DNA from: Hysterangium stoloniferum
Lineage: Eukaryota > Basidiomycota > Agaricomycetes > Hysterangiales > Hysterangiaceae
Direction: 5' to 3'
Assembly (NCBI GenBank): GCA_015178975.1
Contig: WHVD01000008.1
Span: 1,488,001 to 1,552,000 of the forward strand
Length of the DNA: 64,000 bases
Below the pieces are notes generated by a model. That model saw nothing but the letters and a program-made list of their open reading frames with translations. It did not search any database and was not told where the DNA came from. Within the stretch, counting starts at the first letter, position 1. Every line of letters begins with the position of its first letter. The translations under genes and the position numbers were made by a program. This document shows, piece by piece, positions 1-64,000 of the stretch.

Positions 1-154
1 ACTGCATCATCTCTTATTCCCTCTAATGGTCACTATTGATGATTACTCCTTCCTTTATCTATATTGTACTTTGATAGTCAATATATTTCTATTGTACCTA
101 GAAGGTCAATACTCTTTGTATATCAAACAGTCTGAACTTCTATGACTCTTCACA
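1..154 (+). repeat. L3-family LTR, 3' portion (5' LTR of E-type copy 1)
   Basis: This is the tail of an LTR whose full copies begin TGTGAGAGG and end CTTCACA (for example 46538-47166). The shared tail includes the 'gtcaata' repeats and the final ACTCTTCACA. It is followed by a TGG-starting stretch (GTGGTGATCTGGGCTG), a plausible tRNA primer-binding site, so it is probably a 5' LTR cut by the window edge. Confidence 0.6.
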
Positions 155-382
155 GTGGTGATCTGGGCTGCACCATTCTTTTCCTGTGAAGAAAACATTT
201 TTATAAAAAAAAAGAAAAACATCTACTTCTAGGTACATGTGATAACTACAGGTAAGGAACAGACTGCAAAAAATTCATTGGCATCAAGCAGTTCTCTTCC
301 ATGATGAAGACCCATTAGCCTCAAACCACCTGGTAATGTTATGGTAAGAAAGTCCTTGTTGACTTTCCAAAGACAAGCCTCC

Positions 383-1522
383 TGTGAAGAGTGGTGGAAG
401 TTCTAACTGTTCTATATATGCGACCGTTTAGGTATGACACAAAGATGTATTGACTGTTTAGTTCAATATGGTTGAGTGAAATAGCTATCTAAAGTAGAAT
501 AGAGAGCTGAAACAAATAGGAAGAATCAACTGTAAAGTGTGATTCTGAATGACTGCTCAAGCACAGAAGTGAATAACGAGAGAGTCAAATAACAGAGTAG
601 CGTGGATGTAGTCCATGTGGATTGAGATAAAGATGGAGTTTCGACTAGTGTAGTTCAAAACTCTGATTGAGTGGATAGTGTTAAGTACTGTGTCGGGAAC
701 TTATTCCGGAACTATCAGAGAGTCACCAGAAAGTCGGGAACTATTGGATAGGGTCAGGACATTGGCTTCAGCTCATGTGCTGCACCTCTACGCAAACACT
801 CAAAGTCCTTAATTTCAGAAGTGAGACTTACAATGGAAGATATGGATATTCAGAGTTCCGAAGAGTTCCGAATATCAAGCGTACACAAAGACGGAAGAAG
901 GAATAAGAAACTAAGTCGATATCAGATCTAAGGTAAAGTACAAATTCACGGAAACTAATATAAGTCTTCTCATTATTGTACTACAAACTGAGACCATAAT
1001 AAGATGGAAATGGAAGTATTCTTAAATGGGAATACAATAAGACATATCCGGGAGACAATATTCCGAAACAGGAATATAACAGACAAACGAGTGAATACTT
1101 GTCAACAGACAAATTACCAGATGTGGAACAAGGGAAGAATGTGGAAGATACAGCAACTATGATGTTCCGTAGTCGGAGATCGGAACTCGGATATTGAAAC
1201 ATCTGAGAATGGGTTGTAACAGATAGTTAAAGCCCATCTGTGATGGTCAAGATGATACCCTAATCACAACTTACAGGACACTAACTGGTGTCTGGGTAAG
1301 TCATGGTTGTGGGGTGAAAAGTGTCTGAGTTCTAACTACGGGCACTAGAATACATAAGTCTGGCGTGTATGTGCCCACAAGAGTCGATGTACCACATACA
1401 TAGGTCATCAAACTAATTATAAGTGTATAATAAAATAGAGAGAAAGTAGAAATAATAATGGAAATATAGTATGAGCTCATCCAGACTATATTTCCTGAAT
1501 ATATTTCACCATACCTCTCACA
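383..1522 (-). repeat. L3-family solo LTR, TSD CCTCC, itself interrupted
   Basis: Read on the minus strand it starts TGTGAGAGG and ends CTTCACA. It is flanked by the direct repeat CCTCC at 378-382 and 1523-1527. No internal coding region is present, so it is a solo LTR. A second solo LTR (679-1221) is nested in it; without that and its duplication it is about 590 bp. Confidence 0.85.
679..1221 (-). repeat. L2-family solo LTR, TSD GATAG
   Basis: This 543-bp solo LTR matches those of elements B and C (minus-strand start TGTTACAACC, end TTAACA). It is flanked by GATAG at 674-678 and 1222-1226. Insertion into the L3 LTR makes it the youngest layer here. Confidence 0.9.
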
Positions 1523-2552
1523 CCTCCATTGAAGGTTCCTTGCAAATTGAAGTCGAATCATTGATGGGTGCCTCCCAGGTCAATCAGGATGACACTCACA
1601 CCTGGAATGACCAAAAACACTGGAAAAGAATAGATCACCCACCTGTAATGATGAGGTGATATTGGAATTCCCACCATGCCAGGTAATGCTTCAGCACATG
1701 TACCATGTGTGATTGGTGTACAACCCATCAATGATAAATGGGATATGTACTACACCTCCTGAATTTCAGAGGAGGAAATTATGGCCATTTCACAGGATTA
1801 CAAAGTGAGATACCCCACCATGCCCATGATGATTGTGGTTTGGTTGGGTAGGTATCATGGTGTTTTATCGGCTCAAACCCTATTCACGTGATCAAGAACT
1901 CTAGATGACCTCACTTAATTGATCCCCAAATGGTCTGATGAGCTGAGGATTCCAATGGAGAAGGGAAGGAAAGTGGTTAAAAGGGAATTGTTTATTCAAC
2001 TGGTAGATCTGCTCAGCATACATGATGTCACATTGCAGATCTTGCACATACTGATTGGATGTATGTATTCATGCTGTTCCCAAAGTTGACTATCAATATC
2101 TGTACATTTGCACATTAGAGCATTCTCTTTACAAAACGTTGCCCAACATACTTTTTGTGTATTTCAGCCTGTGGTCTAGACTCATGCACAATCAGGAAAA
2201 ACATGAAAAAATGATGATGGAATTACTGCATGTCTATGATGAGATGACACAAATACCCTCATTTCTGGCTTCTATGACTGACTCGTTTGTATGAGAGCTC
2301 AAGGGTTCCCCTGATACTTGTTTCCTCCATTCATTCAATCATCTGTTAATCTTGGAAGACTTTCTGATGGACATGAGGATCAAAGTGACAGAACACCTAC
2401 AGGAGAAAAACATCCCAGTCAAACTTTCCATCCACCAACCACAACTGCATCACTTTCTCAGCATGGCTGACCTGTAAAGGGAAGCTTCAAGGGAATGGTG
2501 AGTAACTCCCAATGTAGAAACCTCCCATGCTCAAGTAACCTTTGACACTGTC

Positions 2553-3260
2553 TGTGAAGAGTTGAGTAATTAACCACTCAATGTGTGAGCAATATCAACC
2601 TGTAACAGTGTGATAGTTAGATCGACTTATTTAGGATAGTGGTAAATAAATGATACATATAATAACCAACTACTTAAATGATAGAAGTAGGATCAACCTT
2701 CAAGGTGCGATCAATGAGATGAAGTACTTATAAGCAAAGATTGACCTCTAGGTGTGATCAAAGAGATGAAGTACTTAAGAGTGAGGATCGAACTCAAGGT
2801 GCAATTAGAGGTTACATATTGGTAGGAAGAGAGAATGAGAGTAACATCACTACTATAATAAGGAGTGAACAGCTTGAGGGATGCATCTTGTTAAGCTAAG
2901 TTGTAGTAGCAAGCAAGCTTCAACTGTTACAGTGCAAAGCTCTGCTTACTGTCAAAATATAAGTGTAATAATGTGGATGTTATTGAGATGGAACCCCAAA
3001 CCAATACTTGCACAGTGCAGGTGGTGGTTGTTGGGGTTAAAAGTGTCTTGTCATTGTCACTACTATGATTACAAGTGTGACTGTTGTGGGCTCGTGGGAA
3101 CTTGTGTGCCCACAAGCATACATGGACCTTTGCACTACTAAATGTGAGATATATCTTGCATTTGGAGGAAAATTAAATAATATAAAATATGGAAAAAATA
3201 AGGAATCAAAGCAATACTCAGTTCTGGGAGTATTGCACTGTTTGCAGCCCATCCTTCATA
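2553..3260 (-). repeat. L6-family LTR, probable 3' LTR of the gene X-bearing remnant
   Basis: It matches the solo LTR at 50960-51656 in inverted orientation. The minus-strand start has decayed from TGTGAAGG to TATGAAGG. Directly upstream on the minus strand is a purine tract (CTAGGGGGCAC), as expected of a polypurine tract before a 3' LTR, and then gene X. The 5-bp flanks CTGTC and GTGCC do not match, so it is not a simple solo LTR. Confidence 0.6.
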
Positions 3261-3285
3261 GTGCCCCCTAGTTCAAAGGGCTATG

Positions 3286-5991
3286 TCATGCATGATCCTG
3301 TAGTTTACTAGGGACTCCACCCCACACTTCCTTGTTGGAGCCTCCCAGCTGTAGAATTGCCTGTCCCCATTCCTCTCATTTTCTATGAAGTAGTTCTACA
3401 ATATCACAGATCTTGAGGTCATGCAAGTTGGGAGGCAACTGTTCCGCTTTATGTACTGTGGATACCTGTTATGACCAGAAATCCTGCTGGACTCCAGGCA
3501 CTAACTTATATGCACTCACATCCTACACACACCAATTATCAGTTTACTGGAATACCTGCCAGACTCTGTACATCAGACCTGTCCATGCTTGACCTTCGTT
3601 ACTTCATGTATCAGTCACCAGAATACCTGCCGGACTCCATCCCTGTCTATATCTGACCTTGTCCCACACATCAGTCACTGGACCCCACTCAGAAAACCCG
3701 TCAGCTCTCTAACTGAGCCCCATTCCTGTTATGGTTAAATGACCTGTCACAATTCAGACTCCACTCCCGCCCTGTTCCCATTATGGTTTCATGACCTGTC
3801 ATGATTTGGACTCCACTCCATTCCATCCCGTTCCTAACACCAAGTTTGGTGTTTATTTATCTCATTTTATGTTTGCTAGTTTAGTTTTCATTATTACTGG
3901 ATTTGGTATGTTATTCATTCCACAGTCTATATAGTCTGGCAGATGTTGTACATACAATCCAGTCAGAAAATCAGCTTAGATTCTCCCCAGTAATCTTAGT
4001 ATATTTTCCACTCTATTCTCCTCTTTGAAACACACTGCTCTTACTCATCGGAGCCCATGGGCTCCGACCCATCTATCTCTTGACCCCCCGACTATCTATC
4101 TTGACTCCCCGACCTCTCAACCCACAAACCCCACCTGGACTCCCTGGGATTCCCATCCACCCATTTGAAATTGGACAAGACGATCTCACGAGGGTGCAGC
4201 CTATAAGCTGAAGCCAACTCCTACCGGCTTTCTTGCAGGTTTCTCCAGAAACCCTCCATGTATGCAAGCTTAACAATACCCAATGACCATAAGCCTTTTG
4301 TTGCATCCTAATGATGGTGCATATCCTATCATTGGGATCGAGAGCTAGTTGTGAGAGGATAGAGGGTTGTTGAAGAGCATCATGATCCACAGTACCTTCA
4401 TCAGGGTCCACTTGAATATCATTACCCAGTAGTAACTCTTCAAGTATGTCAACAAGATTGGTGAGGAGGGTAGAGGCAAAGGTTTCTCGAGGGACAAGGG
4501 GAGGTTGCTGTAACTGCCTGAATGGGGATAGTTGAATTCCTGAGATGAGTCCCTTCAGTCTTTCTGCTTCTGCTGCATCATCGAAAAGCAAGTAAAAGTT
4601 GCCCATGGTCTTGTCTGGTGAAGCTAGCCCTTTGCAGTCGCTTATTTTCCCTTCAAGTAAGGGCTGTTGTAATGCCGGTAGCAACTGGCCTAGGACTGTC
4701 ATGACGGTGAACTGCACCGATTGGTAGTTGATGGCTATTTGTAACCAAATGCCCCAATTGGGCACATTTTGTACCATCAATGTCTCCTCAATCTCTATTT
4801 CATTTATGTTGGGGACTCTTTGTTTTCCTTTTGCTGTCTCACTTAGGAGAGTGGAGGTAAGGGGTGACTCTATAGCTTGAGGATTGCTCATGATAGTATC
4901 ACTGATTGGTCCCAGTTGGTGTGGGTCTGTGAGGTCTTCACAGAGGATAGTGGGAGTGGACAGTGGGGGGTTTGGAGGACTTCCTAACTTCCTAAGGGCG
5001 AGTGATTGGCTAGAGGAGGAGAGGAGTGGATGAGAGGAAGTTCAAGAGAATGTTGCAGTGGCAGTGATGGGGATGCTTGTGACTCAGGTCAGTGAGTCAT
5101 TGGGGAAAGAAGAGTAACTGAAGCAGGGTGTGAGATGATGGGGTTTTGAACAGAACTTCCAGCAGTGGGGGTGATCAAGGTTCTGCTTGGTTGGTATTCT
5201 CTCCATACTCTGACCAATGGTCTAAGTGCCCTCCTTTGGTTAGAGTCATTAGAGGTGAAGTGGATCAGCATTGGCAATAGAAACCCCTTGTGTGAATCCT
5301 CCCCTAAATACTTTAGCTTACATTGAGGGTTCATCAAATCAGCGTCTTCTGAGTCCAAAGAGGAGTCAATGGGCCCATTTGGTATCTTTTCTGCAATGGC
5401 CCTCTTTGAAGGGAGGCTTCAGGGGGTAACTCCCTTCCATCTCCTCAGGTTAGCTGGATACTCCTGAATTTGATTTGCCTGTTCAACTTCCAATCATAGA
5501 ACATGGTGCCATCCTTCTCCTTCCAATGTTTGGCTCCTACAGCATCTATGCATGGCATCCCGTTATCACTCCACTGTTTCAGTGAAGTCCACCCATTTTT
5601 CTCTGGGGGAAGGGGAAATATTTGTAATTGGGATGTGATCTTCTCAGATTCTTTCCTCCCTTCTTTGTGCCCTTGAGGGTACACCCACTCATGATCCTCT
5701 TGCTTCATGGGATTGTAGAAATTCCTCCCTCCTTTCTCTTTTACATTTCTTCTGCCCCTGTTGATGTTGAGCATCACATTCCTCATTTTGGTGACACTTC
5801 TGAGCTTCTTCTTCAGGGGAGGGAGTTGGGAAGACTTGATTGAGAGGTCCTGCCCAGGTAACTTCCATTGAACCCCAAGGTTTTGGAGAATGATGCTGGG
5901 AGTCTGGGGGGAAAGTCTCACGATGAGGGGTAGTGGACTCGATCCTTTCAGTACGAGGTAGCTCTCGAGAGCTTAAATAAAGAAATACCAA
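3286..5991 (-). pseudogene. Gene X copy 1: unrecognised retroelement-borne protein
   Basis: This is a decayed minus-strand gene homologous along its whole length to the one at 58286-60947. Readable blocks are 5921-5445, 5358-5089 and 4891-4276, then 3466-3286 beyond a solo LTR. The N-terminal part is rich in Pro/Ser and charged residues; a middle block carries the shared motif NQRR; the C-terminal part is helical in character and ends near GGVP. I see no cysteine cluster, no DDE or RT motif, no signal peptide and no convincing membrane segment. It ends about 15 bp before a purine tract and an LTR, so it is the last gene of an E-type element. Stops and frameshifts break it. I do not recognise the family and assign no function. 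Confidence 0.55.
3467..4275 (+). repeat. L5-family solo LTR, TSD ATACC
   Basis: This 809-bp LTR begins TGTTATGACC and ends TTAACA. It is flanked by ATACC at 3462-3466 and 4276-4280, and it interrupts gene X copy 1. Related copies lie at 40680-41508 and 61137-62342. Confidence 0.9.
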
Positions 5992-6309
5992 ACAAAAACC
6001 AAAACATAATTAAAACAACCCAAAACTCATCTAAAACTGTCCTGGATGTTGTGAAGATACTTTGAGATGAAATAAGAACCATGATCAGAAGTTCTCTTAG
6101 AATAATATTTAAAAAAAAACATTAAAAATGTGAAATTTAAATAAACAAAAATATATATATAAAACAAAAAAATGATCAAAATAATCCAAAGCTGACCTGA
6201 AACTATTCCAGATATTATGAAAATGCTTTGGGATGAAATAAGAACCAAAGGATCAGAAGTTCTCCTAAAAAAACATTAAAAAAGTACAAATTAACAAATA
6301 ACTTACTGG
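5992..6309. repeat. AT-rich stretch with a direct duplication
   Basis: There is no gene here. Two imperfect units of about 115 bp (near 6013-6125 and 6172-6290) share the core GATGAAATAAGAACC followed by AGAAGTTCTC. This is the presumed upstream flank of gene X copy 1, cut at 6310 by element A. Confidence 0.5.
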
Positions 6310-7001
6310 AATGCTGTTAAGAACTGAAAACTGACTAATGTCGGTAGGCCAACAGGGACCGATCGGAAGGACTTGGCTTCACCTTATGTGCTGCGCCCTC
6401 GCAGTTATCTATCAGGTGTCCTTAAATTTCAGACAGGTGGAGACTAGTCCTAATGAATACCTCTCAGCAGAACTACTGATTGGAACTGAAGGATAAGTCG
6501 AGTGCCAGGCCAAGGGTTGGAGACCAAGAGTGGGTGAGCGCACGCAGAGGCGGATAGTAGTGTCCTTAGTATGAGACTGCTAAAGATGTAAGAGGGTATT
6601 CTGAGTCGATATTCTGATTGCCTAATAACTACAACTACAACAGGTTCATATACAAGTATTCAGCATCTAGGAAATACTAACTAGGAGAAGAGTGGAAAAT
6701 GGTATTGACAAATAAGCTTGACTAGGAACGGGAAGGTTATGATTAGTTCAGAGGCCATGAGATAACCAAGAGCGGAATTATGAGAAAAGGAAATAGTCCG
6801 AGGGTTACAAGTATATATAGACATATGTGAAACATAGTGTGAAACATAGAGTAGAACAGATCATCATAATAAAGGGACATATCAGAGTTTAACCAGATAG
6901 TACGAGTATATTTTGATGGGGGCATAAATGGAGTTTGATCACTGCAAAGGCATACGTCAGCATCGGGAACCCGACAGTTTTCGATGTGAGGATTTGAACT
7001 A

Positions 7002-7214
7002 CAGTGACTTACAAAACGTATCCAATGTTTTGTAGTTTCAGCTTACATATGCTATATCCCAGTAGATAAAATAGTAGAAATTACCAGAATATTTGTGAAC
7101 ATGACCTATCATGTATATATTTATATGGTAGAACTATATTATGCAATATCCATATATGGAAACACTATGAATATTTTAATGGAGAGGGTTCATTGGATAC
7201 ATTTTGTAACTGAC
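7002..7214 (+). repeat. Left terminal inverted repeat of the Tc1/mariner element
   Basis: It pairs with 8398-8610. Each arm is itself bounded by inverted copies of the end motif: the outer start ACAAAACGTATCCAATG recurs at the inner edge as CATTGGATACATTTTGT. The transposase-binding end is therefore present twice per arm. Confidence 0.85.
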
Positions 7215-7349
7215 AGGTTCTGGCATGACAACCATATGCCTATGTTGATTGTTTGCATTTGTTTATGTTTTTCAACATGTCATGTGATCATTCTATACTA
7301 CAGTATAAGTTGAAGGGCTTTCTCAGCTAAGATTCCCTCAATTCTAACT

Positions 7350-8371
7350 ATGCATCCCCTTTCCACTGCTGCCCAGTATGAGATCCTTTCTCTACTTGAT
7401 GCTGGCCATTCTGCCAGAGATATTTCAGTGTCTACTGGCTATAGCTATGCTACTATCTCTAGACTTCATTCTAAACACCATTCCCACCTTCCTAAGTCCT
7501 CTGGTGGTCACCCTTCCAAACTCTCCACAGCCAACATCCATTTTGCACAACACCTTATCAGCTCTGGAAAGGCTGATACAGCTGTAGATGCAACAAAGGC
7601 ACTTTGCACTATCACCAACCAGTCACTCAATCCTCAAACAGTGCATCATTGACTCAAGGCAGCTGGGATGAAGCCTGTGGTAAAGAAGAAAAGGCCTCTT
7701 CTTTCTAAGAGGCATAAAAAGGAGATAATGGATTTTGCTTTGGCATATCAGGATCGGACTGTGGAGGATTGGAAGAATGTGGTGTGGTCTGATGAGACCA
7801 AAATTAATAGGCTGGGGTCAGATGGCAGGAAGTGGGTGTGGAAAAAGGCAGGGGAGGGCTTGAGTGACAGGCTAGTTGAGGGAACCCTGAAGTTTGGTGG
7901 CAGATCTTTAATGGTTGGGGGGTGCATGCTGTGGGAGGGGGTTGGGTATGCATGCAAGATTGATGGAAGGATGGATGGGGATCTCTACATCCAGATTCTG
8001 GAGGATGACCTGCAAGCCAGTCTTAAGGACTATGGTAAATCTGCCAATGGTATCATCTTCCAGCAGGACAATGACCCCAAGCATACCTGTAAGAAGGCCC
8101 AGAATTGGTTCCAAGAAAATGGTTTCAGGGTTCTCTCATGGCCAGCACAGTCTCCTGACTTGAATCCCATTGAACACCTATGGAATCACCTGAAGAGGAG
8201 GTTGGCAGGGTATGAGAATGCACCCCAGGGGATGGAAGAGTTGTGTTGTGGGAGAGGGTGGTGGATGAATGGTACAAGATTGATGAAAAGGTGTGTCAGG
8301 ATTTGATTGAAAGTATGCCTAGGAGGGTTTCAGATGTATTAAAGGCAAAGGGTGGCTACACTAAGTACTAA
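7350..8371 (+). pseudogene. Tc1/mariner transposase (DD34E type), recently broken
   Basis: This encodes a cut-and-paste transposase of about 335 residues. It opens with a helix-turn-helix DNA-binding region (GHSARDISVSTGYSYATI near the N-terminus) and continues with a DDE catalytic core: WSDETK (first Asp), QQDNDPKHT (second Asp), then [11 protein letters not shown] (Glu), with the Tc1-like spacing. Two lesions are visible. One is a TGA at about 7650-7652 where Arg (CGA) is likely. The other is a small insertion near 8245 that shifts frame; the family-typical C-terminus resumes in another frame and stops at 8369-8371. With only two lesions it is a young copy. Confidence 0.88.
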
Positions 8372-8397
8372 ATACTAGTAATTTCCTGCCTAAATGT

Positions 8398-8610
8398 GTC
8401 AGTTACAAAACGTATCCAATGAACCCTCTCCATTGAAATATTCATAGTGTTTCCATATATGGATATTACATAATATAGTTCTACCATATAAATATATACA
8501 TGATAGGTCACGTTCACAAATAGTTTGGTGATTTCTACTATTTTATCTACTGGGATATAGCATATATAAGCTGAAACTACAAAACATTGGATACATTTTG
8601 TAAGTCACTG
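8398..8610 (-). repeat. Right terminal inverted repeat of the Tc1/mariner element
   Basis: This is the inverted partner of 7002-7214. It begins GTCAGTTAC at the inner edge and ends GTAAGTCACTG next to the TA duplication. Confidence 0.85.
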
Positions 8611-8677
8611 TATGACTTGAATCGTTGATAGGAGGCGATAACCTCAGGGACTGTCGGGTTGCGACACGGTCGTAACA

Positions 8678-8853
8678 GTATCCCCCCATTTGGCTGAAAT
8701 CCCAAGGAGGCCAAAAATCTACATAGATTCCATACATAAAAATTGTTGGGTACAGTTGGTGTGTCAAAACGTCATGTGACTTGGTAAAGATTTACATATA
8801 AAAATTCAAGGGGTTCTGGCGCTTGGTTTTTCACTTCTCTTCCCTCGACCACC
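8678..8853 (+). promoter_or_regulatory. Polypurine tract of A (minus) and promoter of its antisense gene (plus)
   Basis: Directly against the 3' LTR, the minus strand reads GGGGGGATAC, the polypurine tract for plus-strand DNA synthesis. The plus strand of the same interval holds a TATA-like TATAAAAA at 8797-8804 and then a pyrimidine-rich stretch (CACTTCTCTTCCCTCGACCACC) ending at an ATG. This looks like a fungal initiator region, so the antisense gene has its own promoter outside the LTR. Confidence 0.6.
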
Positions 8854-9848
8854 ATGACCATTGGTTTGGGGTCGAAGCCATTCCTGGTTCAGTTAACTGT
8901 CGCTCCCATGTCAGTCCCGAGTAGACCATCTAGTGCACAAGAATGTCAATGGTTGCTGGAGGAGAAGAGGAAAGCACATGAGGAGAAAGAACAGAAGGAG
9001 AAGGAGGAGCTGGCGGCCATAGAGGCTGAGGAAAAGAAACTGGCAGTGGAAGAGGCTGCACGCAAGCACTGGGATGTGGTGCTTGCAAAGAAGAAGCAGT
9101 GGGAAGCTGATCGGGCACGAGAGGAGGTGGTGAAACAAAAACGAGAGGGGAAAGTAAGTCGGTTTCTGTCTCTTTGTGAGCTTTTTGCTGATTTTTTTTT
9201 TCAGCGCAAGGCTGTGATGCCTTCGGAGTCTGATGACGAAGGGGAAGAGGAGGACGAGGAGGATGCACCAGGGCCGTTGAGCCCCAAGGTGGGTTCGGGT
9301 ACCTAATTTAAAAGTTTTCTAATTTTTTGATTATAGAAACAAAAACAAGCCCCCAAAGTGGGGCCCAAAAATGACCCCAAGTGCAACCGGTGCTCCAAAT
9401 GGGGTCAGACTTGCCATCCTCGGGCAAGTGGTCAGGGCCGCACCTGTCAAGAGTGCACCAACCAAAAACTCGGATGCATTTTCCCGGATGCTGATGGAAA
9501 TGGGTCCTACCAAGAACGGCAGGCCGATGTGCTAGAGGAGCAAAACCACCTCATGCGCACCTACATATTTTTTGGAGACGACTCAGTTCCGATTTGAGAC
9601 ACTGACAACAAGGTCTAATGACTGAGCAGTTGCGACTTTTGGGTGTCGGGCTGGAGAAACAAACCAGTGTTATAGAGTCCCTTGGAGGGCAACTCAAGCA
9701 GTATTTAGAGGTGTTGAGTTGCGACGGAGTTGGGCCTGGTGTTGGGGTATCGGAAAAGGTCGGCGAAGAGGTATCAGTGGCCGTTGGTGAGGGGGAGGGT
9801 TCGGAAGCTGGAGAAGAAGGGGAGGTGGTAGAGGAAACCTTTAGATAA
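8854..9848 (+). pseudogene. Antisense spliced gene of element A: coiled coil plus Zn(II)2Cys6-like cluster
   Basis: This gene runs opposite to gag-pol. Exon 1 (8854-9153) encodes about 100 residues, mostly a Lys/Glu-rich coiled coil. Intron 1 (9154-9204) is GTAAGT to TTTTCAG; exon 2 (9205-9288) is acidic and ends GPLSPK; intron 2 is 9289-9336. Exon 3 holds six cysteines spaced CX2CX6CX10CX2CX6C, which fits the fungal binuclear zinc cluster (CX2CX6CX5-12CX2CX6-8C). Further helical sequence follows, with a stop at about 9597 and a frame change before the tail at 9618-9848, so this copy is probably dead. The 3' end faces the end of pol 92 bp away. DNA binding is inferred from the cysteine spacing; I see no catalytic domain. 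Confidence 0.75.
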
Positions 9849-9939
9849 TGGAAAATATAATGATTTTAAAACAAACAAACAAAGTGTGAAAAGGACTTAA
9901 GGCATAGTTGGAAAAAAGGTTGGGTACCACATGAAAGAC

Positions 9940-10715
9940 TTATAAAGAATTTAGAGGACCGGGTTTATTCGGATAGGCTTGGTGAAACCCTAAAATGATT
10001 TCTGAGGCATTGCCGAGCTCTGTAGCTAGGATCCATGAAGTTTCTTTGTCTGTACCTTCATAGCCAGCCTATTTAACCAAGTAAAGTAATTTGCATGAGC
10101 ATCGGCTATTGTTGATTTTTGAGTCTAGGATCTCTGATATCTTGAATTTGGGTTCTCCATCAATGATCACAGGTGGAGGTGGTGGTTGTATGTGATCCGG
10201 TATATTGTTAGCAACACAAGGTTCTAACATAGATACATGAAATACCGGGTGCACTGCATGCATGTTGTCAGGAAGCCGAAGCATCCATGAAAGCATGCCA
10301 GCTTGTGCTATAACTTCAAAAGGACCTAAATATTTTTCAGAGAGCTTCCTAGAGGGTCTAGTAGTTCGGAAAAACTCGGCTTTAACAAATACTCGGTCTC
10401 TGATCTTGAAATCAGGAGGTGGAAGTCGATTCTTATCTGCGGACCATTGGTATTGTTCTTGGGCCATTGCAATAGTTTTATGAAGTTCTTGATGTAGCTT
10501 GGCAAGGTTTGTAATGAATTCTTGAGCACAGGTGGATGCAAGATCGTGTTCCAGGTGGATTGCAATATTGGGGTTGTAGCCTTTGCTTGCAAAGAAAGAC
10601 AAAATGCCAGTAGTGGCATTTGGTGCATTGTTATATGCGAATTCGGCTAGCGGTAGTAGTGATTTCCAATTGTCTTGTTGATAGTTACAATAGACATGAA
10701 TGTATTGTTCCAAAG
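9940..10715 (-). pseudogene. Element A pol, distal part: integrase C-terminal half and chromodomain
   Basis: This continues the integrase after the insertion of B. It starts at the TLEQY motif, then comes the conserved YCNYQQDNWKSLLPLAEFAYN region. The SH3-like GPFEVIAQAG block and HPVFHVSMLEPC lead into a chromodomain (YLVK.AGYEGTD.ETSW) that would target integration to modified histones. The first chromodomain Trp is now TAG. The reading stops at 9940-9942. The split from 17219 is exact, in the middle of the Leu-Glu pair, with the duplication CAAAG. Confidence 0.85.
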
Positions 10716-11278
10716 TGTTACGACCCGTTCCCGGATGTTTCAATATCCGACTTCCGATCTCCCACTTTCGATATCCGATATCCGACTACGGAACATCATA
10801 GTTACCATATCATCCGCGTTCTTCGTTTGTTCCGCATTTGGTAATTTGTCCGTTGACAAGTATTCACTCGTTTGTTGTTGTATTCCCGTCTCGGAATATT
10901 GTCTTCCTAATATGTCTTATTGTATTTCCGTTTTAAGAATACTTGCGTTTCCATCTTATTATGGTCTCAGTTTGTAGTACAATAACGAGTAGACTTATAT
11001 TAGTTTCCGCGAATTTGTACTTTACTTTAGATCTGATATCGACTTAGTTTCTTATTCCTCCTCCCGTCTTTCTGTACGCTCGATATTCGGAACTCTTCAG
11101 AACTCTGAATATCCATATCTTCCGTCGTTAGTTCACTTCCGAAATTAAGGACATTGAGCGTTTGCGTAGAGGTGCAGCACATAAGCTGAAGCCGACGTCC
11201 TGACCCTATCCACGAGTTTCCAACTTCCCGGTGACTTCCCGATAGTTCCGGAATAAGTTCCCGACACGGCACTTAACA
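10716..11278 (+). repeat. 5' LTR of element B (L2 family)
   Basis: It starts TGTTACGACC and ends TTAACA. A core around 11171-11200 (GCACATAAGCTGAAGCC) is shared with the L1 and L5 LTR families. Confidence 0.95.
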
Positions 11279-11312
11279 GTATATCAGATCTCAACTCTGC
11301 GACTCGCTCATC

Positions 11313-12539
11313 ATGGGTCCCAAACGCAAAGCTGCCGAAGGACCATCCCAACTTCAATCCCCGTTGCAACTTTACACCACCCAACCCGAAACCCCAATTC
11401 AGCCGACAACATCAGCTTCAATCGAAGAAGTTACCGAGGAGGTTACCGAGGTAACGAAGGATCCCAATGATCCCCATACTTCCGACAACGAAGCAGAAGA
11501 TCAGCCGGAGACATCGAAAAAGAAATCTCCCGACGAACCGACTGAAATGTTGTTTATCAACTCCATTGTGAAATTCGCTGACTATTTGAAATCCGCTGAG
11601 GATAGCAAAGAATCATCCCGCACCGGAGTCAAAGAACCCGAACCATTTACCGGCAAGGATCCGAAAAAATTGAAGAATTTCCTTCTTCAATGCCGTTTCA
11701 GTTTCCGTGATCGACCCAATGCTTTTAAATCCGACAGTCGAAAAGTCAATTTTGCGCTCTCATATCTCAAGGATACCGCTCAGGATTGGTTCGAACCCGG
11801 ACTATCCGGAATATCCAACGAGACACCCGTATGGCTCGACGACTGGGATGCCTTCGTGGAAGAACTGGAAACTAATTTCGGACCTTACGATCAATCCGGC
11901 GAAGCAGAAAACGAACTAATGACGCTCAAGATGAAGGACAATCAACGAGTTTCCGATTATCTCGTCAGGTTCAATACCCTCGCCGCATGATGTGGATGGG
12001 ACGATTCCGCCCTCAGGCACCATTTCTATATGGGACTTCCGTCACGCCTTAAAGATGAAATCTGCAAAGATGGGAAGCCAAAAACTCTCCAACTCATGCG
12101 GATGAAAGCTCAAACATCCGATGCCCGTTATTGGGAACGAAAAGCCGAGGTCTCTCGAGAGAACCCGACGGAACGTTCTCAGAACAACAAGGCATCAACT
12201 AGCAAGTCTTCCGGCAACAACTCAGGCAATAATACCGGCTCTGGCACTAATACTGGCAAATCAAATTCCGACCGGAAGAAAGACAAGAAATCCAACAAGG
12301 AAAAACAGTTAACTTCCGACAAACCCGACATTTCCCATTTGTTGGGTACCGACGGTAAACTCACCCCGAAGGAGAAACAACGATGTATGGACAACGACCT
12401 CTGCCTTTTCTGTGGGAAAGGCGGACACAAGGTTTCCGACTGTACCGTTAAATCCAGCTCTTCCAAGGCTCGCGCGGCAACTTCCACTACGACTATGACG
12501 TCTAAGGAAAAACCCGCCACGGAGTCAAAAAAAGAGTAA
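11313..12539 (+). pseudogene. Gag polyprotein of element B
   Basis: This is the structural capsid/nucleocapsid precursor of about 408 codons, starting at ATG 35 bp after the LTR. It has an acidic N-terminus, a retrotransposon capsid region (about residues 115-225, with FTGKDPKKLKNFLLQC and a YLKDTAQDWF motif), a basic Ser/Asn/Lys linker, and a CCHC zinc knuckle (CLFCGKGGHKVSDC) near the C-terminus. An in-frame TGA at 11988-11990 splits it, and element C has the same TGA. The frame ends at TAA just after a run of seven A (about 12527), and pol continues in the -1 frame there. Confidence 0.9.
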
Positions 12540-15500
12540 GCAACCCTCCGGAATCTGCACGGACAGAGGGTTGCGTTGACTCTCTCCGTGTTTCCGAGGT
12601 TGTTCGTCTCAACGCGTCCGCTCTCTCTAATCCCGATTCATTATTTGTAAAACTCGTCTCTGACTTTCTTGGAAATTTAGTGTTCCGAGCTCTAATAGAT
12701 TCCGGCTCCACACACTGTTTTGTAGATACCACCTTTGCCACGAAACATAATCTGAAACTCCATTCTGTTCCCGCAATTTCCTTGCGTTTGTTTGACGGCA
12801 CTAGCAATACAGCAATTACTCAAGCCTGCAACATGTCTATCCGGTTCCCTTGTGGAACATCCCAGACGGTTACATTTTTCGTAACACAGTTGGACTCTAG
12901 CTGTTCGGCAGTTCTTGGATACAACTGGCTCACCCGATATAATCCGTTGATTGACTGGGTATTGGGCAGTATTACTTTCCGGACTCCCAACACTTCCGTT
13001 CCTCCTGCAGCGTCTTTTCCGGCCAACGCCTTTTCGGCATCAACGGCATCTCCGGCTTCTATTGAAACTTCCGAGCCCCCAAAAATCTCTCTCATCAACG
13101 CTTCGGCATTTGTTAGGGCGAGTAAACTGGATGGCTCGCAATGTTTTTCGATCAGCTTAAAAGTTGATGAAGCATCTGGACGTTTTGTGACTCCAGAATT
13201 ATCCGAGCTAAAAGCCGATCTGGAAGGAGTTCCCGAAAAATACCATGATTTCGCGGACATTTTCAGTAAGCAAAAAGCTGACAGGCTTGCACCACATAGG
13301 CCCTACGACTTAAAAATTGATATTGAGCCCGGTTCAAACCCTCCATTAGGACCTATTTACCCATCATCCCAATTGGAACTTTCGTCTATTCGGGAGTTCC
13401 TGGATGAACATCTGTCGATAGGTTTTATCCGTCCCTCAAAGTCTCCGTATGGAGCACCCGTCCTTTTTGTCCGAAAGAAGGACGGCTCTCTTCGACTCTG
13501 TGTCGATTTCAGAGGGTTAAATTCCATCACACGGAAAGATAAGTATCCACTCCCACTCGTTACCGACTTACTCGACGCCCCACGGAAAGCTCGAATTTAC
13601 ACCAAAATAGACCTCAAACACGCCTATCATTTGGTCCGAATTGCCGAGGGTGACGAATGGAAAACTGCTTTTCGGACTCGCTATGGATCCTTTGAATGGT
13701 TGGTTATGCCGTTCGGCCTTACCAACGCCCCTTCCGCTTTTCAACGTTTTGTTAATGATATATTTTCCGACATGCTTGACGTATGTGTTATAGTCTATTT
13801 GGACAACATTTTGGTATTTTCCGAGGATCCCGCTTTTCACGATGAACAAGTCCATGAAGTCTTCCGAAGACTCCGTAAAAATGGTCCTTTCGCCAACAGT
13901 AAAAAATGTTATTTCGACATGGATTCTATTGAATACTTAGGTTTCATCATCGGCCCTGATGGTCTCCATATGGATGAAACCAAGGTTCAAGTTGTCCGTG
14001 ACTGGCCCGAACCACGGAAGGTCAAGGACATTCAATCATTTTTAGGTTTTGCCAACTTTTACCGTCGTTTTATTCGGAACTGCTCGGATATTACAGTACC
14101 ACTCACTCGTCTTACCCGTAAAACTCAACCATGGGTTTTTGACGACAAATGCCGCTCCACCTTCCAGACTTTAAAAAATGCTTTCACTTCTGCCCCGATT
14201 CTTTCCCATTGGAAACCTGATTTTCCGATTATTGTGGAAACCGATGCTTCCGATTATGCAATTGCCGCGATTCTTTCCATTCAAGAATCCGACGGTGAAA
14301 TTCATCCGGTCGCATTTCTTTCTCGGACACTTTCAGTATCTGAACTCAATTACGACGTTCATGATAAGGAACTTTTGGCAATTTTTGAAGCTTTCAAACA
14401 TTGGCACCATTATCTCGAAGGTTCCGCAACTCCCATTGACGTCGTTACCGATCACAAAAATCTCGAATATTTTTCTACCACTAAACTTTTAACCCGCCGG
14501 CAGGCCCGTTGGTCTGAATTTCTTTCCGCTTTCAACATGATTATCCGTTTCCGACCCGGACATCTTGGTGGAAAACCAGATGCCATGACTCGACGATGGG
14601 ACGTCTATCCTAAAGAGGGGGAAAGTAACTACGCTGTTGTTAATCCACATAACCTGAAACCGGTTTTTACAATGCAACAACTTTCCGCATCTATCCGAGC
14701 AACTTCCCTTTACTATCCAATTATGCGTAGCGTCATTATTATGGACATTGAGGAATTACATCAAGATATCCTTTCCGCACTCACTTCCGACCCGGCCCTC
14801 AAGCCACATTTAGAAGTTCCCGACAATCCCGACCAACCCCGATGGTCACAAGACTCTCAAGGTTTTATCCGTCTCGATGGACGTATCTACGTTCCAGATT
14901 CCAACAATCTCCGACTCCACATACTTCAGTATAAACATGATCATCCAATCTCTGGACATTACGGCATCAACAATACTCTTGGTTTAATCCGTAGAGAATA
15001 TACTTGGCCCAACCTCAGAGATTTCGTAACTCAGTTCTGTAAGTCATGCACCACCTGCTTACGCTCTAAAACCCAGAGGCATAAGCCGTACGGCCTTCTC
15101 AAGCAACTCCCGATACCAGAAAAACCCTGGAATTCAATTTCCATGGATTTCATCGAACAACTCCCGACTTCCGAAGGCTTTACATCCATTCTAGTCGTTG
15201 TGGACCGATTCTCGAAACAAGGCATTTTCATACCCACTCATGATACAATCACGTCCTTACAATTAGCGGAACTTTTCATTATTCACGTATTTTCCAAACA
15301 CGGAGTTCCATCTCACGTAACTTCCGATCGAGGCTCCAAGTTCGTCTCCCATTTCTTCCAGGCCCTCGGAAAAGCCCTCAACATGAAACTACACTTCACC
15401 TCGGGATATCACCCGGAAGGTGATGGACAAACGGAACGTGTTAATCAAACATTGGAACAATATCTCCGCATCTATTGTAATTATCAACAGGACAACTGGA

Positions 15501-16164
15501 AATCCCTTCTTCCGATCGCGGAATTCGCCTACAATAACTCCCCGAATGCAACCACCGGCATATCTCCCTTCTTCGCCAATAAAGGCTATAATCCGAATCT
15601 CACAGTACATTCCGAACGAGATTTGGCTTCTGTCCGTGCTCAAGAATTTATTACCGACCTCGACGAATTACATCAAGAACTTCGGAAAGCTATTTCTTCC
15701 GCACACGAACATTATCAATGTTCCGCGGACAAAAACAGGATCCCGCCTCCTAATTTTAAAGTTGGTGATCAGGTTTTTGACCTTTCGAAATTATAGCACA
15801 AGCCGGCTCACTTTCATGGACTCTCCATCTTCCCGACAGTATGTGAGCAGTCCACCCCGTTTTCCACGTTTCCATGTTAGAATCTTGTGTTCCTAACTCA
15901 TTCCCGGAACGTATTCAGCCTCCATCCCCTCCGGTCATCATTGATGGAGAACCCGAATTCGAAGTCTCCGAAATTTTGGATTCTAAAATCGACAATCGCC
16001 GACGTACTTGTAAATTGCTCTATTTAGTCAAATGGGCAGGTTATGAAGGTACCGACAAGGAAACTTCATGGATATTGGCCACGGAACTTGGACATGCTAT
16101 GGAAATTGTTACTGACTTCCACACGGCTTATCCAGGCAAACCCGGACCTTTATCATCACTCTAA
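12530..16164 (+). pseudogene. Pol polyprotein of element B: protease, RT, RNase H, integrase, chromodomain
   Basis: The main open frame runs to 15796. In order: aspartic protease (LIDSGSTH, about 12697); reverse transcriptase (LRLCVDFRGLN, then YLDN at 13796-13807); RNase H (ETDASDYAI ... HDKELLAI); integrase zinc finger (HX..H, CX2C near 15050); DDE core (SMDFIEQL, TSDRGSKF, HPEGDGQTE). The RT box is YLDN where element C has YLDD, so a catalytic Asp is lost by a change that fits CpG decay. After the integrase a deletion removes the SH3-like block and shifts frame. The chromodomain (15874-16164, LYLVKWAGYEGTDKETSW) is intact but out of frame, preceded by a TGA that C shares. B could move only with help in trans. 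Confidence 0.9.
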
Positions 16165-16249
16165 TCTTTCTGTTCCTTTTCTGATCAACTTCCGACACTT
16201 CCGTTTTCACACTCGTTTTAGGTTTTGCAAGTCAAAAATATTATTAAAT

Positions 16250-16471
16250 CTATCTCAAAGTCTCTGACACCCCAAATCCGCCTTCCACTTCATCTCCTGC
16301 AACCTCCGCACTTTCCACCATATCCTGTACCTCCTCCTGTCGTCGCTTCAACTCCTCCATTTTCTGGCGTTTTTGTTGAAGTTCTGCGACCTTCGACATC
16401 TTTTGAAGTACGGATATTTCGGTATCTGAGTCTTCCGGGGTAGTGATGAACAACGGCCGACGAATCGACAT
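16250..16471 (-). pseudogene. Antisense gene remnant of element B, internally deleted but in frame
   Basis: This is a 73-codon minus-strand frame. The first 44 or so residues match the start of the antisense gene in C (MSIRRPLFITTPEDSD, then a Gln/Lys-rich coil). The last 28 match its C-terminus (VQDMVESAE ... GFGVSETL). About 1 kb present in C, including both introns and the cysteine region, is missing. The junction lies in a short GAGG-type repeat and keeps the frame. A TATA-like box (minus strand, 16522-16528) lies about 55 bp upstream. The stop faces the end of pol 85 bp away. Confidence 0.75.
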
Positions 16472-16645
16472 ACAAGTTGTGGTTAAAGAAACAAAAAACG
16501 TTAATTCGAATATTTGGAGGTTTTTATACTCAGAATAATAACGAAACTCTCACCTCCATAATTGCGTAAATGTCACGACACATAACAGTCAGCCGTCACT
16601 TCAAACACTCAGTACCTAATCACCTCTATGGGATTTCGGCCTAAC

Positions 16646-16655
16646 AGGGGGGTAC
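16646..16655 (+). promoter_or_regulatory. Polypurine tract of element B
   Basis: AGGGGGGTAC directly precedes the 3' LTR. The same tract precedes the 3' LTR in C; A has GGGGGGATAC and D has AGGGAGGATAC. Confidence 0.8.
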
Positions 16656-17218
16656 TGTTACAACCCGTTCCCGGATGTTTCAATATCCGACTTCCGATCT
16701 CCCACTTTTGATATCCGATATCCGACTACAGAACATCATAGTTACCGTATCATCCGCGTTCTTCATTTGTTCCGCATTTGGTAATTTGTCCATTGACAGG
16801 TATTCACTCGTTTGTTGTTGTATTCCCGTCTCGGAATATTGTCTTCCTAATATGTCTTATTGTATTTCCATTTTAAGAATACTTCCGTTTCCATCTTATT
16901 ATAGTCTCAGTTTGTAGTACAATAATGAGTAGACTTATATTAGTTTCCGCGAATTTGTACTTTACTTTAGATCTGATATCGACTTAGTTTCTTATTCCTC
17001 CTCCCGTCTTTCTGTACGCTCGATATTCGGAACTCTTCAGAACTCTGAATATCCATATCTTCCGTCGTTAGTTCACTTCCGAAATTAAGGACATTGAGCG
17101 TTTGCGTAGAGGCGCAGCACATAAGCTGAAGCCGACGTCCTGACCCTATCCACGAGTTTCTGACTTCCCGGTGACTTCCCGATAGTTCCGGAATAAGTTC
17201 CCGACACGGCACTTAACA
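16656..17218 (+). repeat. 3' LTR of element B
   Basis: It is the same length as the 5' LTR, starts TGTTACAACC and ends TTAACA, and is followed by the CAAAG duplication. Most differences from the 5' LTR are C-to-T or G-to-A at CpG. Confidence 0.95.
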
Positions 17219-20160
17219 CAAAGTTTGATTCATGCATTCGGTTTGACTGTCGCCCTCAGGGTGATAGCCCGAAGTGAAGTGTAACTTCATGTCTAGTGCT
17301 TTTCTGAGTGACCTAAAAAAGTGAGAGACAAACTCGGATCCGCGATCGGATGTGACATGCGACGGAACACCATGCTTGGAGAATACGTGGGTGATGAATA
17401 ATTCAGCTAACTGTACAGATGTTATCATGTCATATGTTGGAATGAAAATACTTTGCTTTATGAGCCTATCCACAACAACTAGGATTGCTGTATGACCTTC
17501 GGATGCCAGTAGGTGCTCGATGAAATCCATAGAAATTGAGTTCCAGGGTCTTTCCGGTATCGGTAATTGTTTGAGTAGGCCATATGGTTTGTGTCGCTGT
17601 GATTTAGAGTGTAAACACGTTGTACAAGATTTGCAATAGTGCTTAACAAAATCTCAGATGCCAGGCCATGTATATTCTCTTCTAATGAGTGAGAGGGTCT
17701 TATTGAGGCCGAAATGTCCCGAGATTGGGTGGTCATGCTTATGCTGTAGGATTCGCAGCCAAAGGGTATCGGAATCCGGTATATATGTAGATGCGGTTGT
17801 CAAGTCTAATGAAACCTTGTGAGTCAAGTGACCATCAGGGTTGATCGGGGTCGGACAGGTTATTGAGATGTGCTTTGGTGACTGGGTCTAATGGAAGTTG
17901 CCAATAGTATGTATATCTTGATGTAATTTTTTGGTGTCCATAAGGATAACACTTCGCAAGACTGGATGAATGAGGTAAGTGGCTCGAATAGATGTGGACA
18001 GTTGTTCCAATGAAAACATAGGCTTGAAATTATGCAGATTAACTGTGGTGTAGTCACTACTCCCCTCTTTAGGATAGACATCCCATTGTCTAGTCATAAC
18101 ATCGGGTTTTCCACCAAGGTGGCCGGGATGGAAACGGATTACCATATTGAAGGCGGAGAGGAATTTGGACCATCGGGCTTGCCAATGGGTGAGGAGTTTT
18201 GTGGTTGAAAAGTAAACTAAATTTTTGTGGTCAGTAATAACATCAATCGGGTGAGCCGATCCCTCCAAATAATGTCACCATGTTTTGAAAGCTTCAAATG
18301 TTGCAAGTAGTTCTTTATCATGAACATTGTAGTTGAGTTCGGGTGCCGAAAAAGTGCAAGACAAAAAGGCTACTGGGTGTACTTCACTATCGGTGTCCAA
18401 AATGGACAATATCGCAGCAAGTGCATAATCTGAGGCATCAGTTTCCACAATGAGTTGAATGTCAGGCTTCCAGTGCAACAAAATAGGGGCAGATGTAAAC
18501 GCACTTTTCAATTCTTGGAATGCTGTTTGGCATTCTTCGGAGAAAATCCATGAGGTGTCTTTATGAGTAAGACGAGTGAACGGAACGGTAATTTTTGAGT
18601 ATTTGTGAATGAAACAACGATAAAAATTGGCGAAGCCTAAAAAGGATTGAATATCTTTAACCTTTCAGGGTTCTGGCCAATCTTGAATGACTTGAATTTT
18701 GGAGTTGTCCATGCGGAGACCGTCGGGTCCCATCATGAAACCTAAATATTCAACTGTGTCAACATCAAAAGAACATTTTTTACCATTCGCGAAAAGACCA
18801 TGTTTTCGGAGTCTTCAGAGGACTTCACAAACATGTTCATCATGAAGTGTAGGATCTTCGGAGAATATGAGGATGTCGTCTAAGTACACAATGACAAAGA
18901 CATCAAGGAGGTCGGAAAAGATATCATTGATAAAATATTGAAAGACCGATGGAGTGTTGGTGAGGCCAAAGGGCATCACTAACCATTTGAAGGAGCCATA
19001 GCGAGTGTGAAAAGCTGTTTTCCATTTGTCACCTTCGGTGATCTGAACCAAATGATAGGTGTGCTTGAGGTCTATCTTTGTATAGATTCGGGCCTTCCGA
19101 GGGGCATCGAGTAAATTGGAGATTAGTGGTAACGGGTACTTATCTTTTCAAGTGATCGCATTTAGTCCTTGAACATCAACACAAAGCTGAAGGGAACTGT
19201 CTTTTTTCTGAACAAATAGGACAGGGGCTCCATAAGGAGACTTTGAGGGTCAGATAAATCCTATAGCCAAATGTTCATCCAAGAAATCTCAGATAGCCGA
19301 TAACTCGGACTGCAAGAGAGGATAAACTGGGCCTAGGGGTGGATGTGAACCTTCTTCAATATCAATTTTCAAATCATAAGGCCTGTGAGAAGCAAGTCGA
19401 TCAGCTTTTTGTTTACTGAAGACATCTGCAAATTCATGGTATTTTTCTGGAACACCTTCCAAATCTGTGATCGGTTCAGTCACTGGGGATGCAAAGCGAC
19501 TGGTGACTTCGTCAACTTTAAGATTGACTGTAAATGCTCGGGAGCCGTCCAACTTGATGGCTCTCATAAAAGCTGTGGTGATTATTAGAGAGATGGGCAG
19601 CAGAGAGCTTGGATTTGCCATGGGGGCCCGAGGTGCTGTAGAGGCCATATTTGCCAAAACAGGTGGAAACGGACCAGTCGTATCGGGTGCCGATGGGGTT
19701 CGGAAATAGATACTGCCCAATACCCAATCAATCAATGGATTGTAGCGGGTGAGCCAGTTATGTCCTAGAACCACGGAGCAGCTCGGGTCCAACTGTGTTA
19801 CAAAAAATGTAACTGTCTGAAAGGTTCCACATGGGAACCGAAGTTGGATTTCGCAGGCTTGCGAGATTACAGAGTTTGAGGTACCATTGAAGAGTCAGAG
19901 TGGAATTGGATCTATTGCATAGGTTTTTAACTGATTTTTTTGGGAAAAACTTGTATCTATAAAACAATGGGTTAAACCTGAATCTATGAGAGCTCGAAAG
20001 GTGAGACTCCCAAGGGGTTCTGAAGTAAGATTTATAAACAAGGAATTAGGATCATACAGGGCAGATGCATTAAGTTGACAATTTTCTGGTGTGTGGGGAG
20101 ATTCAATGCAACTCTCCAACTGCATGGAATCCAGAGAGTTGCTTAATCTTTTTTTTGACT
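17219..20160 (-). pseudogene. Element A pol, proximal part: protease to integrase core
   Basis: Read from 20160 down: a protease with LIDSGLTH; an RT whose box reads [11 protein letters not shown] (near 18890); RNase H (ETDASDYALAA); integrase zinc finger and catalytic core (MDFIEHL, TSDRGSEF, HPEGDSQTE), broken at MNQTL by element B. Gag and protease are joined in one frame here, because the A run at the gag end has eight A. Breaks between the readable blocks are mostly TGA where B and C have CGA Arg, for example near 18819 and 18664. Sequence is close to B, C and D in every domain. Confidence 0.85.
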
Positions 20161-21448
20161 TGGCAGCCGGCTTAACTGGTTGTGAGGTCGTGGTATTGGC
20201 CAATCGGGCTTTTGTGGCCTTCGGGCATGTGGCGACTCGGTGTCCAGGATCTGTGCACAACAAACAAAGGTTGTTGTCCATTCGGCATTGCTTTTCCTGT
20301 GGTAGGAGCTTGCCATCGGAGCTGAGTTTGCCAGTTAAGTCAGGTTTGTCTTTATCTTGGGACTTATTCAACTGTTTGCCCTTGCCTTTTTTGTCATTAG
20401 AACCCTTGTTTTTGAACTACTTATCAGAGTTCGAGTTGCTACTATTGTTGGTGTTTTGATTACCAGACTTGTTAGCATTCTTATTGTCCAATGATTTTTT
20501 GTCCGATGGGTTTTCGCGACTAATTTCTGAACATCATTCCCAGTATCGGGCATCCGTGTTTTGCGCCTTTAGATGCATGAGGGGGAGAGTCTTCGGTTTG
20601 CCAGTCTCTCCTTTGGAAACTTCGTCTTTAAGGTGAGATGGGAGGCCGGAGTAAAACTGGTAATGGAGGGCCGAATCACCCCAGTCGCAACATGCGGTGA
20701 GGTTGTTGAACTGGACGATGTAATCAGTGATGCGCTGGGTGTCTTTCATTTTTAGATTAGAAAGTGCAGTTCCAGCATCGCCGGTTTGGTCGTAGGGACC
20801 AAAGTTTGTTTCAAGTTCCTCAACAAAGGCATCCCAATCATGAAGCCAATTGGGATCTTTGGAGGTGAGGCTGGAGAATGCGGGTTCAAACCAGGCTGCT
20901 GCGGAATCCTTAAGGTATGAGAGTGCAAAATTTACCTTTCGGTCATCCGTTGCAAATGCAGCCGGGCGGTCCTGAAAGTTGAATCAACATTGCATGAGAA
21001 ATGTTGGCAATTTCTTCGGGTTTGAGCCGGTAAATGGTTTGGGTTTGTTGACTCAGGTTTGCCCAGGTTCTTTTTCCTTGGTATTGCTTTTAAGGAATTC
21101 GTTAAGGGATCCTAGGGTACCTGAGAACAATTCCCATGTCTTGTCGGGATCAAGAACTGGTTTTTGTTTTGCGGACTTCTTAGAACCACTGGCCTGAGGT
21201 ATGGGTTGGTCACCATCCTCGGGTTCAGGTTCTGGAGCTGATTGATTATTATCCCCTTTGGGTGCTTCGGGTTCAGTTGCTTCAGTAACTTCTTCAGCAT
21301 CGCCAGTAATTTCCACAAAGCGGGATTCTTCAGAGGTTCCTGGTTGCGGGGTTCTCAGAGTAGCTCGGGCTGTATACAGGAAAGGAGACTTGAGAGTGGA
21401 AGATTCTGCTTCGCCACTTGGCTTAGCATCTTTTTTTCTTGGAGGCAT
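20161..21448 (-). pseudogene. Gag of element A
   Basis: It starts at ATG on the minus strand, 37 bp inside the 5' LTR (MPPRKKDAKPSGE). It has an acidic, Pro/Glu-rich N-terminus, the capsid block (NFALSYLKDSAAAWFEPAF), DARYWE before the basic linker, and a CCHC knuckle (CLLCTDPGHRVATC). Several stops interrupt it, including one after residue 131 and one after DARYWE where Arg is expected. It is homologous to gag of B and C along its length. Confidence 0.85.
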
Positions 21449-21485
21449 GATTAACGGAAAGTGTGAGTGTGAAATCAGAATATAC

Positions 21486-22226
21486 TGTTAAGAACTGAAA
21501 ACTGACTAATGTCAGTAGGCTGACAGGGACCGATCGGAAGGACTTGGCTTCACCTTATGTGCTGCACCCTCACAATTATCCATCAGGTGTCCTTAAATTT
21601 TGGATGGGTGGAGACTAGTCCTAATGAATACCTCTCGGCGGAACTACCGATCAGAACCGAAGGATAAGTCGAGTGTCAGGCCAAGGGGTCAGAGACCAAG
21701 AGTGGGCGAGCGCACACGGAGGCGGATAGTAGTGTACTTAGTATGAGACTGCTAAAGATGTAAGAGGGTATTCTGAGTCGATATTCTGATTGCCTAATAA
21801 CTACAACTACAACGGGTTCATATACAAGTATTCAGCATCTAGGAAATACTAACTAGGAGAAGAGTGGAAAACGGTATTGACAAATAAGCTTGACTAGGAA
21901 TGGGAAGGTTATGATTAGTTTGGAGGCCGTGAGATAACTGAGAGCAGAATTACGAGAAAAGGAAATAGTCTGAGGGTTACAAGTATATATAGACATATGT
22001 GAAACATAGAGTAGAATGGATCATCATAATAAAGGGACATATCAGAGTTTAACCAGATAGTACGAGTATATTTTGATGGGGGCGTAAATGGAGTTTGATC
22101 ACCACAAAGGCATACGTCAGCATTGGGAACCTGACGGTTTCCGATGTGAGGACTTGAACTATGACTTGAATAGTCGATAGGAGGCAATAACCTCGGGGAC
22201 TGTTGGGTTGTGACACGGTTGTAACA
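21486..22226 (-). repeat. 5' LTR of element A (L1 family)
   Basis: This 741-bp LTR has plus-strand ends TGTTAAGAAC and GTTGTAACA and is followed by the AATGC duplication. It contains the core shared with L2 and L5 near 21540-21570. It serves as the empty-site reference for the Tc1/mariner insertion. Confidence 0.92.
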
Positions 22227-22231
22227 AATGC

Positions 22232-22716
22232 CCAGAAAACTCAATCAAATTTTCAGGACTTCACCCCCTGATTTGATCTAACAAAACTACCAAAAAAAGA
22301 CTAAAGTTTTATAAGAAACACATATTTAAAAATTAAAAAGGGGAAGATGTAGGTCTGGTGATTAGATGGCCTGACAGCATGCCAGCAGTAGGTGGAGTTT
22401 GAATTGTTTGTAGGAAACTTAATGTTCACTACACGTGTAGGTGCTTCAATTTTATCACTCAGTAATGACACCCACAGACCCACTGATACAAATTAACTTA
22501 TATAATATAATGATATATGATATGTATGATATGTATGTATATATGTACATATGATAGACCTAACCACTCACCAAATTTTATATCTGTAGCTACAGTGGTT
22601 CTTGAGTTATTCAAGAATCTTTGCACAACTAAAAATCATTGGAAGGGTTTTGTCCCTCACTGTATTTTAAAACATTTAAACACATTTAAAACCATTAAAA
22701 ACCATTAAAATGGCAG
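22232..22716 (+). repeat. AT-rich segment with a SINE-like repeat unit
   Basis: There is no gene here. The block at about 22345-22510 shares phrases with 23121-23235 (TTTGAATT, GGAAACTTAAT, AGGTGCTTC, then ATGACACCCACAGACCCAC). A weak tRNA-like head (TGGTGATTAG, then GAGTTTGAATT) precedes it. This suggests two copies of a short interspersed repeat. Confidence 0.4.
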
Positions 22717-23120
22717 TGTGAAGAGTGGTAGAAGTTCTGACCATTCTATATATGAAGAAATGAGTAGAATGGGAGAAAGGATGATTCCAGTGGAGGCCTT
22801 GACTGCTATAGTTCAAGGCCTGAAGTGTTAGATTGCTCAGATAATGCTACCTATGTGGTAGCTGACACATTACCCTGATCACCACTCGCTGTAGACCTAG
22901 TTTGTGTCTTACAAGTGGTGGTGTTTGGGTAAAAGTGTGTCTGAGTTCTATTTGGTGCCAAGTGCACCCACAAGTATACACAGAGCTTTGAACTAATGAA
23001 ATGGTACAATATTTGAAGAATATAAAAGATAGAAAAATATGAATAAAATGTGTAAAATAAAAATAAACTAAAAGGAGTGTTTTACCACAATGAAACTGTG
23101 GTAAAAGCCTACTCCTCACA
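22717..23120 (-). repeat. L4-family solo LTR, TSD GGCAG
   Basis: This 404-bp LTR has minus-strand start TGTGAGGAGTAGG and plus-strand start TGTGAAGAGTGG. It is flanked by GGCAG at 22712-22716 and 23121-23125. Confidence 0.88.
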
Positions 23121-23235
23121 GGCAGAACTTGAGTGGTGTTTGAATTCCTTGTGGGAAACTTAATACTTGCTATACTTGCAGGTGCTTCTATTTGTGACTC
23201 AGCATGACACCCACAGACCCACCAACACGACTTAA
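23121..23235 (+). repeat. Second copy of the SINE-like unit
   Basis: It matches 22370-22510 in order and orientation, including the CACCCACAGACCCACC phrase and the ATAT-rich end. Confidence 0.4.
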
Positions 23236-23321
23236 CTTATATGATATGATAATACAGATACTTGAGATTATATCTTTAAGTACAGTGTAAGACTGAACAT
23301 AAGACTGAACCTACCCAAGAT

Positions 23322-23400
23322 CAAACAGTGTAGTGGTTAACACTGTTACTATGTATGTATGTGAAAGACCCTGGGTTCAATTCCTAGTATGGCCATTCAT
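23322..23400 (+). repeat. tRNA-like element (A box and B box), possible SINE head or tRNA relic
   Basis: An A-box-like TAGTGGTTAAC (23331-23341) is followed about 32 bp later by a B-box-like GGGTTCAATTC (23373-23383), close to the tRNA consensus GGTTCGANTCC. I could not draw a convincing complete cloverleaf, so a functional tRNA is unlikely. Confidence 0.4.
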
Positions 23401-23465
23401 TTTCTACATTACTTATGAAATTTTACAGCCAGTGTGCCACATGCCTTTAGATATATAATTGGTTA

Positions 23466-23704
23466 GCAAAAGGAATCAGACACAAATTGAACCACTTGCC
23501 CCTAGCATTTCATTCAAATGCGCATCTGTAGTACCGCCAGATATAGATCCAATAAAAAAAGGGATTGTTTTTTTTTGCGGCGGAGTTGTACTGACGAAAT
23601 GCGGAGCATGTTGCTGCTGTGCTAGCGCTGCCATCAAAGGGCCTTGCCCAAACACCGGACGTTGCATGCCCAGCCCCATTCGATTCGGCATAAACTGCAT
23701 GATG
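23466..23704 (-). pseudogene. Fragment resembling the N-terminal RRM start of an RBM25-like splicing factor
   Basis: The minus-strand frame begins MQFMPNRMGLGM, continues through a Gln/Pro-rich linker and reaches FFIGSISGGTTDAHLNEML. The last part resembles the first strand and helix of an RNA-recognition motif as in RBM25/Snu71-type proteins. It stops after about 74 residues, where the SINE-like DNA begins, so only a 5' piece is present. A CAG acceptor just after the ATG and a T-rich tract upstream suggest an exon edge. Family assignment is tentative. Confidence 0.35.
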
Positions 23705-24232
23705 GGTAGAATAAATAAAAAACCTAGTTACAATATCCCAGAGATGTTCACAGCAACTAATAGAGAGACGTCGTTGAACGTGTCCAGAAATAATAGATCA
23801 GTAGTAGGAACGTAACTAATCTGTGACCATTACGGTCACGATCTACTTCATTTCATGGTCGAACGGAGGTCAATGAACGCTCATAAGGTCGTAGTTAGGA
23901 GGTTGGTTATCAAATCGCTCCAAGTGCCTAGCGCCAGAAATCTTACATAAATGTAATACTCTGTGCAGCCGCAGCATTTAATATGGCTTGGCTGGGGGCA
24001 ATCAGGGATTATTTCTAACTGTAGGCATTACTTATTCCTCGAAGAATGCCTTAGGTGGAGTCCGTTTACCCCAATTGGTCCCATCTCGGTCTAATCCAAT
24101 GACCGTACAACATAAACCATCCTCATTACATGAATATGCTTGATCCCGCAGCATCCACTTATTATCATCTATATCCAAGCATTCCGTTTAAAAATGCTGG
24201 AAGTGTACAATTACTAGTATTCCGCACAAAAC
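23705..24232. other. Intergenic region between divergent host genes
   Basis: I see no open frame with family signals. This 528-bp stretch would hold the promoters of the oxidase (plus) and of the RRM-like gene (minus). Its base composition is closer to the oxidase than to the transposon layers. Confidence 0.4.
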
Positions 24233-26370
24233 ATGCCCTCAATTTCAGCACTGACGATAGTGCTTCACGCTATACTCGTAGGAACCGCCCTCAGCTCTCC
24301 GAATTGTCGCAGTCAACCAGGAGATGCCTCATTTCCTAATCCTGACCAGATCCAGCAGTTCAATTCTTCCATTGGTGGTCGTCTTGTTCCTGTAATTCCT
24401 ACAGGCAGGTTCTGCCAGAATGTGGGAGGATGCACCGACGACCAGTGGAATGACCCTGCTTTCCGGGAGGTCATCCCAGGATCCATGTTACAGGTATTCA
24501 TTTACTCATTCCTTGATAGTTCAATCATTTTTACCTCAAAAATGTCAGCCAAATTGGGAACAGGTACTCTTGCCAGTGTTAGACCCCGTACTACCTCTTA
24601 TCTATGTTTTATGATAGGATTTTGTTTCGAATCCTCCTTCTATATGTTACCGAAACACAACCAATTGCGGCCAAGGATCGGTTCCTATCCTAGGAATTAA
24701 TGCTACTTGCGCCGCAGACATCCAGGTATATGACCTCCCTCAACAAGTACCGATCATCAACTTAACTATTCTCCAGGAAGGCGTGCGTTTCGCCCATAAA
24801 CATAACCTGCGCACCGCCATCAAAGCCTCTGGACACGACTATCTCGGACGCTCCACTGCAAAAAATTCCCTGTTATTCTGGACACATAACTTTAAGAATA
24901 TCACGTTCCACGATTCATTCAAAATTGGCGGGAAAGATCTCGGTAGCTCTGTCACCTTCGGCAGTGGTGTTCACTTGGATACTTTGTACCAAGCAGCCGA
25001 GGCTCGTGGAAAGATTTTCGTTGGTGCCAACGTTAGGTCCGTTGTGGCATCTGGGGGGTATCTCCAAGGAGGCGGACATTCGATTTTATCTCCGCGTTTT
25101 GGATTGGGTTCCGATAACGCTTTAGGTATCTTCACAATATTATCTCACTTTTGAGTTGGTTCTAATGCGATCTTACAGAATTCCAAGTCGTTATTGCCAA
25201 CGGAAACCTCATCACTGTCTCCGAAGCCGAGCATCCAGATCGTACGCATCCCAAAACGTTACCTAGATACTCTTTCTCATATTTCTGCTAATATTCCCAG
25301 TTTTCTGGGCCATACGCGGTGGAGGAGCCGGTAGTTGGGGTGTCATAATCAGTGCTACCATCCGCACCTATCCGGCATTTTCAGCAGTGGTGCACAACGC
25401 TGTACTCACATTGAATTCTTCTGACGCAGCCGCGGATCTTGCTCGTTTACATGCCTCTCACATATTCGACTGGGACAACGAAAAGATTGGACACTACTTC
25501 TCTTTCTTCCAGGCATCACCTTCAGTGTTCATATGGACCATGACCTCTCTTTGGCCGAACGCCTCAGAGGCCGCCGTTAATGCGTCTCTCGCGCCTTTTC
25601 TAGATGAAGCAGTTTTGCTGGCGACGAATGTTAGCATCGATTTATCAAATAAGGTGGTAAACGACCAAGTAGGAATTTCAGATCAAGCTGGATTAAATAC
25701 TGCTGTGGGATCACGTTTGATTCCTGCGCAAATATATCGAAGTGACCTATCGGTTGTTCGAGATACTTATAAACAATTATTTGATGCTGGTGCTTCTCTG
25801 TACGATCCTCTCTATATCTTGCATGCCATTAATTTACTAATTGCTATTGGATAGTATATTAGGCCTTATGGTTGCTGGAGGTGAGTATTACTCGTAACTT
25901 GTGACAATTCACACTCACTTTCCGATAAAGGTCAAGTCTCAGAAAATGCACATATTGACTCGGCCGTACACCCCAAATGGCGTACTGCTAAAGCACTTGT
26001 CTGTATCTAATGCTGTTCTCCTCTCGTAGTTCTCGTTCCTTGATTCTGAACTACCGCCTTTATTTTCCAGATCGACCTTGGAACAATCTGGAACGATGAC
26101 GCGACCCCCGCCGAAGTCAAAAGTTTCCAGCAAAGCATTACTAACGTCCAAGTCCCGATTTTAGATAAATTAGCAGGTGGACTTGGCAGTGGATCCTATT
26201 CGAACGAGGGGGATGTATTTGAACCCAACTTCCAAGTGACGTTCTATGGCCCCAATTATGCGCGTCTGAGCGCCATAAAAAATATTTATGATCCTGATGA
26301 TCTCTTCATCGTGGGTGCTGGTGTAGGCTCGGAGAGGTGGGACTCTCAAGGTCTTTGTCGGGTAGAGTAA
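24233..26370 (+). CDS. Secreted FAD-linked oxidoreductase, berberine-bridge-enzyme family
   Basis: Nine exons join in phase to 562 codons: 24233-24493, 24549-24563 (only 15 nt), 24618-24725, 24777-25125, 25179-25241, 25301-25799, 25855-25880, 25931-25998 and 26071-26370. All introns are GT-AG and 50-72 nt. The donor of the eighth, GTCTGT, is atypical, and the third (51 nt) is also open in frame. The first 20 or so residues look like a secretion signal. The FAD-binding (PCMH-type) domain shows KASGHDYLGRST, whose His is the usual covalent FAD link, and GGYLQGGGHS. The Cys used for a second FAD bond in bicovalent relatives is absent. The C-terminal BBE domain ends YDPDDLFIVGAGVGSE. The family oxidises alcohols, sugars or alkaloid-like substrates with O2; the substrate here is unknown. 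No lesions seen. Confidence 0.88.
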
Positions 26371-27286
26371 CCTATACCAATGACAAACCGAGAACATTTG
26401 AACACATACGTCTGTTGGTGGCTGTTGACCTCGATAGTTATTAAGTGAAATAGTAGTTTGTTCATCAGCCTTAACCTGAAGGGTAACCTACACGTAATAA
26501 CGTAGTGCATACCAGCAGTTTTTTATTCTATGGCACGTTTTTTACCGAAAAAAGAAAAATTTGAATGAATGAATAGATTTATTTAAGATGGCACAGTAAT
26601 TCTCTTGATTTTCTTTTAGATCATTTTGACAAAGTCGGCACTTTAATTTCTTAATGCATAGAAAGTAAAATAATGATCAGATAGATAGATGTACATCTGC
26701 CTAAACTACTTTGCGACAGTTTCCCAATCTCATTCCGAGTTGAATGCAAAGCATAGAACTGTAAAAGTTTAATCCTCAACAGCCATTTCTCTTGTAGAAT
26801 TAAATTCATACACAGGCCACTGTTCTTAGATGGTTCTTAAATTTATTCAAATCTCACAATGGATGAGACTCATAGTTGACTACATAATTTTGAATTTGAT
26901 TCATCTTTCATGTAGCATTTATCATACATATAGTCATACGAAATGGGGCAGCTGATATTCTTCGACATGCGCTTAAGGCAATAGACTATTCGATGAAACT
27001 TATTTGATATGTTGGGCCTGTATTGCACTTCAAATATTATATAAAAAGGGTAGTTGGCTTTTTAATAGTAAAGAAAAGGTCTAGCAGCCATCTTTGTACT
27101 ATAAAATCACCTGGTTTGTTGATGCGAGCCCTTAAAATTCCTTAAAATTAAGCTCGGTTAACTTAATTAGGCCTTGTAGGTCACTTAATTGCGACTTATG
27201 TTTAAAATCCAACATTGACTGTTATTCATTCTCTTCACATACAACAGAACTTTTCAAAGGGTTTTATTGCATTCAGGGCTGCTGGA
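26371..27286. other. Non-coding AT-rich region downstream of the oxidase
   Basis: There is no open frame or repeat here that I can support. It begins with the presumed 3' untranslated region and has a short GAATGAATGAATAGA repeat near 26563. It ends at the truncated LTR of the next retroelement. Confidence 0.4.
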
Positions 27287-27482
27287 TGTGAGAGGTACCC
27301 TTTTCATGGGAATGTAAACATCTTCTTATCAGACTACATTCCCCATATTTTTCCTTATTTTCAACTATCTTTAAAAACCATCTAATTCTTTCATTACACA
27401 CATTTATATTAGTTTGAAGATCTATGTATGCCTGTGGGTACATAGACCTTATGAGCACTTACATATTGTCACACTTATGTAC
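27287..27482 (+). repeat. L3-type LTR, 5' portion only
   Basis: It begins TGTGAGAGGTACCC and is closest to 60977-61136 and 62343-62400. The match stops near CTTATGTACA, where leader sequence starts, so the LTR's 3' half is deleted. Confidence 0.65.
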
Positions 27483-27866
27483 AGGCTAGACCATTCTTTT
27501 CCTGTGAAGAAACATGTTCTATAAAAAAAAAAGAAAGAAAAAAAACATCTACTTCTAGCTATATGTGATGACTATGGGCAAGGAACAGGTTGTGAAACCT
27601 TCAGTGGCATTGAGTAGTTCTCTCCCACAATGAAGACCCACTAGCCTCAAACTGCCCAGTAATATTATAATGAGAAAGCCCTTGTTGATTTTCCAAAAAC
27701 AAGCCTCCATCAGAGGTTCACCCCAAATCGAAGTTGAACCACTGACAGGTGCCTCCCCAAGTCAGTCAGGATCACACTCACACCAGGAACAACTGAAAAC
27801 ACTGGAAGGGAACACTTCTCCTGCACATTATGATGATGCAATGTTCCAATTTCCACTGTGTCAAGT
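27483..27866 (+). repeat. E-type leader region (copy 2)
   Basis: It is directly homologous to 165-382 and 1523-1680. It is non-coding or too decayed to read. The match to copy 1 stops near 27866 and continues at 30025 in inverted orientation. Confidence 0.55.
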
Positions 27867-30025
27867 CCAAGCAGACCCTCAACAATACCCCAAAGGAAGG
27901 ATCCATGAGATTGACTGAAGTCAGTACAATGCTCATGGTCCAAGGTGAGTTGTCTAGGGAGAGTGACTCCTAGTAATGAGCTCATTGATTCTGAAATTTC
28001 TGAAAGACTCATAATATCCAGGATATATTCTAACACCTTGGAATGACTTCCATCATATTCAGGGAGATCAGACCATTTGATCTTGATGTTGTTAGTATTC
28101 AGGGTAAGCACCTTATTCTTAGGTAACTCATTGTCCTTAGTGCTAGCTTGAGACAAGTTTGGGAGTCTGGGAGTTCTGGGGTTTTGCCCCCCACATCCCT
28201 GGTTTCCATTACTGTCAAACTGAGTCACTCAGTTCTCCTCCTCAGGGAAGGAATGGGTTAATCCTCATGGGCAAGGGATGGCAAGTTTCATCTGGGTCCA
28301 GTGATCCTCAACTGAATACTTGACCTGCTATTCCTTCAACAAACATGGTTGAAAAAGACAGTTGACCTTTATTGGCAATCGGTCTGTCTAGAGTCCAGTG
28401 GGAGTCATCAAAGGGATTTGGAGTGCTAGGGATGGCATCAAAAGTTACTCGAGCATGGGGAGTTACTCATCATTCTCTTGAAGCTTCTCTTTCCAGTTCA
28501 GTCATGCTGAGAAGATGATGCAGTTGTGGTTGGTGAAGAGAATGTTTGACTGGAATGTTTTTCTCCTGTAGGTGTTCCATCACTTCAATCCTCATATCCA
28601 TTGGAAAGTCTTCCAGGATCAGTGGGTGATTGATTGAATGGAGGAAGCAGGTATCAGGGGAACCCTTTGTTAAGAACTGAAAACTGACTAATGTCGGTGG
28701 CCGACAGGGACCGATCGGAAGGACTTGGCTTCAGCTTATGTGCTGCACCCTCGCAAATATCTGTAGGGTGTCCTTAGATTTCGGGCGGGTGAAGACTAAT
28801 CCTAAAGAGCTCTTTTCAGTGAGATACCGATCGGAACCGAAGGACAAGTCGAGCGTCGGGCCAAGGGGTCGGGGCCGGGAGTGGGCGAGCGCACGCGAAG
28901 GCGGATGGGGGGATTCTTAGTATGAGACTGTTACAAACATATGAGGGTATTCTGAGTCGATATTCTGATTGCCTAGTAACTACAACTACAGCGGGTTCAT
29001 ATACAAGTAACAGGCATCTAGAAAATACTAATGGGGAGAAGGGCGGAAAACGGCATTAACAATAAGCTTGACTAGGAACAGGAAGTTTATGATTAGTTCG
29101 GAGGCCGATGATAACCAAGAGCGTAATTATGATAAAAGGAAATAGTTCAAGGACTACAAATATAGATAGACATATGTGAAACATAAGGTTGAACAGATCA
29201 ACATAATAAAGGGGACGTATCAAAAGTTTGACCAGACAATACGAGTTATTTTGACGTGGGCGTAAACGGAGTTTGATCTTCGCGAAAACATACGTCAGCT
29301 TCGGGGCTGATGGTTTCTGAGATGGTGACGTGAAACGTTGATAAGTGGCGATAACCTTGGGACCGATAGGGTTGCGACACAGTCGTAACACCCTTGAGCT
29401 CTCATACAAATGAGCCAGTTGTAGAAACTGGAGATGAGGGTATTTGCATCATCTCATCATGGTCATGCAGTAATTCTATCATCATGTTTTCATGCTTTTC
29501 CTGGTTGTGCATGAGTCTAGATCAAAGGCTGAAATATGCAAAAGATATGTTGGGTGACTTTTCATAAAGAGAATGCTCTACTGTCCAAATGTACAAATAT
29601 CAATAGTTGACCTTGGGAATAGCATGAGTACATCTAATTAGTACATGCAGAATCTGCAATGTGTCATCATGTATGCTGAGCAAATCTACCAGTTGAATAA
29701 ACAATTCCCCTTTAATTTCTTTCCTTTCCTTTTCCATTGGAATTGTCAGCTTATCGGACCATTCTGGGATCAATTGAGTGACCTCATCCAAAGTTCTTGA
29801 CTACATGAAAAAAGTTTGAGCAGATAGAATGCTGTGATACCTACCTAACCAAACCACAACTGTCATAGGCATGGTGGGGTATCTCACCTTGTAGTCCTGC
29901 ATGATGGCCATAATTTCCTCCTCCAGAATCTGAGAGGCATAGTACATGTCCTATTTATCATTGATGGGTTCATCATAAACCAATTGTCCATGGTAGGTGC
30001 ACTGAAGCATGGCATGAATCATTGG
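27867..30025 (-). pseudogene. Inverted gag N-terminal segment of element E
   Basis: Minus-strand reading runs from about 30025 to 27900. It includes the block matching copy 1 at 1920-2300 (29791-29600, IHDDTLQILHVLI) and a later block (28228-27930) with IKWSDLPEYDGSHSKVLEYILD, which looks like the start of a gag capsid domain. The capsid resumes on the plus strand after 30026. A segment of about 2.15 kb has therefore been inverted within gag. The solo LTR at 28668-29390 lies inside it. Confidence 0.5.
28668..29390 (-). repeat. L1-family solo LTR, TSD CCCTT
   Basis: It matches the LTRs of element A and is flanked by CCCTT at 28663-28667 and 29391-29395. It is 723 bp with no internal sequence. 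Confidence 0.9.
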
Positions 30026-30738
30026 TCTTGGAATGGGAAGAAATGAGATTTCACCAACCCCATCATGATCACAAAACTCCAGTACAGTACATCCAATAAA
30101 GAATTAAGCTGTATCACTTCCTGTATGGGTTCCATCAAGACTGGAAGGAAGAAACACATCATTTGATCTTGACTCTACCCATGGAATGGCTTTACCTGCT
30201 GCAAGGCCAACCCATTGACCACATCATGGGATTTCAAACCTATCCCAACAATCTGCAAGAAGCTCTTATCAATGCTTGGAACCAGATGCACCAAGAACAC
30301 TATTGATTCCAAAAACCCAGAGTTATGATTGCAGAAGGGGAGAAATCAGGTTTTGAAGATAAAGAGGAGTTTTCGACTAGGGATGAGCTAACCACTCATG
30401 GCTGTGTTCTCATTACCGAGACTGGAGATAGAAATGCTAGAAGGAAGTCAAACCCAGCACAAGGCAAGCAGCACAGGAAATTTTTCTTTGAGAGGAAAAG
30501 CATCACTAAGCCTTCTACAGAGTGTTGGATCTGTGGGAGCTTGGAGCATTTTAATGTTGACTGCCCCCATGCAGGCAGAATGTCCCACTATGTTTCAATC
30601 AACAAATGCTCTGCACAGAACCCAGTTGAGGAAGCAGAAGATCAGAGGTTATATGGAATGGTCTATGGATTAAGCACACAAGGACAAGTAATTAATGTTG
30701 ATAACAAATTGATCTTTATTTCTGCTTGTCCCCCTTGA
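30026..30738 (+). pseudogene. Element E gag, C-terminal part with zinc knuckle
   Basis: Capsid-like sequence (FLYGFHQDWKEE ... INAWNQMHQEHY) is followed, after one stop, by an open frame from 30325. That frame contains a CCHC nucleocapsid knuckle, CWICGSLEHFNVDC (about 30521-30562). It is basic around the knuckle, as expected for RNA binding, and is unlike the gag of A-D. Confidence 0.65.
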
Positions 30739-32074
30739 TTAGAGGATGTCATCATCTTAAGAATGGAATTGAGCTCAAATGTAAATGACATATCAGAAGT
30801 ATATATTTCAATATCAGACTACAACTTCCTTGAGAGGGGAGACTGGCTGAGTGCTCATAGTCAGGACCATAAAGGTCTAACAGGAAAGGAAGGCTTGCCA
30901 CAACCTACAGTAAATTACCAAGTATAGAGGAAGTCATTGATGAAGAAGTATTAATCAATCAGTCCAGGAATATCAGTAAGGAATTTATCATGGAAGACTC
31001 TCTAGACTAGAAGGGACGAAAGAGTAAACTTTCCCTTTCAATCCAGGATCATTGCCTACATTGATACCATAGAGGATTTGGACTCAGAAGATGATGATCT
31101 TTCCTTGGGGAGTGTTCCAATGAAGCTCTACAATAGATGAACCAGGAGAGACATTAAATTGGCATTGAAGGAGGAGGATAGATGACCCAAAATACAATAC
31201 CCTCAATCCAGTCAACTAATGAAAGAGGATACAACTATCATCTACTGAAGAAGCAACCCTCCCAGTGGATATTCCAGTATGGGAATTTCAGCATTATATG
31301 TATATGGACAAATAGGAAACTCTGACTCTTCCAATCTCCTCAAGATCAGATTAGATGCTGGAACTGACCTCTCTAGGACTTTATAAAGGATTGGAAGATT
31401 GCCCTAAACTCAAACAAGGACTCAAATTATGCCTCATTCAGCTGACTGGCAATGCTAAAGTTTTGGGATATGTCAATATTCCCATTTACCTTGAGCACCA
31501 AAATGGTACACTACTCAGATTCATGGCCGAAACCTACATCATCAGAGGAATGACTGTACCAATCCTTCTGGGAGAGGATTTCCACATCAACTACAAAATT
31601 GAAATGTTGAGAGACCAACCATTGGGATCCATATTGATTCTCCCCAGAAGAATGGGGTTTATTTCAGCCAATTCCTCAAAGGAATATCAACCCTTAACAT
31701 TTTTGATCAGTAAGGCACCCTTTGAGGAACAATCCAATGACCTACCTGAGTTGACTTCTAAACTGGACAAAGGAGTATGTACTGAAAGACTTGCATGAGC
31801 TCTAGAGGACTGCACCATCAAACCAGAATCGGCAAGATTAGTACTTGTTTACATCAGAGATCTTATGGGTGACGAATGGATTGTTGAAGGGATCATTCTA
31901 CAAAATGAGGACAGAACTATACTAGTTGCCCCTACTACTGCCATCTCCAGGGAAAGGGCTATTATACCCCTTGTGAACCCATCCCTGACACCTTGGATTA
32001 ATAGAAGGGGAGAAACCATCGGATTAATTCACGATGCCAACAAGTGGGCTCAGAAACCTAAGGAGGATATCTGA
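30739..32074 (+). pseudogene. Element E protease region
   Basis: A degraded linker leads to an aspartic-protease-like active site, LDAGTDLS (about 31351-31374), in a frame one off the downstream block. The block 31355-31798 continues with the flap-like YIIRGMTVPILLGEDF. 31865-32074 is a further conserved-looking block ending where the inverted arm begins. At least three frame breaks. Confidence 0.5.
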
Positions 32075-32388
32075 AAACTATTAAGTATACCAAATTCTAA
32101 TATACTCTAAAGGTCATTTAAACATCTGGGATGTGATTCAAACATAATTTGGTTTTTAAAACTTTCAAAAAGTTTTAAACTCTCTTGTACATTACAAACT
32201 AAAGAATCTTTCCAGACACAAGTAGACAATAAAAAAAATTAGTAGTTTGAAACACTAATACTTTTAAAAAATAGATACTTTTAGATAGTCCATTCCATGC
32301 ATATGTATATCATTGGCACCTCTAAATACGGATGTATTACTTCAGAATGGATCTGTCGATCTGAACAGATTTCTACTTGATTCAACAT
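32063..32388 (+). repeat. Inverted repeat arm 1 within element E
   Basis: It is about 330 bp and pairs in inverted orientation with 35648-37041 once the two solo LTRs there are removed. The outer edge reads GGAGGATATCTGAAAAC; the inner edge reads AGATTTCTACTTGATTCA. Confidence 0.75.
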
Positions 32389-32411
32389 ACCCAGAATATA
32401 TAGGGGGTTTT

Positions 32412-33153
32412 TGTTAAGAACTGAAAACTGACTAATGTCAGTAGGCTGACGGGGACTGATCGGAAGGACTTGGCTTCAGCTTATGTGCTGCACCCTCACA
32501 ATTATCCATCAGGTATCCTTAAATTTCAGATGGGTGAAGACTAGTCCTAACGAATACCTCTCAGTAAGACTACCGATCAGAACTGAAGGATAAGTCGAGT
32601 GTCAGGCCAAGGGGGTGGAGACCGAGAGTGGGCAAGCGCACATGGAGGCGGATAGTGGAGTACTTAGTATGAGACTGCTAGAGGTGTAAGAGGGTATTCT
32701 GAGTCGATATTCTGATTGCCTAGTAACTACAACTACAGCAGGTTCATATACAAATATTCGGCATCTAGAAAATACTAACTAGGAGAAGAGTGGAAAGTGG
32801 TATTGACAAATAAGCTTGACTAGGAATGGGAAGGTTACGATTAGTTCGGAGGCCGTGAAATAACTGAGAGCGGAATTACGAGAAAAGGAAATAGTCCGAG
32901 GGTTACAAGTATATATAGACATATGTGAAACATAGAGTAGAATGGATCATCATAATAAAAGGGACGTATCAGAGTTTAACCAGATAGTACGAGTATATTT
33001 TAATGTGGGCATAAATGGAGTTTGATCACCGCGAAGGCATATGTCAGCATCGGGAAACCAACGGTTTCCGATGTGAGGACTTGAACGATGACTTGAATCG
33101 TCAATAGGAGGTGATAACCTCAGGGACTGTCGGGTTGCGACACGGTCATAACA
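32412..33153 (-). repeat. L1-family solo LTR, TSD GTTTT
   Basis: This 742-bp LTR is flanked by GTTTT at 32407-32411 and 33154-33158 and is closely related to the LTRs of element A. Confidence 0.9.
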
Positions 33154-33158
33154 GTTTT

Positions 33159-33475
33159 ACTTAATAAAGACAGCTGTAGTATGAAAAATTTGCAATAATA
33201 TTTTACATATTTTACATGGAAATAACTACATTACAACTTTTAAAAAACAAATTAACAATAAAAGTATTAGCAAGTATTTACATAACTTGGAAAACCATAT
33301 ACAATAGGTTCTATTAATTGACTCTGAATTGTTTAGGATGTAATATGGAGAATTGTTTCTTATGGTTGGTGGTTAACAATATAATAGTCTCAGAGGATAT
33401 ATCACTATTTAAAGATGGAGTTTTGTAGAAATATAAATTTTACCAGTAAACATCTGATATTATAATGATTACGGA
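33159..33475. other. AT-rich non-coding stretch between arm 1 and RT
   Basis: There is no gene here and no counterpart beside the second arm. It may be the rest of the inserted sequence that carried arm 1. Confidence 0.3.
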
Positions 33476-33479
33476 CAAC

Positions 33480-35645
33480 CTCCTAAGTCCCTGGCCAAAA
33501 GGGAGATTATGCAATCAATGGAGACAAAAATCACTCATCTCGGTCATTTGAGCCATCCTTTGAGCAAAAAACAGTAGACAATTTTGACCCAGTGGGGCCT
33601 AAAACCTCTGAAGTCACCACTACAGAGAAGCTTCACTCAGAGGATCTTCAGAAACCAGTTAATCTAGGACCTGATATCCCTGTTGACATTTCACCTCACC
33701 TCAGTTCCATACTGACTAAGAACATTCAAGCTTTTGGAGTGGATGGACAACTAGGACAAGTAGATGTTAAAGTTAGTGTTCCATTGGAGAGTGGTGCACA
33801 ACCAATCTCAATGCTGATGTTTCAAACCTCTCCCACTAACAGGAAAGTCATTGATGAACAAATGGACACCTGGTTTCAGCAAGAAGTCATCAAACCATCC
33901 AAGAGCCCTTGGGGAGCCCCAGCATTTGTTATCTACCACAATGGGAAACCTCAAGTAGGAGTCAATTATCAAAAGCTAAACAGCCTTACTGTCCCCGACA
34001 AGTTTACATTGCCACACCAATTGGAAATAATGCAGGCCTTATCCAGATCTAATGTTTTGTCTTCCTTCAACACACTAGTAGGCCTCACCCAGCTTGAGAT
34101 GCTGGAAGAAGACAAACTGAAGACTGCCTTCAGATTGCACAGAGGACTGTGGCAATTTAAAAGAATGCCATTCAGATTAAGGAATGGACCCTCCATTTTT
34201 CAGAGAGTTATGCAGGCTGTACTTGCACTCTATCTATGGATTTTCTGCCTGGTTTACATAGATGACATCGTGATATTTTCTAAGACATGGGATGATCATC
34301 TGGAATATTTGGATCTAGTTTTACAAGCCATCATTGCAGCTGGCATAACACTCCCCCAAAAAATGTTTTGTTGGGTATAACTCTATCCTGTTGCTCAGAC
34401 ATAAGGTATTACAACTTGGTTTCTCAACCCATCAAGAAAAGGTTACCACCATATTAGAACTAGCCCAACCCACTAAGGTAGGAGAGCTACAGCGCTTCCT
34501 TGGAATGGTCTTATATTTTTCAGCTTATATACCATTCTACTCCTGGATAGTCTCCCCATTATTCAATCTCTTAAAAAAGGGGGCCCACTGGACCTGGGAT
34601 TCCAAACACATCAGAGCTTTTGAAGATATCAAAGCTGTGTTGAGTTCTGCCCTTGTTTTAGGACACCCTATTAGTGGGATGCCCTACCATCTGTATACAG
34701 ACACTTCTGATTTCACTCTAGGATGTTGCCTCCAGCAGGTCCAGAAAATGACACTATGGGATCTAAAGGACACCAAAATTTACACTCAAGCAAGATCTGC
34801 CTTTGAACAATCATGAAAAGTACCCATCTTATTCACTACAAAACCAAAGAACTAGAATCCACTTGGATGGACTCTTGGGCCTCAGACTTCAACAGCACTA
34901 ATGTCACTGTTGAATGTGTCATCACTTACTGGAGCCACACACTCAAGAAAGCTGAATGTAATTACTCAGCCATGGAATGTGAAGTATTAGCAGCCAAGGA
35001 GGGATTGGTTCATTTCCAACCATTTATAGAAGGTGAACACATACTCCTCATCATGGATCATGCAGCCTTGCAATGGGCCAGGTCATACAAGAACACTAAT
35101 TGTAGACTGACCACATGGGAGGCAGTATATGCTGCATACCCTGGTTTATAAATCTTACATTGTGCAGGACAAGTCCACAGTAATGTTGATTCTCTATCCA
35201 GACTCCCCCAAATACCTGATTTCATGAGTCCCATCAGGGATGACCTATTGTCAATAGCACCAAGCTCTCTTGACAAGGATACTAATGAGAGACTATGGGA
35301 TAATAAACCAGCCGAGAGAGCAGTCTTCATCACCCAACATGAGCTAGTGGAACCCCTCAGAACAAGAAAGGATGTTCCCCAAACTGAATGGGATGCCTAT
35401 AATCTTCCCAGAGATGATGAAACCGGCAAACAGAACTTCACAACCTCAAACTCCCAGCTACTCTTGGAAATTAATGAAGACTACATAAAAGGATTTTGTG
35501 AGGGGTATCAGAAGGATCCTTCATTCAGGGTTCATTATGCTATGGAATCTACCTCCCCAAACTTAGTCACCACTCCATCCCATTATTTTGTGGGCAGAAG
35601 TAAACTATTGTATGTATTTCAGAGATTCTGACTGGAAAAGTCAAA
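33480..35645 (+). pseudogene. Element E reverse transcriptase and RNase H
   Basis: The RT frame is 33592-34380, with a KSPWGAPAFVI template-grip region and the catalytic box YIDDIVIFS (about 34258). Blocks 34391-34816 and 34813-35151 give the RT end and RNase H (YTDTSDFTLGCCLQQ, NYSAMECEVLA, MDHAALQW). 35224-35631 is the linker to the integrase zinc finger, ending near DSDWKSQ, where arm 2 begins. At least three frame breaks. The RT is clearly Ty3/gypsy-like but distant from A-D. Confidence 0.75.
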
Positions 35646-35721
35646 TCTGAATCAAGTAGAAATCTGTTCAGATTGACAGATCCATTCCAAAGTAATACAT
35701 ATGTATTTAGAGGTGCCAATG

Positions 35722-36130
35722 TGTGAGGGATATGCCCTGGCCATGGTTTTATTATAGTAAAATACTCCTTTTATTTTATTTATATTTTACATATTTCACT
35801 CATATTTTCCTATTCTTTACATTCTTCAAATATTGCACCATTTCATTAGTTCGAAGTGCTGTGTATACTTGTGGGTGCACTCAGCACCAAATAGGAGACA
35901 CACCTTTTACCCAAAAACCACCACTCGTAAGACACTAAACTAGGTCTATTACGAGCAGTGATTAGGGTAACATGCCAGCTACTACATACATAAGTAGCAT
36001 TATCTGAACTATCTGAGCTAACTAACATCTCAGGCTTTGAACTCATCATCTAGCTCTCTCTCACTCTCACTCTCTCTAATATCGCACTGCAATAGTTGAT
36101 ATTCTTCATATACAGAGCAGTCTGAATACA
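35722..36130 (+). repeat. L4-family solo LTR, TSD CAATG
   Basis: It starts TGTGAGGG and ends GAATACA, flanked by CAATG at 35717-35721 and 36131-36135. Its core at 35841-35880 is shared with L3 and L6. Confidence 0.85.
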
Positions 36131-36271
36131 CAATGATACTGTATACATATGCATGGAATGGACTATCTAAAGGTATCTATTTTTTAAAAGTATTTGTGTT
36201 TCAAACTACTAATTTTTTTTATTGTCTACTCGTGTTCAGAAAGATTCTTTAGTTTGTAATGTATGAGAGAG

Positions 36272-36917
36272 TGTGAGAGGTACTGCGAAATACTCTCCGA
36301 AATATAGTCTGGACAAGCCCACACTATATTTCCATTATTATTTTTATTTTCTCTCTATTTTATTATACGCATATATTTAGTTCAATGACCTATGTATGCA
36401 TTCAGTACATTGACTCTTGTGGGTACATATGTGCCAGACCTACTGTATGTATTCTAGCACTGATAGTTAGAACTCAGACACTTTTTACCCTGTAACCACA
36501 ACTTGCCCAGACACCCACTTAGTGTCCTACAAGTTGTGATTGGGGTATCGTCTCGACCATCACAGATGGGCTTTAATTACCAGTGCAATCATAGTTTCAA
36601 ACTACACTAGTCGAAACTCAAACCATTATCTCGATCCACGTGGACTATATCCACACTACTCTGTATATTCAACTCTCTCATTATTTCCTTAAACACTCGA
36701 GTAGTGACTCATAATTGAACTTAAAAGTTGATTCTCTTTTATTTGTCTTAGCTATCTATTCTACTTAGGTAGCTAATCCTCTTAACCATATTGAACTAAA
36801 TAGTCAATACGTGTTTGGCCTGTATTAGACTTAGATAGTCAATACATTGTGGTGTCATACCTAAACAGTCAATATTCTTCATATATAGAATGGTTAGAAC
36901 TTCCACCACTCTTCACA
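36272..36917 (+). repeat. L3-family solo LTR, TSD GAGAG
   Basis: This 646-bp LTR starts TGTGAGAGGTAC and ends CTTCACA, flanked by GAGAG at 36267-36271 and 36918-36922. Confidence 0.88.
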
Positions 36918-37041
36918 GAGAGTTTAAAACTTTTTGAAAGTTTTAAAAACCAAATTATGTTTGAATCACATCCCAGATGTTTAAATGACCTTTAGAGTAT
37001 ATTAGAATTTGGTATACTTAATAGTTTTCAGATATCCTCCC

Positions 37042-37899
37042 TTTTGAAGGGGCACACAGGAGGACAGCAATTCTTCAACTTGATGAAAGATTGTTTCTTT
37101 TGGCCTAGGGTGCTACAAGATTGTATAGCATATGCTCACAGTTGCAACATATGCCTGAAGAGTAAAATTAATCACATGGTGCAGCAAGGAGCACTTCGAC
37201 CCATAGATGTACCTCTAAGACCTTTCAAGGTCATCTTGATGGATTTAATAACTGGGCTACCCCCTTCTGGGGAAGACTCTCACTCTGCAATTTCTGTCAC
37301 AGTTGATAAACTAACACATTTTGTTATTTGCAAATCTACTTCCTCCAGTTTATCAGTGGAAGGGTTCACATGAATATTTGTCAACAAGGTAGCTGCTCCT
37401 TTTGGACTACCTTTGAGAATAATTTGCAATTGAGACAAGAGAAGTTTGTAAAGTGTACAGAAGTGCACTTGCAGTATCATCTTCCCACCACCCAACAGAC
37501 TGATGGCCAAACTGAGAATACCAATGTTGTTATCAAACAATGCTGAGAGCTTACTGTGCCTCTTCAAAAGAAGAATGGTCCAAATGGATTCAAATAATGG
37601 TTCATGCATATAACTCAATGGTGCACACTTTGATGAACCATGTGCCAGCCTTTCTGCTAATGGGATACCTACCCAGGAGAATGTTGTGTTGTTTAGGAGG
37701 AGATGATCCCATAGTCCCTAGAGAATTGTCTGATAGCCCAATGGCTGACCAGTGGGTTCTTGAACTAGAGAACCACCAACAAATGGCCAGGGACTCAATC
37801 ACACAAGCCCAGGAGACCCAGCCTCACAGTTATAACAAGAAACACAGACCGGTAGAAGAAATAGTGGAAGGGGATCATGTCTTGATTAATCCCCACCCT
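37042..37899 (+). pseudogene. Element E integrase
   Basis: 37044-37373 holds the zinc-finger part (GHTGG ... CNICLKSK) and the first catalytic Asp (LMDLITGLPPS). The second Asp region (FGLPLRIICN.DK) has a TGA where Arg is expected. The Glu region reads TDGQTENTN near 37500. 37540-37899 continues to the SH3-like DHVLINPHP, where element D is inserted. The gene resumes at 49429. Confidence 0.75.
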
Positions 37900-38076
37900 T
37901 GTCACAACTGTCACAAGTCACAAAACTGTCACAAATATTCAAAGGTAACTTTTGACAACTCTTTGACACATTGAATTCGACTTGACAAACCTGAACATAT
38001 TTTGACAACATTGAATCTCTTTCAACATGTCTCATTTTGATGTCATGTATGATTTCATTATTAATTCATAACATAG

Positions 38077-38578
38077 TGTGAAGAGTGGTATAAGTTCTGA
38101 CCGTTCTATATACGAAGAAATGAGTAGAATGGGAAGATGGATGATTCAAGAAGGATGATTCAAGAAGGATGATTTGAGAAGGATGATTTGAGAAGGATGA
38201 TTTGAGAAGGATGATTTGAGAAGGATGATTTGAGAAGGATGATTTGAGTGGAGGCCTCGACTGTTACAGTTCGAGGCCAGAAGTGTTAGATAGTTCAGAT
38301 ATTGCTACCTATGTAGTAGCTGACATGTTACCCTGATCACCACTCATAGTAGACCTAGTTTATGTCTTATGAGTGGTGGTTCTTGGGTAAAAGTGTGTCT
38401 GAGTTCTAATTGGTGCCGAGTGCACCCACAAGTATACACAATGCTTCGAACTAATGAAATGATGGAATATTTGAAGAATATAAAAGATAGATAAATATGA
38501 ATAGAATGTGTAAAATATAAATAAAATAAAAGGAGTGTTTTACCACAATGAAACTGTGGTAAAAGCATACTCCTCACA
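38077..38578 (-). repeat. L4-family solo LTR, TSD CATAG, with an internal minisatellite
   Basis: It is flanked by CATAG at 38072-38076 and 38579-38583. It is about 100 bp longer than other L4 copies because of the 14-bp tandem array at 38139-38250. Confidence 0.9.
38139..38250. repeat. Tandem array, about 8 copies of a 14-bp unit
   Basis: The unit is GGATGATTTGAGAA; the first copies read GGATGATTCAAGAA. The sibling LTR at 59385-59791 has only one unit, so the array expanded locally. Confidence 0.85.
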
Positions 38579-38861
38579 CATAGTCATAACGATATGAAGA
38601 AAAGCATAAAAGGGCTACAAAAGGAGCAAGGGAAGTCAGTCAAAATATCTGTAAATTAGTGATACTAGTAATCTATCTTGTTGTAACTTCTTCAACAAAT
38701 ACTTCCGTGAGTTCTCGCAACTGGTAATAGCCTCTTACTTCATTGACAGGGTGAATATATACTTCGTTGAACAAGGCTTTTGAGTTCGATTAGTAGAATA
38801 TTATTTGACTTTATTGAAGAATAATCAATTCATGACAGTATATTTCGACTATCAACTGTTG

Positions 38862-40679
38862 ATGAAGCCCAGGATGCGATCCAAGACTACCAAAGCATCG
38901 AGTTCTACAGCACTCCAATCTGTGGCTCCCATTCCATCACCAAGAGTTATTCGGCCATCGTGGATTCCAGTTTTTCCTTTGACCAAAACTTGAAGAGCTA
39001 CGATGTCTTCAATTTGAGAACCCGAAGAAGTTCGAGAAGAACCAATCTTGCCAATTCAAGAATCCAAATCCCCTTTAATGCTGTGAAGAGTCGATAGATT
39101 CTGACCGTTCAATATACAAAGTATAGCATTTATTCAACTACTATTGGCAGGTATTGACTGTTCAGTACAATACCGTAGATTACTAGACTGGCAGTACTAG
39201 CAGGGAGACACGCAACGCATCACAAGAGCAACTGTACAGTTGCTCTTGACGGCTAGAATGAAAAGATGACAGAGTTGACCTTCACGGTACAACTCGTAGC
39301 TAGAAGTAAGATAGATAATCAACGAGAAGCTGAATATCTAAAGTAAAGAGATAGTAGCGCGAGTCGACTATAATGTCGACGAGCGCAAAGACCTTAGAGT
39401 GGAACTCGACCTTTGCGGTTCGAGTCCAAAGTCTGTTAGTATGCGAGAGATCACTACCTTTATAGGTAGTTGAGACGTTACCCTTGACACCTCTCACTAT
39501 TCGACGTCTGGGTCGTTTACGAGGTGGTGTCTGCTGGGTAAAAAGTGTCTATCGTTTGGTGCCGAGAGCGCCCATACGTATACACAAAGCTTCGAACTAC
39601 AAAATAAGGGTATGCTCGAAATATAGAAAGAATGTAAATGAAGAAAATAAAAAGTAAATAATAAAGTACTATAATCCAACTATTATTCCTTAGTCCAATT
39701 ATGCATATATGCATACCCTTCACAAACACCTTTGCCTGAATCTCCGCCTCCCGAACCTGTTATGTCTGAGGATGAAACAATGTTACGACATTTCAGAGAT
39801 GCACTCGGAAAGGTATTGAAGGACCAGATGTCTTCGAAGGAGCCCAAAATCACAGTGAATAAGCCCAAAAAGTTTACTGGAGAAGAACTTTCAATGTTGA
39901 AGAATTTTATCACTCAATGCGAAATGGTCTTCCGATCTCGACCAAAATTGTTTAAATCCGATCATCGAAAATTATGATGGTAACTTCATATTTCTGGAAA
40001 ACAGCTCAAGAGTGGTGGCAACCTTTTCTATTAAATCCCCCGATTCCTCCACCATCTTTCCTTGTGGATTATCTCAATTTTCTAGATGAATTATATGCTC
40101 AGTTTGGAGAAATTGATGCAGAAGGAGAAGCTGAAGAAAAACTCGATAATCTTTGAATGAAAGCTCATCATCATGTGGCGAAGTATTCGATTCAATTTAC
40201 AAGTCTTGCTGCTCAAATTCAATATGACGAATTCACTTTACGACGACGATTTTATAAAGGACTTCCAAATCAAATTAAGGACGAAATAGTGAAACTTCAA
40301 GTTCAGCCCGAAAGTTTTGCCGAACTGTGAATGGCTGCCCTTCAACTTGATTCTCACTATTGGATGAAAGAGAATGAATGACAACCTGAAACAGATTCAA
40401 GTTCGACTCCACAAAGATTTGAAAGAAGACAATTGATGACGCCAACGACTTATCCTTCGACATCACGAATACCTTCGACTTCAAAACCAATAACTTCGAC
40501 TTCAAGAACATTTAGGCCTTCAACTCAACTCAAGCGAAACCATCTTCGACAATTTTAGGACCTGATGGATGATTACTTCCTGCTGAATGAGACAGAAGAT
40601 TTAAAGAAGGGTTATGTATATTATATGGAGAAAAAGACCATTCAGTGAGGGATTGCCCAAAAAGAAAAACTCGTCAAAT
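38862..40679 (+). pseudogene. Element D gag
   Basis: The N-terminus (MKPRMRSKTTKASSS) starts about 25 bp inside the LTR and is interrupted by the LTR at 39082-39724. The capsid block at 39732-40330 shows KKFTGEELSMLKNFITQCEM, WKTAQEWWQPF and GLPNQIKDEI, parallel to gag of A and B. The zinc knuckle near 40615-40660 reads C-I-L-Y where the second Cys is expected, then GEKDHSVRDC, so one zinc ligand is lost. Several TGA stops replace Arg, for example before MKAHHH and MAALQLD. Confidence 0.75.
39082..39724 (-). repeat. L4-like solo LTR; flanks AATGC and AACAC
   Basis: The plus-strand ends are TGTGAAGAGTC and CCCTTCACA. The duplications at 39077-39081 and 39725-39729 differ at two adjacent bases, and both derive from AACGC by one CpG transition each. 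Confidence 0.75.
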
Positions 40680-41508
40680 TGTTATGACTGGACAATCCTG
40701 CCGGACTCCAGGCACTAACCCGTATGCCCCCACGCGCTACAAGCACCAATTGTCTGTTTATAGGATTTTCCACCCGGACTCTGTCACGTCAAGACTAGTT
40801 ACGTTCGACCTCATTATGACACATATCAGTCACCGGACTTCCCTGGACTCCATCTCTGTCTATGTCCGTCTTCGTCCCATGCATCAGTCACCAGACCCCG
40901 CTCAGAATCCCGTCACCACTCTAATCGAGCCCCATTCCCGTTTTAGTCAAATGACCTGTCACGATTTAGGACTCTGCTCCCGCTCTGTTTCCCGTTATGG
41001 GTTATGCTTTGTCATGATTTGGACTCCGCTCCATTCCTAACACCAATTTGGTGTTTACTATTCCCGTTTTATGTTTTGTTAGTTTCATTTCATTATTACT
41101 GGATTTGGTATGTCATTCACTCCATGGTCTATATAAACTGGCAGATGTTGTACATACAATCCAGTCAGAAAATTAGCTTAGATTCCCCCTAGTAATCTAA
41201 TAACATTTTTCACTCTAAAACCTTACTTGATTCACATCGCTCGCACTAGTCGGAGCCCACGGGCTCCGGCACATCTATCTCTCTCAACTATCTCGACTCA
41301 CAACCCACAACCTCCGACTTATGACCCACGACCCCCGACTTACGACCTACGACCCACGAACTCCACCCGGACTCCCCAGGATCCCCATCTGTCTGTTTGA
41401 AATTGGACAACACGATCTAGCGAGGGTGCAGCCTATAAGCTGAAGCCAAGTCCTACCGGATATCCCACAGGTTTCTCCGGAAACCCGGCCTGTGTGTGTA
41501 TCCTAACA
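40680..41508 (+). repeat. L5-family solo LTR, TSD CAAAT
   Basis: This 829-bp LTR starts TGTTATGACT and ends CCTAACA, flanked by CAAAT at 40675-40679 and 41509-41513. It separates gag from pol of D. Confidence 0.9.
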
Positions 41509-41513
41509 CAAAT

Positions 41514-44129
41514 CACAAAAGGACAAATCGTTGAAGTTCAAGATTTGACAGCTCAATCCGACCCGTCGAATCAAACATCAAATGTTAAATCGGAAAATTG
41601 AAAAGGGATACTCTTCAGGCATGTGAAGAGTATTGAAGAAAACTCAATCATGCCGAAAAATATTCCTGTGTAATATTATGAGCGGTAACAATTTCTGATT
41701 CTTTAATTATTGAACTTAAATTGAAAAAAATTCTGAAAATGAAAGCATTAATTGATTCAGGATCTAGTCATCTTTTTATGGACAAAACATTTGCACGACA
41801 AAATAATCTATCTTTCAACCAATTGAAAAATTTGTTATCATTAAATTAATCAATGGATCAACTCCGACATCAGGACAAATCAGGTATACGACTACATTAC
41901 AAGTTTACTTTCCATCCAGGCAGACTCAAGAATTACAATTCTTTTTAACTAATCTCGACTTGTCTTGCCAAGTGGTATTAGGACTCAACTGGCTGAAGCA
42001 ATACAATCCTGCAATTGACTGGCGATCTGGCTGTATATCGTTCGAACCTACTTCGACACTTTCGACAAATCCGAATCCAATTCAACTGTCAATCGAAACG
42101 TTATCGGAAGAGAAGCATGCTTCGACCTCAGTGAGTCATTCATCGACATCTGAGAAAATTCATGAAGAATCGAAATCCGAGACTGTCAATCCAAATATCA
42201 ACATAGTCAATCAGAAGACTTTCTTATGAGCTGCAAAAGCAAAAGACTCTCAAACTTTTGTGGTCTTTATTCACGATGAATCTTTCAAGACTTGTAAGGC
42301 CTCTGGTGCAAAAACTATGACTTCGACTTCATTCGACGTACCAAACATTCCGACCGAATATTCCGACTTCTCAGATGTTTTTGACAAAAAGGAAGCTGAA
42401 GCTTTACCTCAACATTGAAGTTATGATCACGCTATCCCATTAGAAGAAGGAACTACTCCACCTATGGGTCCGATCTATTCATTATCCAAGGCAGAACTTC
42501 AAGTGCTACAAGAATATCTCCAAGAAAATCTTTTGAAGAAGTTTATTCAATCGTCGCAATCTCCCACCAGCGCACCAATTTTATTCGTTAAAAAGAAAGA
42601 TGGAAGCCTACGACTTTGCATCGACTATTAAGGACTTAACAAAATCATGCGAAAAAACTGATATCCACTTCCTTTAATTCCTGATCTTTTGGATCAACTT
42701 TGAATGGTGAAATATTTTATGAAAATTGATCTCCGAGGTGCCTATAATTTAGTTAGGATTGCTCCAGGTGACAAATGGAAAACAGCCTTTCGGACTCAAT
42801 ATGGATCTTTTGAATATTTGGTTATGCCTTTTGGACTATGCAATGCACCGGCAACCTTTCAACAATTAATGAATGAAATATTTTCAGATTTACTTGACAT
42901 TTGGGTAATTATCTATCTCGACGATATACTAATATTTTCCAACAATCTCAAAGAACATTTACGACATGTTCGAGAAGTTCTTTGACAGCTTCAACAAAAT
43001 CAATTATTTGCAAAACCCGAAAAATGTGAATTTCACAAAACCAGTGTTGAATTTCTAGGATATGTTATTTCCCCTCAAGGTGTATATATGGACGAAGAAA
43101 AAATCAAAGTTATTCAAGATTGGCCCAAACCACAAAAAGTCCGTGACATTCAATCATTTTTAGGATTCACGAATTTCTATCGAAGATTTATTCCAAGTTA
43201 TTCTGAAATTGTTTTACCATTGACTCAACTTACTTGAAAAAAGGTTCAATGGCATTTCAACGAAAAATGTCGACATGCATTTAACTATTTGAAAAAAGAA
43301 TTTACTACAGCTCTGATTTTAATTCATTGGAATCCAGATTATAAACCCATACTCAAAACTGATGCTTCTGATCATGCCATAGCTTCAATATTTTCTATGC
43401 AAACTCCCAATAACGAAATTCATCCAGTTGCTTATCATTCAAGAACTCTTTTGACCTCCGAAATTAACTATGACACTTACGATAAAGAATTATTGGCAAT
43501 ATTCAAATCTTACAAAATTTGATGACATTATTTCAAAGGAACAAAAGAGCCAATTGAAGTTCTAACACATCACAAGAATCTTGAATATTTTGTGACAACT
43601 CGAATTTTGTCTCAATGACAAGCTTGACCTTTAATTTAATTATTCAATTTTGACCGGGAAAACTAAATTTGAAAACAGATGTTCTTTCCAGAAGAAATGA
43701 CATTTACCCGAATGAACCCAATTACTTGAAAAAGAATCCAACTAATCTTTGACTGGTATTTACAAATAAGCAAATTCAAGCTTCCTTACATGCAACATAT
43801 TATCTTCCAATAGTGAGAAAAGCTACTCTCATTATGGATACAGATCAACTATTGAAAGATATATTCAAAGCTCAAAAAGAAGATCAATTTACTCTCGACA
43901 AAATTTGACAGATTTCCGACGGTACTGAAGAAGATTGGCAAAAGAATGAACAAGACTTTTTATGTTTCCAAAACAGAATTTATGTTCCCAATTATCAAAC
44001 TCTCTGACTTCGAATTCTTCAATCACAACACGATCATATTACTGCAGGCCATTTCAGTCAAATGAAAATGTATTGAACAATATATCGAGATTTCTTTTGG
44101 CCACAACTCCGACAAGATATTTGTAATGT
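41514..44129 (+). pseudogene. Element D pol, first part: protease, RT, RNase H, integrase zinc finger
   Basis: The protease site ALIDSGSSH is near 41746. RT starts near 42470 with the KDG..LC.DY. region and carries YLDDILIFS near 42914. RNase H is at 43289-43570 (KTDASDHAIAS, YDKELLAI). The integrase zinc-finger His pair (HDHITAGH) lies near 44020-44050, and the reading stops at ICNV by insertion of a 2-kb element. TGA stands where Arg is expected at many sites (before YPLPL, QA and PGKLN), plus a TAA in DY.GLN. Confidence 0.85.
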
Positions 44130-46161
44130 ATTAGCCTTATTTCAATATTATTTTCTGGAAAAAGGAGTCCAATGCTCAATCAAAATGTGCAAATACTCAA
44201 TTCACTACAAGGTAAAATAATTTAAGTATTTGATATTAATCAGTGGCAGCCTAAATAGACTTAGAACCCCTGAAGTCAAGAGTTTACTTGAATATATGCA
44301 CCCAACTTCGCAAAGAAGGTTTTGAGAGCTGCTTGTGCAAGCTTGTTCTTTTTCTGTGATAACAACTACTAAAATAAGAATAACAATTTACTGATTCCGA
44401 AGCTAGATTTAACTTCAATGCTAGCTAGTTTATATATATTTTATACTATTTGTCAAACAGTAAAAATATCTATAAACGGGTCAAAAGATTAGATATAGAA
44501 TAAAACACTATTTGGCTAATATATGCTTTATTTACACTAACCTACAAGGTCTACTGTGATATTAACTTATCAGGATCTTAATGTAGTCTTAAGGATTCTG
44601 CAAGGATATTCTCAGTATTTGTTTATGTGAATATGCTTTACTGATTCACAATAAATGAACAAAGGAACGGGATTATTTGCAATGTAATAAACAGTCAAAT
44701 TACTCAACTAGAGGTGACTGAAGTCTTAAACTACAAATAACAATGTAAGGAAAACTAATAATCAGTACTCAATTAAGAGATGACTATAGTATGAGATTAT
44801 TTATATATTATTAGTTGATAACCAACAACTCTAACTGAGGTGGAAATAATATATAAAAGATAGCCAACTATTCAGTTAAGAAGTGGCAAGGGGGAACAAA
44901 AGTCAACAACTCAGATTGAGGTGACAGGGGAACAGCAGATCAGTCAACAGCTCAGATTGAGGTGACAAGGGATCTGATTGGGCCAACAACTTTGATAGAG
45001 GTGGCAAGGGTTTCCAACAGCTCAGATAGAGGTGGAATTAGATGTCCAACTGCCCAGATAGGGGTGGAGTAGCCTGCTTGCTGCAGTGACACACACAGAT
45101 GTGGTGGGTTGATGTGATGATATGATTGATTTATTCAAGGCTGGAGCTGAGCTCCTTATATACATTTTAGTCTGAGACATTTAGAAGATTCTAGAAGATT
45201 TAATGATGTCATTCTGGGAGGAGTGATGTCATTTAGAATTTTCTAGAATTTTCTAGAGCATTGTGGAAGGTTCTAACTACTTCTAAGACACTATAGAATA
45301 TTCTTGGCATAATGGAACATTGTAGAATTTTATAGAATATTCTACAATATTCTATCTAATATTAGTACCTATTAACTAATGTTCCATTGGAAGCCACTGG
45401 AATGTTCCAGAGAGTTTCCTGTTTTTGTTGCAGTAGCATATATGATGACATAATGCTCTCGCGCCTGTGCGCGCGCATGACACTTCGCGTCTTGTGACTG
45501 TCACGCGTTGTGACAGTCGCGCGCCTGTGTGACCGTCGCGCGCCTCTGTGACCGTCGCGCGCCTCTATGACCGTCGCGCGCCTCTGTGACCGTCGCGCGC
45601 CTCTGTGACCGTCGCGCGCCTCTGTGACCGTCGCGCGCCCTTGTGACAACTGTCACCTGTTATGACGGTTGTCACTCGTTGTGACGATTTTCCCGCGCGC
45701 CGTGTAATAAACGCCAGGCCGGTTTTATATTATTATATAATTATTATATTTACTTTTAATTAGTTATAAATATAATATTTTATTATAATAATATAAAAAT
45801 ATATATATTTCACCTTGATAATGCGCGAGTATTTCAAATCGCGTTTTGTCAGCGTCGGAGTTTGAAATATCATGTGAATGTCACATGATTACTCGCGCGT
45901 TGTGAATAAGCGCTGAGTCGCCGACATATTAATCAAAAAAGAATAAAAAGTAGAAATTCAATTACTTGCTCAATTTATTAGATAAAAATACAAAATAAAT
46001 TGTATAAATTCAGGATAAATCAAACAAATATTGTACAATTTAATCGTCGCAATATAATTACATTTGAATATTTGTTTTCGCAATTTGTTAGGGGAAATTG
46101 TTTAAAAAATTGGAAAAAACTTAGAAATACATAACAATATTCAAGATTTTATTCGATAATG
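44130..46161. mobile_element. 2-kb non-autonomous element with 8-bp duplication TGTAATGT
   Basis: TGTAATGT flanks it at 44122-44129 and 46162-46169, and the D integrase frame continues across (ICNV, then CTKSKTPRHRP). I find no transposase. The ends show only weak inverted similarity. Inside are several copies of a CAACAGCTCAGATTGAGG-type subrepeat (44700-45075), TTCTAGAA-type short palindromes (45190-45350) and a CpG-rich minisatellite. An 8-bp duplication with subterminal repeats is typical of hAT transposons; that class is inference only. Confidence 0.6.
45528..45645. repeat. CpG-rich minisatellite, about 6 copies of a 19-bp unit
   Basis: The unit is GTGACCGTCGCGCGCCTCT. Flanking variants run from 45470 to 45690. 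It stands out from the AT-rich, CpG-poor surroundings. The minus-strand open frame across it (45649-45362) is only a by-product of the repeat. Confidence 0.85.
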
Positions 46162-46169
46162 TGTAATGT

Positions 46170-47987
46170 GTACAAAATCGAAAACTCCACGACATCGACC
46201 TGTTGGATTACTTAAGCAACTCCCGATTCCTCTTTGACCATGGCATTCAATCTCAATGGATTTTATCGAACAATTACCGACCTCAAATGGTTACGACTCA
46301 ATACTCATAATTGTTGATCGACTTTCAAAACAAGCAATATTCATTCCAACTTATACTACGATCAACACCCCCAAACTCGCTCGACTTTTCGTATTACATG
46401 TCTTTTCAAAACATGGAGTCCCAAGTCATGTAACTTCTGATCAAGGATCCAAATTTGTGTCACATTTCTTTCAATCTCTCGGAACAGCACTCAACATGAA
46501 ATTACATTTCACTTTGGGATACCATCCTGAAGGTGATTGTGAGAGGTATGGTGAAATACACTCAGGAAATATTGTCAGATGAGCTCTTACTATATTTCCT
46601 TTATTATTTCTATTTCCTCTCTTTTATTATATCTATAATTAGTTCGACGACCTATGTATGCGGTACATCGACTCTTGTGGGCGACACATGCCAGACTTAT
46701 GTATTCTAGCGCCCGTAGTTTAGAACTCAGACACTTTTTACACCGCAACCACGACTTACCCAGACACCCATTAGTGTCCTGTAAGTTGTGATTGGTGTAT
46801 CGTCTCAACCGTCATAAACGGGCTTTAGCTATCTACTCTATCAGAGTTTCAAACTGTACCAGTTGAAACTCAATCCTTATCGCTACTCGTGTGGACCACA
46901 TCCACGCTATTCTATTATTCGACTCTCTAGTACTCTACTCTACTTTCGAGCAGTCATTCAGAATCACACTAGACAGTCGATTCTACTTATTCATTTTAGC
47001 TCTCTACCTTATTCTAGATAGCTACTTCTTTCTACCGTATTGAACTGAGTAGTCAATACGCGTTCATTCTGTATTAGACTTCGACAGTCAATACATCTTA
47101 GTGTCGTACCTAAACGGTCGATATTCTTCGTATATAGAACGGTTAGAACTTCCACTACTCTTCACAGTGATGGACAAACTGAACGAGTCAATCAAATTCT
47201 CAAACAATATTTACAAATATATTCCAAATTCTCAAACAATATTTACAAATATATTCCAATTATCAACAAGACAATTGGGCCGAGTTACTTCCTTTAGCTG
47301 AATTCACTTACAACAATGCACCTTCTGAAACAACTGGTGAAACACCATTTTTTGCTAATAAAGGTTATCATCCATTGTTAGAAATTCACCCTGAAAAAGA
47401 TCTAGCTTCCGCTCTAGCTCATGATTATACGACAGATCTCGAAGCTCTACATAAACATCTCAAATCAAATATCCAGAAAGCACAAATATGTTATCAACAA
47501 TATTCCTACATACATCGAAAAGAGTCATTCGACTTTCCGATCCATTCTCAAGTCTTTGTACGATCCGACTTCATTTGAATGACTCGACCATCAAAAGAAT
47601 TATTGGAAAAATTATTAGGCCCATTTGAAATCATTGCTCAACCAAGGTCTCACTCATATACATTAAAACTTCCCAATCATCTCAAAGGAATTCATCCTGT
47701 CTTTCACGTCTCAATGTTAGAACCATTTTATCCCAATACTTTCCCAAATCGAAAACAACCTCCTCCTCCACCAATTTATGTTGAAGAAGAACCCGAATAC
47801 GAAATTTGAGAAATTTTGGATTCAAAATTCAATAAAAGATATAAAGATTTGTTATGATATTTAGTTGCTTGGTTAGGTTATGAAGGAACAGACGAAGAAA
47901 CTTCATGGTTAGGATCTCAAGATCTCGAACATGCTTTCAACCTTATCAAAGAATCTCATCAAAAATATCCAAACCTTCCACAACATT
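46170..47987 (+). pseudogene. Element D pol, second part: integrase core and chromodomain
   Basis: The catalytic regions are SMDFIEQLPTSNGYDS, TSDQGSKF and HPEGD; a solo LTR splits the core right after GYHPEGD, and it resumes at 47172 with the GQTERVNQ-type sequence. The SH3-like GPFEIIAQPRS and HPVFHVSMLEPF blocks follow, then a chromodomain (YLVAWLGYEGTDEETSW) ending at 47987. TGA replaces Arg at several sites. Confidence 0.82.
46538..47166 (+). repeat. L3-family solo LTR, TSD GTGAT
   Basis: This 629-bp LTR starts TGTGAGAGG and ends CTTCACA, flanked by GTGAT at 46533-46537 and 47167-47171. Confidence 0.92.
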
Positions 47988-48122
47988 AAAAATTTCATTC
48001 AACTAACTTTCGACACTTATTTCGACATCTATTTGACAAAATCGAAAAAAACATATCAAAAGCAAAAAACATCAATTAAATCAAATTTTCTAATATCTAC
48101 AAGTCCTCAATTCCTTCCTCTC

Positions 48123-48986
48123 TCAATTCTGCCATCTTATCAAACCATGCCCCTCTAAATCTTCCACTATTAATGCTAATGTCAGTCTCCTCACTAAAAT
48201 CACCACTTTCGACCAATTTTTCGACAAAATCAAAAAATCCTTTCTAAACGCTTTGACCTCACTGATTAAATCCTCCATAGTTTCTTCCAATTTTGACATC
48301 CTTTCACCGATCGACTTTATTTCTTTTTCCAAGTGGTTATCTGATCGATTATCTGACCTCCTCGACCATCTTGAAAAATTTGACATTCTTGACATAAGGT
48401 TGTGATGAATATTCTTCCTTTGTCCAAGCTTGCAAATCCCTGGACTACCATCTTCACTTTCATTTTCTGACTCTTCGATCACGTTTTGAATTTTCTTTCA
48501 GTTTCGACATGGTTTTCCAGCTGGCCTATTCACGGTCCAATAACAGGCCCAATGCAATCGATTGCACCAATCGCAATTTGACGACGTGTTAGTCTTCTTG
48601 CACATGAAATTCATGTTAAAACACATGGTGCAACTGGAAAAAACAAACTAGCAAAAATTGACAAAAAATTGACAAAACTGAAAATTTACGAATTTTCTGA
48701 TTTTGTCTCAAATTCCCATTGCATCCCAATTCCTTTGCGAGTTGCCTTATTGAACAGTTCTTCGCAGTCTGCTATGCACTTTTTGGGAATTTCTTCTAAA
48801 AAATAACTAATTAACTAATTTAAAAGAAATCCCAGAAATTGACTTACCAACTGCATCAACAACCATATCCCTATCCTCAAAACCCAAAAACTCAGATTCT
48901 GATTCAAATTGATTGACTTCTATGTCAGACATTGATTGATGAACACGAAAATAGACAATGAAAATCTTTTCAAACTCTGACCTCAT
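48123..48986 (-). pseudogene. Antisense spliced gene of element D: Zn(II)2Cys6-like cluster plus coiled coil
   Basis: This minus-strand gene lies between pol (ends 47987) and the 3' LTR (49012). Proposed exon 1 is 48986-48848, acidic (MRSEFEKIF ... FEDRDMVV); donor GTAAGT. Exon 2 is 48796-48690; exon 3 runs from 48633, after a TTTTTTCCAG acceptor. Exon 3 opens with six cysteines spaced CX2CX6CX8CX2CX6C, which fits the fungal binuclear zinc cluster, followed by a helical, coiled-coil-like tail (SIGERMSKLEETMEDL). Lesions: an extra A in an A run of exon 2 and a TGA after PCRN where Arg is likely. A protein that binds nucleic acid is the natural inference; its role for the element is unknown. 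Confidence 0.7.
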
Positions 48987-49011
48987 GGGCTCAGTCACAA
49001 AGGGAGGATAC

Positions 49012-49428
49012 TGTCACAACTGTCACAAGTCACAAAACTGTCACAAATATTCAAAGGTAACTTTCGACAACTCTTCGACTCGACAAACCCGAACATATTT
49101 CAACAACATTGAATCTCTTTCGACATGTCTCATTTCAACGTCATGTATGATTTCATTATTAGTTCATAACATAGTCATAACAATATGAAGAAAAGCATAA
49201 AAGGGCTACAAAAGGAGCGAGGGAAGTCAGTCGAAATATCTGTAAATTAGTGATACTAGTAATCTATCTTGTCGTAACTTCTTCGACAAATACTTCCATG
49301 AGTTCTCACGACTGGTAATAGCCTCTTACTTCATCGACAGGGCGAATATATACTTCGTTGAACGAGGCTTTCGAGTTCAATTAGTAGAATATTATTCAAC
49401 TTTATTGAAGAATAATTGATTCGTGACA
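49012..49428 (+). repeat. 3' LTR of element D
   Basis: This 417-bp LTR is preceded by the purine tract AGGGAGGATAC (49001-49011) and followed by the ACCCT duplication. It lacks the L4 insertion seen in the 5' LTR. Confidence 0.92.
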
Positions 49429-49679
49429 ACCCTCTTGAACTCATTGAGGTCAAAGTCATTGGACTGAAACTCATCCAAAGGCAAATAGGGCCATTTAAAG
49501 TCCTAGAAAAGATCAACTCCCAAGTTTTCTGACTCAGAATTCCTTCCAAATATCAGATACACCCAGTTATCAATAGAGAGCATCTCAAGAGTACCATTTC
49601 TCTCCCAAGGAATTTGGATGAAGGACTCAACTCAAGAACCCAAGGGAATTAAACACTCAGGACAAAGAGTATGAGGTCA
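49429..49679 (+). pseudogene. Element E pol: integrase C-terminal (SH3-like) segment
   Basis: It continues from 37899 in frame: LELIEVKVIGLKLIQ, then GPFKVLEKI, then IHPVINREHLKS. This is the conserved region between integrase and chromodomain. One TGA precedes LRIP. It is cut at 49679 by element C inside the start of the chromodomain. Confidence 0.75.
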
Positions 49680-50182
49680 TGTTAAGTGCTGTGTCGGGAA
49701 CTATCGGATAGGGTCAGGACGTCGGCTTCAGCTTATGTGCTGCACCTCTACGCAAACACTCAAAGTCCTTAATTTCAGAGGTGAGACTTACAATGGAAGA
49801 TACGGATATTCAGAGTTCCGAAGAGTTCTGAATATCGAGTGTACAGAAAGACGGGAGAAGGAATAAGAAACTAAGTCGATATCAGATCTAAGGTAAAGTA
49901 CAAATTCGCGGAAACTAATATAAGTCTACTCGTTATTGTACTACAAACTAAGACCATAATAAGACGGAAACGGAAATGTTCTTAAAATGGAAATACAATA
50001 AGACATATTTGGGAGACAATATTCCAAAACGGGAATACAACAAACAAATGAGTGAATACTTGTCAACGGACAAATTACCAAATGCGGAACAAGGGAAGAA
50101 TGCGGATGATACGGTAACTATGATGTTCTGTAGTCGGAGATCGGAAGTCAGATATTGAAACATCCGGGAACAGGTCGTAACA
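49680..50182 (-). repeat. 3' LTR of element C (L2 family)
   Basis: It is 503 bp, about 40 bp shorter than the 5' LTR. The deletion lies near its plus-strand start, where a TTCCGGAACTATC-type stretch is missing. The plus-strand end is GGTCGTAACA. Confidence 0.9.
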
Positions 50183-50366
50183 GTACCCCCCTGTTAGGCC
50201 AAAATCCCATAGAGGCGATTATGTACTGAGTGATTGAAGTGACGGCTGATTATTATGTGTCGTGAAATTTACGCAATTCTGGGGGTGAGAGTTTCAGCTG
50301 ATGTTCTGAGTATAAAAACCTCCAAATATTCGAATTAACATTTTTGTTTCTTTATCCACAACTTGT
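50183..50366 (+). promoter_or_regulatory. Polypurine tract of C (minus) and promoter of its antisense gene (plus)
   Basis: GTACCCCCCT beside the LTR is the minus-strand polypurine tract. On the plus strand a TATA-like TATAAAA (50311-50317) lies 56 bp before the antisense start position. The layout is the same in B. Confidence 0.6.
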
Positions 50367-52126
50367 ATATCAATTCGTCGGCCACTGTTCATCACTACCC
50401 CGGAAGATTCAGATACCGAAATTGCCGTGCTTCAGAAAATGTCGAAGGTCGCAGAACTTCAACAAAAACGACAAAGGATGGAGGAGTTGAACTGACGACA
50501 GGCAGAGGAGGAAAAGGCATTGATGCAGGAGTTGAAAGATGCGGAAGAGGCGGAAAAATGGGAGTTGGAGCAGGCGAAGGCGGAGGCTCAGAAAAGGAAG
50601 GAAGAGGCGGAAAGGTTACAGCGGGAGTCAGAAGCGGCGAAAAAACGTGAGGAGATAAGGGAGGGAAAGGTAAGTGATATCCATAATTTCTGTGGTTCCA
50701 ACTGATAACTATTGGGTACAGCGAAAAGCCGTGGAGATGGAGGTAGAGGGAGAAGCTGGACCTTTGAGTCCTAAAGTAAGTGCATCTACAAAAGGCCGAT
50801 ATTGATTAACTTCCAGAACAGAAGCCAAAAGTCAAGGCTCCAGAACGGATGGAAGTTGTTGGAAACAGAAGGTAAAATGGGGTGGAACTTGCTATCCCTG
50901 CATGGTTCTTAAACTTCTGTGCACTCTTGCCTTGAAAAGGGTTCCAAAAGGTGAGAAGCTGTGAAGGATAGGTCATATAGGAGGCACGACTAAAGGCTCT
51001 AAGCCTAGACCTTAAGCCGCTTTATAATACAATTATTTCATTTTGTTTTATATTTTTTATAATACAATTATTTCATTTTGTTTTATATTTTTTATTCTCT
51101 CTTTATCACTCATAAATATGCTTTATTAGTTCGAGAGCCCATGTATGCTTGTGGGTGCTCTTGCCCACAAGAAGTATGCATATGTCACAGTAGTAGTCAC
51201 ATGACAAAAACTTAGACACTTTTCAACCCCGACAACCATCACCTGCACACGCAAGTACTGGTTTGGGGTCTTGTCTAAAACAAACCTCTACTCTATCCCT
51301 CTTCATTGAGTCATAGTAATTACACTTCACACTGAAACAGTCGAAGTCCGTTACTACTATTCGACTCAACTTCAAGCTCTTGAACAGTGTGGTAAGAATA
51401 TCCATCGTAACTAACTTCCTTAGGATATTCTCTCTCCTTCGCGCACTATATACTTTCTCTTGTCTATTCGGCCTTCAGCCCAACTAGCTAAACAATTGAA
51501 TCATACCGTAAGGTCGATCCGTCCTTGTAATTATCTGCTGATCATACCTTAAGGGTCGATCGTAATCTACATCTTAACTACTAGTCGATTGTATTTCGTA
51601 CTATCGTTAGTCAATAACAATCGTACATTGAGTGGTAAACTACTCGACCCTTTACAGAAGCCTCAGAGAACTAACGACGTGGAAAGTTCAGGAGCTGCCA
51701 AAGCTGTGGAAACTGAGGTACCGAAAATGGATAGTACAGGCATGGAGCCTCCTCAAGGACACCGTTGATGCGTTAGTCTTTATTGGGACGGAAGTTATGA
51801 AAATGCGGGATACTCTAGATCGCCATAATGAGATCCAGGAAAAAGGTTTCCGTTCGTTGGTCTGAAATTTCCAGAGACAAAACGAATTCCTGGAGAAGGT
51901 AATGGTTAGCATCGGTGTGATCGCAGTTTCCGAGAGATTTTCCGATAAGGCAAGGGAACAGCCTAACGATCCGTTGGTGGAATATGTTGAAAAGAGATGG
52001 GAGTCAGGGAAAGGACCGGAAAGTGAAGATGAAGAGGTACAGGATATGGTGGAGAGTGCGGAGATTGCAGATGATATGGGAGTGGAAATGGAAGGAGGAT
52101 TTGGGGTGTCAGAGACTTTAAAATAG
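50367..52126 (+). pseudogene. Antisense spliced gene of element C, start lost and interrupted
   Basis: It is homologous to the B remnant at both ends and to the A gene in the middle. Exon 1 is 50367-50669 (charged coiled coil), but its ATG is now ATA, and a TGA replaces Arg after MEELN. Intron 1 is 50670-50721, exon 2 is 50722-50775 (ends GPLSPK), and intron 2 is 50776-50816. Exon 3 is cut by the LTR at 50960-51656. Both introns sit where they do in A: after REGK before RKAV, and after GPLSPK before KQK. The cysteine region is degenerate (KWGGTCYPC recognisable) with frame slips. The tail (51744-52126) is helical and ends FGVSETLK. The stop faces the end of pol about 97 bp away. Confidence 0.7.
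50960..51656 (+). repeat. L6-family solo LTR, TSD GAAGC
   Basis: This 697-bp LTR starts TGTGAAGGATAGG and ends CTTTACA, flanked by GAAGC at 50955-50959 and 51657-51661. It contains a 37-bp direct duplication near 51024-51096 and the core shared with L3 and L4 at about 51124-51160. Confidence 0.88.
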
Positions 52127-52222
52127 ATGAAAATAAATTTGACTTGTATGATTTCAAAAACGAGTGTGATATCAGAAATAGCGGAGGTGTCGGAAACTGA
52201 ACAGAAAGAAAAAACGGAAGAG

Positions 52223-55200
52223 TCAGAGTGATGATAAAGGTCCAGGTTTGCTTGGATAAGGCTGTGTGGAAATCAGTAACAATTTCCATAGCGTGTCCGA
52301 GTTCCATGGCCAATATCCATGAAGTTTCCTCGTTGGTACCTTCATAACCTGCCCATTTGACTAAATAGAGCAATTTACAAGTACGTCGGCGATTGTCGAT
52401 TTTAGAATCCAAAATTCCGGAAACTTCAAATTCAGGTTCTCCGTCAATGATGACCGGAGGGGACGGAGGTTGAATACGTTCCAGGATTTTGTTAGGAACA
52501 CAGGGTTCTAACATGGAAACATGGAAAACAGGATGAACTGCTCACATACTATTGGGAAGTCAGAGAGTCCATGAGAGTGAACCGGCTTGTGCTATAATTT
52601 CAAAAGGGCCTAAGAATTTCTCAGTGAGCTTTTTAGAAGGTCGGGTAGTACAGAAGAATTGAGCTTTTACAAAAACCTGATCACCAATTTTAAAATTAGG
52701 AGGCGGGATCCTGTTTTTGTCTGCGGAACGTTGGTAATATTCCTGTGTGGAAGAAATAGCTTTCCAAAGTTCTTGATGTAATTCGTCGAGGTCAGTAATA
52801 AATTCTTGAGCACGGACAGAAGCCAAATCTCGTTCAGAATGTACAGTGAGATTCGGATTATAGCCTTTGTTGGCGAAAAAAGGAGATACGCCGGTAGTTG
52901 CATTTGGAGAGTTATTGTAGGCGAATTCCACGATCGGGAGAAGGGATTTCCAGTTGTCCTGTTGATAATTGCAATAGATGCAGAGGTATTGTTCCAATGT
53001 TTGATTTACGTGTTCTGTTTGTCCATCACCTTCCAGATGATATCCCGAGGTGAAGTGTAGTTTCATGTCGAGGGCTTTTCCTAAGGCCTGGAAGAAATGG
53101 GAGAAGAACTTGGAGCCTCGATTGGAAGTTACGTGAGAAGGAACTCCATGTTTGGAAAATACGTGAATAATGAAAAGTTCCGCTAATTGTAAGGACATGA
53201 TTGTATCATGAGTGGGTATGAAAATGCCTTGTTTCGAGAATCGATCCACAACAACTAGAATGGATGTAAAGCCTTTGGAAGTCAGGAGTTGTTTGATAAA
53301 ATCCATGGAAATTGAGTTCCAGGGTTTTTCTGGTATCGGGAGTTGCTTGAGAAGGCCATACGGCTTATGCCTCTGGGTTTTGAAGCGTAAGCAGGTGGTG
53401 CATGACTTACAGAACTGGGTTACAAAATCTCGGAGGTTGGGCCAAGTGTATTCTCTACGGATTAAACCAAGAGTATTATTAATGCCGTAATGTCCAGAGA
53501 TCGGATGATCGTGTTTATACTGAAGTACGTGGAGTCAGAGATTGTTGGAATCTGGAACATAGATACATCCATCGAGACGGATAAAACCTTGAGAGTCTTG
53601 TGACCATCGGGGTTGGTCGGGATTATCAGGAACTTCTAAGTGTGGCTTGAGAACCGGATTGGAAGTGAGTGCGGAAAGTTATCTTGATGTAATTGCTCAA
53701 TGTCCATAATCATGACACTATGCATAATTGGATAGTAGAGGGAAGTTCCTCGAATAGATGCAGAAAGTTGTTGCGTTGTAAAAACCAGTTTCAAGTTATG
53801 CAGATTAACAATGGCATAGTTACTTTCCCCCTCTTTAGGATAGACATCCCATCGTCGAGTCATGGCATCTGGTTTTCCACCAAGACGTCCGGGTCAGAAA
53901 CGGATAATCATGTTGAAAGTGGAAAGGAATTCAGACCAGCGGGCTTGCCGGTGGGTTAAAAGTTTAGTGGTAGAAAAATATTCAAGATTTTTGTGATCGG
54001 TAACAACGTCAACGGGAGTTGTGGAACCTTCGAGATAATGGCGCCAATGTTTGAAAGCTTCAAAAATTGCCAAAAGTTCCTTATCATGAACATCGTAGTT
54101 GAGTTCGGACACTTTCAGTGTCCGAGAAAGAAATGCAACCAGATGAATTTCACCGTCAGAATCTTGAATGGAAAGATTCGCGGCAATTGCATAATCGGAA
54201 GAATCAGTTTCCACAATAATCAGAACATCAGGTTTCCAATGGGAAAGGATCGGGGCAGAAGTGAAAGCGTTTTTTAAAGTCTGAAAGGCGGAGCGGCATT
54301 TGTTGTCAAAGACCCATGGTTGAGTTTTACGGGTAAGACAAGTGAGCGGTACTGTAATATCTGAGTAGTTATGAATAAAACGACGGTAAAAGTTGGCGAA
54401 ACCTAAAAATGACTGAATATCCTTGACTTTCCGTGGTTCAGGCCAGTCGCAGACCACTTGAACCTTGGCTTCATCCATACAGAGACCATCAGGTCCGATA
54501 ATGAAACCTAAGTATTCAATAGAATCCATGTCAAAGTAGCATTTTTTACCGTTGGCGAAAAGACCGTTTTTACGGAGTCTTCGGAAGACTTCGTGGACCT
54601 GTTCATCGTGGAGAGTGGGATCCTCAGAAAATACCAAAATGTCATCCAAATAGACTATGACACATACGTCAAGCATGTCGGAAAATATATCATTAACAAA
54701 ACATTGAAAAGCGGAAGGGGCGTTGGTAAGGCCGAACAGCATAACCAACCATTCAAAGGATCCATAGCAAGTTCAAAAAGCAGTTTTCCATTCGTCACCC
54801 TCGGCAATTCAGACCAAGTGATAGGCATGTTTGAGGTCTATTTTGGTGTAGATTTGAGCTTTCCGTGGGGCATCGAGTAAATCGGTAATGAGTGGAAGTG
54901 GATACTTATCTTTCCATGTGATGGAATTTAATCCTCTGAAATTGACACAGAGTCGAAGGGAGCCATCCTTCTTTCGGACAAAAAGGACGGGTGCTCCGTA
55001 CGGAGACTTTGAGGGATGGATAAAACCTATCGACAGATGTTCATCCAGGAACTCTCGAATAGATGAAAGTTCCAATTGGGATAATGGGTAAATAGGTCCT
55101 AACGGAGGGTTTGAACCGGGCTCAATATCAATTTTTAAGTCGTAGGGCCTATGTGGTGCAAGCCTGTCAGCTTTTTGCTTACTGAAAATGTCTGCGAAAT

Positions 55201-55607
55201 CATGGTATTTTTCGGGAACTCCTTCCAGGTCGGCTTTTAGCTTGGATAATTCTGGAGTCGCAAAACGTCCAGATGCTTCATCAACTTTTAAGCTGATCGA
55301 AAAACACTGAGCCATCCAGTTTACTCGCCCTAACAAATGCCGAAGCATTGATGAGAGAGATTTTTGGAGGTACAGAGGTTTTGGTAGAAGCCGGAGGTGC
55401 CGCTGATGCTGAAAAGGCGTTGGCCAGAAGAGATGCTGCAGGAGGAACCAAAGTGTCGGGAATTCAGAAATTAATACTGCCCAATACCCAGTCAATCAAC
55501 GGATTATATCGGGTGAGCCAGTTGTATCCAAGAACTACCGAACAGCTAGAGTCCAACTGTGTTACGAAAAAAGTAGCCATCTGGGATGTTCCACAAGGGA
55601 ACCGGAT
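52223..55607 (-). pseudogene. Pol of element C: RT, RNase H, integrase, chromodomain (protease core missing)
   Basis: Closely related to B. The RT box is the functional YLDDILVFSED (near 54640); RNase H, integrase zinc finger and DDE regions are readable in blocks 55495-54809, 54748-53894 and 53306-52560. The GPFEIIAQAG block, missing from B, is present. The chromodomain is at 52514-52240, with a one-base shift near its end. TGA replaces Arg at several sites, for example in YHLV.IAEG and after KTAF, and the TGA before AVHPVF is shared with B. The 5' part with the protease active site is deleted at the L3 LTR. Confidence 0.87.
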
Positions 55608-56226
55608 TGTGAGAGGTATGGCGAAATACACTCAGGAAATATAGTCGGATGAGCTCTTACTATATCTCCTTTATTATTTCTATTTTCTCTCTTTTTATTA
55701 TATCTATAATTAGTTCGACGACCTATGTATGCGGTACATCAACTCTTGTGGGCGCACACGCAGACTTATGTATTCTAGCGCCGGTAGTTTAGAACTCAGA
55801 CACTTTTTACACTGCAACCACGACTTACCCAGACACCCATTAGTGTCCTGTAAGTTGTGATTGGTGTATCGTCTCGACCATCACAGACGGGCTTTAGCTA
55901 CTCATTCAAACTGAGTTTCGAACTGTATCAGTTGAAACTCAATCCCTATCTCAACTCGCGTGGACTACATCCACGCTACTCTATTATTCAACTCTCTAAC
56001 TACTCTACTTGCACTTGAGTAGTTGTCCAGAATCGCACTTAACCAGTCGATTCTGCTTATTCGTTCTAGCTATCTACCTTACTTTAGATAGCTACTTCTC
56101 TCTACCGTATTGTCAATACGCATTCGGTCCGTATTAGACTTAGACAGTCAATACATCGTGGTATCATACTTCAACGGTCGATATTCTTCGTATATAGAAC
56201 GGTTAGAACTTCTACCACTCTTCACA
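55608..56226 (+). repeat. L3-family LTR without matching flanks, replacing the protease core of C
   Basis: It starts TGTGAGAGG and ends CTTCACA. The flanks CGGAT and CAGAG do not match. Aligned to B, about 250 bp corresponding to 12590-12840 is missing at this spot. Confidence 0.85.
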
Positions 56227-57346
56227 CAGAGAGAGTCAACGCAACCCTCTGTCCATGCAGATTTCGGAGGGTTGCTTACTCTTTTTTCGACTCCGTGGCA
56301 AGTTTCTCCTTGGACGTTGTAGTCATAGTGGGAGTTGACTGTTTTTCCTTGTTGGATTTCTTGTTTTTCTTCCGGTCAGAGTTTGATTTGCCAGTATTAG
56401 TGCCAGAGTTGCCGGTGTTATTGCCTGAGTTGTTGCTTGAAGACTTGCTAGTCGACGCCTTGTTATTCTGAGAACGCTCCGTCGGGTTCTCACGAGAGAC
56501 CTCAGCTTTTCGTTCCCAATAATGGGCATCGGATGTTTGAGCTTTAATCCGCATGAGTTGGAGAGTTTTCGGCTTTCCATCTTTGCAGATCTCGTCCTTA
56601 AGGTGTGATGGGAGTCCCATATAGAAATGGTGTCTGAGGGCGGAATCGTCCCATCCACATCATGCGGCGAGGGTATTGAACTTGACGAGATAATCGGAAA
56701 CTCGTTGATTATCCTTCATTTTGAGCGTCATTAATTCATTTTCCGCTTCGCCGGATTGATCGTAAGGTCCGAAATTAGTTTCCAGTTCTTCCACAAAAGT
56801 GTCCCAGTCATCAAGCCATACGGGTGTCTCATCAGATATTCCAGATAGTCCGGGTTCGAACCAATCTTGAGCGGTATCCTTAAGATAAGAGAGTGCGAAA
56901 TTGACTTTTCGACTGTCGGATTTAAATGCATTGGGTCGATCACAGAAACTGAAACGGCATTGGAGAAGGAAATTCTTCAATTTTTTCGGATCCTTGCCAG
57001 TAAATGGTTCGGGTTCTTTGACTCCGGTGCGGGATGATTCTTTGCTATCCTCAGCAGATTTCAAGTAGTCAGCGAATTTCACAATGGAGTTGATAAACAA
57101 CATTTCAGTCAGTTCATCAGAAGATTTCTTTTTCGATGTCTCCGGCTGATCTTCTGCTTCGTTGTCGGAAGTGTGGGGAACATTGGTGTCCTTCGTTACC
57201 TCGGTAATCTCCTCAGTAACTTCTTTGACTGAAGCTGATGTTGTCGGCTGAATTGGGGTTTCGGATTGAGTGGTGTAAAGTTGCAACGGGGATTGAAGTT
57301 GGGATGGTCCTTCGGCAGCTTTGCATTTGGGACCCATGATGAGCAA
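56227..57346 (-). pseudogene. Gag of element C, zinc knuckle deleted
   Basis: It starts MLIMGPKCKAAEG beside the 5' LTR and follows B gag through the capsid block. The same in-frame TGA as in B follows NTLAA. Past the basic linker (NKEKQ) the sequence jumps to TTTSKEK; about 48 residues that hold the CCHC knuckle in B are gone without loss of frame. It ends in the same A-rich run (six A after TCG) before TAA. Confidence 0.87.
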
Positions 57347-57371
57347 GTCGCAGAGTTGAGATCTGATATAC

Positions 57372-57913
57372 TGTTAAGTGCCGTGTCGGGAACTTTTTCC
57401 GGAACTATCAGAAAGTCACCGGAAAGTCAGGAACTATCAGATAGGGTCAGGACGTCGGCTTCAGCTTATGTGCTGCGCCTCTACGCAAACGCTCAAAGTC
57501 CTTTATTTCAGAGGTGAGACTTACAATGGAAGATACGGATATTCAGAGTTCTGAAGAGTTCCGAATATCGCGTACAGAAAGACGGGAGAAGGAATAAGAA
57601 ACTAAGTCGATATCAGATCTAAGGTAAAGTACAAATTCGTGGAAACTAATATAAGTCTACTCGTTATTGTACTACAAACTAAGACCATAATAAGACAGAA
57701 ATGGAAATGTTCTTAAAACGGAAATACAATAAGACATATTTGGGAGACAATATTCCAAAACGGGAATACAACAAACAAACGAGTGAATACTTGTCAACGG
57801 ACAAATTACCAAATGCGGAACAAGGGAAGAACGTGGATGATATGGTAACTATGATGTTCCATAGTCGGAGATCGGAAGTCGGATATTGAAACATCCAGGA
57901 ATGGGTCGTAACA
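57372..57913 (-). repeat. 5' LTR of element C (L2 family)
   Basis: This 542-bp LTR has plus-strand ends TGTTAAGTGCC and GGTCGTAACA and is followed by GGTCA. Confidence 0.92.
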
Positions 57914-58050
57914 GGTCAAAGCGATAGTAGGCCATAAGAAGCACCAAAATTGATTACTCTTCCAAGTTTGATGGAAAGGATATGGGCCTGAAGAGGATAC
58001 TTGGTTAAACAGCAATGACCTTTGAAATGCCCCTGCACTCCTCATAGCTT
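57914..58050 (+). pseudogene. Element E chromodomain (end of pol)
   Basis: It continues the frame interrupted by C: EYEVKAIVGHKK, then WKGYGPEEDTW. The fold signature is a chromodomain that would bind histone marks. TGA stands before LLFQV and before WKGYG. Confidence 0.7.
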
Positions 58051-58285
58051 ACAAGGCTATTTACAGAATTTAACTAACTATACAGTACATATGTATGCTC
58101 CCTTCTCACAATCAAAAAGAACCTTTCTCAATCTCTTTTTTTTCCCCTTGACCTCTTCACATTGGCAAATGAGTGGATTTAAATTAATATAAAAGAAACA
58201 TAAAATTGCTAAAAATTTTCACAACTCTCTTTACCTCCTTCACCCATCCCATTATCTTTCCCATTGATATTTTAACACCTATGCT
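58051..58285 (+). promoter_or_regulatory. Spacer and possible promoter of gene X
   Basis: A pyrimidine-rich tract is followed by an AT-rich stretch with AATTAATATAAAAG near 58185, then a pyrimidine-rich leader (CCTCCTTCACCCATCCC) ending at the ATG. This resembles a fungal promoter, so gene X may be transcribed separately from pol. Confidence 0.4.
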
Positions 58286-60947
58286 ATGTCACAAGATCAA
58301 CAAGCTAAACCAAAGCTCAACTTCAAGAAGTACCCCTGGACTCAACCAACTACCTCTCTTCCCACTGTCATTACAGGCCCCAATCCTTCATCTCATACAG
58401 AAAATGTCGAGCACAATATGGGTAACTGGGGGACATCTACATCAAGAATGCAACCTTCAGTAGATGACACCTGGGGCAGTGTCCAAGGTGAATGGCCCAA
58501 AGTTCCCCCAAAACCACAATACATATTCCCTTCCATCGAGGAAGAGGTCAAATAGCAACAATGGGGCAAGGATTTCCTCAAAAGAGCAGAAGTGGAAAGA
58601 AAAGAAAATCAAAGGAAAAGGAAGGCGGAATATCAGGAGGATCAGAGGAGGAGAGGTGCTAAGATTGGAGTCCCTTCTAAGCACAATAGACAGGAATTGA
58701 GAGGGAAGGGAGGTTACCAAGCCCCAGTGATAATTTCCCCTCCTCCAGGACAAAGATGGGCAGATTTTGCCAAGACTGATGCTAGCAATCAAGGTACCCC
58801 TTGTATACGAGTGGTAGGGAACAAGAGAAGGAAAGAAAAGGATGGTGTTGTTTTCTATGATTGGGAATTTGTCAGGAGAATCAAACTGCAGAGCATTGAA
58901 TTACAACGAGGAGATGGGATTGAATTACCTCCAAGACCTATCAAGTGAAGGGGCCCTGTAGAAAAGACCTACTGTATGTGGCCCACAGATTTGTCATCTG
59001 ATTCAGATGCAAGCCAGTCAGACAACCCTTTGTATAAGGTCAAACACTTGAGTGGAAACTGCCATGAAGGATTCATATTACCCAAAAGAATCCACTTTGT
59101 AACCAGCAATCCCAACCAAAGGAGGAAACTGCAATCTTCAACCCAAGTCTAGAGGGGATACTACATACCCAGATGCACCATCAACAACAGTAGCACTGGC
59201 TGCATCCACATCACATTCTCCAAATCCTGTTTCTCTTGCCTCAGTTGGATCCCCTACCACTGCTTCATGTCACTCACACTCAACATTTCTCACCCCCAAT
59301 TTCACTCCTTTCATCCAACATGAACCCCCTATCTCCTTATACCATCCAGATAGGCCACTAGCAGTCCCAGTACTCACTACTCCATGTGAAGAGGTATAAG
59401 TTCTGACCGTTCTATATACGAAGAAATGAGTAGAATGGGAAGATGGATGATTTGAGTGGAGGCCTCAACTGCCATAGTTCGAGGCCTGAAGTGTTAGATA
59501 GCTCAGATAATGCTACCTATGTGGTAGCTGACATGTTACCCTGATCACCGCTCACTGTAGACCTAGTTTACATATGTCTTACGAGTGGTGGTGCTTGGGT
59601 AAAAGTGTGTCTGAGTTTCATTTGGTGCCGAGTGCACCCACAAGTATACACAAAGCTTCAAACTAATAAAATGGTGCAATATTCGAAGAATATAAAGAAT
59701 AGAAAAATATGAAATAAAATGTGTAAAATATAAATAAAATAAAAGGAGTGTTTTACCATAATGAAACTGTGGTAAAAGCATACTCCTCACACTCTGATAC
59801 CCTGCCTCTCTGATTCCAATCCTCTTAATACACAAACCTCCCCCACTGCAATTCCACCTGTACTGGCAACTCACTCCTTGCCTTCCTCTCTATGACTCGA
59901 TCCTGCACCTTTGCCAGAAACCCCTAATGACCTTGAGGTTCCATATCCACCCACAGTCAACTTGATCTCTTCACCAGAGCCTACTCCTTCCCTCTATGTA
60001 TCCCTCAGTAGCCCAATCCACCCTCCCTATGAGGAACTGTTGGAAGTTGATGTTCCTGGTGAGGATCCATTAAAGGACCTCACCCAAATGAGTGAGAAGG
60101 TGAAAGGAAAAATGAAAGCTGGAACTCTGGATGTCGACCCCACCATGGTAGATCCCTTACCTACCACACTGATGTTCTTGATGTACCTCCTCCATCACCA
60201 CTTCTGATTCACAAAGTAGTGATAATTCCAACTGGTTGGATGTGCATATCCATCAATTACCTGTCCATGCAATTCACAGTGGGGAGTGTATTAACACAAT
60301 TGGGGCAAGCAATGCAACAACTGCTTTTCAAAGGAGGTGTACAAGGTTACAGTAAACCGCTCGTGCCAGTAGCTCCTATGATGGACTTGTATTTTCATGT
60401 CAATGACACCATGGAAAGGGAACAATTGGCAGAGAACATCGGAATAATTGAGCTTTCAAGGTTTTGGCAACTCCTGGTGGACCAAACTTGTACTCCCCTG
60501 AGTGACATTGATATACTGCATGCTGGTGACCTCATGGATCTGCTTGAGAAGATTTTACCAGACTCCAGCATGTCTGAACTTCATCCTACAGACACTATCA
60601 TGGAGTTATGGCAGCCATCTTTGGAGACTCAGTCACCCTTGGCCTCCTTTTCCCATACAGTGGTGCAGTCTTTGTCTTGACCTCCTCTTATCACTCAAAT
60701 CACAACAGATCCCACTGATCATGTCTGGCCTATCATTTGAACTAGGCAAAAGGTTTACAGACACTGGGTCTCTGCTATATGCCACATACAAGAGTCTTCA
60801 TACAGTCACCACAGTGCAGACCTGCAGGACATCATCTCATCATTTTGGATCAAACATGCAAATTGGGCTCAAGCCATCCTGAACCTGGGAGGTTCATCTC
60901 AAGAAGCTTGGGGAGGAGTTCCTGATGTTTTTCAGGACTTCATATAA
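58286..60947 (+). pseudogene. Gene X copy 2: unrecognised protein of E-type elements
   Basis: It starts MSQDQQAKPKLNFKKYPW and is readable in blocks 58286-58555, 58592-58948, about 58960-59160, 59911-60207, 60219-60680 and 60720-60947. A Lys/Glu/Arg-rich coil follows the N-terminus; then comes KEKDGVVFYDWEF, matched by KEKDGTMFYDWKL in copy 1. Next are NQRR, a long Pro/Ser/Thr-rich middle and a helical C-terminal part ending GGVPDVFQDFI. An L4 LTR (59385-59791) interrupts it, and stops and frame slips are frequent. It lies after the chromodomain, in the same sense as pol, 19 bp before the purine tract. No known domain is recognised. About 700 residues if restored. Confidence 0.6.
59385..59791 (-). 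repeat. L4-family solo LTR; flanks CTCCA and CTCTG
   Basis: This 407-bp LTR is very similar to 38077-38578. Its two flanks differ at the last two bases, and both derive from CTCCG by one CpG transition each. Confidence 0.78.
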
Positions 60948-60965
60948 CATATGTAGTTCTTCAAA

Positions 60966-60976
60966 CTGGGGGGCAC
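60966..60976 (+). promoter_or_regulatory. Polypurine tract of element E
   Basis: CTGGGGGGCAC directly precedes the 3' LTR, like CTAGGGGGCAC beside the L6 LTR on the minus strand at 3261-3271. Confidence 0.65.
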
Positions 60977-61136
60977 TGTGAGAGGTACTCTTTTCATGGG
61001 AATGTAACTATCTTGTCAGACTATATTCCCTATATTTTTTCCTTATTTTCTACTATTTTCTAAATCATCTAATTCTCTGATTACACCCATTTATATTAGT
61101 TCGAAGATCTACATGTACATATGCCTGTGGGTACAT

Positions 61137-62342
61137 TGTTATGACCAGAATTCCTGCTGGACTCCAGGCACTAACTTATATGCACCCACGCCCTATACGC
61201 ACCAATTGTCAGTTTACTGGAATTCCCGCTGGACTCCGTACATCAGACTTGTCTACATTCGACTTTGTTATGTTGTGTATCAGTCTCTGGAATACCCACT
61301 GGACTCCGTCCCTGTCTATGTCTATGTCCAACCTCGTCCCACACATCAGTTACCAGATCCCACTCGGAAAACCTGTCATCCCTCTAACAGAGCCCCGTTC
61401 CCATTTTAGTCAAATGACCTGTCATGATTTGGACTCCTCTCCCGCTCCATTTCCCATTATGGTTTATGATTTGTCACGATCGGACTCTGCTCTGTTCCAT
61501 CCCATTCCTAACACCAAATCTGGTGTTTACTATTCTCGTTTTATGTTTTGCTAGTTTCATTTCATTATTACTGGATTTGGTATGTCATTCATTCCACGGT
61601 CTATATAGTCTGGCAGATGTTGTACATACAATCCAGTCAGAAAATTGGCTTAGATTCCCCCAGTAATCTAATACATTTTCTGCTCTAAACTCCTACTTGA
61701 ATCACACCACTCACACTAGTCGGAGCCCACAGGCTCTGGCGCATCTATCTCTCTTATCTATCTCAACTCACGACCTCTCGACCCACGACCTCTGACCTAC
61801 GACCCCTCAACCCATGAACCCTGCCCAGACTCCCTGGGATTCCCGTCCGCCTGTCTGAAATTGGACAACACGATCTCATGAGGGTGCAGCCTATAAGCTG
61901 AAGCCAAGTCCTACTCACTGGAGGCACCCCAAGATTTTTGGAGTTAGAGAACCTCCTGAAAATCCTAATATTTGGCCAAATTTTCTAAGAATTCTTTGAA
62001 ATGATAAATTGTTTGAAAATTATAAGTTTTAATAGGATTTCCAATGTGGAAAATCACATCTGAAAACTTTAAGTATTTGTATCAAGAAACTCTGACTAAT
62101 TGATGTTTCCTTAGATTTCCTAATACAAATATTTAAAGTTTTCAGATATGATTTTCCACATTGGAAAATCCTATTAAAACTTATAATTTTCAAACAATTT
62201 ATCATTTCAAAGAATTCTTAGAGAATTTGGCCAAATATTAGGATTTTCAGAAGGTTCTCTAACTCCAAAAATCTTGGGGTGCCTCCAGTGACTGGATATT
62301 CCGTGGGTTTCTCCAGAAACCCCCTGTGTACATACCCTAACA
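61137..62342 (+). repeat. L5-family solo LTR, TSD TACAT, containing a foldback element
   Basis: It starts TGTTATGACC and ends CCTAACA, flanked by TACAT at 61132-61136 and 62343-62347. It is enlarged by the 375-bp element at 61916-62290. Confidence 0.9.
61916..62290. mobile_element. Foldback MITE, 375 bp, termini CACTGGAGG / CCTCCAGTG, 3-bp TSD ACT
   Basis: The two halves are near-perfect inverted repeats of about 170 bp each around a short centre (about 62090-62110). ACT flanks it at 61913-61915 and 62291-62293. The L5 copies at 40680 and 3467 lack it and read CCTACCGG at the site. A CACTG terminus with a 3-bp duplication is reminiscent of CACTA-type transposons; the assignment is tentative. 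Confidence 0.75.
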
Positions 62343-62833
62343 TACATAGACCTTATGAGCACTTACATATGTACTGTATACTTATGTACACCAGTGGGCA
62401 TAACTAGAAACCCAGACACTTTTACCCCATAACCACAACTTGCCCAGATACCCCTTTTAGTGTCCTGCAAGTTGTGATTGGGGTATCATCTCAGCCATCT
62501 TGAACAGCTTTCAACTTGAACTTGCAACAACTACCTAGCTTCATACTGTATAGTCAAAGCTTGAACTATCATTGGCCTCAACTCACATCTCACATTACTG
62601 ATATCATCCTCTCTTCTCCTAACCCATTACTTCATTAACTTGCCCTTTGGAATTGTACCGTAAGGTCAATTCCATTCTCCTTTAGTCATCTTAGTTATCT
62701 TATGGCTACTAAAGTTGACTAAACCTATTTTACTATCTATATTGTACTTCAATAGTCAATATATTGTCATGTCATACCTAGAGGTTGATATACTTTGTAT
62801 ATAGAGTGGTCAGAACTTCCACAACTCTTCACA

Positions 62834-64000
62834 AGCAAGGTTCCAAAAAGAGACTGACTTATGTTTTTTAGATTCAATGAATTTACAAAGGTATATACAT
62901 AATGTATATAATTCTAAATAATGTAAACTTTAATCACTTTAAAATAAGTCTCTGAATAAGAATAAATGGGAAGCTGGAATGTACAGAAGCCCTCAATATG
63001 ACATGGTCACAGAAGGTAATACAAAAGTTATTTGATCAAGTATTTGAAATGCTCTTCCAAGACAGATATGACTACTGATATAGTGTTTAAAGACATTATT
63101 ATTGATCCACCAGGTCACAAAGTGACCAAGTAAAGTTGTGGGGGGTGGTAGCATGGTGGGAGCTTGCCCCCCACAGGTCATAGCTGACATGAATTGAATT
63201 TCCTTCAATAAAGTCAAATAATAATCATAATATATTCTACTATATCAAGTGCATTAGAACAGAACTGAGATAGAGTGGCTGGAAAAGGAAATTATTAAGT
63301 GGGTGCATTGTTGGGTATCACAATGCCAGGACTGTACATATATGTAGGTTGAAAATACACATAGGGGCCTGAACAATATGGTTCTTAACAGAAAGGTTCT
63401 AAATCAGTGTTTGAAGTGGAGATTAGTAGAATACAAGACAATAATTTATACTAAAAGATTCAATGACAGACAGATGAGTGGAATGGAAGGAAAGTGGGGT
63501 ATGAGTATGAAAGAGAATAAATGGGGAGCTAGAATCTACAGAAGTCCCCAATATGACATGAGAAGTGCAATCACAGCCATATGGGAAGTTGGAAATCCAA
63601 TGTGGAACAAAACACCTGACACTTCAAGAGAAACAAATTGAGGAAGAATGAAAATACTATTCTAAGCCAAATATGTAGTGTTTAAGAATGTTATCATTGA
63701 TCCATGAGTAAGTATTCAGCAAGGTTCCAAAAGGAGACTGACTTATGATTTTTAGGTTCAGTGAATTTACAAATGTATATAATATATAATTCTAAATAAT
63801 GTAAACTTTAATCACTTTAAAATAAGTTTCTGAATGAGAATACATGGGAAGCTGGAATGTACAGAAGAGGTAATACAAAAGTTATGTGATCAAGTATTTG
63901 AAAATATTATTCCAAGACAGATATGACTGCTGATGTAGTGTTTAAAGACATTATTATTGATCCAGCAGGTGAAGCGACTGAGTAAAGTTGTGGGGTGGTA
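62834..64000. repeat. Degenerate tandem duplication, no gene
   Basis: The block at about 62834-63130 recurs at 63718-64000 (both start AGCAAGGTTCCAAAA and continue through GACTGACTTATG and TAATGTAAACTTTAATCAC). A third partial unit at 63500-63560 shares GAATAAATGGGGAGCTAGAAT. The unit period is about 885 bp. The open frames here show no family signal. Confidence 0.6.

Follow-up and report, generated by a model that had tools for sequence, protein, structure and literature searches.

We analysed a window of 64,000 nucleotides from Hysterangium stoloniferum, in which a chromovirus LTR retrotransposon (D) lies on the plus strand at 37900..49428, as delimited by reading its LTR pair and flanks, with nested insertions inside it. 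The element is bordered by a 5-bp target site duplication (ACCCT, at 37895-37899 and 49429-49433). Its 5' LTR (37900..38837, plus strand) is broken by a repeated insert of ~350 bp (about 38232-38577), and its 3' LTR (49012..49428, plus strand) runs from TGTCAC to GTGACA; the two are 93% identical over a 260-base piece and 86.5% identical over another of 178 columns that includes one gap. The pol region, located by tblastn using the pol of a second family (A, see below) as a query, spans 41751..47989 on the plus strand, is decayed and interrupted by inserts, and ends with a C-terminal chromodomain (about 47816-47980, plus strand) and a stop codon at 47987-47989. The D-family chromodomain scored 33.0 bits against PF00385, above the curated cut-off of 25.1, and the reverse transcriptase (RT) of D is 59% identical to that of A over 244 aa.

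Between the pol stop codon (47989) and the 3' LTR (49012), a gene of three exons lies on the minus strand (48097..48932, ATG to TAG), with a length in open copies of 242 codons plus the stop. Exon 1 (48848..48932, ATG at 48932) is followed by intron 1 (48796..48847, GTAAGT...TTTTTTAG, donor at 48847), exon 2 (48690..48795), intron 2 (48634..48689, donor GTAAAT at 48689, acceptor TTTTTTCCAG ending at 48634) and exon 3 (48097..48633), which holds a six-cysteine domain (C-X2-C-X6-C-X8-C-X2-C-X6-C, 48543..48632) and a coiled coil, all on the minus strand. An initial annotation of this DNA had proposed a split minus-strand frame here, with one donor, one acceptor, six cysteines at this spacing and a coiled coil after them. 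This observation is confirmed with the exon count corrected to three: the frame is present between D pol and the 3' LTR (48932-48097), the cysteines at 48632-48543 have the spacing claimed, and the GTAAGT donor and the TTTTTTCCAG acceptor both exist, but the former belongs to intron 1 and the latter to intron 2, so that the frame is split twice and not once. The coil is supported by a heptad pattern in exon 3 (a/d contrast of 0.96 in D copy L024, reached by 0/200 shuffles), and a basic stretch separates it from the cysteine domain. The window copy itself is broken by an in-frame TGA from 48500 (exon 3) and one frameshift. The strict six-cysteine pattern occurs twice in the window, in D and in a third element (B), versus 0 occurrences in 60 order-1 Markov resamples.

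Fungal Zn2Cys6 domains follow the spacing C-X2-C-X6-C-X5..12-C-X2-C-X6..8-C, and the domains of D (linker of 8) and of A, B and a homologue from another source named P0002 (linker of 10) all lie inside this range. Against the Pfam profile Zn_clus (PF00172, cut-off 21 bits), an A copy scored 7.8 bits and B copies 12.5 and 8.9 bits, and this profile was not among the Pfam matches listed for D, for P0002 or for two further B-type copies (L089 and L090). The zinc-cluster label given in the initial annotation thus holds for the cysteine spacing but not by the Pfam cut-off, which none of the copies tested reached. Eight loci from the 42 Zn_clus matches of the genome were compared with A and B, and none was clearly alike (best E-value 0.003, 37% identity over 38 aa). 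Among the genome's own Zn_clus matches, some are tightly clustered on C56, C113, C115, C150 and C209, a number of them repeated in one frame, and perhaps represent tandem cysteine-rich repeats. For A and B, exon 3 gave no coil signal beyond shuffled sequences (26 and 22 of 200 shuffles reached the signal, respectively). Pfam and PDB searches yielded weak matches only, mostly to coiled coils, including one to a CREB chain in the PDB (E-value 0.23), and neither bZIP nor TRP28 (PF04195) was among the Pfam matches listed for D, A, B and P0002.

To collect copies of the D gene, we searched the genome at the DNA level and retained the best 40 of 165 candidates, from which 30 loci were aligned, including the window copy. 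Each of the six cysteines was kept in 30/30 copies. Donor 1 was GTAAGT in 29/30 copies and acceptor 1 was TAG in 30/30; donor 2 was GT in 23 copies, AT in 6 and deleted in 1, and acceptor 2 was CAG in 27 and TAG in 3. The frame was open over its 242 codons in 9 of the 30 copies and broken in 21, one of which (L032) is left out of the open set by an extra base in exon 2; both donors were GT in 7 of the 9 open copies. We also observed that the interior of intron 1 (48804-48840 in the window) had a variability of 0.044, versus 0.208 at third codon positions and 0.127 in intron 2, for which we have no explanation.

We then computed dN/dS (omega) across these copies. Over all pairs, omega of the gene frame was 0.35-0.40 depending on which of two ways of counting was used (codon bootstrap of 0.29-0.43 for the value of 0.35), and 0.32 without CpG sites. 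Read in its two other frames, the same strand gave 1.43 and 1.33, and the three opposite-strand frames gave 1.36, 1.64 and 0.48, the last of which, like its counterpart at 0.53 in A, we take to share wobble positions with the gene frame. Differences by codon position were 0.085, 0.078 and 0.208 for positions 1, 2 and 3 over the 30 copies, third positions differing ~2.5 times as much as first or second ones. Across the gene, every frame of the pol strand contains 4 or more stops in all copies (30/30), so no sense-strand frame accounts for the constraint. For family A, 29 loci were aligned without the window copy (41 matches listed, best 40 of 333 candidates scored), and omega of the gene was 0.46-0.47 (bootstrap 0.40-0.54), falling to 0.37 in the 25/29 copies whose pol could also be aligned, in which the pol 3' end had an omega of 0.43; four of the five other frames gave 1.3-1.6 and the fifth, on the opposite strand, 0.53. 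The gene frame is therefore under purifying selection in both D and A. Neutral dN/dS had been named beforehand as an outcome that would speak against retention, and what we found is non-neutral: 0.35 in D and 0.37-0.47 in A versus 1.3-1.5 in the other two same-strand frames.

Searching the genome with the D chromodomain and keeping the best 150 of 2066 candidates, we retained 91 places at ≥81% identity after leaving out one overlapping row. A match to D exon 3 was found within 2.5 kb downstream of at least 85 of these 91 D-type pol ends, on the opposite strand in 85/85, with a median gap of 114 nt. D-family copies lacking the frame, the other adverse outcome foreseen in the initial annotation, were thus not a feature of the family; the six pol ends without a gene could be decayed or interrupted by insertions, or have a gene beyond the exon 3 matches listed. 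In 29 of the 30 D copies, omega of the last 300 pol codons was 0.45 versus 0.35 for the antisense gene, and 2 copies were stop-free in the aligned columns for the pol 3' end versus 10 for the antisense gene. Gene and pol distances were correlated in D (Mantel r of 0.42, 0/2000 permutations) and in A (r of 0.34, 9/2000 permutations). In A, the density of stops was 0.52 per 100 codons in the gene versus 0.47 in pol, and 5/25 copies had no stop in the gene versus 7/25 in pol; this similarity to pol counts against reading the sequence as an accessory gene.

The family A gene occupies the same place as that of D and consists of three phase-0 exons totalling 340 codons with the stop counted. All copies (29/29) have GTAAGT at donor 1, and the domain is C-X2-C-X6-C-X10-C-X2-C-X6-C, with a linker of 10 versus 8 in D; five cysteines were kept in 29/29 copies and one in 28/29. 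The A pol passes the Pfam cut-offs for RVT_1, RT_RNaseH and rve, and the A-family chromodomain scored 32.1 bits against PF00385 (cut-off 25.1). Two A-type elements lie in the window. The first (10716-17218), whose LTRs are 97.5% alike, is nested in the B pol in opposite orientation, and its antisense gene (16253..16471, minus strand, start at 16471 and last codon at 16253) is internally deleted and has no cysteine domain. The second (49693-57914, minus strand) carries an antisense gene (50367..52123, plus strand) whose ATG is changed, which is interrupted by an insert and which keeps only the second half of the cysteine domain.

Element B (6311..22226, minus strand), of the gypsy type with an A-like chromodomain, is divided by two insertions, A (10716-17218) and a Tc1/mariner-like element (7000-8612). 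Its antisense gene can be followed on the plus strand up to the cysteine domain (8854..9477), beyond which the frame is broken: exon 1 (8854-9153) has a GTAAGT donor, exon 2 ends at 9288 with a GTGGGT donor, and exon 3 starts at 9337 and encodes the only complete six-cysteine domain of the window besides that of D (C-X2-C-X6-C-X10-C-X2-C-X6-C, 9382-9477). Besides the two lineages from which retention had been argued, a third one thus carries the gene. Elsewhere in the genome, the B-type copies L088 and L089 (94.6% alike) combine long open pol frames with an open exon 3. In a younger B-type set, exon 3 is open in L090, and L091 (98.8% identical) keeps the cysteine domain with a frame that departs later. 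Their sister L087 has lost the cysteine exon. We considered this loss as the mark of a young family and rejected it, since the deletion looks private: 33 of 40 L087 matches (the best 40 of 252 candidates) begin within ~5 bases of the deletion edge, and the two of these sisters that were read, L090 and L091, both keep the cysteine domain. The Tc1/mariner-like transposon, which is inserted in the 3' region of B, has terminal inverted repeats of ~216 bp that are 96% alike and an open frame at 7668-8306 on the plus strand; its assignment to the Tc1/mariner type was made by eye.

To look at other families, we took the ~2.2-kb 3' flanks of 12 chromodomains, picked for spread from the best 150 of 2268 candidates. 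The four other chromodomain types present among them (7, 2, 1 and 2 flanks) showed no antisense six-cysteine gene of their own, nor, in the window, did a distant gypsy-type element C (RT 31% identical to that of A; 33763-37884 and 57915-58074), which is apparently split by D and the A-type element at 49693-57914. The motif occurred in one of the 12 flanks, L079 (G000:C553:69961-72307), where the antisense six-cysteine domain was a candidate for a gene of a C-type element and was rejected by DNA comparison: this locus is a B-type 3' fragment (gene and LTR) following ~530 bases of C-type sequence and was hence not counted for C. It would be either a recombinant or a truncated insertion, in which a C-type pol end is followed by a B-type antisense gene and LTR. 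Among protein records, the A-type exon 3 profile had a single named match, BU17DRAFT_62310 (Hysterangium stoloniferum), which is 100% identical to contig C2. P0002, an A-type homologue of 227 aa with 41% identity to A over 77% of the query, includes the cysteine domain; no relatives of it were found in viral contigs, and neither the N-terminal half of the D protein nor the D exon 3 alignment retrieved any homologue.

These comparisons bear on whether the genes of A, B and D have one origin. RT identity to A is 73% for B, 59% for D, 48-50% for three families without an observed gene and 28-31% for the C types. The initial annotation had described the D protein as barely alignable, outside the cysteines, to that of an element it calls A, and in our comparison of the A and D proteins hhalign aligns the cysteine domain only (probability 0.8%, E-value 0.068). 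Over seven A, B, D and P0002 sequences, no column is invariant apart from those of the six cysteines, one glycine and one valine. Such a limited match, these 8 residues included, speaks for separate captures, A/B and D each having taken up a zinc-cluster gene with convergent likeness. That history, which we regard as rather unlikely, is further favoured by the intron phases (0/0 in A versus 1/2 in D) and by the RT tree alone, in which D falls beside the three families without a gene seen (support 81/85). Against it stand the equal place and orientation and near-equal cysteine spacing in A/B and D, as well as two short chromodomain insertions that, in a MAFFT alignment, are common to A, B and D and absent from the other families. 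An A+B+D clade was not rejected either (AU p of 0.26 for RT) and became slightly better with the chromodomain added (p of 0.57), in trees of 10 rows that were too small to decide between one and two origins. With moderate confidence, we therefore regard it as likeliest that the ancestor shared by A, B and D acquired the gene once and that the sequence outside the domain then changed fast. Of the earlier claim that the pairing of location, splicing and spacing reflects long-term retention and not chance, the second half stands, and the persistence of one ancestral gene since the A/D split is plausible but unproven.

We next consider how the gene would be expressed. The word TATAAA was present in 29/29 A copies, 56 nt before the ATG in 24 and 57 nt before it in 3 of the 27 measured. 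It also lies 57 nt before the ATG in the A element at 10716-17218, in the window copy of B (at 8797) and in L088 and L089. In A, it is located outside the LTR, between the gene and the 3' LTR. Its position makes this word a candidate core promoter of antisense transcription in A and B. In D, where the antisense ATG is 80 nt from the 3' LTR, there was none at the corresponding position, and a TATA-like word occurred within 150 nt upstream in 2/30 copies. As candidate binding sites, we counted CGG/CCG pairs in the LTRs: those of A (10716-11278 and 16656-17218) contain 3 inverted and 4-6 everted pairs versus about 1 in shuffles, and the B LTR 3 inverted pairs versus 0.4 in shuffles. No excess was seen in the LTR of the second A-type element (1 and 0) or of D (0 and 0), and no clear binding motif common to the LTRs of A, B and D emerged.

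Taken as a whole, we consider it probable, with some reserve, that the D, A and B chromoviruses carry a spliced antisense accessory gene of their own, zinc-cluster-like in its product, which likely tunes transcription of the element. The gene, lying between pol and the 3' LTR and predicted to be read from the opposite strand and spliced, would give rise to an antisense mRNA, which in A and B may start from the TATA promoter between the gene and the 3' LTR. Its introns can persist through the RNA stage of the life cycle because the genomic RNA, being of the sense strand, does not contain them as introns. Judging from the analogy to zinc-cluster factors and HBZ, the protein would be a nuclear, dimeric, DNA-binding regulator: it would bind zinc through the six-cysteine domain, dimerise through the coil, work in the nucleus and, through binding to LTR or host DNA, tune the transcription of its own element or of sister elements. 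A more specific version, which we advance only tentatively, is that this self-encoded antisense factor has been kept since before the A/B/D split and acts in trans on LTRs. If so, sister families would share or contest one regulator, and the factor would be a fungal equivalent of HBZ built on another DNA-binding fold.

The protein might instead be a structural partner in the life cycle, a cysteine-rich nucleic-acid binder serving packaging, nuclear import or target choice. Basic stretches adjoin the cysteines, as after the D domain, and the antisense protein of the plant element Grande is nuclear, nuclear import being discussed for such proteins (PMC7264820). On the other side, a transcription unit of its own with introns would mean that the product is made apart from gag-pol, and the cysteines are spaced as in the zinc clusters of transcription factors and unlike those of a CCHC knuckle. 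We consider neither argument conclusive and hold this role to be unlikely. Less likely still is that the conserved unit is a non-coding antisense RNA, silencing or tuning the element via double-stranded RNA, with the frame as a by-product. Other elements are known to have non-coding antisense transcripts (PMC7264820), the TATA-like word is in the right place for one in A and B, and the strong conservation of D intron 1 (0.044) is not something that a protein requires. It is difficult to reconcile, however, with an omega of 0.35 in frame versus 1.3-1.4 in the two other same-strand frames, with third positions in D varying ~2.5 times more than first and second ones, and with the retention of splice sites and cysteines, which make it an improbable reading. 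That the frame is open by chance, or a functionless hitchhiker, could be suggested by the broken window copy of D and by the loss of the cysteine exon from L087 in a young set, but is hardly credible given the motif in 0/60 resamples, an omega well below 1 by codon bootstrap, which refutes it for A and D, and the private look of the L087 loss next to the domains kept in L090 and L091.

The coding and regulatory reading favoured above has parallels in known systems. The antisense open reading frames (aORFs) of plant Ty3/gypsy elements (Grande, RIRE2 and Retand/TRP28) lie, as here, between pol and the 3' LTR; they are kept across families and have a predicted or observed nuclear or DNA-binding character, and the Grande antisense gene has its own promoter upstream (PMC11963269, PMC7264820). 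Retand is a plant non-chromovirus element with TRP28 (PF04195), whereas the genes described here belong to fungal chromodomain elements and have introns and a six-cysteine domain. The HBZ/APH genes of HTLV are spliced antisense genes at the 3' end whose products are nuclear regulators acting on the LTR (PMC10186651). The likeness of the present genes to these consists in the antisense position at the 3' end and predicted splicing; HBZ is a bZIP protein expressed from the 3' LTR, whereas here we find six cysteines, with a coil in D, and a TATA-like word that in A and B lies outside the LTR. To fungal Zn2Cys6 factors (PF00172), the likeness lies in the spacing and, in D, in the coil after the domain, and the difference in the Pfam cut-off, below which the present sequences fall. 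In a survey of fungal chromoviruses, the legend of Figure 3 mentions an additional ORF of unknown function, and the words antisense, opposite and zinc are absent from the main text (PMC2864245); this is a possible earlier sighting of a relative. Among the titles and abstract openings of the top-ranked papers in the open PMC literature, outside of which most subscription papers fall, we found no fungal gene of this kind described.

Plant Ty3/gypsy elements and HTLV are known to carry antisense genes close to the 3' LTR. A selection-preserved antisense cysteine-rich gene in several families suggests that elements carry a regulator of their own, and the fungal set offers many copies, several families, open frames and a type of domain whose DNA binding can be assayed, which makes it testable whether retrotransposons encode their own transcription regulators. 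It also indicates that antisense genes of retrotransposons can carry introns, which can survive the RNA stage on the other strand. A further observation concerns annotation. We examined an annotated Hysterangium protein (P0001) as a possible fourth family and rejected it, as its locus (L086, G000:C2:1251700-1253900) is a rearranged relict in which the pol 3' end and the antisense exon 3 lie on one strand. P0001 is recorded publicly as a hypothetical protein, and such genes may therefore inflate counts of orphan genes.
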